Shown in pieces: positions 1 through 64,000 of a stretch of 64,000 bases of DNA. Origin of the DNA: Cymodocea nodosa (lineage: Eukaryota > Streptophyta > Magnoliopsida > Alismatales > Cymodoceaceae); contig CM072343.1 in assembly GCA_036874045.1 (NCBI GenBank), positions 13,970,001 through 14,034,000 of the forward strand, read 5' to 3'. Position numbers and translations under genes: made by a program. Position 1 is the stretch's first letter, and every line of letters starts with the position of its first letter. Under the pieces are notes generated by a model, which saw only the letters and a program-made list of their open reading frames with translations, was not told the DNA's origin and searched no databases.

Positions 1-1557
1 GTGTTTTAAAGCTAAATGATTCGTGTATACTATTACTTTAGCTTTAATCAGATATGATCTAAACTTCTCTAAGGCAAACACAACAGCTAACAGCTCTTTT
101 TCAGTAGTTGTGTAATTGATTTGAGCATCATTTAAGGTTTTGCTTGCATAATGAATCATTCTTGGAGATTTTTCTATCTTCTATCCCAACACTGCTCCTA
201 CAGCAAAATTAGATGCATCACACATTAATTCAAATGGATGGCTCCAATCAGGTGCTTGTATTATAGGAGTTGAAATTAAGCTAGTTTTAAGCTTAAAAAA
301 TGCTTCTTTGCAATTTTTATCAAAGTTGAATGGGACATCATTTAATAGATTAGTTAAAGGTCTAGCTATTTTGCTAAAATCTTTAATAAATCTTCTATAA
401 AATCCAGCATGTCCTAGAAATGATCTAATATCTTTTACTAATTTAGGTTCTAGTAGATTAGAAATTACTTCTATTTTAGCTTTATCTACTTCCAACCCCT
501 TCTTTGAAACATGTCCCAAGACGATTCCTTGATTAACCATGAAGTGACATTTTTCCCAATTTAGAACCAGATTTTTTTTCACACAACGTTTTAATACTTG
601 GTCTAAATTGTTTAAACATACTTCATATGAAGTTCCATAAACAGTAAAATCATCCATAAATATTTCTAAAAAATCTTCAGTCATTCCAATGAATATGCCC
701 TGCATACACCTTTGAAAGGTGGCTGGTGCATTACATAATCCAAATGACATTCTCTTAAAAGCATAAGTTCCATTAGGACAGGTGAAAGTTATTTTCTCTT
801 GATCCTCTAATGTTACTAGAACTTAGTTATATCCTGAATACCCGTCTAGGAAACAAAAATATTCTTACCCTACTAATTTCTCTAGCATTTGAACTATAAA
901 AGGTAAGGGAAAATGATCTTTCCTAGTTACAGGATTTAGCTTTCTATAGTCTATACACACTCTCCAGCCTGATTGAATTCTAGTAGGTATCAAGTCCTGA
1001 CTTTCATTCCTAATTACTGTTAATCCTGATTTCTTGGGAATGACATGGATTGGACTAACCCATGAGCTATCAGAAATCGGATAAATTATGTCATTATCTA
1101 ACCATTTCACTATTTCCTTCCTGACTACTTCTTTAAGGTTTGGATTTAATCTCCTCTCAGGAATTCTAACTGGTTTAGCATTCTCCTCTAAATATATATA
1201 GTGACAGCATAAAGTTGCACTTAACCCTTTTATATCAATCATAGTCCATCCTATTGCTTCTTTATAAGTTTTTACTATATCTTTTAATTTAGCAATTTGA
1301 TCCTCTTTTAAATCTGAAGCAATAATGATTGGACATGTTCGTTTTTCTTCCAAAAATATATAGGTTAAATCAGGAGGTAAAGGTTTTAATTCTAACTGTT
1401 GTCCATCAAAAGCTAGAGCTCCTAATTGAACATCATTAATTTCTTCTTGATCTCCTTCTACATTTATGCTTTCACTTTCTTCTAAAATCTCAAAATTAAG
1501 TTGCCTATTTAATTCTTCTTGAATCACATCATCTAGCATATCTCCTTCATCCTCCAA
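1..1557 (-). pseudogene. Reverse transcriptase / RNase H relic of copy A
   Basis: The reverse transcriptase copies element RNA into DNA and RNase H removes the RNA strand. Visible signs are the palm motif FMDDFTVYG, the upstream signature WRVCIDYRKLN, the SWVSPIHVIPKKSG segment and the tether motif FLGHAGFYRRFIKDFSKIARP. The start of RNase H (CDASNFAVGAVLG) lies near position 200, and the domain runs off the window edge. The closest relative here is the RT of copy D. The fossil is broken and should have no activity. Assignment to Athila-like Ty3/gypsy rests on family motifs and the tRNA-Asp primer site, not on a tree. Confidence 0.88.
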
Positions 1558-1618
1558 AAGTCTGTAGTATGTAAGGACATTTCTAGCTCTTCAAACTTTT
1601 CTGGTTTAAAAGGTTTAA

Positions 1619-2260
1619 TTAAGTATCCTCATTACCATATGCTAACTTCATAATTCCAGTTTTACAATTTATAACTGCCCTTGATGTTGCTAAAAATGGT
1701 CTTCCCAAAATTAAAGATGTATCATTATTTTTATGCTTAATTTGTTGGGAATCCAAAATTACAATATCAATAGAATAGATGAAGTTTTTGATTTTAATTA
1801 AGACATCCTCTATTTTTCCTCTAGGGTATCTTATACTTTTATCAGCTAATTGAATAACTGCCCTAGTAGGAGTTAAGCATTCCAATCCTAAGGATGCAAA
1901 TATATCACTTGGCATAACATTTATACCAGCACCTAAGTCTATTAAGGTTCTTTCTAGAATGGTATTTCCTATGGTGCATGATATAACAGAGATTTCAGGA
2001 TCAGATAAATTTTTAGGAATTTGTGGCAGAAATAGGGAACTACTTTGCTCAGCTAAAAAGACTTTCATAAGAACTTTTCGCTCTCTTTTCTTAGTACACC
2101 AATCCTTAAGAAATTTAGCACAAGGTGGCATTTTCTGCAATAGATCTAACAAATGAATGTTAACTTGTACTCTTTCAAAAATTTCTCTAATTTTTTCTTG
2201 TTTTTCAGGTATTGTTTGTTATAATCTTTCAGGATATGGTGCTAATGATTGTGATTTAAA
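1619..2260 (-). pseudogene. Aspartic protease relic of copy A
   Basis: This is the retropepsin-type protease region that would cut the element polyprotein. The signature LIDLGAGINVMPSDIF has the plant Athila form of the catalytic motif, with DLGAG in place of the common DSGAS. It is followed by LILGRPFLATSRAVINCKTG near the domain end. Upstream on the minus strand is the usual linker (LDLLQKMPPCAKFLKDWCTKKRE) that joins gag to protease in Athila elements; the same layout appears in copies D and E. Fossil. Confidence 0.85.
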
Positions 2261-2299
2261 AGATTCTTTTTCTTTCATTTGATTTGTTTGATCATTTTT

Positions 2300-3125
2300 A
2301 GTCTCATTTTCAAATTCAGATTTTTCTTCATTGATTTCCATATTTTCGGATATTACATTCTCATTATCATTTTGATTTTTTGATCTTATCCACCTTCATA
2401 TTATTTTCATTCTGAATTCTTGATGGTATATCAGTTCCAGATATTAGTGTTATACATACATTTCTAGATTTTCGTTACTCTCATGATGTTCTTGTATATC
2501 ATTTTCGCGATTATGATCTTCAATTGTTTTTAGTTTTAAAGTGCATTTTTTAAATTCTCTTGCCTTAGTATTTTCTTTTGTCTGTATATCTTGCAAATTA
2601 TGCAGATCTATAACATTATAATTTTCATTGTCCTGTTGCATAACCTGTATTTTCATTGTATATTCGTCCAATGCTTTTAGTTTTCTTTCCAACTCACCTA
2701 ATCTCATTGCATTCAATTTTTGGTCAATTTTCATTATGGTTTTTCAGTTTCGTATATAATATCAATTTTAGGTCTGCATATGCTTCCTTATAGTTTAATT
2801 GGTTGACTTCTTGTTGCTGGCACATATATTGTTCTAGTTTATCCATGTTTTGTTCTAAACTACGCTTCAGTCTGTCATACCTATCCCAAACTTCATTGTC
2901 TCTCAACATATTACACATTCTAAGCTGACCATCAATTAGGTAAACTATAGGATTCTCATACTCAGCTCTATTATATTGAATATAATTCATCTATTGTTCA
3001 TGTGCTCTAACCATCTACAACCGTCTCAGTTTCAAACAATCAGAGATGTTGTGACCTTCCAATCTGTAGAATTCACCTATGCTAACTATAGGTTTCCAAA
3101 ATCTTTGAACATAAGCATATGCCAT
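2300..3125 (-). pseudogene. Zinc-knuckle ORF and linker relic of copy A
   Basis: First reading region after the primer site. It begins MAYAYVQRF at 3125 and continues into a degenerate zinc-knuckle stretch, a Tyr/Asn-rich segment and a charged coiled linker. Copy D carries the better-kept version with CX2CX4HX4C. No capsid domain lies between the LTR and this ORF, which is unusual because gag capsid normally precedes the knuckle. The fossil is broken in a few places. Confidence 0.7.
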
Positions 3126-3207
3126 ATTCTCAATTAGAAAATATAACACACAACACTCCTCAGCTATTAAAACAGAACAGCACTCACAGTTGCTTAGCTA
3201 CTCAAGT

Positions 3208-3224
3208 CCCCGACAATGGCGCTA
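3208..3224 (-). promoter_or_regulatory. tRNA-Asp primer binding site, copy A
   Basis: The plus strand reads CCCCGACAATGGCGCTA, matching 14 of 17 bases of the 3' end of plant tRNA-Asp (CCCCGGCAACGGCGCCA). It lies just inside the LTR, as expected for first-strand priming of a minus-strand element. Athila-group elements are known to use this primer type. Confidence 0.8.
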
Positions 3225-3231
3225 GAAAACT

Positions 3232-5132
3232 TGTTTGGCTTGTTAACTTCCATTTGTAACTTAGTTAATTTATCTTTATACTTATCAGTAATTTCTTTTA
3301 GAAGTCAACAAACAATCTTTCACACAAATTAGATATTAAGTCCAATTTGTATTTTAACTACAATTGCACATTGTACATTGTATTTGTGTGCAAGTATAGA
3401 TCGATCCCACAAAGAAATAAGGTAGAATTGTGTACTACTCCATTTTTAATAATGAAATTTATATATTCAGTAAGCATTCCGTTGAGTTATAGCTAACTCA
3501 ACGGACTAACCTCGTGAAATTGAAGTAACTCAAGGAAGCTATCTATCTAGTTTAATACTGCTATTCACAAAGGAATTCGACCAACCATTGGGCAGTTCCA
3601 TAGATTGTTAATAACATCAATTAAGCTCTATAATGCTAGTTAATATTAGATTTATCATTCAACAACACTAACATTCAGATATTTCAAACAGTAACCATTA
3701 AAATCTTTAAGTATCAGGAACGATTCAATTCAGTAAACTATAAAACTATTTTCTATTTTCTAAATTAAACAAACATGAAACATTCAAAACACTAACAATG
3801 ATAACAATAATCACGATACACAACAAACAATACAACACTCCAATACTAACTATAAACACAGATAAGTTGTTTTTGGTATTTTGGTTTTGATATGATCATG
3901 AAAATGGGCGAAAGGTGAAATGTAAAAGTAATCTTTATCGACAGTAAAAACTTCTGTCACTACATGCGACACGATTACACCACTGAAAACTTAATCACTT
4001 ATAATTCTGCCTCCTCTCCCTATAGAATCGCGAATCCAGAATTGCAAGATGATCTCCTCTTCAGCATACTGGCATCAACCCGAAACCAAGGCTAGAAGCT
4101 TTACGTTCTCCTGAGATATGAGTCGGTGCTTGGTGAAAATGGCTCCCCTTCCCGCGATGTGATCACTCCTCACAGTGGTTGTCAAGCACTGTGTTTGGCT
4201 CGGAATCGACCCGACATCAAGAAAGTATCCTCACAGACCTCTAATGGTTGGTGATTATGGTGTGATGGTTGTGGTTGTGGTGGTTGGTGTGGTACTTTAG
4301 GGAACTTCCTATGCTGCCTGCAGATAGCTTGGTTTGTCCTCCTCCGCACACACTGGCCACGCCTTCTTCGTCTTTTCTCCTTTTCTTTTATATTTCTTTA
4401 GTGGTAACTACTTCTACTTAGATGATCAGTTGGATTTCCTTCATTCATATCAACGATGGTGATTTCTTCTCCCTTCCATGAGTGAATTCCTGCGTGATAC
4501 GTGCAATCGTGGTTTTCCTTCGAATATCCTGTTTTTGTAACCACTACAGTGGCATATTAGAAAATAAATGGTCCGTGGAGTTACAAATAACTCAACGGAC
4601 TTACTTCGTTGATTTAACTATAAAACACGTACAATAAAGAAATAAGCCGCTAACCTAACACGTTACCTTAGCATGTATTCATGTAACTCAACGCGTACAA
4701 TTATGCTAACTTAACGAGTTAAACATGTGCATCTCATGTGACATAATAAAGCATTTAAATTCAATACGTGCATAAATCTAATTTAACGAGTTCAGATATA
4801 TAACTTAAGGTTTTTACTCGCTAACTCAATGAGTTGTTACTGTTCACCTAAATATTCTTTTAGCATTTAAAATATAACTGTCCGGTACATGCAATATAAC
4901 TCTCCGAACTAACAGAAAATTCGGATAATAAATAATTGAAAACCAGCAACTTGCTGACAATTCAGAAATGTATTAAATTAATGCTAATTTCCTAGAATTA
5001 TGCAGATTCTTTCATCAAAGCATATAATAGTGCAATAATAACATAATGGCTTAATTTTCATATGATAAGCTAAAAATTATGTAATTAACCATCATATAAT
5101 CGTTAATATTATGTACTTTTTCATTCTAAACA
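3232..5132 (-). repeat. Family Q LTR (LTR-a), 5' LTR of copy A
   Basis: This 1.9-kb LTR reads TGTTTAGAATG at its start (minus strand, 5132) and ends beside the primer site at 3232. It contains stacked hairpins of the GTTGAGTTA/TAACTCAAC type, a TATA-like box (TATAAAAG, 4385-4392) and CT-rich U5-side sequence. It lacks the long 137-bp tandem repeats seen in LTR-e and LTR-b, and its U3 resembles the LTR piece at 18331-19666 most closely. It is one of seven Q LTR copies or pieces in the window. Confidence 0.85.
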
Positions 5133-6181
5133 CGTAGCTTCAAGAAAATATTTTCACAGAGGAACAACATGACATTCATTTTGAAGAAGAGATTCCTGAA
5201 GATGAATTAAACTCTGAATCAAGGCTTCAAGTATCACCTTCTGTGTGTACAGTATTAAAAATTCAAGGTAATTCAATTCATTTTAGAACTGAAGAAGCAT
5301 TGCAGAAATACAATAATCTGATTACATGTCAGATTCTACATGCTCAACCAATAAAATTCAAAAATTTGATGGAAATAAGAGATCTATTTGAGTATTAAGG
5401 ACTCATTCAATTCTTGCCAGTTGGAACGAAATGGAAGTAATACACAGAGCTTATTGCAGCTTTTTATAGCAATCTGGTCAAGAATGAAAATTTTCTAAAA
5501 ACTCAAATAAATCAATAGGAGTTTATATTGTCTCCTGAGTTAATTTTTAAAATTTTGGGATTAAAGAATGAAGGTGTTGTTGTTACAAACAGATTTGACA
5601 TGATTAGATAGCTGGAATGGGACATTCAGTCTTTATCAAAAATTCCAGATATATATTCTGAAATGAGAGTAATGGAAAATCTAAATGCAGAGGCAAGGTT
5701 TATTGCAAATATATTGCATGCCAATTTATTTCAGAGAGTTGGACACAATATGAAAGTCAACAGAAGTTGTTTATATGCAACTTATGGCCTGCTGAATAGA
5801 ATTCAAATCAATTGGTTTGATGTTTTCACTTTTCAACTACAACATATGAATTTAAAGTTATTTTATGGTGATGCTATATGTAGACTCCTTGCAAGCCAAT
5901 TGAATTTATCCGACTGGCCCTCTGAAACTAAAGGCATGAGAGCATTTAGTGTAAAAGATTTGCAACGATTTCAGTCCATGCATAAACCTCAACAACAACA
6001 ACCAACAGATTGTACAGACCATATACAACAACAACAACAAAGTTATTCAGTTCAAGCTGAATAGCCACCCCAACTACCTCCTAACTTAGATGTAGTGCTT
6101 AACGACATTAGAAATGATATTAGGCATCTAGGAGATAAAATATGTAATGCTATAAGTGATATACTTAGGAGGAATAGATAA
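5133..6181 (+). pseudogene. Env-like gene relic env-B of S1
   Basis: Homologous to the env-like ORFs of family Q. Shared landmarks are a central block with LFEYxGLIQFL, a later block with NLFQRVGHN and NRIQINWFDVF, and LFYGDAICRLLA followed by a DWP/KW motif. It ends with a glutamine-rich tail (CAA repeats near 5990-6050). This resembles the plant 'putative plant transposon protein' domain found in the env position of Athila and some Sireviruses. I see no clear membrane segment, so 'env-like' describes position more than proven function. The N-terminal part is missing at the junction with copy A. Broken. Confidence 0.7.
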
Positions 6182-6722
6182 TTGTCTGTTTGCTTGTATA
6201 TGAATATCAAATGTAATGTTTGTATTTCTTGTTTAATTCATTGAACAATACTTTTTTTTTCTGTAAATGTTTACAATTCTTATTATTGTTTACAGAAATA
6301 GTTGTTATACATCTATCTCTTACTATATATATTCTCTATAATTATCTTTTTGATTAATGACAAAAAGGGGGAGAAATGTTATAAAAAGATGATTATGATT
6401 TTAATTGCATATAGTATAAAGGGAGATGATATTTATAGTTATTGTAATCTGACATATGATAATGTAATCTGAAAGAAAATTATACGGTTATTAAATTATA
6501 TAATGAAAGGAAGAGAAATGATACTTATGTAATTATTGACATCTAAAAGTTTTATTTCTGAGAGGTGAAATTTACACAAATAATAGAAATAAGCTTAAGT
6601 GAACTTAAGTCAACAAACGTGTTTGTTGAATTAAAAGTTAACCCAATAAAGGTGATTTGTTGAGTTAAATATATTTCATAATTGATTTAATATGATTTTG
6701 TCATCATCAAAAAGGGGGAGAT
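6182..6722 (+). other. S1 3' spacer with two polypurine tracts
   Basis: Non-coding, AT-rich. It contains GACAAAAAGGGGGAGAAATG at about 6358-6377 and CAAAAAGGGGGAGAT at about 6707-6721, the latter touching the LTR start and so the likely plus-strand primer. The duplicated tract is a hallmark described for Sireviruses. No gene seen. Confidence 0.7.
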
Positions 6723-8340
6723 TGTTGAGTATTTTGTTTTGATGATGTGTGCTAAATGAAAATAATCATATTTGCTCAATTACTATTGCTTGTGAAAAGA
6801 AATTAAAATCATCAATTAATACAAAAAAAGCTTACTGATATAAATACTTGTCTGTATTGGATCTAAAATTATACTAAGTTAATAACTAGTCATTTTGTTG
6901 CATTAATTTCTCATTTAACTAAACGTTAAGTTAACATGTGTTTTTATTGAAAAACATGATATATTTTAAAATTATATTTTCTGTATCATGTACAGTGCAT
7001 GTTTAGACAACTCGTTAAGTTAGAGTGTTATTTGTATAGAGGTCACGTGAGAACTCGTTAAGTTAGAGGCTTAAAGGTTAAAATAGGTCAAGTGAGAACT
7101 CGTTAAGTTAGTGAGTAAAAGAAGAGACGAACTCATTAAGTTAGTGTTATACACGTGATGAAATTATAAGTTACGAATGTTATATTGTATCACGTGAGGT
7201 GCACATGTTTAACTCATTAACATAACTAAATGCGTTGAGTTGCTAAATTGAACACTAAGGCAATGCATTAGGTTAGTGTTATAAACTTAAGTTGTTATTT
7301 TTGCATGTGGTAAAATTCTTATTATAAAAACATTTGTTTATTACTGGTTCGTTGAGTTATCTGTAACACAACAGAGTTGGTTCGTTGAGTTATTGTAACA
7401 CCATAGAGATGGTTCATTGAGTTAGCGTAACACCACAGACTTAGTTCGTTGAGTTAGCTACAGTACTTGTCACGTGAATTAGTACATGAGGAACTCGTTA
7501 AGTTAGAAACATTAAGTTATATATATACTTGTGTTACTCGTTTAGTTAACATTAAAGTAACGACTACTTATTACACTGATGAAAAATTTTGGATGAGAAA
7601 GTTTATTTTGCAGGAAATTTTTCAGAGATCTAGAACTGATGATTAAACAAAATTCGAAATGTAAACGTGGGTCAGAACGTGTGTATTTCGATGAAGGAAA
7701 AAGAAAAGATGTGAAGAAGTGGAAAATTGGTAGTGATTAAACGTAGAGGATATGCATGAAATGAAGATACAATATAAAAGGCATAGAATTCTCATTGATC
7801 AAACTATCCCTGCTCATCAAACGAAAAATCTTTTCAGAGATCAAACTATCCCTACACACCAAAAGAAAAATCTTTTCAGGGATCAAAAACACCTCTTTGA
7901 GGAAAAGCTCTCAAGTGGAAGAAAATTCAGTGAAGTATAAAAAGGTAAGATTTATGTCACTGAAGATTTGAAGTATCAGGAGAAAGCAAATTCAGTGAAG
8001 TAGAGAAAGACTATATATTCGTCACTAAAGAATTGCTGAAGAAGAAAAAGAAAAAGAAGAAGAAAGATCTCAAATAGAGAGAGAAATGTTTTAAATTCCG
8101 TAAATTAGTTTTCTCTGTTTGTAGTTATGAAATTGTTTAGATGAAACATGGTATCGAGATATAATTGCATCTACAATTTCTGAGGAGAATTGAATTGTAT
8201 ATTGTAATTGAAACCTTGAATAAAAATGATTTTATGAAAATAGTGTCTTGACTTGTTTTTAATTATTGAAGTTTCAATTATAAACGAAAATGTTGAAAAA
8301 CACAATTCACCCCCCTCTTCTATAGCCATACGATCCTACA
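6723..8340 (+). repeat. Family S 3' LTR (LTR-S1)
   Basis: Starts TGTTGAGTATTTTGTTTTGA directly after a polypurine tract and ends CATACGATCCTACA. The inverted partner at 19667-21194 has the same ends, which fixes the borders. It contains many CTCGTTAAGTTAG-type half-hairpins, CACGTGA G-box cores and a TATA-like box (7773-7780). The 62-codon reading frame at 7752-7940 is LTR sequence with a short internal repeat and is not a gene. Confidence 0.85.
7773..7780 (+). promoter_or_regulatory. TATA-like box of LTR-S1
   Basis: TATAAAAG, downstream of the G-box and GTTGAGTTA-rich part of the LTR; the same box is present in the inverted copy LTR-S2 (20166-20173). Likely U3/R promoter core. Confidence 0.5.
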
Positions 8341-9259
8341 AGAAGAGATTATTGTGGGCCTAGTGAAACATCTCAACCATCAATTGTAGAACCACCCTAT
8401 GTAGATCAACCTGCTACCATCCTAGACTCTAATCAAGGACTAGATTCCTATCCACATGGTGATAATGGACCTACATATAAAGAATCAAATAATGATCAAC
8501 CTGCACCTTATCCCCATAGATTAAGATTTAGGACCGGTTAAGATGAGTCCTTAAACAAGATTAAAGAGATATTTGAGCAAGTTAGAGTAAACATTCCCTT
8601 GCTAGAAGCCATCCAACAAGTCCCTACTTATGCAAAATTTCTTAAAGACCTATGCACTAGGAAAAGGATTAGTAGGATCCAAAGGAAAGTTTTCCTAACT
8701 GAAATTTCTAGTTCTCATTTCTCTAATTATGCCGCAAAGAAATATGGTGACCTTGTAACCCCTACTATCTCTTGTGTCATAGGGAACTCTTGTTTTGATA
8801 AAGCCTTAATAGACTTAGGGGGCAGCCATCAATGTTATGTCTTCTAGTGTCTACATAGACTTAGGACTTAAGGAAATTAAACCTACTAGGATGGTTATCC
8901 AATTAGCAGATCATTCAGTTAGAACCCCTTTAGGTGTAATAGAAAATATCTTAATTAAAGTTCAAGACTTTATTTACCCAATTGATTTTGTAGTACTAGA
9001 GAGTCATCTTGTCAACCAGCCCACTAAGAGAAATACTTCATTAATTTTGGGGCAACCTTTCTTGGCAACAACCAATGCTTATATTGGTTGTAGGAATGGG
9101 TCCACGCAAATCTCTTATGGAGATTTAAGGGTGGAGTTGAATATTTTTGAACGAAATAATCAAAATGAGGAGCAACTAGATGAGAATTATGAAGTTAAAC
9201 ATGTAAATGTTTTTGAGGAAATTGACGTTGAATGTGAAGAAGAGTGTGTAAATGTGTAA
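8341..9259 (+). pseudogene. Gag-pol linker and protease relic of element I
   Basis: A Pro/Asn-rich linker leads into FEQVRVNIPLLEAIQQVPTY and AKFLKDLCTRKR, the usual Athila lead-in to protease. The protease block follows, with a degenerate LIDLGG active-site region, VIQLADHSVRTPLG and SLILGQPFLATTNAYIGC near the domain end. It continues into an acidic spacer before RT. Broken. Confidence 0.8.
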
Positions 9260-9292
9260 GAGATATATGATGTTGTTGACATAGATGAATCA

Positions 9293-10921
9293 TTGGAAAA
9301 TAGTAATGAAGCAGAAATTAGTGTAGTGAACTATGTGGCACCATTGGATTACACTTTATTTGAACCTCAGCCAATTAAGAAACCATCAATTGTGGAACCT
9401 CCAGAGTTAGAACTTAAACCTTTACCCCAAGAGCACAAGTATGTTTACTTAGGGGAAGGTGAAACTCTTCCTGTGATCATTACTTCTACTCTAGCATTAG
9501 AGCAAGAAGAGGAATTACTTGAGGTTCTAAGAAGAAATAAGGAAGATATTGGTTGGACAGTAGCAGATATTAAGGGGGTGAGTCCTACTATATGCCAACA
9601 TAGGATCCGAGTAAATGAGGAGATTCGACCTTTTAGAGATCCACAAAGAAGACTTAACCCCAATATGAGCGAAGTAGTAAGGAAAGAACTCCAAAAGTGG
9701 CTAGATCATGGAATTATTTTTGCTATTTCAAATAGTATTTGGGTTTCACCGGTCCAAGTGGTCCCAAAGAAATCTAGAATAACTATAGTAGAGAATAGCC
9801 ATAATGAACTAGTACCAACGCGTGTGCAAACAAGGTGGAGAGTTTGCATCGATTATAGGAAATTGAATGTAGCCACCTGGAAAGATCACTTCCCCTTGCC
9901 CTTTATAGATCAAATGTTTGAGAAATTAGCAGGGCAAGAGTTTTATTGTTTTTTAGATGGCTATTTAGGCTACAATCAGATCCTTATCGCACTAGAGGAC
10001 CAAGATAAGACGACATTTATCTATCCCTTTGGAACTTTTGCTTTTCGACAAATGTCGTTTGGACTATGCAATGCACTTGCGACCTTTCAAAGGTGCATGA
10101 CAGGTATTTTTTCTAATATGATTGGAAGATTCTTAGAGATATTTATGGATGATCTTTCCATATCAGAGTCCTCTTTTAAGGAATGTCTACATCACTTAGA
10201 GTTGGTACTTCAATGGTGTATAGAATATGACCTTGTTCTAAATTGGGAAAAATGTCATTTCATGGTACAACAAGGTGTTGTACTTGGTCATATTCTATCA
10301 AAGAGGGGCTTGGAAGTAGACAAAACAAAAGTTGATTTGATTGCTAATCTTCCAACTCTAAAGTCTGTGTGGGATATTAAAGCTTTTGTCGGTCATGCTG
10401 GATTTTACCGTAGATTTATTAAGGACTTTAACAAAATTTCCCGTCCATTGACTTCATTACTTGTGAAGGATCATCCTTTTGAGTTTTCAGAACTTTGTCA
10501 TGATGCCTTCTAGCAATTGAAGAGAGCTTTAACGACAGCACCTATGGTGCATTCCCCAAATTGGAATGAACCATTTGAACTTATGATTGATGCTTCAAAT
10601 TATGCATTAGGAGCTGTACTTGGACAAAGACTAGATAATTTACCATGGGTAATATATTATGCTAGCAAGACATTAACTGGTGCTCAATTGAATTACATTG
10701 TTACTGAGAAGGAGCTCCTGGTCGTGGTTTTTGCTTTAGAAAAGTTTAGACCTTACCTTATTGGGTCTCATATTGTAATCTACACTGACCATTCTGCTAT
10801 TAAATATTTGTTAGCAAAGAAGGACGCCAAATCTAGGTTAATTAGGTGGATTCTATTACTATAGGATTTTGACATTGAAATTAAGGATAAAAAGGGATGT
10901 GAAAATGTAGTCGCTGATCAT
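9293..10921 (+). pseudogene. RT / RNase H relic of element I
   Basis: Long, well-kept RT block: WRVCIDYRKLNVATWKDHFP, FLDGYLGYNQI, the palm motif FMDDLSISES, NWEKCHFMVQQGVVLGH and the tether VGHAGFYRRFIKDFNKISRP. RNase H follows with [16 protein letters not shown], the [19 protein letters not shown] block and [11 protein letters not shown]. Sequence identity to family Q pol is clear but moderate, so this is a separate Athila-like family. The fossil has few breaks in this part and is the best-preserved portion of element I. Confidence 0.88.
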
Positions 10922-12240
10922 TTGTCCCGCTATAGTTCACCACCTATAGGCCCACCTATCAATGATTCTTTCCCTGATGAACAGGTATTTGCCATCAACC
11001 CTAGCCCATGGTATGTAGATATAGTCAACTATTTAGCTGTTGGGTTAATACCCCCTCATTGGTCATCTAGGGAGAAAAAGAAATTTTTATTTCGAGTTAG
11101 AGATTTTTATTGGGATGACCCATATTTGTTTAAAAACTATCCTAATCTAATAGTACGGAGATGTATACCTGACTCGGAGATTACAAGTGTGCTAAATTTT
11201 TTCCATGACCAACTTGGAGGAGGTCATTTGAGCTTAAGGAAAATAGCAGCTAAGGTCCTTCAATGCGGCTTCTTTTGGTTGACAATTTTTAAGGATGCCT
11301 TTAATCATTGCAAAACTTGTGAATCATGTCAAAGAGTGGGCAAGAAAGGAAGGAAAGATATGATGCCACTCATGCCATTAATTGAAGTTGAGATTTTTGA
11401 TTTGTGGGGAATAGACTTTATGGGCCCTTTTTCGAATTCTAGAGGCTATTTGTATATCTTATTAGCTATTAATTATGTGTCTAGGTGGATAGAGGCCATC
11501 CCCACTAAATCTTGTGATACTAAAGTAGTGATTAATTTCATTAGGTTTCATATTTTCTCTCGCTTTGGCACTCCACGTGCAATAATCAGTGATGGGGGAA
11601 CTCATTTTAATAGTAAGAGTTTTAAGGCTCTAATGAAGAAATATGGAATAACGCATAAAATGGCAACCCTGTATCACCCTTAGACTAATGGTCAAGTGGA
11701 GAATGCAAATAAAGCAAATTCTCGAGAAAATAATAGGACCAAATAAGAAGGATTGGGTGGAAAAATTAGACGAAGCTTTATGGGCTTATAGAACTACCTA
11801 CAAGAATGCCTTGGGAATGTCGCCATTTGGAGTTGTTTATGGTAAAGCATGCCATTTGCTAGTTGAGTTAGAACATAAAGCTATGTGGGCAATTAAGAAA
11901 CTCAACTTGGATGAGCATGCAATTAAACAAGCAAGAAACCTACAAATCATGGAATTAGAAGAATTAAGGAATGAGGCCTATCAGAATTCTAGAATAGCTA
12001 AAGAAAAGGCCAAATATTCCATGACAAGAAGATTTTGAGGAAGGAATTTCAATCGAGCCAACAAGTGCTACTTATAACTCTAGACTCCACATTTTCCCTA
12101 GGAAATTTAGATCAAGATGGAGTGGCCCCTATATTGCGAAGAAGATGTACCCTCATGGAGCGGTGGATATAGAAAACCCAAAAACAAAGGATGAATTTAA
12201 AGTCAATGGCCACCACCTAAAGTTGTTTCTGAACTAGAAG
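10922..12240 (+). pseudogene. Integrase relic of element I
   Basis: The N-terminal zinc-binding part is recognisable from the GGGHLSLRKIAAKVLQCGFFW stretch and the CKTCESCQRVG cysteines. The catalytic core has WGIDFMGPF (first Asp) and AIISDGGTHF (second Asp), and the expected glutamate region follows near 11690. The C-terminal part continues through [21 protein letters not shown] and ends near 12240 with a KVNGHHLK-type tail, like the end of family Q pol. Integrase joins element DNA to the chromosome; this copy is broken. Confidence 0.83.
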
Positions 12241-12640
12241 ATGAGACGACCTTCTATAGAGCAAGATCTATTGGAACCCATCTATGGTTAGGGTAGTGTT
12301 AATATATTTATTTATTTACATACTTATTTTTGCCTTGTTAGTTTATGCTTATTGAGTTGTTTAGTTTTTATCTTATATTATTTGTTTATGTTGTAACTTC
12401 TACAATTCTTGTTGTATCATTAATTCTTTTCTTAGAAACTATTCAATAGAGCACTACCCATTCTAATGTGTTTTTCTTAGCAGGACTTGAAGACAACATA
12501 TAATTGGTACACTTTTCCTATTTACACTTTTGTTGCACTTCATATTACATTAGTTATTTGTTACACTGGATAGTCGTTGGAGACAGACGAGGTCAAATAG
12601 ACTAGTTAGGGTAGAGAACTTAGACCCACCAACTGTAGAA
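12241..12640 (+). other. Spacer between integrase and gag in element I
   Basis: AT-rich, no ORF. A stretch near 12573-12590 (TCGTTGGAGACAGACGA) faintly resembles a tRNA-Asp primer site, but no LTR end precedes it, so I do not call one. Confidence 0.5.
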
Positions 12641-13966
12641 ATGGTCAACCAAAGGGGACTTAGGCCTTTAGCAAATATTTATTATCCACCCCAAGTTAAC
12701 CAATCGTCTTGCTTAGTTCTACCTTATATTGAAGGTTAGAAATTTGAGTTACACTCTAGTTATATAAGTCAATTGCCAAGATTCTTAGGCCAAGAAAATG
12801 AGGACGTTTATTTGTTTTTGCAAGAATTCAATGAAGTCTGCAGACTAGTGCACATCCTTGAGGTACCCATGGATGTTGTACGATTAAGACTCATACCATT
12901 TGCACTTAAAGATGATGCCAAGCGTTAGATGAATAGTCTTGCACCATCTTCTATTAACTCTTGGGCAGAATTCTATGCGACTTTTCTCAAAAAGTATAAC
13001 CCCATCCATTGCACTATTCAATTAAAGAACTCCATACTTAGCTTTAAACAGAAAGTTGATGAGACCTTTTAGAGATTCTTTGAGCATTTCAGAACCTTAT
13101 TAGCAAGATGTCCTAATCATGGCATCGAAAAAGCAAAGAAATGTATTATTTTATATGAAGGATTGAATGCTTCTTCGAAGCAACTATTGGAATCCATGTA
13201 CTCTAGGAAATTTTTGCAATTTAATGAAGACAAAGCTTGGGATGCATATGAGCATTTAGCGGAACAAACTATCCAATGAGAAGAACCATCTCCTACATCA
13301 TTAGGAGATAGGAGTATAGGTGCTGCATTGAGTAGAGGGGTTCATGCTGTGGAACCCCTAATAGCTTTAGAAGCTTGAATGAGTTCTAAAATGACTAAGC
13401 TAGAGGAATAAATGCAAGAAGTTCTAAATCTTCATAAGAAGAAGGATCCCATTGTTAACATTTCTGAGATTCAATGTGAGGGGTGTGGCCTTGATGACCA
13501 TAGTATTGATTGGTGTCCTGTGATTTATGGGCAAGTTGAGCCAGTTTGCACTATGTAGAATTTTTGAGGAGGTTATAACTCTCAATATTACAACCCAAAT
13601 TGGAGAAACCACCCAAACTTCTCTTGGAAGACGCAAGATAATCATAGGGGTGGTGGGCCATCAATTGGATTAAGAGTTGGAACATCACAGTCTAGTCACC
13701 CTACCCAAACTTTACTAGCTTTGCTAGCCCCTCCCTAGCCTTCTATTATGGACTTGGAGAAGAGATTAATTGAGATGGAAAAAGGCATCCAATCGATGCT
13801 AAAGATAACACCTGTTCTGACTGAGCATTCACTCGCAATTCAGCATATAGAATCCCAACTTGCACGGTTGTTGCCCGCCTCTACACCATCCATAGATAGG
13901 CAATCATTGCCTAGTCAACCTATGCCCAACCCTAGAACTAATCATGGGGGAGGGAGTAGTTCTTGA
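12641..13966 (+). pseudogene. Gag (capsid plus zinc knuckle) relic of element I, downstream of pol
   Basis: Athila-type gag. The capsid part carries FELHSSYISQLPRFLGQ, LQEFNEVCR, a RLIPFALKDDAKR-like block, INSWAEFYATFLKKY and a CPNHGI segment. A zinc knuckle CX2CX4HX4C (CEGCGLDDHSIDWC) lies at 13475-13516, then YYNPNWRNHPNFSW, and a C-terminal helical part with a heptad-like pattern (MDLEKRLIEMEKGIQSML). The start at 12641 (MVNQRGLRPL) is chosen by similarity to Athila gag starts. Its place after integrase instead of before protease is notable. Broken, with several interruptions. Confidence 0.82.
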
Positions 13967-15730
13967 TTTTATTCTCACAAGTGGTAGTGTGTAAATAAAA
14001 ATAAAAATAATAAAATAAAAATTTCTACTTTATATGTCTTTATTTCATATGCTTTATATTCTATTTTCTTTAGTTTTGATCTATTTGTTAGTTTTGTAGT
14101 TTCCTTTATGAGTCTAAGAGCAAGGTACACAATGCTAAATCTCTCTACTCTCTATTGCATTTGCACGAATTTTATAGTATACATTTTTCTATGGATATGC
14201 TACGCAATCTCCATTGCATGTCTTTAGGAATGAAACTTTATATACTTTATGCTTATGCTTGCACATCTCGAAGAGACATCTGTTTGCTTACCTTGCCTTT
14301 TACTTCTTATTTGTTCAGTGTTTCTTTTATCATCTACATGCATAACATTTCCATACTTAAGTGTTATAATAGGTTCATTGAGGACGATGCATCATTTAAG
14401 TGTGGGGGGTGGGGTGGCATGTAGATTATTCTCATTATTTTTATTGTTTTTTCATGTATTTTTTGTGATGTTAGTGAATTTTCATGTTATTTTTGTTGTT
14501 ATTGTTCTTACATTGTGTTTTGATTAGACCCAAGTGATAAGATTTTGAAACTCAAGAGATACTATTAGGATTTATGGGTTTAGCCCCATTTCTTTTTGAG
14601 TGGACTCCAAAACCTAAAGCATGGACCTATTGTTATGTTCTTTAGAGAAAGATCAGTCTCATGTTAGTTGTGCCTTGAGTGAGTCTTCTTTATCACTAGG
14701 ATTAATGCCTTGTTTTATGCACCTATTTGAGTGATCCCAAGCTAAGTGCCACCACAAAGAGGTTTACATATTATGTAACCTTAAGGTGAGATTTTTTTTT
14801 TTTTAGGATCCTCCCAAACTTTTATGAGATTTTGAAGTGTATGCCTAAGAAAGTACCAAGGTTATCATTACTAGCATGCTAAGCAAGTTTTGTTGGGAAT
14901 TAAGGTTCTAAAAAAAAAAGGAAAAAATTTTTGAATGAAAAAAAGAAGAAAGAAAGAAGAAGCAAGTAACGTTGAAAAGGGAGCTTAAAGATCATATGGG
15001 AAGAAAGAAAGTAACTGACTTTCTTCAATTTTTAGCTTTCCCTTCTTCTATGTATATGGGTGTTTGGCATGCTATGTAGTTGGTACCTTTGTAACTTGTA
15101 CTAGACATTTTCCAACATTTCTCAATAGAAGAGACGGAGTTGTAGTCACTACCTATTATTTGGTTATTACTACATATTCATAGTCATGTGCATTATATGT
15201 TCTTATGTGTAGTGAGGGTGAGATTCTTATTGTATCAAGGCAGATGATCTTTTTGATAAGGTGACTCCTCTTACACTCTAATATGGGCTTATTGGAATCT
15301 AAAGAACTAGTGAGGTTTCTTTTCTACTAAGCCACCATCATGCCTATTGACCTTAATAGCACAATTGAGCCTAATAATTTCTCATTCAAGTCTGATCTTT
15401 GTCTTTGTTTTGTTGTGTATTTTATTTACTTGTCTTTTGATTGCTTTCAATTATGTTTTCTTTTTATTTTGATTTGGACTTTATGGGTGTATCCATTGAA
15501 AACCCTTCGGAGACAAAACTCCGCCACTAGGGTAGCCTACGGGTTTAACGGCTTACTATATATGCTAAATGTAGTTGTTACGCCTACGAAAAGGAGCACT
15601 AGTTAGGATTTCCCTTTTGTTTTGTTTTGTATTTGAATAAAAGCTTCTAGTAATTGTCATTCTAATCATTTCCTAGTTTATATACTTGAATACTTGCTAG
15701 GGACTAGCAAGACTTAAGTGTGGGGGTATT
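13967..15730 (+). other. 3' spacer of element I with two GTGTGGGGG motifs
   Basis: Non-coding; the short ORFs here look like chance. At 14375-14416 is ATTGAGGACGATGCATCATT followed by TAAGTGTGGGGGG. At about 15702-15730 is GACTAGCAAGACTTAAGTGT then GGGGGTATT, touching the LTR and therefore the likely polypurine tract. The same pair of motifs frames the 3' spacer of family Q (34428-34466 and 33106-33145), which supports common descent. Confidence 0.7.
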
Positions 15731-18330
15731 TGTAAGGAGTAAAATTGTGAATTTTTATGTACTATTATTTGTGCTTCTTATGACTTAAATGTTAAATAAT
15801 GCATGATTATAATTAAAATATCATCACATAGGCATTTACATGAGTATGCATGATTATGGGATTTAATGACTTAAATTTGCACAACTTAGCCCCTTTGTTG
15901 ATTATTGACTTAATGATCATGGGAATGAATAGTGATTATTTACTTAGATGTCTTAGATGTTTTCTTCTTGTTATATTTTAATTCATTTGCTTAAGTTTAA
16001 AGGTTATCTCAAGGAAATAAGGTGGATGAATCTCAACCATTAGATCTACCAAGGAAGAGATCAACTACCAAGTCTATTTAAAGGGAAGGACAACCCAAAA
16101 CTAGGTTTTGTCTTCTCCTCTCCAAGCAAAAACGTGGCTCCTTCTTCTCCTTGGATTACCGACACCCAAAGCTCCTTGGAAGCAAATCAATTCCTCTCCA
16201 GTGTTGCTGATTTTGGTGGTGTGTGGAGAGAGCAAGTTGGACCCAACAGAGGCGTGTTTGTGGAAGCTCTAAGGAAGGACGTGGGTGCATAGAAGGTGAT
16301 TTTGTTAGGTGCAACTCCCCTTCTTCTTCAGTGTACAACTTTCTTGTGTGGAGGATAGTAGGAATCTCTTATGGAGAGGCCTCTTCATCTGGTTTGGAGG
16401 TGATATGTGTGGAGAAAGCAAGGAAGGAGCCAACTAGGGCTTGGTTGGTGGACGTCCACGAGAAGGAAGCTTGTTACTTTCATCCTTTGGTGAAATCTTG
16501 AAGTCCCTTAGTATTTCAAGAGGAAAACGTGGTGTGACAGGCCATGTTGGAGTCTTAAGGACGTGAGGGAGGCCAACTTCAGGAGCTTACTTCAAGGTGT
16601 TGGAGATTTAAAGGTATAAGTTGGAGTGGGTTGACCAAAAACTATCATTATGTTTGCATATGTTGTGTGTTATCATTGTGTTTGATGTTGTTTTTGTATT
16701 GCATATGTCTTTACATGTTTAGGTTTATTTTTAGTAGTATAACCTTCATTTTTATGTTGTAAAACTCTTAGCTCATTTAATGAAACTTGCCTTTGAAAAT
16801 GAATGATTTTCGTGCAGATATGTGAATACATGTAGTCAAGGTGTTTGGTTACTATAAAGACAGAACTTTCCTTGTGTTGTCTTCCTTGTAAATCGAGTTT
16901 TTCTCAATGTTTTTCATCGATTCTTAAGCTGTTTTTGTAGGGAAGTAAAAGATGATTCTTTCTATATACTTTTTTTAATTTTTTGAGCACGTTTGGTTTG
17001 ATTTTTCCATTTTATACGAAGAGTGTATTCTCAGTCTGGAATCACATTTTCGATCAGTAGTTTTTTGGAAATATCTGATATGATTTCTCCCTCTATATAG
17101 TATGTTTTTAAGATCTATAAATTGGGTTTATTAGATTAATGAGTTTACTTTCGTTCAGCATGATTTCATAGACTTTCATAAAGAATTGATAAAGTTCTTG
17201 AGTTTTTACTGTGAGTGCACGTTTTGCATTATTTGAAGATCGTTTTGTGCACCTCAATAGGGCTTAATGTTATTTTCAATTGAAGATGACTTATATTGTA
17301 AAATTACCGCGTCCTTTTAGATAATTTGAAACCCTTTCTATTGCATATTTTTACATGATTTTTCAGAACCTATTTTGGGAGAAATCGTTATTATAAGTAG
17401 AGATATTTTCTGTGATTTTGAAGAACAAGTTAGGAAGGTAGCAGATTTTTGTAGTTCCGAATTCTAGCCAAATAGAATCTTGCCCTATTTTATTCCTTTC
17501 ATAGAAGACAATTTCCGTAGAGTTTTTTAGTGTTTCTTGATTCTATTTTCTAAGAAATTTCGTGTAGATTACAGTCATGTAAATTTTGGATTTTTCTAGA
17601 ATGTATTTCATTGATTTTTGATTTTTTCTCTCAGAGGTTGCAGTAGTTTTGAATTCCTATTTGAATGCCAGTTTCAATGCTTGATGCCTAAGTGTTTCCT
17701 ACACTAAAAACTTTATAGAAAGCTATTCTATGAATTTTCCATATTAGTAGTATGAGTCTTTGTTCAAAGTCCTCAAAATTTCGTAGGATTTCATGGAGTT
17801 TTGACTGAGATATGATTTTTGCACTAAAGGTGCGTTTCGGGAAAGTTTACAGAACGGTTTTGCGCCTTGTGCATAAATCAAACACTTCTAGAGTTTTATA
17901 ATGATTTAGTCCATGAAATTACTACCATTTTAAAGATAACTCGAGGATCTTTTCAACCAATATTTTCTCTGGATTTTTCAATGTCCAAGTTACTTAATTT
18001 CTATAATTTCAGAGACAAAACTCGTTAATTCTCTTGAGTTTCCTAAGGTTTAACCTTAGGAGCTTATTGGATTTTAGGCGATATTTGAACTCTTTATTGT
18101 ATTTATGTAATTATTACCTATTAATCTGTAATTAAAGTTTTTATCATGTCTTTAATGTTGTGAATATTTTGCTAAGCATTTATTTCCTTAAATTCGTTTA
18201 AGACAAGCTTCTTGTGGATCAACCTGCTCTTGCATATGCTTAATACAATAGGTACCGTGCTCTTGCGGTTTATAAATGTGAAATTTTGGATTTTCATGTT
18301 TTAATTCTAAATACAACAAATTTCCTTACA
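15731..18330 (+). repeat. Family I 3' LTR
   Basis: 2600 bp starting TGTAAGGAGTAAAATTGTG and ending CAAATTTCCTTACA, with perfect 8-bp inverted ends (TGTAAGGA/TCCTTACA), directly after a polypurine tract. TATA-like TATTTAAA at 16075-16082 is followed by a short T/C-rich leader. The short ORFs inside (for example 16223-16501) have no recognisable domain. To the right it abuts a Q LTR piece, and ATTAG (18331-18335) would be one half of a target duplication whose mate is outside the window. Confidence 0.85.
16075..16082 (+). promoter_or_regulatory. TATA-like box of family I LTR
   Basis: TATTTAAA about 345 bp into the LTR, followed by a GGGAAGGACAACCC stretch; plausible U3/R core promoter. Single-copy evidence only. 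Confidence 0.4.
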
Positions 18331-19666
18331 ATTAGCAAGTAAAACTATAAGTTGTATATCTAAACTCATTAAGTTAAAATTATGCACGTGTTGAATTTAA
18401 ATGTTTTATTATGTCACGTGAGCTACACATGTTTAACTCATTAAGTTAGCATAATTATACGCGTTGAGTTATTTGATTATACACTAAGGTAACGTGTTGT
18501 GTTAGTGTTATAAGCTTATAAGTTATTTCTTTATTTCATGTGATATATTATTATTATTATATTAAGTCCATTAAGTTAAGCTTTACTCAATGAGGGAAGT
18601 ATGTTGAGTTAATAGTTAAGTCAACAAAGTAAGTCTGTTGAGTTACACTAACTCCACAAACTAGTTATTTTTTAACATGCCACTGTTAGCAGTTGTAGAA
18701 ACAGGAAATTCGAAGGAAAACCACAATTGCACATATCATGTAGGAATTAACTCTTGGAATGAAGAAGAAATCACCATCGTTGATACGAATGAAGGAAATC
18801 CAACTGATCATTTAGGTAGAAGCAGTTACTACTAAAAGAAATATAAAAGAAGAGGAGAAAAATGAAGAAAAGTGTGTGTGAAGGTGGAGAACCTTGCTAA
18901 CTGCAGGAAGCGTCGGAAGTTCCCTGAAGCTCCACAATACCACCACAATCACCAACCATTGGACGTCTGTGAGGATACTTTCTGGATGTCGAGTCGATTC
19001 CAAGCCAAACACGGTCATTAACAACCACTGTGAAGAGTGATCACGTCATAGGAAGGAAAGCCATTTTCACCAAGCATCGACTCATATCTCAGGAGATTGT
19101 AAAGCTTCTACCCTTGGTTTCGGGTTGATGCCAATATATTGAAGAGGAGATCAACTTACAAGACTTGGTTCATGATTCTATAGGGAGAGGAGGTGTGACT
19201 ATAAGTGATTAAGTTTTCAATGGTGTAATCATGTCGCATGTAGTGACGAAAGTTCCTACTATCGATAGAGAATTTTTACATTTCATCTTTCGTCAATCTT
19301 TAGGAACATATCAAAACAAAATACCAAAAAACTAATTATTTGTATTTATAGTAGTATTTATGTATTGTATTGTTTGATTTGTATTGTGATTAATGTTATC
19401 ATTATTAGTAGTGTGAATGTTTCGTGTTTATTTGATTCAAAAAATAAAAAATAGTTTTATTGATTATTGAAATTGATTCGTATAGAATACTAAAAAAATC
19501 TTAATGGTTATTGTTTGAAATATCTGAATGTTAGTGTTGATTAATGATAAATCACAGATTAACTAACATTAAGAAAGCTTAATTGATGTTATTTACTTTC
19601 TATGGAACCACCCAATGGATGGCCGAATTCATTTGTGAATAGCAACAATTAATTGGAAATTACTAG
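18331..19666 (+). repeat. Family Q LTR fragment (oldest layer)
   Basis: Interior of a Q LTR on the plus strand. It corresponds to roughly positions 330-1590 of an LTR-a-type copy, including the GAAACAGGAAATTCGAAGG, TATA-side GAAATATAAAAGAAGAGG and CCAATGGATGGCCGAATTC stretches. Both ends stop inside the LTR: at the end of family I's LTR on the left and the start of LTR-S2 on the right. The simplest reading is one LTR split by two later insertions. Confidence 0.8.
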
Positions 19667-21194
19667 TGTAGGATCGTATGGCTACACAAGAGAGGGGGTG
19701 AATTGTGTTTTTCAATATTTTCGAATATAATTGAAACTTTAAAACTCAAAAACAAGTCAAGACATTGTTTTCATAAAATCATTTTTATTCAAGGTTTCAA
19801 TTACAATATACAATTCAATTCTCCTCAGAAATTGTAGATGCAATTATATCTCGATACCATGTATCATCTAAACAATTTCATAATTACAAATAGAGAAAAC
19901 TAATTTATGGAATTTAAAATATTTCTCCCTGTTTGAGATCTTTCTTCTTCAGTAATTCTTTAGTGACGAATATCTTGTCTTTTTATGCTTCACTGAATTT
20001 GCTTTCTTTTGATACTTCAAATCTTCAATGATATAAATCTTACATTTTTATGCTTCACTAAATTTTCTTTCACTTGAGAGCTTTTCCCTGAAGAGGTGTT
20101 TTTGATCCCTGAAAAGATTTTTCGTTTTGTGTGTAGAGATAATTTTATCAACAAGAATTCTATGTCTTTTATACTGTATCTTCATTTCATGCATATCCTC
20201 CACGTTTAATCACTACTAGTTTTCCACTTCTCCACGTCTTTTCTTTTTCCTTTATCGAAATACACACGTTCTGACCCACGTTTACATTTCGAATTTTCTT
20301 TAATCATCAGTCTTGGATCTCTGAAAAATTTCCTGCAAAATAAACTTTCTCGTCCAAAAATTTTTCATTAGTATAATAAGAAGTTGTTACTTTAATGTTA
20401 ACTAAACGAGTAACACAAGTATATATATAACTTAGCGTTTCTAACTTAACGAGTTTCTCATGTGCCAACTCACATGACAAGTATTGTAGCTAACTCAACG
20501 AACTATCTCTGTGGTGTTACACTAACTCAATGAACCATCTCCATTGTGTTACGATAACTCAACGAACCAGTAATAAACAAATGTTTTTATAATAAGAATT
20601 TTACCACGTGCAAAAAATAACAACTTAAGTTTATAACGCTAACCTAACGCGTTGCCTTAGTGTTCAATATAGCAACTCAACGTGTTTAGTTATGTTAACT
20701 TGAGTTAAACATGTGCACCTCACGTGATACAATATAATATTCGTAACTTATAATTTCACCACGTGTATAACACTAATTTAACGAATTCATCTCTTCTTTT
20801 ACTCATTAACTTAACGAGTTCTCACGTGACCTATTTTAACCTTTAAGCCTCTAACTTAACGAGTTCTCACGTGATCTCTATACAAACAAAACTCTAACTT
20901 AACGAGTTGTCTAAACATGTACTATACATGATACAGAAAATATAACTTTAAAACATATCATGCTTTTCAATAAAAACACATGTTAACTTAACATTTAGTT
21001 AAATGAGAAATTAATGCAATGAAACAACTAGTTATTAACTTAGTATAATTTCATATCTAATACAAACAAGTATTTATATCAGTAAACTTTTTCTGTATTA
21101 ATCTATGATTTTAATTTCTTTTCACAAGCAACAGTAATTAAGCAAATATGATTATTTTCATTTAACACACATCATCAAAACAAAATACTCAGCA
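19667..21194 (-). repeat. Family S 3' LTR (LTR-S2)
   Basis: Read on the minus strand it starts TGCTGAGTATTTTGTTTTGA after CAAAAAGGGGGAGAT and ends CATACGATCCTACA. It is an inverted copy of LTR-S1, about 93% alike over the first 200 bp by eye. A TATA-like box lies at 20166-20173. It carries the same GTTGAGTTA and CACGTGA motifs. Confidence 0.85.
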
Positions 21195-21736
21195 ATCTCC
21201 CCCTTTTTGATGATGGCAAAACTATATTAAATCAATTATGAAATATATTTAACTCAACTAAGCACCTTCGTTAGGTTAACTTTTCATTCAACAAACAAGT
21301 TTGTTGACTTAAGTTCACTTAAGCTTATTTCTATTGTTTGTGTAAATTTCACCTCTCAGAACTAAAACTTTCAGATGTCAATAATTATATAAGTATCATT
21401 TCTCTACCTTTCATTATATAATTTAATAACCATATAATTTTCTTTCAAATTACATTATCATCTATCAGATTACAATAACCATATAAATATCATCTCCCTT
21501 TATATTATATGCAATTTCAATCATAATCATCTTTTTATAATATTTCTCCTCCTTTTTGTCATTAATCAAAAAGATAATTACAGAGAATATATATATAGTA
21601 AGAGATATATTTACAACAACTCTTTCTGTAAACAATAATAAGAATAGAATGCATTTACAGAAAAATGTATTGTTCAATGAATCAAACTATGAATACAAAC
21701 ATTACATTTTGTATTCAGAAACAAGCAAACAGAAAG
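21195..21736 (-). other. S2 3' spacer with polypurine tracts
   Basis: AT-rich and non-coding. The plus strand reads ATCTCCCCCTTTTTGATGAT at 21195-21214 (tract next to the LTR), and a worn second tract lies near 21545-21560. Mirrors 6182-6722 of S1. Confidence 0.65.
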
Positions 21737-23840
21737 TTATCGATCTCTCCTAAGTATATGATGTATAGCATTACATATTTTATCTCCTAGATGCCTAATA
21801 TCATTTCTGATGTCAATAAGCACTACATCTAAGTCAGGAGGTATCTGGGTTTGCTGTTCTACGTGAATTAAATAACTTTGTTGTTGTGGTTGTATATGTT
21901 TTGTACAATCAGGTTGTTGTTGTTGTTGTTGTTGATGTTTATGCATGACCTAGAATCGTTGCAAATCTTTTACACTAAATGCTCTCGTACCTTTAGTTTT
22001 AGAGGGCCAATCGGATAAATTCAATTGGCTTGCAAGGATTCTACTTACAGCATCATCATAAAATAACTTTGAACTCATATGCTGCAGTTGAGAAATAAAA
22101 ACATCAAACCAATTGATTTGAATTCTATTCAGCAGACCATAAGTTGCATATAAACAGCTTCTGCTAACTTCCAAATTGTGTCCAACTCTCTGAAATAAAT
22201 TTGCATGCAATATATTTGCAATGAACATTGCCTCTACATTCAGATTTTCTATTAATCTCATTTCATAATATACATCTGGAATTTTTGATAAAGACTGAAT
22301 GTTCCATTCCAGTTGTCTAATCATGTCAAATCTGTTTGTAACAACAACACCTTCATTCTTTAATCCCAAAACTTCAAAAATTAACTCAAGAGACACTATA
22401 AACTCCTATTGATTGATTTGAGTTTTTAGAAAATTTCCATTCTTGACCAGATTGCTATAAAAAGCTGTAATAAGCTCTGTGTATTGTTTTCATTTCGTTC
22501 CAACTAGCAAGAATTGAATGAGTCCTTGATACTCAAATAGATCTCTTATTGCCATTAAATTTCTTAATTTTATTGGTCGAGCATGTAGAATCTGACATGT
22601 AATCAGATTATTATATTTCTGCAATGCTTCTTCAGATCTAAAATGAATTGAATTTCCTTGAATATTTATTATTCTATACAAAGAAGTTGATACCTGAAGA
22701 TGTGATTCTGAATTTATTTCATCTTCAGGAATCTCTTCTACAAAATGAATGTCATTTTGTTCCTCTGTCAAAATATTATCTTGAAGCTGCTCAAGTAAGT
22801 TTGATTCTTCAGCTTCAACAGTGTTAGGAACATTTTCAATATGCTCTACATTCATTGGATTAGTTTCTATAGAATGATCAGAGTTCAATTTTTCCATAAA
22901 TTCTACAACCAGTGTATCTATCTGTAATTGTTAATTTTGTTCAACAGATATTTCTATTAATACATGCTGTGAATTCTCAAACGCTGCTTCTATAGATTCT
23001 GAAGAAGGCTAGTTAACTTTTAGCTCTTTTGGAGTCTTAACATTTTCAATATCTACTACTCTAGACACTTCATCTTGTGAACTAGTTACTGCCTAAACAT
23101 TGTCAATTATATCTGCAATAACTTGTTCAATGTCAGGTGCCTGATGCTCTGATTTTTCAATTTCTTCATCATCAGGACTTGAACTAATAGAAAAACTTGA
23201 GCTCATATTTGACTTGTATTTCTTCTCAAGTTTTGTAGCAAGAGAAAATAAAGTCTCATTATCATCATCAGTTTCAGTATGCTTAGAAATAATGAGTTTA
23301 TCAGATGCACAATAAGGTACAATGTTTAGACATACATTGTCCTTTGGAAATAAATTTTCATCTGATTTTCCTTTGTCAATAGACTTTGTTTTTGAAGACA
23401 TAATTTTTTTGATTTTCCTTCTACTATAAAATTTCTATTTCTCCTCTTCAAGTATTGCTGTTTTCTTTTCAAATTGCTCTATAAAAGTTTTCTACTTTAA
23501 TTCTTCAAAAATACTTTCTATAGCTATAGCCTTTCGAAGGTTGTTAACTTTTCTTTTATCTACAGCAATATGTGATTCTACTTGTTTTGAATATAAAGGA
23601 GTAGGGATAGCTGATTCATGCTCTTCCTCAAATGCATGTAGTCTTATATCGTTTATTGGTATTTGAGGAGTTCTAGTTGAAGTACCTACACCTTTTTCCA
23701 AATATTTTGCATACTGCTCAAGAAATGCAATCTCAGCACACTTCATTCTATATTCTCTATCAAATTTACTACGAATACCCATGTATGTAATATTTTCATC
23801 AGTAATTTGAAGCTCTTGTCTAACTTCATCTAGTATATTG
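21737..23840 (-). pseudogene. Env-like gene relic env-B of S2 (longer copy)
   Basis: Extends further towards the N-terminus than the S1 copy. In order: a charged helical N-terminal part (MGIRSKFDREYRMKCAEIAF), an acidic Ser/Glu-rich middle (SSSFSISSSPDDEEIEKSEH), a domain with IHFRSEEALQKYNNLI, LFEYQGLIQFL and ELIFEVLGLKNEG, then LFQRVGHNLEVSRS, NRIQINWFDVF, LFYDDAVSRILA and DWPSKTKGTRAFS, and a polyglutamine tail. The domain order matches env-A of family Q. No signal peptide or membrane segment is evident. Broken, about half a dozen interruptions. Confidence 0.72.
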
Positions 23841-23870
23841 TATGGTTACCTAGCACGACACCAGAAAGCT

Positions 23871-26028
23871 TGTTTGTATCTCCAGCAATGCACCAGAAAA
23901 ACTAGGATTTGTTAACTTCTATTTTTACTTAGTTAATTTATCTTTACACCTATATCACTGAATTTCTTTTTAGAAGTAAACAAACAACCTTTCACACAAA
24001 TTAGATATTAATTCCAATTTGTATTTTAACTGCAAGTGCACAGTGTCTATTGTATTAGTGTGCAAGTACAGGTCAATTCAATAGGGAATTGCTTAAGAAT
24101 TAAGAACTGTTCCATTTTTAACAATCAAATTTATATATTCAATAAGCTCTCTGTTGAGTTATAATTATCTCAATAGACAAAGTTCGTTGAGTTATGGCTA
24201 ACTCAACGGACTAACCTCGTGGACTTAAGTTAACTCCACGAGCCTGCATTTCCTATTTAATACTACTATTTACAAAGGAATTCGGCCAACCATTGGGCGG
24301 TTCCACAGATTGTAAATAACATCAATTAAGCTCTTTAATGTTAGTAAACACTGGATTTATCATTAGGCATTACTAACATTTAGATAATTCAAATAGTAAC
24401 CATTAAAATCTTTAAGTCTTTTGAACGAACCAATTTCAATAAACTGTAACACTAAAACAAACATAAAACAATCACAACACTAGCAAAGATAACATTAATC
24501 ACGATACAAAACAAGCAATACAACACTCAAATACAAAATATAAACATAGATAAGTTGTTTTTGGTATTTTTGTTTTGATATGAGCATGGAAATGGGCAAA
24601 AGGTGAAATGTAAAGTAATCTCAGTCCACAGTAAATACTTCCGTCACTACATGCGATGCGATTACACCACTAAAAATTAAACCACTTACAATTCTATCTC
24701 CTCTCCCTATAGAATCGCGAGTCCAAAATTGCAAAATGATCTCCTCTTCAGCATATAGGCATCAACCCGAAGCCAAGGCTAGAAGCTTTACGATCTCCTG
24801 AGATATGAGTCGGCGCTTGATGAAAATGGCTTCCCTTCCCACGATGCGATCACTCCTCACAGTGGTTGTCAGGCACTGTGTTTGGCTTGGAATCAACTTG
24901 ACATCAGGAAAGTATCCTCACAGACCTCCGATGGTTGGTGATTATAGTGGTGGTGATGATGGTTGGTGTGGTACTTCAGAGAATTACCAACAGTGATCCT
25001 CCTCTACACACACTGGCAACACCCATCGATCACACACCGTTGCTTTTTTTCTTCTTTTCTTTTATATTTCTTCAGTGGTAACTGCTTCTGCTTGAATGAT
25101 TGGTTGGATTTCTTTCATTCATATCAACGACAATGATTTCTTCTCCCTGCGTGATATGTGTGATCGTGGTTTTTCCTTCCAACTGTCCTGTTTCTGCAAC
25201 CGCTATAGTGGCATATTAGAAAATAAATAGTCTGTGGAGTCATCTGTAACTCCACGGACTTGCTTCGTTGATTTAACTATAAAACACGTGCATAAACTTA
25301 ACTATCCAATGCTTAGGTGCATTTCAAATACTTACAAACTTAACTATCCGATACTCAGATGCATTTCAGATAGTTATAGATAACTCACTGATATATAACT
25401 TAAGTCAATCTTCCAGATCTCGACACGTGTCATCAGCAGTTTTATAATAAAAGAAACATTTCGGAGAGTTACTAGTCTAACTATTCGATGCCCAGATGCA
25501 TTTCGGATAGTTAGAGATAACTCACCGAAAATCCACTTAAGTCATTCTCCCAGAACATGACACGGGTCCACAGCTATTTTATAATAAAGGGAGATTTCGG
25601 AGAGTTACACATAACTATCCGATGCCTAGCTGCAATTTCAGATAGTTATAGATAACTCACCGAAAGTTCACTAAAGTCATGCATTATGGTTTCGACACGT
25701 GTACTTCAAGAAATAATAAAATATTCTTTTAAAACATAACTGTTCGACAATTTAAACATAACTGTCTGATACATGTTCGGTACGTTAAACATAACTGTCC
25801 GAAATAATAGAAAATTTAGATACTTAAGAATTTCACAGCCTGCAATTTACCGACAGTTCAGAAATGTACTAAATTAACATTAATTCCATGAAATTAAGTA
25901 GATTCTTTAATTAAAGCTTATAACAGTGCAATTATAACATAATGGCTTAATTCTCATATGATAAGCTAAATATTATGCAATTAACCATCATTTAACCGTT
26001 AATATTATGCACTTTTTCATTCTAAACA
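23871..26028 (-). repeat. Family Q 3' LTR of copy G (LTR-b)
   Basis: 2158 bp, TGTTTAGAATG at its minus-strand start (26028). Longer than the LTRs of D because it keeps about three tandem units of roughly 130-140 bp (about 25285-25690). TATA-like box at 25059-25066. A perfect G-box/ABRE-like palindrome GACACGTGTC lies at 25422-25431. Stacked hairpins lie at about 24150-24245. Confidence 0.87.
25285..25690 (-). repeat. Tandem repeat array in U3 of LTR-b
   Basis: About three imperfect units, each with CACTTAAGTCA-type sequence, a CACGTGTC-like site, TTTCGGAGAGTTA and a CCGATGC...GGATAGTTA hairpin. Same units as 48491-48900 in LTR-e; mostly absent from LTR-c and LTR-d. Confidence 0.7.
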
Positions 26029-27787
26029 CTTTCCCCATACCTAAATTTTGCTAGTCCCTTAGCAAACTAAGATTTCATTAATTGGTCTTTCTAAAAGTGC
26101 TAGAATTAATTCTTCCTTTTTTCTTCTGTTTAGCATAAGAACTTGTATTATTATATAGATATTCTGTATGTTTCAGTAATCAACCTACAAATATACTTAG
26201 AATATATGCAAATTACATACAAAGTATATCATCATCACATAAGTATTAATTATATTATCGTTTGTTCTTCTTTTCATCATCTGTCATCCTGAATTTTCCA
26301 ATAAGATTTCTAGAAGAAATTTTAACAACATACGAATCAAAGTACAATCCAATTCAATATGATTAAGACAAGTAGCATAAAGAATTGTATCTCCATTAAA
26401 CAACTTCAAAAGTCAATTCTTAGATTCATATTTCAACAATTCTAGATAATAGAAAATATACTCGATTCATAAGATATCTGTATTCCACAAAACACTTGTA
26501 TCTTTTCAAAACAATATATGTATTTTTGTACTTTAAAAGTTAATTTGACAAGCTTGAATCATACAAGAGCTTTCTAATGTACCCATGTAACGAGCTTTCA
26601 ATCAACAATCCCAGATCTGATTAGGATTTTAGGTTGCCAGATTTCAAGAGTCCTTTTTCAAGTCAACAATCCTTACATACCTATCTGCTCAAGTACAAAA
26701 GGCTTGTGATCAAACAAGTCAATAAATTCTCAAAGATTTTTTTCTTTTTTTACAAAACAAAAAACATTAATCACATACTGTATATGTACGTATTTCATTA
26801 ATACAGATGCAATAAAACACTAATCTCATATAGTCCTGCTTCTATCATTTACTGTAAATATGAATCCATAACAATAAGCTCATACTTTTTCTGTAGTTTA
26901 ATAAGATCTACACATAAATCATTCTACAAGTTTAATCAGTTACATTAAATGTATCTTTAATCATGTGTTTCATTTAATCTAGAATTCACATCTCGACTCT
27001 TTTAAGACTTCAAATAATTTACTGATTTTTCATTAAGCATTCTGATTTCATTTTAAAATCATGAAACTATTAAACTCATGAAATTCAAAAAAGGCATAAG
27101 ATACTATATCTAGATTTGCATAGATAGTAAATTCTATAGCATCTTATATAGCCTTATAAATATAACATTCAAGCAGTTACAGTTTATAAAAATTTTACAG
27201 TCTCAATTATCAAATAACTACAGCAAGTTCATAAAAAAAATTCAATTTCCACAAAACTTTTCAATACCATTTTAATTCCTTTAATTAACAAACTTACATG
27301 GCTGTTACTTTAATTACCTCCCCCCCATACCTACATTTTTCATTGTCCTCAATGTAAAAGATTTGACAATAAATACAATAATTGTAGCAGGCATGAATAT
27401 AGCTTCGTTGATTTAGCACCTAACTCAATGAATGGGTTTAAATCTAAATTCGGGATAAGTAATCAGTTACATACCTTGTTTCATTTGTATCTCCTTCTGC
27501 ATATTTCGATTTTTGATTCTGAAAAACTTTTCCTTCACAGATAAAAGCAGAATATATAACAAGAGAACATTTAATAGGTATTGATAAATTAGTGTCTTGT
27601 GTGGAACCTAGGCTCCTATGCCTTTGGTGACTCACAAGCAAGCCAGTTGGTTTCCCATAATAGATACCAACAAACTGGATTGATATTTTGTTTTTGTTGT
27701 TTTGTTTTATAAAATAAAATTAAAAACAATATTTTTTTTCCAAAAATAAATTTAGAATACACAACATTAAACACACAAAATCACAAC
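26029..27787 (-). other. 3' spacer of copy G
   Basis: Non-coding, AT-rich. A polypurine tract (plus strand TTTCCCCATACC) touches the LTR at about 26029-26042. A second purine motif with GAGGACAATG on the minus strand lies at 27318-27356, just after the F-box gene. The region between has no supportable ORF. Confidence 0.7.
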
Positions 27788-28924
27788 TTAAGAACATGAT
27801 TGAAAAGTAGAAACAAATGGAATAAATGTGTCAGTCTAAGCAAACTTTTTAGGCATAATTCTTCTTTCTATTAATTCTGTTTTAATGCAGTTTGTGTTCC
27901 TTCTTAATTTGTAAACTTGCAATATATTATCAATGCTAAATACAAGTGTATTACCATTAATGAAATGAAATGTAGAAAGGGATCCTTTTCGGTTCCAGGA
28001 TAATGTAGCAGTTTCTATTTCTACATCTATTTCAATATATTCCTCTTCCCACTTCCATTCATTTATGTCTTTCATAATCCATATTTGAAATTTCATCAAT
28101 TCATCCCACCATCTTATCAGACATAAAGTAGGATTATCATATTCATTATACCACATCCCTATTTGAATTTTATCATATTCTGTAGATGGTGGTTTAGCTA
28201 TATCACTCAGTATAGGCAAAATTTCTATAAAATCATCATAACTATCTGTGCTTACTATGTATAAATCAGATCTAAATGCAACTGATATATCTATGACTAG
28301 ATATATATATCCATCAAGTATGACATGCATGCTATTAATTAATGATTTCTGTCCTAGATATATCATAGTGTTTTTAGTCCAAGATCTATTTAGAAAATTA
28401 TACACACTCAAGCATAAATCTTCATCCCAATTTCCTATACGTCTCCAATAATATAATTTTTCAGGAATGGTCGAATTTTTATTAGAAAATATTAAAGCCG
28501 ACCGACAATTTTCAGTTGGTACTTCATATCTATTAGGTCTTCCTATATTCCATTCTTCTCTTATGATAGGATTTCTTATCAAAATATTAGGTAATAGATT
28601 TGCATACCTTGGTCTAGTCCTATATATAATTAATCATTCATCCATCCCCATAATATGATCTATTCCTTCTAATGTATTGGGTGGAATTCCAATAGTTTCT
28701 TCCATATTCAGATATTCATGGCTAATTGAACTACGATTAAATGACTTCCATATGAATCCATCTCTAATCTTAATCATTTTTGCAGCTTGTAGTCCCTGAA
28801 AATATTTTTCTCTAACATAGTCTTTAATTTCCTTTGATATACAACACAACCTACACAGATCTTTAGCTGACAAGTTACTTAGTACTTCCCTTAGTGCATC
28901 TAGCGGTAATTGCATCAATTCCAT
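27788..28924 (-). pseudogene. Captured F-box gene in copy G
   Basis: The N-terminus is an F-box (about residues 5-45): LPLDALREVLSNLSAKDLCR followed by LCCISKEIKDYV, close to the plant consensus. Known plant F-box proteins bind SKP1 and choose targets for SCF ubiquitin ligases. Further on are NPIIREEW, like the NPxTREW block of plant F-box-associated domains, and FQIWIMKDINEWKWEEEY, like the VWxLKD...W strand of the same domain. The stop after FQSC near 27788 gives about 375 codons, a normal size. It is present in copies D, E and G, so it travels with the element. In G it is lightly broken. Origin from a host gene is an inference. Confidence 0.8.
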
Positions 28925-28933
28925 TTGTTGATT

Positions 28934-30485
28934 CTATATAACACAAACAAAAATTTTAGTAGAGACAAAAATTAACATAACTACTACACACCCTCATGGA
29001 GTTAGGGCATAACTCAATGGATTAAGTTCATTGAGTTAAGGACTAACTCTACGATACTATTAACTATAAATAAACTTATATATACATATATAGTTACTTC
29101 AGTTATATTACTTCATTCAGCTATCCTCCTAGAAGAGGTATCAATTTTTCATTAACAGTTCTATTGACAGGGTTAGGTACTACTTGTATTGGCAATCCTC
29201 TAGTGGGTCTAACTTCCATTGATTCCTTCTGTCTAAGGGGTATATTTCTATTTATATTTTGATTTGCAGTATTTCCAAATACAAAATCTAGACGATTGTT
29301 TAATTGTTAAATTATCTTTTCAAATTTCTCTATTCTAGATTCTTGTTCAAGTAATGTTTCATAACTTATATTCTTCTCATTTATATTTTCTCCACCTTGG
29401 AAATTGTTGTTTCTCCAAGATAAATTCGGGTGATTTCTCCAATTAGGATTATAAGAATTTCCAAAGTTATCTTTCTGGTTTCTAACATAAATATTATCTA
29501 GATCATTAATGTTTGCATTCTTTTTTGCTAGCTTTTGATTTAATGATAACTCTTTTATTTTCTTTGTTAATTCAGTTAATTTCACTTCAAGCATAGTACT
29601 TGAATCTATTTCATGCATTCTTCTTGGCAATATTCTTTTATCTGCAATAACTTCAACCGAGTTTTCCTACTGTGTAGTTCTTTTTGCAAAGTTTTCTAAA
29701 TATGCCCATGCTTCTTCACTACATAGTTTCAGAAATCCATTTTGACAAGTAGATTCTAATAAAGATTTCGTTGAAACATCTATGCCTTCATAAATTATAC
29801 CTATTAATTGTACTTTACTCATTGCATGATGTGGACATTGAGTTAGTAAATCTTTAAATCTTTCAAAATACTTCTAGAATGGTTCACCTTGTTTTTGACT
29901 ACACATTAATATTTGTTTTTTCTTTTTAATCATTTGATGTGTTGGATAATATTTTTCCAAAAAAATAGAGCAAAATTCAGTCCATGCAGAAATTGAATCA
30001 GGCGACAGAGTATATAACCATCTCTTAGCTGTCTTTTAAAGCAAAAGGGATATATCTAAGTTTAATAGCATCTATACTCATGTTCAGCATTTTCATCATT
30101 TAACAAACTTTGTTAAATTCTCTAAGGAAATAATAGGCATCCTCTTTTTCTAATCCATGAAAATGTGGCAATTGACTAATATAATTGGATTTCAGTTCAA
30201 ACCTATCTCCCTCAAAGTTTGGCAATCGAATACATGAAGGTTCATCAACTAATTCAGGATACAGAATTTCTCCTAATGGTTTTTCTACTGGAGCAGCCAT
30301 CTCTACGTTCTCTTTTAAAAAAAGGTTAGCTACACCCCAAAGGATTTCGTTAAAGTCCAGTTCAAAAAATGTTTCAGTACGCCTCTATGTTGAAAATTCC
30401 TAGGTAGGTGTTCTTACTAATCATTTAGTGCTTAGAGAATGAGTCCATGTGCTCATAAATAAACAACAGAAGATTAATTATATAC
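28934..30485 (-). other. Putative intron holding gag capsid, copy G
   Basis: On the minus strand the segment starts GTATATAATTAATC at 30485 and ends TTATATAG at 28934 (1552 nt). It ends 10 bases before the F-box start codon. The equivalent place in copy E is joined without it. The GT and AG ends match those of copy D at the same position. Confidence 0.7.
29121..30300 (-). pseudogene. Gag capsid relic of copy G (downstream of env-like)
   Basis: Starts MAAPVEKPLGEILYPELVDE at 30300, then IRLPNFEGDRFELKSNYISQ and LPHFHGLEKEDAYYFLREFN, the Athila capsid signature. Later parts include LTKKIKELSLNQKLAKKN and YNPNWRNHPNLSW without a zinc knuckle between them, although standard Athila gag has one there. 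The C-terminal stretch matches copy D. It lies entirely inside the putative intron 28934-30485. Broken. Confidence 0.8.
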
Positions 30486-31251
30486 CAATTTGAAGCTTTC
30501 CATTCAGTAAATATTTGTTGATAGATGAAGTCGAATCAGTTGCTTCTCCTTCTAATTCCCCCAACGCATTCTCCTTTCTTTTAAAAGTGCCGGTAACTCG
30601 TAAATAACATTATGTTTTATATATATAATGCACATCCATAAAGTAAATAAATCTCATTGTAAGAACATGTCTTGCAACGTGCAGCGTGGTTCTTGTTTTT
30701 ATGGGTATGTGTACCATTACTAATTTCAAATTTTGGTAACCGCTAAGTCGACGAAGTTTTGTTCGTCGTTAAAAGAATAACTATTCTGCTTAATCCACGA
30801 ACTAACCTCGTTGAGTTATAGATAACTCAATAGAACAATGTCGGTTACTGTTGCTAACTCCACGGACTAACTTCGTTGAGTTAAAGATAACTCAACAGAG
30901 TGATCTTATATTATATTACTGACCTCATGGAGTTAAGTTTAACTCAACGAACTAACTTCATTGAGTTAACACTTAGCAACCTCTAAGTATACTCCTCATA
31001 AGTACCTCTATGTTTTTTTTCTTTGCATTTTGCTAACTAAAATAAAGTTAAATATATGTCATTTATGCATCATTCTAATCAAAATTTGTTTAAATATGAA
31101 CATTATATAAATATTTAACTTGCAGTTCATTTCATGTTATGTAGAATTTACATTTTACCTTGCAACATGCAGATATTTTCAAGCATCTATTATTTAATCC
31201 TGTCATTCAGCAAACTGTAAATCTTTTTAAACATTCATGCATAATGCTCCA
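30486..31251 (-). promoter_or_regulatory. Hairpin-rich spacer upstream of capsid/F-box unit, copy G
   Basis: No convincing ORF. Contains GTTGAGTTA...TAACTCAA hairpins at about 30790-30970 (minus-strand upstream side), then an ATATATATAAAAC TATA-like stretch near 30614-30632 and the exon-like segment leading to the GT donor. The layout matches 37583-38513 in D and 57857-58773 in E. Promoter role is inferred. Confidence 0.45.
31247..31251. other. Target site duplication of copy D (left)
   Basis: CTCCA directly left of LTR-c; the same five bases lie directly right of LTR-d at 47996-48000. Five-base duplications are standard for this integrase family. Confidence 0.9.
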
Positions 31252-33105
31252 TGTTTGTGTTTTCCCAGCACTACACTAGAAAAACTTGGATTTGTTACTT
31301 CTATTTTTTACTTAGTTAATTTATCTTTATGCCTATTCTTTCTTTTAGAAGTAAACAAACAACCTTTAATACAATTTAGATATTAATTTCAATTTGTACT
31401 TTAATTGCAAGTGCACAGTGTCTATTGTATCAGTGTGCAAGTACAAGTCGATCCCACAGGGAATTGCTGACGAATTTAAGAAATGTTTGATTGTGAACAA
31501 TTCAAATTTATATTCAATAAGCACTCCGTTAAGTTACAGTTAACTCAACGGACTAAGTTCGTTGAGTTATGGCTAACTCAACGGACTATCCTCGTGGACT
31601 TAAGTTAACTCCACGAGCCTGTCTTTTCTTTATAATACTGCTATTTACAAAGGAATTCGGCCAACCATTGGGCGATTCCACAAATTGTAAATAACATCAA
31701 TTAAGCTTTTTAGTGCTAGTTAACATTGGATTTATCATTATGCAATACTAACATTCAGATGATTCAAACAGTAACCATTAAAATCTTTAAGTTGTTTTGT
31801 ACAAACCAATTTCAGTAAACTGTAAAATTAAAACTAACATAAAACAATCATAAAACTGATACAGATAACATTAATCACGATACAACACAAACAATACAAC
31901 ACTCAAATACAACATACAAACAAAGATAAATTGATTTTGGTATTTTTGTTTTTATGTGATGGGCGAAAGGTGAAATGTAAAGTAATTTCACTTGACAGTA
32001 AATACTTCCAACACTACTTGCAACGTGATTACACCACTGAAAATTGAACCACTTACAATTCTGTCTCCTCTCCCTATAGAATCGCGAGTCCAAAATTGCA
32101 AGATGATCTCCTCTTCAACATACAGGCATCAACCCGAAGCCAAGGCTAAAAGCTTTACGATCTCCTGAAATATAAGTCGGCGCTTGGTGAAAATGTCTTC
32201 CCTTCCCGCGACGTGATCACTCCTCATAGTGGTTGTTAGGCACTGTGTTTGGCTCGGAATCGACCCGACATCAGGCAAGTATCCTCACAGATCTCTGATG
32301 ATTGGTGATTATGGTGGTGATATGATGGTTGGTGTGATACATCGGAGAATCGCCGATATTGTCTGAAGAAAGCTCGGTGCTCCTCCTTTGTATACACTGG
32401 CCATCCATCGATCACCCTCTTTCTTTTTTTCTTCTTTCCTTTTATATTTCTTCAGTGGTAACTACTTTTGCTTGAATGATCGGTTGGATTTCTTTCCTTC
32501 AGATCAACGGTGATGATTTCTTTCTCCCTACGCGATTGAATTCCTGCGTGATACGTGCGAACGTGGTTTTTCCTTCCAACTGTCTGTTCCTGCAACCGCT
32601 ACAGTGGCATATTAGAAAATATATAGTTCGTGGAGTTACAGATAACTCAACGGACTTCCTTCATTGATTTAACTATAATACACATGCAAAAATAACAACT
32701 TAAGTTTATAACGCTAACCTAACGCATTGCCTTAGTGTATTTTCATGTAACTCAACGCGTGTAGTTATGCTAACTTAACGAGTTATAACGTAAGTAAATC
32801 TACCAGCTCTCAACACGTGTCAACAGCAGTTTAAACATAAAATAACATTTCGGAGAGTTATAGGTATAACTATCCGATGCTCAGATGCATTTTCGGATAC
32901 TTAAGAATTTCACAGCCTGCAATTTACCGACAGTTCATAAATGTACTAAATTAACATTAATTCCACAAAATTATGTAGATTCTTCAATTAAAGCATATAA
33001 CATTGCAATTATAACATAATGGTATAATTCTCATATGATAAGCTAAATATTATGCAATTAACCATCATTTAACCGTTAATAATATGCACTTTTTCATTCT
33101 AAACA
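31252..33105 (-). repeat. Family Q 3' LTR of copy D (LTR-c)
   Basis: 1854 bp; the plus strand starts TGTTTGTGTTTTCCC and ends CATTCTAAACA. TATA-like box at 32439-32446. Three stacked hairpins lie at 31526-31551, 31560-31583 and 31591-31617. Near-identical to LTR-d. Confidence 0.9.
31526..31617. repeat. Three stacked hairpins in LTR-c
   Basis: CCGTTAAGTTA-N4-TAACTCAACGG, CGTTGAGTTA-N4-TAACTCAACG and CTCGTGGACTTAAGTTAACTCCACGAG-type inverted repeats follow one another with short gaps. The same trio occurs in LTR-b, LTR-d, LTR-e and LTR-f. Confidence 0.8.
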
Positions 33106-34891
33106 CTTCCCCCATACCTAAATTTTGCTAGTCCCTTAGCAAACTAAGATGTAATTAATTGGTCTTTCAAAAAGTGCTAGAATTAATTCTTCCCCTTTTG
33201 TTTTTTTTCTTCTGTTTAGCATAAACATATATTCTGTATGTTTTAGTAATCAACCTGCAAAGATATTTAGAATATATGTAAATTACATACAAAGTATATC
33301 ATCTTCATATAGGTGTTAATTATATTATCGTTTGTTCTTCTTTTCATCATATGTAATCCTAAATTTTCCAATAAGTTTTCTAGAAGAAATTTCAACAACA
33401 TACAAATCAAAGTACAATCCAATTCAATCTGATTAAGACAAGTAGAATAAAAAATTGTATTTCCATTAAACAACTTCAAAAGTCAATTCCAGATTCATAT
33501 TTCAGTAATTCTAGATAACAGAAAATATACTCGATTCATAAGATATCTGTATTTCACAAAACACTTGTATCTTTTCAGAACAGTATATGTTTTTTTCTTT
33601 TTCTTTTTTTTTTCTCTTTTTTTTTTTGTGTACTTTAAAAGTTAATTTGACAAGCTTGAATCATGCAAGAGCTTTCTAATGTACCAATGTAACGAGCTTT
33701 TAGTCAACAATCCCAGATCTGATCAAGATCTTAGGTTGCTAGATTTTCAGAGTCCTTTTTCAGGTCAACAATCCTTACATACCTATCTGCTCAAGTACAA
33801 AAGTCTCGTGATCAAACAAGTCAATAAACTCTCAATATATTTTTTTTTTTTTCTAAAAATAAATGCACACACAAAACAAAGCACTAATCACATACTGTAT
33901 ATGCACGTATTTCATTAATACAGATGTAGTAAAACACCAATCTCATATAATCATGCTTCTATCATTTACTAAAGATATGAATCCATAACAATAAGCTCAT
34001 ACTTTATCTATAGTTTAATAAGATCTACACATAAATCATTCTACAAGTTCAATCAGTCAAAGTAAATGTATCTTTCATCATATGTGTTTCATTTAATCTA
34101 GAATTCACATCTCAGCTCCTTCAGGACTTCAGATAATTTTCTGATTAAGCATTAAATATTCTGATTTCATTTTAAAATCGTGAAACTGTTAAACTCATGA
34201 AATTCAGAAAAATCATAAGATACTATATCGAGATTTACATAAATAATAAATTCTATAGCATCTTCTATAGCCTTTTAAATATAACATTCAAACAGTTTAT
34301 AAAAATTTTACAGTCTCAATTATCGGATAGTTACAGCAAGTTCATAAAAATTTTCAATTTCCTCAAAACTTTGCAGTACCATTTTAATTCCTTTAATTAA
34401 CAAACTTACATAGCTATTACTTTAATTACCTCCCCCCCATACCTACATTTTGCATTGTCCTCAATGTAAAAGATTTGACAATAAGTACAGTAATTATAGC
34501 AGGCATGAATAAAGTTTTGTTTGATTTAAAATTCAGGATAAGTAATTGGTTACATACCTTGTTCCATTTGTATCTCTTTCTGCATATTCCGATTTTTGAT
34601 TTTGAAAAACTTTTCATTCCTAGATAAACACAGAATATAAAACAAAATAACATTTAACAGATATTAATAAATCAGTGTCTTGTGTGGAACCCAGGCTCCT
34701 ATGCCTTTGGTGGCTCACAAGCAAGCCAGTTGGTTTCCCAGAACAGATACCAACAAACTGGATTGATATTTTGTTTTGTTTGTTTTTTGTTTTTTGTTTT
34801 ATAAAATGAACATAAAAAACTTCAAAATTCTTTCCTTTTTTTTCTAAAAATAAATGCAGAATACACAACATTAAACACACAAAATCACAGC
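33106..34891 (-). other. 3' spacer of copy D with two purine motifs
   Basis: Minus strand: GAGGACAATGCAAAATGTAG followed by GTATGGGGGGG (34428-34466) after the F-box gene, and GGACTAGCAAAATTTAGGTA followed by TGGGGGAAG (33106-33145) touching the LTR, the likely plus-strand primer. A T-rich microsatellite lies at about 33592-33630. Otherwise AT-rich with no supportable gene. Confidence 0.75.
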
Positions 34892-36031
34892 TTAAGAACA
34901 TGATTGAAAAGTAGAAACAAATGGAATAAATGTATCAGTCCAAGGAAACTTTTTAGGCATAGTTCTTCTTGCTATTAATTCTATTTTATTGCAGTTCTTG
35001 GTCATTTTTAATTTGTAAACATGCAATAAATTATAAATTCCAAATACGAGTGTATTACCATTAATGATATGTAATGCAGAAAGGGATCCTTTCTGGTTCC
35101 AGGGTAATGTAACAGTTTCTATTTCTACATCTATTTCAATATACTCCTCTTCCCACTTCCATTCATTCATATCTTCTATAATCCATATTTGAAATTTCAT
35201 CAGTTCATCCCACCATCATATCAGACATAAAGCAGGATCATCTTCTTCATTATACCACATTCCTATTTGAATTTTATTAAATTTTTCAGATGGTGGTTTA
35301 GCTATTTCACTCGGTACAAGTAAAATTTCTGTATAATCATCATAACTGTCTATGCTCACTATGTATAAATCAGATCTATATGCTATAGATATCTCTGTGA
35401 CTAAATATATATAACCATCAAGTATGACATGTGTTTGGTTAATTAATGATTTCTGTCCTAGATATATTATAATGTTTTCATTCCAAGATCTGTTTAGAAA
35501 ATTATACACACTTAAGCGTAAATCTTCACCCCAATTTCCTATAGGTCTCCAATAATATAATTTTTCAGGAATTGCAGAATTTTTATTAGAAAATATTAAA
35601 GCTGACCCACAATTTTCAATTGGTGCTTCAAATATATTAGGTCTTCCTATATTACATTCTTCTCTTGTTATAGGATTTCTTATCAAAATCTCAGGTAATG
35701 ATAAACTTGCATACCTTGGTCTCGTCTTGTATATGATTAATCCTTCATCTATCCCCATAATATGACTCATTCCTTCTAATGCATTAGTTGGAATTCCAAT
35801 AGTTTCTTCCATAGCTAGATATTCATGGGTATTTGAACTACGATTAAATGACCTCCATATGAATCAATCTCTAATCTTAGTCATTTTTGCAGCTTGTAGT
35901 CCCTGAAAATATTCTTCTTCAATACAGTCTTTAATTTCCTTTGATACACAACACATCCTGCACAGATCTTTAGTTGACAAGTTACTTAGTATTTCCCTTT
36001 ATGCATCCAACGGTAATTGCATTAATTCCAT
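34892..36031 (-). pseudogene. Captured F-box gene in copy D
   Basis: Same gene as in copies G and E. The start codon (MELMQLPLDA in the other copies) is at 36031, ten bases after the end of the putative intron, and the tail FIPFVSTFQSCS ends at 34892, giving about 380 codons. Landmarks are the N-terminal F-box, ILIRNPITREE, LRLSVYNFLNRSWNENI, HVILDGYIYLV, IQIGMWYNEEDDP and FQIWIIEDMNEWKWEEEY. The last resembles the conserved Trp strand of plant F-box-associated domains. A working product could in principle act through SKP1 on silencing or defence factors, but that is a guess. Lightly broken. Confidence 0.82.
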
Positions 36032-36040
36032 TTGTCGATT

Positions 36041-37582
36041 CTGTAAAATAAAAACCAAAATTAACAAAACTACTGCACACCCTCGTGGAGTTAAGGCATA
36101 ACGCAACGGACAAAGTTCGTTGAGTTAAAAATTAACTCTACGATACTATTAACTTAAAATAAAAATAAAAACATATATAAATACAGATAGTTGCTTCAGA
36201 TATGCTGCTTCATTCAGCTGCCCTCCTAGAAGAGGTATCAATTTCATTAACCGTTCTATTGACAGGATTAGGTATAGCTTGTATTGGCAATCCCCCAGTA
36301 GGTCTAACTTCCATTGGTTCCTTCTATCTAAGTGATATATTTCTATTCTGATTTTGATTTACAGCTTTTCCAAATATAAATTTTAGACGATTGTTTACTT
36401 GTTGGATTATCTTTTCTAATTTCTCTATTCTAGCTCCTTGTTCAATTAATACTTCATAATTTATGTTCTTCTCATTTATATTTTCTCCTCCCTGGAAATT
36501 GTTGTTTCTCCAAGATAAATTCGGGTGATTTCTCCAATTAGGATTATAAGAATTTCCCAAATTATCTCTCTGGTTTCCAACATAAATAATATCTAAGTCA
36601 TTTATGTTTGTATTCTTTTCTGCTAACTTTTGATTTAATGATAACTCTTCTATTTTCTTTGTTAATTCATTTAATTTCACCTTAAGCATAGTATTGGAAT
36701 CTACTTCATGCATTCCTCTTGGTAATAATCTTTTATCTGCAATAGCTTCAGTCGAATTTTCCCACTGTGCAATTCTTTTTGCAAAATTTTCTAAATAAGC
36801 CCATGCTTCTTCACTACATAATTTTAAAAATCCATTTTGACAAGTAGATTCTAATAAAGATTTCGTTGAAACATCTATGCCTTCATAAATTATGCCTATT
36901 AATTGTGCTTTACTCATTGCATGATGTGGACATTGAGTCAGTAAATCTTTAAATCTTTCAAAATATTTCTAGAATGATTCACCCTGTTTTTGGCTACACA
37001 TTAATATTTCTTTCTTCTTTTTAATCGTTTGATGTGTTGAATAGTATTTTTCCAGAAAAATAGAGCAAAATTCAGTCCATGTAGAAATTGAATCAGGCGA
37101 CAGAGTATATAACCATCTCTTAGCTGTATCTTTTAAAGCAAAAGGGCTATATCTAAGTTTAATAGCATCTATACTCATGTTCGGCATTCTCATCATTTGA
37201 CAAACTTCGTTAAATTCTTTAAGGAAATAATAGGCATCCTCTCTTTCTAATCCATGAAAATGTGGCAATTGACTAATATAATTAGATTTCAGTTCAAACC
37301 TATCTCCCTCAAAGTTTGGCAATCGAATACATGAATGTTCATCAATTAATTCAGGATACAAAATCTCTCCTAATAGTTTTTCTACTAGAGCAGCCATCTC
37401 TACGTTCTCTTTTAAAGAAAGGTTAGCTACACCCCAAAGAATTTCGTTAAAGTTCAGTTCAGAAAATTTTTCAGTACTCCTCTACAATGAAAATTCTTGG
37501 ATAGGTGTTCTTACTAATCACTTAGTGCTTTGAGAACGAGTCCATGTGCTCATAAATAAATAATAGAAGATTAATTACATAC
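36041..37582 (-). other. Putative intron holding gag capsid, copy D
   Basis: Minus-strand donor GTATGTAATTAATC at 37582 and acceptor TTTATTTTACAG ending at 36041 (1542 nt). The flanks ...GAAAGCTTCAAACT(A) and AATCGACAAATGG equal the two sides of the seamless join at 58773/58774 in copy E. The segment contains the whole capsid ORF. Donor and acceptor fit plant consensus well. Confidence 0.75.
36324..37397 (-). pseudogene. Gag capsid relic of copy D (downstream of env-like)
   Basis: Starts MAALVEKLLGEILYPELIDE at 37397. Athila capsid blocks follow: FELKSNYISQLPHFHGL, YYFLKEFNEVCQ, IKLRYSPFALKDTAKRWLY, STWTEFCSIFLEKYYS, then the second half with LIGIIYEGIDVSTKSLLEST. The nucleocapsid-side part has LTKKIEELSLNQKL and YNPNWRNHPNLSW but no CX2CX4HX4C, although that motif exists alone at 45938-45979 beside the primer site. 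Capsid would form the particle shell. Lightly broken. Confidence 0.85.
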
Positions 37583-38513
37583 TAGTTTGAAGCTTTCCAT
37601 TCTATAAATATTTGTTGTCGGATGAAGGTTGAATCAGCTACTTCTCCTTCCAGTTCCTCCAATGCTTCTCCTTTCTCTTAAAAGTGCTGGTAACTCGTAA
37701 ATAACATTCTGTTTCATATATATATTGCGCATCCATAAAGTGAATAAATCTCGTTGCAAGAATGTGTCTTGCAACGTGCATCGTGGTTCCTGTTTTAATG
37801 GGTACGTGTACCACAACTAATTTCAAATTTTGGTAACTACTAAACCGACGAAGTTTCATTTGTGGTTAAAAGAATAACCGTTCTGCTTAATCCATGAACT
37901 AACCTCGTTGAGTTACAGATTACTCAATAGAACTCAGTCGGTTATTATTGCTAACTCCACGGACTAACTTCGTTGAGTTACAGATAACTCAACGGAGTGA
38001 CCTTATATTATATTACTGATCTCGTGGAGTTACGGTTAACTCAACAGAATTACTTCGTTGAGTTAACATTTGGCAACTTCTAAGTTTCACTCTCGTAAGT
38101 TTTCTATTCTGTTTTTTTTTTTTCTTTTTTTTTTCTTTGTTTTTCATTTTGCTAACTGTAATAAAGTTAAATCTATGTCATTAATGCCTCATTTTGATTA
38201 AAATACATTTAAATCTAAACATTATATAAAGATTTAAATTACATGTCATTTTATGTTATGCAGAATTTACATTTTACCTTATAACATGTAGAAATTTTTA
38301 AGCAGTTATCGTGTCATTCAGCAAATTGTAAATCTGTTACATATTCATAAAGTTCCACAAATTACATAATATTCAATAAATTCTATTCATTTCACATTCA
38401 AATACGTATGAAAATTGCATCTGAAAAATTATATTCATTAATATGAATCAATTACATTACAAGTACATCATACAATTTCATACAATTTTACACAAGTAGA
38501 CGAACAATACAAT
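37583..38513 (-). promoter_or_regulatory. Hairpin-rich spacer upstream of capsid/F-box unit, copy D
   Basis: Between the env-like stop and the intron donor. Hairpins of the CGTTGAGTTA/TAACTCAACG type cluster at 37904-38066. A TATA-like ATATATATATGAAAC follows on the minus strand near 37715-37730. The next 150 bases, conserved in all copies (37638-37859 here), are the exon-like leader. This could be an internal promoter; the sequence shows only the arrangement. Confidence 0.45.
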
Positions 38514-40742
38514 TTAATCTTTATGCCTAAGTTCATCTACTTCCTTCTGGAGTTTTTCTAATTGCTGCTCTAATTGATTTATCCTCTCTACTGCTCCTGC
38601 AATTTCTCTAGAAGGTACAGCTAATTCTGTAGCTACAAAATTTCTGTATTCTTTCACTGAAATGATTCTAGATCTTATCCTTTTTGATGTCCATTTAGTG
38701 AAATCAATACTATCCACCATCAGTAGTGGAATCAAATCTCCATAAAATAATTTCTTCTTCACTGTTTTCAGCTTAGAGATAAAAACTGCAGACCAATTTA
38801 TTTGGATCTTATTTACAACTGCATACATGGCCCATTTGACAAATTGACTTAATTCTATGTCATGGCCCTGTCGTTGATAGACATTCTTAATCATAATGTT
38901 AGCTACCATGTGTGCTTTACCATTTAAATGCTTCAATCTGTTTAATAATGGCACACCAGGATTGATAGCTAAACAATCCTTAATTTGCTGCTCAGTCCAT
39001 TCAACTGCAGTTGTATCTTCCAAAATTTTTGTTCCTTCATTCTTTAAACCAAATATGTTGTGGAGAAGCTCTAGTGTTATCTGTACATCAGCTTCCTCCA
39101 CGTTTGAAATTAATCCTCCTTCTCCTTCTCTTAAATTTGCATAGAAACAGGGCACTAAATTCTCATATACTGCATGCCCTCTATCTTGAGATATAAATTG
39201 CAGTAGACCTTGGAATTCAAATAGATCTTTGATTTCTTGCATTCCATTCCAATTTACTGGTCTACTGTAAATAATATCGTAACCCCTTATTTCTTGGTAT
39301 TTGGTATAAGCTTCCTGACTACAAAAATGTACTTCATTCAAAATTGTTGTTTCAGTCGGGTTAGGAAGGTGACTTTGTTGCTCCAGAGGGGTTTGCTCTT
39401 GCTCTTCCTCTAGCATAGGCTGCATTTGGACATTCTCTTCAAATTCCTGAATTTTTGCTTTTGCTTCTGTCTATGGTGGTGAGCCGGTAGAACTCTCCAC
39501 TCTGTCTTGAATTCTTTCCATAATTTGCTGAAGAGTTTCTTTCTCTTCAGTGGAATTTGTGAAATTATTTTTGTCCAAATGGCTTCTTTCAGCCTCTTCA
39601 TTTTCTACTCGTTCTTCTTCCTCCTGACTACCAATCTGTTCTGTTACTGTTCTTTCTGATTCTATAACAGATTGGGATGGAGTCACGGGCAATTCAGTTT
39701 CTGCCCTAATTTCTGTTTCTTCTTGTACAGGCTACAAACTAATTTCAACCTGATTTTTTTCTTTTCTTTGCTCCTCCTGCTCCTCCTCAGACTCGGATAG
39801 CAGGTTAATAAAAATCTACTCCACAGGCCCTATAAAAATTGGTACTTCAGATTTAATTTCTTTATAATTAGGCACTTTTTCTTTTTCTTTCTTTTTTCTG
39901 ATTAGTTGTGCCTGTTCTTCCTCTTCATCTTCTGAAATTAAATCTACAAAAATAGGCTCTACAGGCTTTCGAACCACAGGTACTGGCTCTTCCTGTTTAA
40001 TTCTTCTAATAATTGCTAGTCTCGAAGGACCAACTTCAACTTCTTTTGCAACATCTCTAACAGCAGTTCTAGCAGTAGCTTCTTGATGTTGTTCCACTTT
40101 AATTTTATATTGGGCTTTCAACTTTTCTGCAGCCCTCTTTTTGTACAGTGCATCAAACACCAGGTGTGCTCTAGCCACTACCAAATCTTCTGATTCTCCT
40201 TAGTTTTTTCCAACTTGAACTAGTTCTGCAAATTCTCTTATTTCTTCTTCAGTCGAAGGCCCCATCATTTCTGCTTGTACCAATAGCTTAAATGGTGGAA
40301 CTGAAGGTCCAGACTGTTGCTCCTTAGGAACAGGTCTTTCAGTAGTTGGTTCCTCCCATTCTTTAGTTGCCTCTTCATTTGCTTTCCTTTCTTGCTCCCA
40401 GATCACCCGTTTAGCTTGTCTACAGATTCGTCTTTTGAACCAGAGTCGGGACTTACGCTGAATTAATTCTAGGGCAACTTCATTACTTGGCCTTATTTGT
40501 CTTTCTTTGCTTATAGCTATTTCTGTTGCTATTCTGATTCGTGTTTCCATTATTTGAGGTATTTGTATATCCATATCTACTAAATCTCTTCTAAACTTGA
40601 AAAGTTCTGATTCTACCTTCTGTAGCTCTTTCTCTCTTGTCGTATTTTTGATCTTCTACCGCGTGTGCCACTCTTCTGATTCCTTCAGAAATTCTGATGT
40701 ATCAACAACATCTTCCCAGAATTCAGGCGTCATCTTCCTCAT
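38514..40742 (-). pseudogene. Env-like gene (env-A) of copy D
   Basis: Begins near 40742 (MRKMTPEFWED-type start shared with E and G) and ends DELRHKD at 38514, about 740 codons. N-terminal part: charged helical segment. Middle: repeated acidic clusters (SEDEEEEQAQLIRKKKEKEK) and Gln/Glu-rich stretches. C-terminal third: a globular domain with FCSQEAYTKYQEIRGYDIIY, LFEFQGLLQFIS, VPCFYANLREGEGG, LLHNIFGLKNEG, NVYQRQGHDIELSQFV and NKIQINWSAVFISKLK, then a final coiled coil (INQLEQQLEKLQKEVDELRH). The globular part resembles the plant transposon-protein domain found in Athila. No membrane anchor is visible. Lightly broken. Confidence 0.78.
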
Positions 40743-41383
40743 CGTGGAGTTACACAAAAGCACGGAATCGCTCTGATTTCTACTGTTCTAGATTCTAAAT
40801 GATTTGTCGGATAATGCCCCTAAAACCCTAGGTTTTAGTTTAAATAAGCACTAAGTTTAGGCGAGTAATTGGGTCATTTCCCGAACCAACTATTACTATT
40901 TTATCCGCAGTCTTAGCTACAGTACTCCGTTGAGTTACAGGTAACTCAACAGACTAAGCTCATTGACTAACTCAAGACTTAACGGAGTATGCTCGTTGAG
41001 TTAAGCGTAACTCAATGGACTCCCCGTACAAACAAATATAATAATAAAATATTACAGAGAATAGTTTTTCTATTTTTTTTACAGGTTTAACCGATACTAT
41101 GCTTCGGTCAGACCTAAATATTTTTTATTTTTTTATTTTTCTTTCAATTGAACCGATACTATGTTTCGGTAAAACCAATATTTTTTCTGAAAATTAATAT
41201 ACAATTTTTTTTCCGGTTTAACCGATACTATGCTTCGGTCAGACCAAAATATTTTTTTAATTTTTTGGTCATACCGATGGATTCAGCCAGTTGAACCGCA
41301 ACTATTTTTATGTTATATATATATTTTTAATGTTTTTATTATTATTATTATATATATATATAAACACAAAAACTGATTTATTA
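40743..41383 (-). promoter_or_regulatory. Spacer between integrase and env-like, copy D
   Basis: Hairpins (GTTGAGTTA...TAACTCAAC) at 40926-41021; a TATA-like TTATTTAAAC and telo-box-like AAACCTAGGGTTTT (minus strand) at about 40826-40850, some 100 bases before the env-like start. A tandem array of ACCGATACTATGCTTCGGT-type hairpins lies at 41088-41290, then an (AT)n tract at 41318-41362. Looks regulatory; function is inferred. Confidence 0.5.
41088..41290. repeat. Tandem hairpin repeat near pol end, copy D
   Basis: Three units of about 60-70 bp, each with AACCGATACTATGCTTCGGT (ACCGA/TCGGT stem) and a T-rich spacer, with a partial fourth. Copy E has about one unit (55270-55302), so the array differs in length between copies. 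Confidence 0.75.
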
Positions 41384-42834
41384 CTAAGTAAAACTCGAGT
41401 AGTCCTCTACTCTAACTTCTTCTATAATTCCAAAGGAGCTTTTTGGTGTTTTCAGAATAGGTTTAAGTCTTTGTCCATTTACTTTAAATATATTCTGATT
41501 TTTAGGATTTTCAATTTCAATACCTCCATAAGGATAAACATTTCGAACTATGTAAGGTCTTACCCATCTAGATCTTAATTTTCCTAGATGGTTATGGAGT
41601 CTAGCCATATAAAGATATACTTCTTGTCCTATTTCAAAGTTTTTAGGAATAATTTTTCTATCATGCTAGAATTTAATTTTCTCTTTTTCTCTTACAGTCT
41701 TTGAATAAGCTTCATTTCTAAATTCTTCTAATTCAATTAGTTGCATTTTCCTATTTTCAGCAGCTTGATTTAAATTAGTGTTCAGAGTTTTTAATGCCCA
41801 ATAAGCTTTATGTTCTATTTCAGCAAGTAAATGACAACTTTTTCCATATACTAGCCTAAAAGGTGACATACCTAAGCTCGTTTTATAAGCAGTTCTATAA
41901 GCCCAAAGTGCATCAATCAATCTATTAGCCTAATCTGTTCTAGTAGGATTTACTACTTTTCCAAGATTAATTTAATTTGTTTGTTTGCACTTTCTACTTG
42001 TCCACTTGTTTGCGGATGATATGATATTGCAATTTTGTGGTTTATTCCATATTTCTTCATTAAGGCTTCAAAACTTCTATTACAGAAATGAGTTCCTCTA
42101 TCACTGATAATAGCTTTAGGTATTCCAAATCTAGCAAATATATTTGTTCTTATAAATTGTATTACCACTTTGTTATCATTAGTTTTTGTAGGAATAGCTT
42201 CTATCCATTTAGATACATAATCCACCCCCAACAATATGTAATTAAATTGATTAGATATAGGAAATGGACCCATAAAATCTATTCCCCACACATCAAAGAT
42301 TTCAACCTCAACAATAGGATTAAGAGGCATCATATTCCTCTTTGATATTCTTCCTATTTGTTGACATCTTAAACAACTTAAGCAATATTTATGAGCATCT
42401 TTGAATAGTGTTGGCCAATAAAACCCACATTGCAGAATTTTTGCAGTAGTTTTCCCTGAACCAAAATGTCCTCCACAAGCTTGGTCATGACAGAAAGACA
42501 ATATGCTCGAATATTCAGTTTCTGGAACACACTTCCTTACAACCAGATCAGGACATTTCTTAAATAAGTAAGGGTTTTCCCAATAGTAATATTTTACTCT
42601 TGAGAAAAACAATTTCTTATCCTGTCTATTCCAATCCTTAGGTGTTAAACCAGTAACTAAGTAATTAACTATGTCTGCATACCAAGGCATTGTGTTAATG
42701 GTCGTTAATTGTTCATCAGGAAAATTATCCTTAATTTCAATATTTGATTTTTCTATTTGTAATCTTGATAAATGATCTGCTACTACATTCTCACAACCTT
42801 TTTTATCTTTAATTTCTAGATCGAATTCTTGCAA
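41384..42834 (-). pseudogene. Integrase of copy D
   Basis: N-terminal zinc-binding region (HDQACGGHFGSGKTTAKILQ, then CLSCLRCQQIG); catalytic core with [19 protein letters not shown] and TSGQVESANKQIK supplying the Asp-Asp-Glu residues; C-terminal part with [21 protein letters not shown] and a beta-rich tail (LGKLRSRWVRPYIVRNVYPY). It ends near 41384. The stretch before it (VADHLSRLQIE) is the RNase H-integrase linker. Few breaks. Confidence 0.87.
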
Positions 42835-43005
42835 TAATAATATCCATCAGATCAATCTAGGTTTAGTTTCTTTTTTCTTTATTAGATGTTTTAGAGCTGA
42901 ATGATCCGTGTATACTATTACTTTAGCTCCAATCAAATATGATCTAAACTTTTCTAAAGCAAACACAACAGCTAATAATTCTTTTTCAGTAATTGTGTAA
43001 TTAAC
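42835..43005 (-). pseudogene. RNase H C-terminal part, copy D
   Basis: Continues the polymerase ORF: the [15 protein letters not shown]-type block and [15 protein letters not shown], matching element I and copy E. Worn. Confidence 0.7.
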
Positions 43006-45162
43006 TTAAGCATCATTTAAGGTTTTGCTTGCATAATGAATCACTCTAGGAGATTTTTCTATTTTCTGTCCTAACACTGCTCCTACAGCAAAATCAGAAG
43101 CATCGCACATTAATTCAAATGGATGGTTCCAATTAGGTGCTTGAATTATAGGAGTTGAAATTAAGCTAGTCTTAAGTCTAAAAAATGCTTCCTTGCAATT
43201 TTTATCAAAGTTAAATGGAACATCTTTTAATAGATTAGTTAAAGGTCTAGCTATCTTGCTAAAGTCTTTAATAAATCTTCTATAAAAACCAGCATGTCCT
43301 AGAAATGATCTAATATCTTTTACTGATTTAGGTTCTGGTAGATTAGAAATTACTTCTATTTTAGCATTAACTACTTCCAACCCTTTTTTAGAAACAACAT
43401 GTCCTAAGACTATTCCTTGTTTAACCATGAAGTGACATTTTTCCCAATTTAAAACCAGATTTTTTTCCACACAGCGTTTTAATATTTGGTCTAAATTGCT
43501 TAAACACACTTCATATGAGTTGCCATATACAGTAAAATCATCCATAAATATTTCTAAAAATTCATCAGTCATTCTAGTAAATATGCCCTGCACACACCTT
43601 TGAAAGGTAGCTGGTGCATTGCATAATTTGAATGGCATTCTTTTAAAAGCATAAGTTCCGTTAGGACAGGTGAAAGTTGTTTTCTCTTGATCCTCTAATG
43701 CTACTGGAATTTGATTATACCCTGAATACCCGTCTAGGAAACAAAAATATTCTTGCCCTACTAATCTTTCCAGCATTTGATCTATAAAAGGTAAGGGAAA
43801 ATGATCTTTCCTAGTCACAACATTCAGCTTTCTATAATCTATACATACTCTCCAGCCTAATTGAATTCTAGTAGGTATCAAGTCTTGACTTTCATTCCTA
43901 ATAACTATTAATCCTGATTTCTTGGGAACTACATGGATTGGACTAACCCACGAGTTATCAGAAATCGGATATATTATATCATTATCTAACCATTTAACTA
44001 TTTCCTTCCTGACTACTTCCTTAAGGTTTGGATTTAATCTCCTCTCAGGAATTCTAACAGGTTTAGCATTCTCTTCTAAATATATGTGGTGACAGCATAA
44101 AGTTGAACTTAACCCTTTTATATCAGTCATAGTCCATCCTATTGCTTCTTTATAACTTTTTATTACATCTTTTAATTTAGCTATTTGATCCTCTTTCAAA
44201 TCTAAAGCAATAATGATTGGACAGGTCCGTTTAACTTCCAGAAATATATAGGTTAATTCAGGAGGTAAAGGTTTTATTTCTAAATGCTGCCCATTAAAAG
44301 CTAGAGCTCCTAATTGAACATCATCATTTTTTAAATTAATTTCTTCCTGATCTCCTTCTATATTTATGCTTTCACTTTCTTCTAAAGTTTTAGAATTGAT
44401 TTGCCTATTTAATTCTTCTTGAATCACATCATCTAACATATCTCCTTCATCCTCTAAAAAGTCTATGGTATGTAAGGACATTTCTAACTCCTCAAACCTT
44501 TCTGGTTTGAAAATATTTAATTGAGTATCCTCATTACCATATGCTAACTTCATTACTCCAGTTTTACAATTTATAACAGCCCCTGATGTTGCTAAAAATG
44601 GTCTTCCCAAAATTAAAGATGTATCACTATTTTTATGCTTAATTTGTTGGGAATCCAAAATTACAATATCAATAGGATATATAAAATTCTTGATTTTAAT
44701 TAAGACATCCTCTATTTTTCCTCTAGGGTATCTTATACTTCTATCAACTAATTGAATAACCGTACTAGTAGGAGTTAAGCCTTCTAATCCTAAGGATGCA
44801 AATATATCACTTGGCATAACATTTATACCTGCACCTAAGTCTATTAAGGTTCTTTCTAGAATGGTATTTCCTATGGTGCATGATATAATAGGGATTCCAG
44901 GATCAGATAACTTTTTAGGAATTTGTGGCAGAAATAGGTAGCTACTTTGCTCAGCTAAAAAAACCTTTCTAAGAACTTTTTGCTCTCTTTTCTCAGTACA
45001 CCAATCCTTCAGAAATTTAGCACAAGGTGGCATATTCTGCAATAGATCTAACAAAGGAATGTTAACTTGTACTTTTTCAAAAATTTCTCTGATTTTTTCT
45101 TGTTTTTCAGGAATTGTTTGTTGTAATCTTTCAGGATAGGGTGCTAAAGATTTTGATTTCAA
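43006..45162 (-). CDS. Protease-RT-RNase H polyprotein of copy D (718-codon open frame)
   Basis: The longest open frame in the window. Residues 1-70: Athila linker (LLDLLQNMPPCAKFLKDW). About 90-190: protease with DLGAG at 108-112 and SLILGRPFLATSGAVINC. About 290-470: connector with ICHHIYLEENAKPVRIPERR-like sequence. About 430-620: RT with WRVCIDYRKLNVVTRKDHFP, FLDGYSGYNQIPVALEDQEK and the palm motif FMDDFTVYG near 540. About 620-718: tether HAGFYRRFIKDFSKIARP and the start of RNase H (MCDASDFAVGAVLGQ). The preserved length suggests a young insertion. It is still part of a fossil element with breaks elsewhere. Confidence 0.9.
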   Translation of the reverse strand: MKSKSLAPYPERLQQTIPEKQEKIREIFEKVQVNIPLLDLLQNMPPCAKFLKDWCTEKREQKVLRKVFLAEQSSYLFLPQIPKKLSDPGIPIISCTIGNTILERTLIDLGAGINVMPSDIFASLGLEGLTPTSTVIQLVDRSIRYPRGKIEDVLIKIKNFIYPIDIVILDSQQIKHKNSDTSLILGRPFLATSGAVINCKTGVMKLAYGNEDTQLNIFKPERFEELEMSLHTIDFLEDEGDMLDDVIQEELNRQINSKTLEESESINIEGDQEEINLKNDDVQLGALAFNGQHLEIKPLPPELTYIFLEVKRTCPIIIALDLKEDQIAKLKDVIKSYKEAIGWTMTDIKGLSSTLCCHHIYLEENAKPVRIPERRLNPNLKEVVRKEIVKWLDNDIIYPISDNSWVSPIHVVPKKSGLIVIRNESQDLIPTRIQLGWRVCIDYRKLNVVTRKDHFPLPFIDQMLERLVGQEYFCFLDGYSGYNQIPVALEDQEKTTFTCPNGTYAFKRMPFKLCNAPATFQRCVQGIFTRMTDEFLEIFMDDFTVYGNSYEVCLSNLDQILKRCVEKNLVLNWEKCHFMVKQGIVLGHVVSKKGLEVVNAKIEVISNLPEPKSVKDIRSFLGHAGFYRRFIKDFSKIARPLTNLLKDVPFNFDKNCKEAFFRLKTSLISTPIIQAPNWNHPFELMCDASDFAVGAVLGQKIEKSPRVIHYASKTLNDA

Positions 45163-46027
45163 AGATCTTTTTCTTTCAGTTGATTTGTTTGATCATTTCT
45201 AGCTTCAATTGCAGATTCAGATTGTTCTTCAGTGATTTCTAGATTTTCAGCTATTACATTTTCATTATCATTTTGATTTTTACTCTTGTCCACCTTCATA
45301 TCATTTTCATTTTGAGTTCTTGGTGGTATATCAGTTCCAGATCTTAATGTTACACATACATCTTCCAGATTTTCGTTACTTTCATGATGTTTTTGTATAT
45401 CATTTTTGTGATTATGATCTTCAATTGTTTTAATTTTAATGTGCATTCTTTAAATTCTCTTACATTTGTGTTTTCTGTTTGTTGTATATTTTGCAAGTTG
45501 TGCAGGTTTATAACATTATAATTTTCATTGTCCTGTTGTAAAACTTGTATTTTCATTGCTTTTTTGTCTAATGCTTTTAATTTTGTTTCCAGATCATCTA
45601 ATTTCATTGCATTCAATTTTTGATCAATTTTCTTTATGACTTTTTCAGTTTCATAAATTATATCCTGTTTAGGTTCTGAATATGCCTCCATATAGTTTAA
45701 TTGGTTGACTTCTTATTGTTGACACACAAAGTATTCCAGTTTGTCCAGATTTTGCTCTATACTATGCTCTAGTCTGTCATAGTTGACCCAAACTTCAGTG
45801 TCTCTCATCATATTACACATTCTATACTGACCATCAGTTGGGTAAACTATAGGATTCTCATACTCGACTTTATTATATTGAGGATAATTCATTTGTTGTT
45901 CATGGGATCTATCAATCTGTAAATGTCTCAATTTCAAACAATCAGAAATGTTGTGTCCTTCAGAATTGCAAAATTCACATATGCTAATTAAAGGTTTCAG
46001 AAATCTTTGAGCATAAGCATATGCCAT
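45159..46027 (-). pseudogene. Zinc-knuckle ORF and coiled linker of copy D
   Basis: Starts MAYAYAQRFLKPLISI at 46027, about 105 bases after the primer site. A CX2CX4HX4C zinc knuckle (CEFCNSEGHNISDC) lies at 45938-45979, followed by a Tyr/Asn-rich stretch (MNYPQYNKVEYENPIVYPTD), heptad-like helices (NLDKLEYFVCQQ, IDQKLNAMKLDDLETKLKAL) and an acidic linker to protease. Zinc knuckles in gag bind the element's RNA. No capsid precedes it; the capsid domain is at 36324-37397. Lightly broken. Confidence 0.78.
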
Positions 46028-46087
46028 ATTCTCAATTACAAAAGAAAACACACAACTCTGACTATTAAAATGAAACAGCTCTGACAA

Positions 46088-46131
46088 TTGCTTATATCTA
46101 TTCAATTCAATTCAATTCAGTTCAATTCAAT
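46088..46131. repeat. (TTCAA)n microsatellite beside the primer site
   Basis: About eight imperfect TTCAA units abut the primer site of copy D; a shorter AATTG/ATTGA version is at 50401-50430 in copy E. Confidence 0.8.
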
Positions 46132-46132
46132 T

Positions 46133-46149
46133 CCCCGGCAACGGCACAA
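46133..46149 (-). promoter_or_regulatory. tRNA-Asp primer binding site, copy D
   Basis: Plus strand CCCCGGCAACGGCACAA, 15 of 17 bases matching the tRNA-Asp 3' end. Lies 7 bases inside LTR-d. Confidence 0.88.
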
Positions 46150-46156
46150 TAAAACT

Positions 46157-47995
46157 TGTCCGTGTTTTCCCAACACTACACTAGAAAAACTTGGATTTGT
46201 TACTTCTATTTTTTACTTAGTTAATTTATCTTTATGCCTATTCTTTCTTTTAGAAGTAAACAAACAACCTTTAATACAATTTAGATATTAATTTCAATTT
46301 GTACTTTAACTGCAAGTGCACAATGTCTATTGTATCAGTGTGCAAGTACAGGTCGATCCCATAGGGAATTGCTGACGAATTTAAGAAATGTTTGATTGTG
46401 AACAATTCAAATTTATATTCAATAAGCACTTCGTTGAGTTACAGTTAACTCAACGGACTAAGTTCGTTGAGTTATGGCTAACTCAACGGACTATCCTCGT
46501 GGACTTAAGTTAACTCCACGAGCCTACCTCTTCTTTATAATATTGCTATTTACAAAGGAATTCGGCAAACCATTAGGCGATTCCACAGATTGTAAATAAC
46601 ATCAATGAAGCTTTTTAATGCTAGTTAACATTGGATTTATCATTATGCAATACTAACATTCAGATGATTCAAACAGTAACCATTAAAATCTTTAAGTTGT
46701 TTTGTACAAACCAATTTCAGTAAACTGTAAAATTAAAACTAACATAAAACAATCATAAAACTGATACAGATAACATTAATCATGATACAACACTCAAATA
46801 CAACATACAAACAAAGATAAATTGTTTTTGGTATTTTTGTTTTTATGTGATGGGCGAAAGGTGAAATGTAAAGTAATTTCACTTGATAGTAAATACTTTT
46901 GACACTACTTGCAATGTGATTACACCACTGAAAATTGAACCACTTACAATTCTATCTCCTCTCCCTATAGAATCGCGAGTCCAGAATTGCAAGATGATCT
47001 CCTCTTCAGCATACAGGCATCAACCCGAAGCCAAGGCTAAAAGCTTTACGATCTCCTAAAATATGAGTCGGCGCTTGGTGAAAATGTCTTCCCTTCCGGC
47101 GATGCGATCACTCTTCACAGTGGTTGTCAAGCACTGTGTTTGGCTCAGAATCGACCTGACATCAGACAAGTATCCTCACAGACCTCCGATGATTGGTGAT
47201 TATGGTGGTGATACGATGGTTGGTGTGATACTTCGGAGAATCGCCGATACTATCTGTAGAAAGCTCGGTGCTCCTCCTTTGTATACACTGGCCATCCATC
47301 GATCACCCTCTTTCTTTTTTTCTTCTTTTCTTTTATATTTCTTTAGTGGTAACTGCTTCTGCTTGAATGATCGGTTGGATTTCCTTCCTTCAGATCAACG
47401 GCGATGATTTCTTTCTCCCTATGCGATTGAATTCCTGCGTGATATGTGCGAACGTCGTTTTTCCTTCCAACTATCTATTCCTGCAACCACTATAGTGGCA
47501 TATTAGAAAATATATAGTCCGTGGAGTTACAGATAACTCAACGAACTTCCTTCATTGATTTAACTATAATACACGTGCAAAAATAACAACTTAAGTTTAT
47601 AACGCTAACCTAACGCGTTGCCTTAGTGTATTTTCATGTAACTCAACGCGTGCAGTTATACTAACTTAACGAGTTATAACGTAAGTAAATCTACCAACTC
47701 TCAACACGTGTCAGTAGCAGTTTAAACATAAAATAACATTTCAGAGAGTTACAGGTATAACTATCCGATGCTCGGATGCATTTTCGGATACTTAAGAATT
47801 TCACAACCTGCAATTTATCGACAGTTCATAAATGTACTAAATTAACATTAATTCCCTAAAATTAAGCAGATTCTTCAATTAAAGCATATAACAGTGCAAT
47901 TACAACATAATGGCTTAATTCTCATATGATAAGCTAAATATTATGCAATTAACCATCATTTAATCGTTAATAATATGCACTTTTCATTCTAAACA
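46157..47995 (-). repeat. Family Q 5' LTR of copy D (LTR-d)
   Basis: 1839 bp, near-identical to LTR-c. TATA-like box at 47330-47337; hairpin trio at about 46430-46521; G-box-like CACGTG sites at about 47572 and 47705. The outer end at 47995 is followed by CTCCA. Confidence 0.9.
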
Positions 47996-48109
47996 CTCCA
48001 CAAATTATATAACATTCAGTATAGTCCATTCATTTCACATTCAAAACACACATGAAAAGTATATCTGAAAATTTATATTCATTCATATGAATCAATTTAC
48101 ATTACAACT
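47996..48109 (-). mobile_element. Copy G, 114-bp middle piece
   Basis: Matches the spacer after the env-like gene in copy D (38340-38455, same orientation). It carries CTCCA at its left end (duplication of D) and CAACT at its right end (48105-48109, duplication of E). It proves that D and E inserted separately into one spacer of G. Confidence 0.88.
48105..48109. other. Target site duplication of copy E (left)
   Basis: CAACT directly before LTR-e; the same bases follow LTR-f at 61475-61479. The two G flanks also resume in register across the insertion. Confidence 0.9.
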
Positions 48110-48490
48110 TGTTTAGAATGAAAAGGTGCATATTATTAATGGTTAAATGATGGTTAATTGCATAATATTTAGCTTATCATATAAGAATTAAGTCATTATG
48201 TTATAATTGCACTATTATATGCTTTAATTAGAATTACTGCTTAATTTTGGGGAATTAATGTTAATTTAGTACATTTCTGAACTGTCGGTAAGTTGCAAGC
48301 TGTGAAATTCTTAAGTATCCGAATTTTCTGATATTTTGGACAGTTATGTTTAATATATTGAACATATTTCAGATAGTTATGTTTAACAGACCGAACATGT
48401 CGGATAGTTATGTTTAAATTACCGAACAATTTTGTTTTGAAAGAATATTTTATTATTTCCTGAAGTACACGTGTCAAAACCATAATGCAT

Positions 48491-48900
48491 GACTTAAGTG
48501 AACTTTCGGTGAGTTATCTCTAACTATCCGAAATTGCACCTGGGCATCGAATAGTTATATGTGTAACCCTCCGAAATCTCTTTTTATTTATAAAATAGCT
48601 GTGGACACGTGTCATGTTCTGGTAAAGTGACTTAAGTGGACTTTCGGTGAGTTAACTATAACTATCTGTAATGCATCTCAGAATCAGATTGTTAGACCTG
48701 TAACTCTCCGAAATGTGTATTTTATTATTAAACTGCTGCTGACACGTGTCGAGATTTGGTAGATTTACTTAAGTTATATATTAGTGAGTTATCTGTAACT
48801 ATCCGAAATGCATCTAAGCATCGGATAGTTAAGTTTGTAAGTATCCGAAATGCACCTGAGCATCGAATAGTTAAATTTATGCACGTGTTTTATAGTTAAA
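48491..48900 (+). repeat. 137-bp tandem repeats in U3 of LTR-e
   Basis: Units start with GACTTAAG-like sequence at 48491, 48629 and about 48765 (period 137-138). Each has a CGGTGAGTTA...TAACTATCCGA-type hairpin, an ACTCTCCGAAAT stretch and a CACGTGTC G-box. The third unit is incomplete. Confidence 0.75.
48604..48613. promoter_or_regulatory. G-box/ABRE-like palindrome in LTR-e
   Basis: GACACGTGTC, repeated at 48741-48750 and in LTR-b at 25422-25431. Plant bZIP and bHLH factors are known to bind ACGT-core G-boxes, many of them in abscisic acid or light responses. Use by this element is inferred. Confidence 0.5.
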
Positions 48901-49104
48901 TCAACGAAGAAAGTCCGTTAAGTTATCTATAACTCTACAGACTATTTATTTTCTAATATGCCACTGTAGCGGTTGCAGAAACAGGATAGTTGGAAGAAAA
49001 ACCACGATTGCATGTATTGCGTAGGGAGAAGAAATCATCACCGTTGATATGAATGAAGGAAATCCAACCGACCATTCAAGTAGAAGCAATTACTACTGAA
49101 GAAA

Positions 49105-49112
49105 TATAAAAG
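49105..49112 (+). promoter_or_regulatory. TATA-like box of LTR-e
   Basis: TATAAAAG in GAAATATAAAAGAAAAG, conserved in all Q LTRs, including 60222-60229 in LTR-f. Likely core promoter. Confidence 0.6.
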
Positions 49113-50383
49113 AAAAGAAGAAAAAGAAGAAAAGGGTGTGTGGGTGATCGATGGACGGTTAGTGTGTACAAAGGAGGAGCACCGAGCTTTCTACAGGTAG
49201 TATCGGCAATTCTCCAAAGTGCCATACCAACCATCGTTACCACCACCATATCCACCATAATCACCAACCATCGGAGGTCTGTGAGAATACTTTCTTGATG
49301 TCGGGTCGATTCTGAGCAAAACACGGTGCTTGACAACCACTGTGAGGAGTGATCACATCGCGGGAAGGGAAGCCATTTTCACCAAGCACCAACTCATATT
49401 TCAGGAGATCGTAAAGCTTCTAGCCTTGACTTCAGGTTGATGCCTGTATGCTGAAGAGGAGATTATCTTGCAATTTTGGACTTGCAATTCTATAGGGAGA
49501 GGAGACAGGATTGTAAGTGGTTTAATTTTCAGTGGTGTAATCGCGTCGTATGTAGTGACAGAAGTATTTAATGTCGATTGAGAATAAAACAGTGGTTTAA
49601 TTTACTTTGCATTTCACCTTTCGCCCATTTCCATGTTCATATTAAAACAAAAATACCAAAAACAACTTATCTGCTATTGTATGTTGTGTTTGAGTGTTGT
49701 ATTGTTTGTGTTGTATCATGAATAATGCTATCTTTGTCAGTGTTGTGATTGTTTTATGTTTGTTTTAGTTTTACAGTTTACTGAAATTGGTTCATTCAAA
49801 AGACTTAAAGATTTTAATGGTTACTGTTTGAATTATCTGAATGTTAGTATTGCTTAATGATAAATCCAATGTTTACTAACATTAAAGAGCTTAATTGATG
49901 CTATTTACAATCTGTGGAACCGCCCAATGGTTGGCCGAATTCCTCTATAAATAGTAGTACTAAAAAGAAAAGACAGGCTCATGGAGTTAACTTAAGTCCA
50001 TGAGGTTAGTCCATTGAGTTAGCCATAACTCAACGAACTTTGTCTATTGAGTTAATTGTAATTCAACGGAGAGCTTATTGAATATATAAATTTGATTGTT
50101 AACAAACGAACAGTTCTAAACTCTTAAGCAATTCCCTATGGGATCAACCTGTACTTGCACATTGATACAATAGACTCTGTGCACTTGTAGTTAAAGTACA
50201 AATTGGAATTAATATCTAAATTGTATCAAAGGTTGTTTATTTACTTCTAAAACAAAAAGAATAGGCATAAAGATAAATTAACTAAGTAAAAACAGAAGTA
50301 ACAAATCCAAGTTTTTCTGATACGTTATTGGAGATCTAATCAAATATTTTGGTGTCATGTTGGGAAAACACAAACAAGTTTTA

Positions 50384-50400
50384 TGGCATCGTTGTTGTGG
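50384..50400 (+). promoter_or_regulatory. tRNA-Asp primer binding site, copy E (worn)
   Basis: TGGCATCGTTGTTGTGG, 12 of 17 bases of the primer-site consensus; the differences are mainly C-to-T and G-to-A, typical of decay of methylated sites. Confidence 0.72.
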
Positions 50401-50486
50401 AATTGAATTGATTACAATTGAATTGAATTAATATAAGCAACTGTTAATAGCCAGAGTGTTGTGTGTTTTCTTCTGTAATTGAGAAT

Positions 50487-51416
50487 ATGGCATATGCTTA
50501 TGCTCAAAGATTTCTGAAACTTGTAATTGGCATATGTGAATTATGTAATTCTGAAGGACATGACATTTCTAACTGTTTGAAATTGAGATGTTTACAGATG
50601 GTTAGATCCCATGAACAACAAATGAATTATCCTTAGTATAATAGAGCCGACTATGAGAATCCTATAGTTTACCCAACTGATGGTCAGTATAGAATGTGTA
50701 ATATGTTGAGAGACACTGAAGTTTGGGATAGGTATGACAGACTGGAGCGTAGTATAGAGCAAAACTTAGACAAACTAGAATACTTTATGTGTCAGCAACA
50801 AGAAGTCAACCAATTAAACTAGAAGGAAGCATATTCAGAACCTAAAAAGGATATAATTTACGAAATTGAAAAAACCATAATGAAAATTGATCAAAAATTG
50901 AATGTAATGAGATTACATGATCTGGAAAGAAAACTAAAAGCATTAGACGAATATACAACGAAAATACAATTTATGCCGTAGGACAATGAAAATTATAATG
51001 TTATAAACCTACATAATTTGCAAAATATACAGTAAACAAAAAATATTAATGCAAGAGAATTTAAAGAATGCACTTTAAAACTAAAAACAATTGAAGATCA
51101 TAATCACGAAAATGATATACAAAAACATCATGAGAGTAATGAAAATTTGAAAGATGTATGTGTAACATTAAGATCTAGAACTGATATACCACCAAGAACT
51201 CAAAATGAAAATAATATGAAGGTGGATAAGAGTAAAAATCAAAATGATAATGAAAATGTAATAGCTGAAAATCTAGAAATCATTGAAGAACAATCTGAAT
51301 CTGCTAATGAAGCTAAAAATGATCAAACAAATCAAATGAAAGAAAAAGAATCTTTTAAATCACAATCTTTAGCACCCTATCTTGAAAGATTACAACAAAC
51401 AATACCTGAAAAATAA
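50487..51416 (+). pseudogene. Zinc-knuckle ORF and linker relic of copy E
   Basis: Starts MAYAYAQRFLKLVIGI at 50487. The zinc knuckle CELCNSEGHDISNC lies at 50535-50576, followed by the coiled linker and the acidic stretch up to LAPYLERLQQTIPEK. No capsid precedes it, as in copies A and D. Broken in a few places. Confidence 0.75.
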
Positions 51417-51461
51417 GAAAAAATCAGAGAAATTTTTGAAAAAGTACAAGTTAACATTCCT

Positions 51462-52103
51462 TTGTTAGATCTATTGCAGAAAATGCCACCTTGTGCTAAA
51501 TTTCTAAAGGATTGGTGTACTAAGAAAAGAGAGCGAAAAGTTCTTAGAAATGTCTTTTTAGCTGAGCAAAGTAGTTCCCTATTTTTGCCACAAATTCCTA
51601 AAAAGTTATTTGATCCTGGAATCACTGTTATATCATGCACCATAAGAAATTCCATTCTAGGAAGAACCTTAATAGACTTAGGTGCAGGTATAAATGTTAT
51701 GCCAAGTGATATATTTCCATCCTTAGGATTAGAAGGCTTAACTCCTACTAGTACGATTATTCAATTAGCTGATAGAAGTATAAGATACCCTAGAGGAAAA
51801 ATAGAGGATGTTTTAATTAAAATCAAAAACTTTATATATCCTATTGATATTGTAATTTTGGATTCCCAACAAATTAAGCATAGAAATAGTGATACATCTT
51901 TAATTTTGGGAAGGCCATTTTTAGCAACATCAAGGGCTGTTATAAATTGTAAAATTGGAGTAATGAAGTTAGCATATGGTAATGAGGATACTCAATTAAA
52001 TATTTTCAAACCAGAAAGGTTTGAGGAATCAGAAATGTCCTTACATACCATAGATTTTTTAGAGGATGAAGGAGATATGTTAGAAGATGTGATTCAAGAA
52101 TAA
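51462..52103 (+). pseudogene. Protease relic of copy E
   Basis: MLDLLQKMPPCAKFLKDW lead-in, then LIDLGAGINVMPSDIF, YPRGKIEDVLIKIKNFIYPI and SLILGRPFLATSRAVINC. Same layout as D; one block of open frame inside a broken fossil. Confidence 0.85.
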
Positions 52104-53800
52104 TTAAATAGGCAAATCAATTCTGAAACTTTAGAGGAAAGTGAAAGCATAAATATAGAAGGAGATCAGGAAGAAATTAATTTAGAAAATGATGATGTTC
52201 AATTAGGAGCTCTTACTTCTAATGGGCAACATTTAGAGTTAAAACCTTTACCTCCTGAATTAACCTATATATTTCTGCAAAAGAAATGAACCTGTCCAAT
52301 CATTATTGCTTCAGATTTAAAAGAGGATCAAATAGCTAAATTAAAAGATGTAGTAAAAAGTTATAAAGAAGCAATAGGATGGACTATGACTGATATAAAA
52401 GGGTTAAGTTCAACTTTATGCTGTCACCACATATATTTAGAAGAAAATGCTAAACCTGTTAGAATTCCTGAGAGGAGATTAAATCCAAATATTAAAGAAG
52501 TAGTCAGGAAGGAAATAGTGAAATGGTTAGATAATGACATAATTTATCCGATTTCTAATAGCTCGTGGGTTAGTCCAAACCATGTAGTTCCCAAGAAATC
52601 AGGATTAACAATTATTAGGAATGAAAGTCAAGACTTGATACCTACTAGAATTCAATCAGGTTGGAGAGTATGTATAGACTATAGAAAGCTGAATATTGTA
52701 ACTAGGAAAGATCATTTTCCCTTACCTTTTATAGATCAAATGCTGGAAAGATTAGTAGGGCAAGAATATTTTCATTTCCTAGATGGGTATTCAGGTTATA
52801 ATCAAATTCCAGTAGCATTAGAGGATCAAGAGAAAACAACTTTCACCTGTCCTAATGGAACTTATGCTTTTAAGAGAATTCCATTCGGATTATGCAATGC
52901 ACCAGCTACCTTTCAAAGGTGCATGTAGGGCATATTTACTGGAATGACTGAAGATTTTTTAGAAATATTTATGGATGATTTTACTGTATATGGCAACTCA
53001 TATGAAGTTTGTTTAAGCAATTTAGACCTAATATTAAAACGTTTTGTGGAAAAAAATCTGGTTTTAAATTGGGAGAAATGTCACTCCATGGTTAAACAAG
53101 GAATAGTCTTAGGGCATGTTGTTTCTAAGAAAAGGTTGGAAGTAGATAAAGCTAAAATAGAAGTAATTTCTAATCTACCAGAACCTAAATCAGTAAAAGA
53201 TATTCGATCATTTCTAGGACATGCTGGTTTTTATCGAAGATTTATTAAAGACTTTAGCAAGATAGCTATACCTTTAACTAATCTATTAAAAGATGTTCCA
53301 TTTAACTTTGATAAAAATTGCAAGGAAGCATTTTTCAAACTTAAGACTAGCTTAATTTCAACTCCTATAATTCAAGCACCTGATTGGAACCATCCATTTG
53401 AATTAATGTGCGATGCATCTGATTTTGCTGTAGGAGCAATGTTGGGACAGAAGATAGAAAAATCTCCTAGAGTGATTCATTATACAAGCAAAACCTTAAA
53501 TGATGCTCAAGTTAATTACACAACTACTGAAAAAGAACTATTAGTTGTTGTGTTTACCTTAGAAAAGTTTAGATTATGTCTGATTGGAGCTAAAGTGATA
53601 CTATACACGAATCATTCAGCTTTAAAACATCTAATAAAGAAAAAAGAGACTAAACCTAGATTGATCCGATAGATATTATTATTACAAGAATTTGATCTAG
53701 AAATTAAAGATAAAAAAGGTTGTGAGAATGTAGTAGCAGATCATTTATCAAGATTACAAATAGAAAAATCAAATATTGAAATTAAGGATAATTTTCCTGA
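52104..53800 (+). pseudogene. RT / RNase H relic of copy E
   Basis: WRVCIDYRKLNIVTRKDHFP, FLDGYSGYNQIPVALEDQEK, palm motif FMDDFTVYG (about 52970), tether GHAGFYRRFIKDFSKIA, RNase H blocks [30 protein letters not shown] and [15 protein letters not shown]. Broken in several places. Confidence 0.87.
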
Positions 53801-55140
53801 TGAACAATTAATGACCATCAACACAATGCCTTGGTATGTAGACATAGTTAATTACTTAGTAACTGGTTTAACACCTAAGGATTGGAATAGACAGGATAAA
53901 AATTTGTTTTTCTCGAGAGTAAAATATTACTATTGGGAAGACCCATACTTATTTAAGAAATGTCCTGATCTGGTTTTAAGGAGGTGTGTTCCAGAAATTG
54001 AATATCCGAGCATATTGTCTTTCTGTCATGACCAAGCTTGTGGAGGGCATTTTGGTTCAGGGAAAACTACTACAAAAATTCTGCAATGTGGATTTTATTG
54101 GCCAACACTATTCAAAGATGCTCATAAATATTGCTTAATTTGTTTAAGATGTCAACAAATAGGAAGAATATCAAAGAGGAATATGATGCCTCTTAATCCT
54201 ATTGTTGAGGTTGAAATCTTTGATGTGTGAGGAATAGATTTTATTGGTCCATTTCCTATGCCTATCAATTTAATTACATATTGTTAGGGGTGAATTATGT
54301 ATCTAAATGGATAAAAGCTATTCCTACAAAAACTAATGACAACAAAGTGGTAATACAATTTATATGAACAAATATATTTGCCAGATTTGGAATACCTAAA
54401 GCTATTATCAGTGATAGAGGAACTCATTTCTGTAATAGAAGTTTTGAAGCCTTAATGAAGAAATATGGAGTAAACCACAAAATTGCAACATCATATCATC
54501 CACAAACAAGTGGACAAGTATAAAGTGCTAGAAAACAAATTAAGTTAATCTTAGAAAAAGTAGTAAATCCTACTAGAACAGATTGGGCTAATAGATTGAT
54601 AGATGCACTTTGGGCTTATAGAACTACTTATAAAATAAGCTTAGGTATGTCACCTTTTAGGCTAGTATATGGAAAAAGTTGTCATTTACCTGTTGAAATA
54701 GAACATAAAGCTTATTGGGCATTAAAAACTCTGAACACTAATTTAAATCAAGCTACTGAAAATAGAAAAATGCAACTAATTGAATTAGATGAATTTAGAA
54801 ATGAAGCTTATTCGAAGACTGTAAGAGAAAAAGAGAAGATGAAATTCTGGCATGATAGAAAAATTATTCCAAAAAGCTTTGAAATAGGATAAGAAGTATA
54901 TCTTTACATGGCTAAACTCCATAACCATCCAGGAAAATTAAGATCTAGATGGGTAGGACCTTACATAGTTCGAAATATTTATCCATATGGAGCTATTGAA
55001 ATTGAAAATCCTAAAAATCAGAATATATTTAAAGTAAATGGACAAAGACTTAACCTATTCTGAAAACACCAAAAAGCTCCTTTGGAATTATAGAAGAAGT
55101 CAGAGTAGAGGACTACTCGAGCTTTACTTAGTAAGAAATC
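53801..55140 (+). pseudogene. Integrase relic of copy E
   Basis: Zinc-binding region (HDQACGGHFGSGKTTTKILQ and CLICLRCQQIG), catalytic-core remnants, then [21 protein letters not shown] and [20 protein letters not shown]. More worn than in copy D, with several breaks. Confidence 0.83.
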
Positions 55141-55642
55141 AGTTTTTATGTTTATATATAAAAAAAATATATATTTATAAAATATAAAAATCATTGCGGT
55201 TCAACCAACTGGATCCATCGATATGATCGGAACATAAAAAATATGTATATTAATTTTCAGGAAAAAAATTAGGTCTGACCGAAACATAGTATCGGTTAAA
55301 CCGGTAAAAAAACAGAAAAACTATTATCTATAGTATTTTTATTATTATATCTGTTTGTATGGGAAGTCCGTTGAGTTACGCTTAACTCAATGAGCTTACT
55401 CTGTTGAGTCTTGAGTTAGTCAACGAGCTTATTCCGTTGAGTTAACTGTAACTCAATGGAGTATTGTAGCTAAGACCGCGGATAAGATAGTAATAGTTGG
55501 TTCGGGAAATGACCCGATTACCCGCCTAAACTTAGGGCTTATTTATCTTAAACCTAGGGTTTTGGGGGCATTATCCGGCAAATCATTTAGAATCTAGAAT
55601 AGTAGAAATCAGAGCGATTCCGTGCTGTTATGTAACTCCACG
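55141..55642 (+). promoter_or_regulatory. Spacer between integrase and env-like, copy E
   Basis: One ACCGAAACATAGTATCGGT hairpin unit at about 55278-55297; GTTGAGTTA/TAACTCAA hairpins at 55368-55460; TTATTTATC and AAACCTAGGGTTTT (telo-box-like) at about 55540-55565. Same arrangement as 40743-41383 in D. Confidence 0.45.
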
Positions 55643-57856
55643 ATGAGGAAGATGATACCTGAATTCTGGGAAGAGGCTGTTGACACCGCACAGTTTCTAA
55701 AGGAATCTGAAGAATGGCACACGCAGCAAAAGATCCAGAATACAACAAAAGAGAAAGAGCTACAAAAGGTAGAATCAGAACTCTTTAACTTGAGGAAAGT
55801 TTTAGTTGAGTTAGAAATACAAATACCATAGATAATGGAGACACGATTTAGAGTGGCAATTGAAATTGCAGTTAGCAAAGAAAGAAAAATCCGGCCAAAC
55901 AATGAAGTAGCCCTAGAGCTAATTCAACGTAAAGCCAGATTGTGGTTTAAGAAACGCATTGCTGGTCGAGGAAGCTAGGCAATATGGGAGCAGCAACGAG
56001 CAAGAGAATAGGAAGAATCGACTGCTGAAAGACTTGTTCCTGAGGAACAGCAACCAGGACCTCCAATTCAGCCAATAGAGCCATTGCCACGATTAGCATT
56101 TGTTTGGCCGAGAACTGATGAAGAAGAGAAAGAATTTACTAGCTTGGTTAAAACAGCAAGAGACCAAGGTGATACTAAAGAAATAGCTATAGCTAAGGCA
56201 CATATTTTATATGATGCCATTAAGAGAAGAAGGGCCGAAGAAAAGTTGAGGGCCTAGTATAGAATAAAGGTTAAGCATCATCAGGCAACAACTAAATCAA
56301 GTGCTGCAAGAGAAGTTGAGGCTGGTCCTTCGAGACCAGTAATTATAGAGAAAGTTAAATAGGAAGAGCTAGTACTTGTGGCTCAAAGGCCTGCAGAGCT
56401 TACTTTTGTAGATTTAATTTTAGAAGAAGAAGAGGAAGAACAGGCACAATTAATCAAAAAAAAGAAAGGAAAAGAAAAAATGCCTGAAATTGACGAAATT
56501 AAATCTGAAGTACCAATTTTCACAGGGCCTATGGAGCAAATTTTTATAAACCTGCTATCTGATTCTGAGGAGGAGCAGGAGCCACAGCAGCATGAGCAAA
56601 GACAAGAAGAAAATCAGGCTGAAATTAATCTATAGCCTGTACAAGAAGAAAGAACAGAAATTAGGGCTGAAACTGATTTGCCTGTGACTCCATCCCAATC
56701 TGTTATAGAATCAAAAAGAACAGTAACAGAGTAGATTGGTAGTCAGGAGGAAGAAGAAAGAGCAGAAAATGAAGAAGCTGAAAGAAGCCATTTGGACAAA
56801 AATAACTTTACAGATTCCATTGAAGAGCAAGAAACTCTTCAGCAATTTATGAAAAGAATTCAAGACAGAGTGGAGAGTTCTGTCGGCTCACCACCATAGA
56901 CAAAAACAGAAACAAAAATTCAAGAATCTGTAGAAAATGTTCAAATGCAGCCTATAGAAGAGGAATATCAAGAACAAACCCGTCTAGAATAGTAAAGTCA
57001 CATTCCTGACCCGACTGAAACAACAGTTCTGAATGAAGTACATTTTTGGAGTCAGGAAGCTTATATCAAATACCAAGAGATTAGGGGTTACGATATTATT
57101 CACAGTAGACTAGTAAATTGGGATGAAATGCAAGAAATCAAAGATTTATTTGAATTCTAAGGTCTACTGCAGTTCATTTCTCAAGAAAGAGGGCATGCAA
57201 TATATGAGAATTTAGTGTCCTGTTTCTATGCAAATTTAAGAGAAGGAGAAGGTGGATTAATTTCCAACGTGGAGGAAGGTGATGTACAGATAACACCAAA
57301 GCTTCTCCACAACATTTTTGGATTGAAGAATGAAGGACTAAAAATTTTGGAAGACACAACTACTGTTGAATGGACTGAACAGGAAATCAAGGATTGTTTA
57401 GCTATCAATCCTGATGTGCCTTTATTAAACAGATTGAAGCATTTAAATGGTAGAGCACACATGGTAGCTAACATTCTGATTAAAAATGTCTATCAACGAC
57501 AATGCCATGACATAGAATTAAGTCAATTTGTCAAATGGGCCACATATGCTGTTGTAAATAAGATTCAAATAAATTGGTCTGTAGTTTTTATCTCCAAGCT
57601 GAAAGAAGTAAAGAAAAAATTGTTTCATGGAGATTTGATTCCATTACTGATGGTGGATTGTATTGATTTCACGAAATGGACATCAAAAAGGATTAGATCA
57701 AGAACCATTTCAGTGAAAGAATACAGAAATTTTGTAGCTGTAGAGATAACTATACTTTATGGAGGCATTACAGGAGCTGTAGAGAGGATTAATCAATTAG
57801 AGCTTCAATTAGAAAAACTCCAAAAGGAAGTAGATGAACTTAGGAATAGAGATTAA
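55643..57856 (+). pseudogene. Env-like gene (env-A) relic of copy E
   Basis: Starts MRKMIPEFWEEAVDTAQFLK. In order: N-terminal helices, acidic middle (LILEEEEEEQAQLIKKKKGK), then the globular C-terminal domain with SCFYANLREGEGGLISNVEE, LLHNIFGLKNEGLKILE, NVYQRQCHDIELSQFV, NKIQINWSVVFISKLK and LFHGDLIPLLMVDCIDF, and a final coiled coil (INQLELQLEKLQKEVDELRN). The C-terminal domain is a continuous open stretch; the N-terminal half is more broken. No membrane segment seen. Confidence 0.77.
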
Positions 57857-58782
57857 ATTGTATTGTTCGTCTAGTTGTATAAAATTGTATGAAATTGTAT
57901 GATGTATTTGTACTGTAAATTGATTCATATTAATGAATATAAATTTTTCAAATGCAATTTTCATACATGTTTTGGATGTGAAAATGAATGGAATTTATTG
58001 AATATTATGTAATTTGTGGAAGATTATGAATGAATGTTTAACAGATTTACAATTTGCTGAATGACAAGATAAATGCTTAAAAATTTCTACATGTTGCAAG
58101 GTAAAATGTAAATTCTAAATAACATAAAATGACCTACAAGTTAAATCTTTATATAATGTTCAGATTTAAATGAATTTTGATTAGAATGATGCATTAATGA
58201 CATAGATTTAACTTTATTTCAGTTAGTAGAATGAAAAAGAAAAAAAGCAGAGAGAAATTTACGAGAGTAAACTTAGAGGTTGCTAAGTGTTAACTCAACG
58301 AAGTAAGTTCGTTGAGTTAACCATAACTCCACGAGGTCAGTAATATAATATAAGGTCACTCCGTTGAGTTATCTATAACTCAACGAAGTTAGTCCATGGA
58401 GTTAGCAACAGTAACCAACTGTGCTCCATTGAGTTATCTGTAACTCAACAAGGTTAGTTCATGGATTGAGCAGAACGATTATTCTTTTAACCACGAACGA
58501 AACTTCGTCAGCTTAGCGGTTACTAAAATTTGAAATTAATAGTGGTACACGTACCCATAAAAATAGGAACCACGATGCACGTTGCAAGACACGTTCTTGA
58601 AATGAGATTTATTCACTTTATGGATGTACATTATACATATAAAATAGAATATTATTTACGAGTTACCAGTACTTTTAAAAGAAAGGAGAATGTGTTGGAG
58701 AAACTAGAAGGAGAAGCAGCAGATTCAACTTCATCCAACAACAAATATTTACTGAATAGAAAGCTTCAGACTGAATCAACAA
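57857..58782 (+). promoter_or_regulatory. Spacer and spliced-looking leader upstream of F-box, copy E
   Basis: Hairpin cluster at about 58285-58470, TATA-like TATACATATAAAATAG near 58631-58646, then the leader conserved with D and G. At 58773/58774 the leader ...AAGCTTCAGACTG runs straight into AATCAACAAATGG, where D and G have 1.5 kb with GT...AG ends. The ORF 58530-58832 spans this join and is not supported as a gene. Confidence 0.6.
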
Positions 58783-59921
58783 ATGGAATTGATGCAATTA
58801 CTATTGGATGCACTAAGGGAAGTACTGAGTAACTTGTCAGCTAAAGATCTGTGCAGATTGTGTTGTGTATCAAAAGAAATTAAAGACTATATTGAAGAAA
58901 AATATTTTCAGGGACTACAAGCTACAAAAATGACTAAGATTAGAGATGGATTCATATGGAGGTCATTTAATTGTAGTTCAATTAATCATGAATATCTTGC
59001 TATGAAAGAAACTACTGGAATTCCACCCAATACATTAGAAGGAATAAATCATATTATGGGGATAGATGAAGGATTAATCATATACAGGATGAGACCAAGG
59101 TATGCAAGTTTATTATTACCTGATATTTTGATAAGAAATCCTATAACAGGAGAAGAATGGAATATAGGAAGATCTAATAAATTTGAAGTACCAATTGTAA
59201 ATTGTGGATCGGCTTTGATATTTTTTGATAAAAATTCTGCAATTCCTGAAAAATTATATTATCGGAGACCTATAGGAAATTGGGGTGAAGATTTACGCTT
59301 AAGTGTGTATAATTTTCTGAATAGATCTTGGAATGAAAATATTATGATATATCTGGGACGGAAATCATTAATTAACTAAACACATGTCATACTAGATGGA
59401 TATATATATCTTGTCACAAATATATCAATAGCATTGGATCTGATTTATACATAGTGAGCATAGACAATTATGATGAATATATAGAAATTTTACCTATACC
59501 GAGTGATATAGCTAAACCACCATCTGTAGAATTTAATAAAATTCAAATAGGAATGTGGTATAATGAAGAAGATGATCCTACTTTATGTCTGATAAGATGG
59601 TGGGATGAATTGATGAAATTTCAAATATGGATTTTGGAAGACATTAATGAATGGAAGTGGGAAGAGGAGTATATTGAAATAGATGTAGAAATAGAAACTG
59701 CTACATTACCCTAGAACCAAAAAGGATCCCTTTCTACATTTCATATAATTAATGGTAATACACTTGTATTTGGAATTTATAATATATTACACATTTACAA
59801 ATTAAGAAGGAAAGGGAACTGCATGAAAACAGAATTAATAGCAAGAAGAACTATGCCTAAAAAGTTTGCTTGGACTGATACATTTATTCCATTTGTTCCT
59901 ACTTTTCAATCATGCTCTTAA
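58783..59921 (+). pseudogene. Captured F-box gene in copy E
   Basis: MELMQLLLDALREVLSNLSA then KDLCRLCCVSKEIKDYIEE gives the F-box in residues 5-45. Then IPPNTLEGINHIMGIDEGLI, ILIRNPITGEEWNIGR, LRLSVYNFLNRSWNENIM, IQIGMWYNEEDDPTLCLIRW and FQIWILEDINEWKWEEEY. The stop near 59921 gives about 380 codons, matching D and G. It starts nine bases after the spliced-looking join. About three breaks. Captured from a plant F-box-associated-domain gene by inference. Confidence 0.82.
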
Positions 59922-60044
59922 GTTGTGATTTTGTGTGTTTAATGTTGTGTATTCTACATTTATTTTTAGAAAAAATATAGTTTTCATTTTATTTTATAAA
60001 AGAAAAAAAAACAAAATATCAATCCAGTTTGTTGGTATCTATTC
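59922..60044 (+). other. Short 3' spacer of copy E
   Basis: Matches the beginning of the 3' spacer of D and G (CAATCCAGTTTGTTGGTATCT). The rest of that spacer is not represented before LTR-f. No gene. Confidence 0.7.
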
Positions 60045-61474
60045 TGTAACTCCACAGACTATTTATTTTCTAATATGCCACTATAGCGGTTGCAGAAACA
60101 GGATAGTTGGAAGAAAAACCACGATTGTGTGTATTGCGCAAGGAGAGGAAATCATCGTCGTTGATATGAATGAAAGAAATCCAACCGACCATTCAAGTAG
60201 AAGCAATTACTACTGAAGAAATATAAAAGAAAAGAAGAAAAAGAAGAAAAGGGTGCATGGGTGATCAATGGACGACCAGTGTGTATAGAGGAGGAGCATC
60301 GAGCTTTCTACATGCAGTATCGACAGTTCTTCAAAGTACCACACCAACCATCGTTACCACCACCATATCCACCATAATCACCAACCATCGGAGGTCTGTG
60401 AGAATACTTTCTTGATGTCAGGTCGATTCTGAGCAAAACATGGTGCCTGACGACCACTATGAGGAGTGATCGCGTCACGGGAAGGGAAGCCATTTTCACC
60501 AAGCACCGACTCATATTTCAGGAGATCGTAAAGCTTCTAGCCTTGACTTCGGGTTGATGCCTGTATGCTGAAGAGGAGATTATCTTGCAATTCTAGACTC
60601 GCGATTCTATAGGGAGAGGAGATAGGATTGTAAGTGGTTTAATTTTCAGTAGTGTAATCGTGTCGTATGTAGTGACGAAAGTATTTACTGTCGATTGAGA
60701 TTACTTTACATTTCACCTTTCGCCCATTTCCATGTTCATATTAAAACAAAAATATCAAAAACAACTTATCTGCTATTGTATGTTGTATTTGAGTGTTGTA
60801 TTGTTTGTGTTGTATCATGATTAATGTTATCTTTGTCAGTGTTGTGATTGTTTTATGTTTGTTTTAGTTTTACAGTTTACTGAAATTGGTTCGTTCAAAA
60901 GACTTAAAGATTTTAATGGTTACTGTTTGAATTATCTGAATGTTAGTATTGCTTAATGATAAATCCAGTGTTTACTAACATTAAAGAGCTTAATTGATGC
61001 TATTTACAATCTGTGGAACTGCCCAATGGTTGGCCGAATTCCTTTGTAAATAGCAGTATTAAAAAGAAAAGACAGGCTCGTGAAGTTAACTTAAGTCCAC
61101 GAGGTTAGTCCGTTGAGTTAGCCATAACTCAACGAACTTTGTCTGTTGAGTTAATTGTAATTCAACGAAGAGCTTATTGATATATAAATTTGATTGTTAA
61201 CAAACGAACAATTCTAAACTCTTAAGCAATTCCCTATAGGATCGACCTGTACTTGCACACTGATACAATAGACACTATGCACTTGCAGTTAAAGTACAAA
61301 TTGGAATTAATATCTAAATTGTAATAAAGGTTGTTTGTTTACTTCTAAAAGAAAAAGAATAGGCATAAAGATAAATTAACTAAGTAAAAATAGAAGTAAC
61401 AAATCCAAGTTTTTCTGGTACGTTATTTGAGATCTAATCAGATATTCTGGTGTCATGCTGGGAAAACACAAACA
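60045..61474 (+). repeat. Family Q 3' LTR of copy E, partial (LTR-f)
   Basis: Covers the downstream part of the LTR (compare 48940-50376), including the TATA-like box 60222-60229 and the hairpin trio at about 61075-61170. Ends GGGAAAACACAAACA, followed by CAACT. Confidence 0.88.
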
Positions 61475-61528
61475 CAACTTAATCAGATATTTTTCATACA
61501 ATTATATACAAGTAGACGAACAATACAA

Positions 61529-63751
61529 TTAGTCTCTATTTCTAAGTTCATATACTTCCTTTTGGAGTTTTTCTAATTGTTGCTCTAATTGGTTTATCCT
61601 CTCTACAACTCCAATAATGCCTCTAGAAGGTTCAGCAATCTCTGTAGCTACAAAATTTATGTACTCTTTCACTAAAATGGTTCTTGATCTGATACTTTTT
61701 TATGCCCATTTAGTGAAATCAATACAATCCACCATTAGTAGTGGAATCAAATCTCCATAAAACAATTTCTTCTTCATTATTCTCAGCTTAGAGATAAAAA
61801 CTGCAGACCAATTTATTTGAATTCTATTTACAACTGCATATGTGGCCCACATGACAAATTGACTCAGTTCAATGTCATGGCCATGTCGTTGGTAGACATT
61901 TTTAATCAAAATGTTAGCTATCATGTGTGCTTTACCATTTAAATGCTTCAGTCTATTTAATAATGGCACACCAGGATTGATAGCCAAACTGTCATTGATT
62001 TCCTGCTCTTTCCATTCAACAGCATTTATGCTTTCTAATATTTCCTTTCCTTCATTCTTTAATCCAAAAATGTTGTGGAGAAGCTTAGGTGTTATCTGTA
62101 CATCAACTTCCTCCACGTTGAAAATTAATTGTCCTTCTTCTTCTCTTAAGTTTGCATAAAAGCAGGGCACTAGATTCTCATATACTGCATGCCCGCTTTC
62201 TTGAGAAATAAACTTCAGTAGACCTTGGAATTCAAATAATTCTTTGATTTCTTGCATTCCATCCCAATTTACTGGTCTACTGTATATAATATCATAACCC
62301 CTAATCTCTTGATATTTATTATAAGCTTCCTGACTCCAAAAGTATACTTCATTCAGAACTGTTGCTTCAGTCAGGTTAGAAATATGACTTTGTTATTCCA
62401 AAGGAGTTTGTTCTTGATCTTCCTCTTCCATAGGCTGAACTTGAAAATGTTCTGCAGATTCCTGAACATTTGCTTCTGCTTTTGTCTGTGATGGTGAGCC
62501 GGCAGAACTCTCCACTCTGTCTTGAATTCTTTCCATAAATTGCTGAAGAGTTTCTTGCTCTTTAGTGGAATCTGCAAAGTCATTTTTTTCCATATTGCTT
62601 TGTTCAGCTTCTTGTTCATTTTCTATTCTTTCTTCTTTCTCCTGACTATTAATCTACATTGTCACTGTTCTTTCTGATTCTATGGCAAATTGGGATGGAG
62701 TCATGGGCAATTCAGTTTCTGCCCTAATTTCTGTTCTTTCTTCTTGTACAGGCTGCAGACTAATTTCAGCCTATTTTTCTTCTTCTCTTTGCTTTTGCTG
62801 CTACTGCTCCTACTCCTCCTCGGAATCGGATAGAAGGTTTATAAAAATTGGCTCTATAGGCTCTTTTGATATTGGTACTTCATATTTAATCTCCTTTTGA
62901 CATTCAGGCACTATCTCTTTTCCTTTCCTTCGTGTGATTAATTGTGTTTGGTCTTCCTCTTCTTCTTCTAAGATTAAATCTAAAAACAAAGGTTCTGCAC
63001 GCCTTTGAGCCACAGGTACTGGCTCTTCCTGTTTAATTTCTTCAATATTTGCGGGTCTCGAAGGACCAGCTTCAACTTCTCTTGCAGCGGGTCTGGCAGT
63101 GGTTCTTTGATGCTATTCAACTTTAATTTTGTATTGAGCTTTCAATTTTTTTGCAGCCCTCTTCTTGCAAAGTGCATCAAATACCAAGTGTGCTTCAGCT
63201 ACTGCCACATCTTCTGGTTCTCCTTGGTTTTTCCCAACTTGAACCAGTCCTTGGAATTCACTTAATTCCTCTTCAATTGAAGGCCCCAACATTGCTGCTC
63301 ATGCCAACGACCTGAATGGTGGAACTGAAGGTCCTAGCTGCTATTCCTCAGGAACGGGTCTTTCAGCAGTCGGCTCCTCTTGTTCTTCCTCTGCTTGTTG
63401 TTGCCACCTTATTGCACCCCTTGCACAACCAGCAATGCGTTTTTTGAACCATAATCTAGCTTTGCACTAGATTAGCTCTAGGGCTACTTCATTGTTTGGC
63501 CTAATTTTTCTTTCTTTGCTTAAAGCTATTTCTGTTGCTACTTTGATTTTTGTTTCTACTATTTGGGGTATTTGTATACCCAAATCTACTAAAAATCTTC
63601 TCAAGTTGAAAAGTTCTGATTCTACCTTTTGTAGCTCTTTTTCTCTTGTCGTATTCTGAATCTTCTACCGCGTGTGCCATTCCTCTGACTCTTTCAGAAA
63701 CTGTGCTGTGTCAACCGCATCTTCCTAGAAATCGGGTGTCATCTTCCTCAT
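61529..63751 (-). pseudogene. Env-like gene (env-A) relic of copy G
   Basis: Starts near 63751 (MRKMTPDF) and ends ELRNRD at 61529. Blocks: acidic middle (LILEEEEEDQTQLITRRKGK), then LFEFQGLLKFISQESGHAVY, VPCFYANLREEEG, LLHNIFGLKNEGKEIL, NVYQRHGHDIELSQFV and NRIQINWSAVFISKLRIM, and a C-terminal coiled coil. The globular domain is mostly open; the N-terminal half is broken in several places. Confidence 0.77.
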
Positions 63752-64000
63752 TGAGGAGTTACACAACAGCACAGAATCGCTCTAATCTCTACTATTCTAA
63801 GTTCTAACTGATCTGCTGGATAATGCCCCAAAACCCTAAGTTTTAATCTAAATAAGCCCTAAGTTTAGGCGGGTAATCGGGTCATTTCCCAAATAAAACT
63901 CTCGCTCTTTCATCCGTGGAATAAGCTTGTTGACTAACTCAAGACTCAATGAAGTAAGTTCGTTGAGTTAAGCGTAACTCAACGGACTCCCCGTACAAAC
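63752..64000 (-). promoter_or_regulatory. Spacer upstream of env-like, copy G (partial)
   Basis: AAAACCCTAAGTTTTAATCT region (telo-box-like) at about 63831-63850 and GTTGAGTTAAGCGTAACTCAACGG hairpin at about 63962-63986, as in D and E. Runs off the window. Confidence 0.45.

Follow-up and report, generated by a model that had tools for sequence, protein, structure and literature searches.

The window, by which we mean the whole 64-kb stretch of DNA analyzed here (C15:13970001-14034000 of a 375-Mb genome, a plant genome judging from its elements and the F-box gene), is a nest of related long terminal repeat (LTR) elements, whose features are listed in Table 1. From a reading of the matches, an older element, G, appears to have received both element D and element E in its leader. 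The pieces at 23843-31251, 47996-48109, and 61475-64000 were read as a single element G, split by these two insertions. D and E are oppositely oriented and separated by 114 bp, which gives the window a palindromic look. A divergent related element, F2, is flanked by an inverted pair of 3.2-kb sequences (5136-8340 and 19667-22788; 88.5% identical), which carries another open reading frame (ORF) resembling the PF20167-like ORF of D.

Table 1. Features of the LTR elements in the window (positions within the window)
Feature	Position	Strand	Basis or remark
Element F2, divergent related element	8326..13966	+	pol 8326-12237 and gag 12566-13966, same strand, ~330 nt apart
Intron of G with gag, GTATAT...TAG, 1,552 nt	28934..30485	-	Borders; gag match
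Element D, LTR element retaining the gag intron	31252..47995	-	LTR ends; 5-bp target site duplication (TSD) TGGAG on both sides
3' LTR of D	31252..33105	-	Preceded by polypurine tract ending at 33106
F-box gene of D, frame of 379 codons (disrupted in D)	34892..36031	-	ATG from tenth base past acceptor
Gag-containing intron of D, GT...AG, 1,542 nt	36041..37582	-	Borders; joined copies genome-wide
Second intron of D, 144 nt	36041..36184	-	Donor 2, 25 nt past gag stop; same acceptor as long intron
gag frame of D, from intron base 30	36210..37553	-	Contains stops in D; 447 codons when open
TATA-like box of D	37715..37724	-	Upstream of donor 1
Palindromic motif cluster shared with LTR, candidate internal promoter	37907..38065	-	Units 20/20 and 29/30 identical
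ORF of D weakly matching PF20167 (putative plant transposon protein)	38514..39425	-	Below Pfam cut-off
Integrase region of D	41953..42834	-	Open frame; assigned by reading, no profile behind it
Protease, reverse transcriptase, and start of RNase H of D	43006..45162	-	RVT_1, E 6.6e-27
First coding part of D: zinc knuckle (CCHC), no capsid	45713..46027	-	~130 nt past LTR; zf-CCHC_2, E 0.0017, below Pfam cut-off
Primer-binding site of D	46132..46149	-	After 5' LTR
5' LTR of D	46157..47995	-	LTR pair 94.8% identical
Element E, intron-minus	48110..61474	+	5-bp TSD CAACT; separate deletion at ~60043
Exon-exon junction of E, exact	58773..58774	+	Sequence inspection
F-box ORF of E, 198 aa to stop	58783..59379	+	F-box domain, E 5e-8

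Element D reads, in order, LTR, zinc-knuckle part, protease-reverse transcriptase (RT)-RNase H-integrase, PF20167-like ORF, noncoding leader (exon 1), gag-holding intron, F-box gene, and LTR. It shows the paired LTRs with TSD, the primer-binding site, the polypurine tract, and the protease-RT-RNase H-integrase order of a Ty3/gypsy-type element, but its gag gene lies behind pol and not upstream of it. Pfam matches were obtained for RVT_1 and RNase H, and the protease match was weak (E 0.0026, below the cut-off). The primer-binding site is presumably close to the 3' end of tRNA-Asp, and from this and the look of the sequence we tentatively assign the D family to the Athila clade. The 3' end of E is without a polypurine tract. 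A deletion in this element, at window positions 60043-60046, extends from behind the F-box gene into the 3' LTR, spans ~2.1 kb relative to D, and includes the purine tract; by reading, it joins at a short common TCTG.

The segment preceding the F-box gene starts with GTATGT in D and ends with TTTTACAG (ACAG), as determined by sequence inspection, while its counterpart in G starts with GTATAT and ends with TATATAG. In E, exon 1 (...CAGACTG, last base 58773) passes into AATCAACAAATGG (first base 58774) with no base added or missing. An initial annotation of this DNA had described a GT...AG segment in D and G and an exact join in E, and its borders are correct to the base; a comparison of the E join with the D and G borders found no extra bases. 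The capsid ORF that it had placed within the segment is likewise there, matching profile PF03732 in sense orientation (E 2.8e-8). Capsid matches within the window are confined to the D intron, the G intron, and the divergent element; the rest of D and all of E gave none.

Both forms of the border are widespread in the genome. A 34-base pattern of the joined border was found at 210 places and the intron-containing donor pattern at 3,404 places, each with up to 3 mismatches; the reversed controls gave 0 in both cases, and the joined border is therefore not a product of chance. When the joined pattern was searched with 0 mismatches and 0-20 extra bases allowed, 127 places were recovered, and the gap was 0 in 100 of 100 among the matches listed. 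On contig C1, 64 of the 99 zero-mismatch exon 1 ends listed continue into the intron, 9 continue into the F-box exon, and 26 fit neither exact pattern, while zero-mismatch counts for this contig were 84 donors and 10 junctions. The share of intron-minus copies in the family is thus ~6-11%, depending on the count, the patterns differing in sensitivity (that of the exon 1 end alone matches 2,412 places). Conservation of the donor itself (GTATGT in 44 of 45) is not counted as evidence, as most copies were picked by their donor.

To place the intron-minus copies relative to the others, 86 rows (83 loci plus D, E, and G) were reduced to 63 by coverage filters and to 62 by the removal of one duplicate, giving a midpoint-rooted tree of 26 intron-minus copies and 36 others. 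The intron-minus state changes 19 times on this tree, and at least 10 of these changes are forced by well-supported branches; therefore, the intron-minus copies are not a single lineage. Shuffled labels gave 20.1 changes on average, and 190 of 500 shuffles were as low as 19. Small groups consisting of intron-minus copies throughout are uninformative on renewed movement, because this form was sampled far more densely than the intron-plus form. TSDs differ between the copies (CAACT for E, GGCAT for an intron-minus copy on C3, and TGGAG for D) and were intact in both intron-minus copies that could be read. The C3 copy had inserted within the gag gene of another copy. Exact and recurrent loss at GT...AG borders in independently inserted copies, as found here, is what characterizes intron loss of the retrocopy type.

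Two sampled copies are devoid of a different piece, 144 nt long, which is bounded by a donor closely following gag and by the acceptor of the long intron. The second donor reads CAACTATCT^GTATTT in D, and its GT is present in 27 of the 34 copies with letters there. The corresponding junction was located at 13 places in the genome (control, 0), 3 of which have internal gag deletions. It is difficult to account for two introns with a common acceptor, each lost exactly, by anything but splicing, and we read both the recurrent exact loss of a GT...AG intron and this rarer second splice directly from the DNA. Given the exact joins, the scattered losses, the TSDs, and the second intron, we conclude that the segment is a spliced intron and that the spliced RNA was recurrently reverse-transcribed. 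The initial annotation had proposed reverse transcription of a spliced RNA from the precise loss in E and had named the alignment of more genomic copies as a check. With 210 joined-border places and intron-minus copies scattered in the tree, this check came out in its favor, and the proposal is now backed by ~200 joined copies, a second, alternative intron, and TSDs at both checkable intron-minus insertions.

In the D family gag has moved behind pol, and this order, likewise read directly from the DNA, recurs in divergent related families of the genome. The capsid of the F2 family is 50% identical to that of D over 134 residues, and gag in this family lies ~330 nt behind the integrase frame. 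Among the best 150 gag matches genome-wide (56-100% identical to the F2 family), 67 have an integrase end upstream on the same strand, at 0.6-0.9 kb in 64 cases and at 2.5-2.9 kb in 3. Comparison of the best 150 gag matches with the best 150 integrase matches yielded 0 pairs with a flipped strand, 0 with the integrase up to 3.2 kb downstream, and 0 with the integrase 4-9 kb downstream, which would be the canonical arrangement; the 83 of 150 gag matches without a partner among the integrase matches listed are uninformative and may include a canonical minority. For the D family on C1, 18 of the 100 leaders listed are followed on the same strand, at a distance of 6.5-12.5 kb, by an intron donor among those listed (controls, 3 and 1), with donors listed up to 18.1 Mb, and 15 of the 18 pairs are spaced by 8.1-8.5 kb. 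Ten gag homologs were found, and those of Tasmannia and Ipomoea carry gag followed by protease in one protein, which is the canonical order. The reversed gene order, which the initial annotation did not contain, is more surprising than the splicing.

The two genes fit closely between the splice sites. In an open copy, gag comprises 447 codons and fills the intron, starting at intron base 30 and ending 25 nt before donor 2 (D coordinates), and the F-box frame of 379 codons starts with its ATG at the tenth base past the acceptor. The latter frame is open in both intron-plus and intron-minus copies and matches PF00646 with E values of 6.9e-9 and 2e-10. Both frames are protected from shared indels. 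Indels common to at least two copies numbered 1 in gag and 4 in the F-box frame, versus 8 in the intron tail, 26 in exon 1, and 35 in the stretch behind the F-box gene; they accounted for 5 of 67 indels in the two frames versus 69 of 246 in flanking noncoding DNA (Fisher P 0.0003), which is more indel-prone as such. This constraint, too, is seen in the DNA itself. Substitution-based measures were less informative: dN/dS (gag, 0.53; F-box, 0.60; control frames, 0.47-0.59) and the allele-frequency N/S ratio gave a weak signal that is not usable (pooled transitions, P 0.02); values in control frames were no higher than in the true frame, and neither measure is used as support. Many copies carry decay-type stops, and substitution stops were missing from 1 of 45 sampled gag frames only, much of which can be explained by decay after insertion. 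An in-frame gag stop common to D, G, and the distant F2 had the look of a conserved recoding site; this was rejected, as stops vary across copies and are mostly of a C-to-T, decay-like kind, and stop-free copies exist.

Since gag follows pol and another ORF, a ribosome scanning the genomic RNA would hardly reach it. Just upstream of donor 1, palindromic units nearly identical to those of the LTR are found, and a TATAWAW motif lies 135-143 nt upstream of this donor in 75 of 75 copies examined (12.3 in single-base shuffles), a conservation that may reflect common descent. The TATA box and the LTR-like motifs suggest a separate internal transcript. We consider it probable that the segment represents a spliceosomal intron within a Ty3-type LTR retrotransposon of plants in which gag lies behind pol and inside the intron, and in which an internal promoter is combined with a choice between Gag and F-box protein by splicing. 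Judged from the sequence features, such a gag/F-box splice switch, of which the initial annotation had proposed a form, is likely, and it would probably operate from the internal promoter. The putative promoter, made up of the LTR-like motifs and the TATA box, would give rise to a pre-mRNA with a first exon of ~100 nt. If this pre-mRNA stayed unspliced, or lost only the short intron behind gag, Gag would be the first long frame; upon removal of the long intron, the first frame would be the F-box protein. The LTR-driven genomic RNA would hold the same intron and, if spliced before packaging, would seed new copies without capsid. The F-box protein is probably an SCF ubiquitin-ligase adaptor acting on a host factor that keeps the element in check, a role guessed from its domain, as no homolog was found at E 0.001 among 2,686 candidates. 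With slightly more doubt than belief, we extend this to a plant Ty3 clade with inverted gene order in which splicing of an internally promoted transcript might pick either Gag or an F-box adaptor, and might thus set both the particle supply and the attack on a host factor, leaving a record in the form of capsid-less copies.

An alternative is that the intron is real but its splicing leaky and without function, with gag and F-box expressed by other means and intron-minus copies arising as by-products of cryptic splicing. The decay of most sampled copies speaks for this, as does the absence of gag from spliced copies, which may be dead ends; the tidy fit of both genes to the splice sites would, however, be unexpected, and we regard leaky splicing as an unlikely explanation. 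We attach very little credence to one or a few deletions at the DNA level that recombination or gene conversion then passed between copies. Recombination is easy among nested, near-identical copies, and the borders have one base (G) in common where exon 1 ends in G, but copies with exon 1 ending in A (e.g., C3:10870851) fit only the GT/AG join, and the second junction would need another lucky deletion at a GT...AG pair. The internal gag deletions with inspected borders, those of the copies L031, L050, and L059, are not bounded by GT...AG. It is equally hard to believe that the intron-minus form is ancestral and that the gag segment, with splice-like ends, was inserted once, a view already disfavored: one insertion would be common to D and G, but intron-minus copies recur across the midpoint-rooted tree instead of being set apart, the D, G, and E borders show no duplicated target, and two different segments with one acceptor have been lost.

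Splicing as the basis of an intron-borne gag has to be seen against described plant LTR elements with splicing, such as Bagy-2, Ogre, BARE1, and EVADE (PMC3735527, PMC12786077, PMC6317226, and PMC7264820). As described there, barley Bagy-2 and Athila-type Ty3 elements resemble the D family in being Ty3-type plant elements in which pol and the 3' LTR are separated by an extra sense ORF that splicing makes accessible, the env-like ORF being produced from spliced RNA (PMC7264820, PMC3735527). In the D family, too, the 3' ORF is preceded by a spliced intron, as known from DNA copies of the spliced form, but this intron holds gag, gag lies behind pol, and by profile (PF00646) the 3' ORF encodes an F-box protein. 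In the analogy to retroviral env drawn in the initial annotation, the roles are inverted: the structural gag gene lies in the intron, and the accessory F-box protein is the spliced product. Ogre (Ty3/Tat) shares a partly spliced intron; that intron, however, separates gag-pro from RT, has no gag inside, and upon removal leaves the polyprotein joined (PMC6317226). BARE1 and EVADE produce short gag RNAs and thus also tune Gag by splicing, but according to these passages splicing favors Gag (PMC3735527, PMC12786077), whereas splicing of the long intron removes gag in the D family.

Outside plants, the Cer1 element of Caenorhabditis elegans is similar in that a spliced RNA encodes an accessory protein (CERV) and the unspliced RNA carries gag; it differs in host and protein, and its unspliced genomic RNA is described as the mRNA of both GAG and POL (PMC10309623), in contrast to the D family with gag behind pol. 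Gypsy elements of orchids that acquired an AlkB-like domain are plant Ty3 elements that likewise contain a further, host-like ORF, but gag and pol form one ORF there, unlike in the D family, and the word F-box is absent from the text (PMC9289625). A paper on Pinus Gymny elements (PMC2633040) was considered as a precedent for the gene order and set aside, as the passage at hand concerned failed genome walking. In titles and abstract openings of the open-license literature, we came across neither a gag gene placed behind pol or within an intron nor an LTR element with an F-box ORF.

The common organization of LTR elements is given as LTR, gag, pol, LTR (PMC7264820). With LTR retrotransposons described as gag-first, a diverse and abundant group with gag behind pol, one family of which has it within an intron, would show that this order is not required, and it raises the question of how an excess of Gag is kept. 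The ratio of intron-minus to intron-plus copies provides a countable record of splicing and reflects the frequency with which spliced genomic RNA gives rise to inserted copies, a quantity otherwise hard to measure. That the element keeps its F-box ORF open suggests that host silencing may be attacked via protein breakdown.

Deletions in gag were also found in the copies L017, L054, L057, and L072. Those of L031, L050, and L059 had been considered as further introns but, given their borders, were taken as ordinary deletions. The gag deletions of the copy pairs L050/L059 and L031/L081 have identical borders, which are not GT...AG where inspected, and these common deletions suggest that gag-deleted copies were mobilized with Gag supplied by others.
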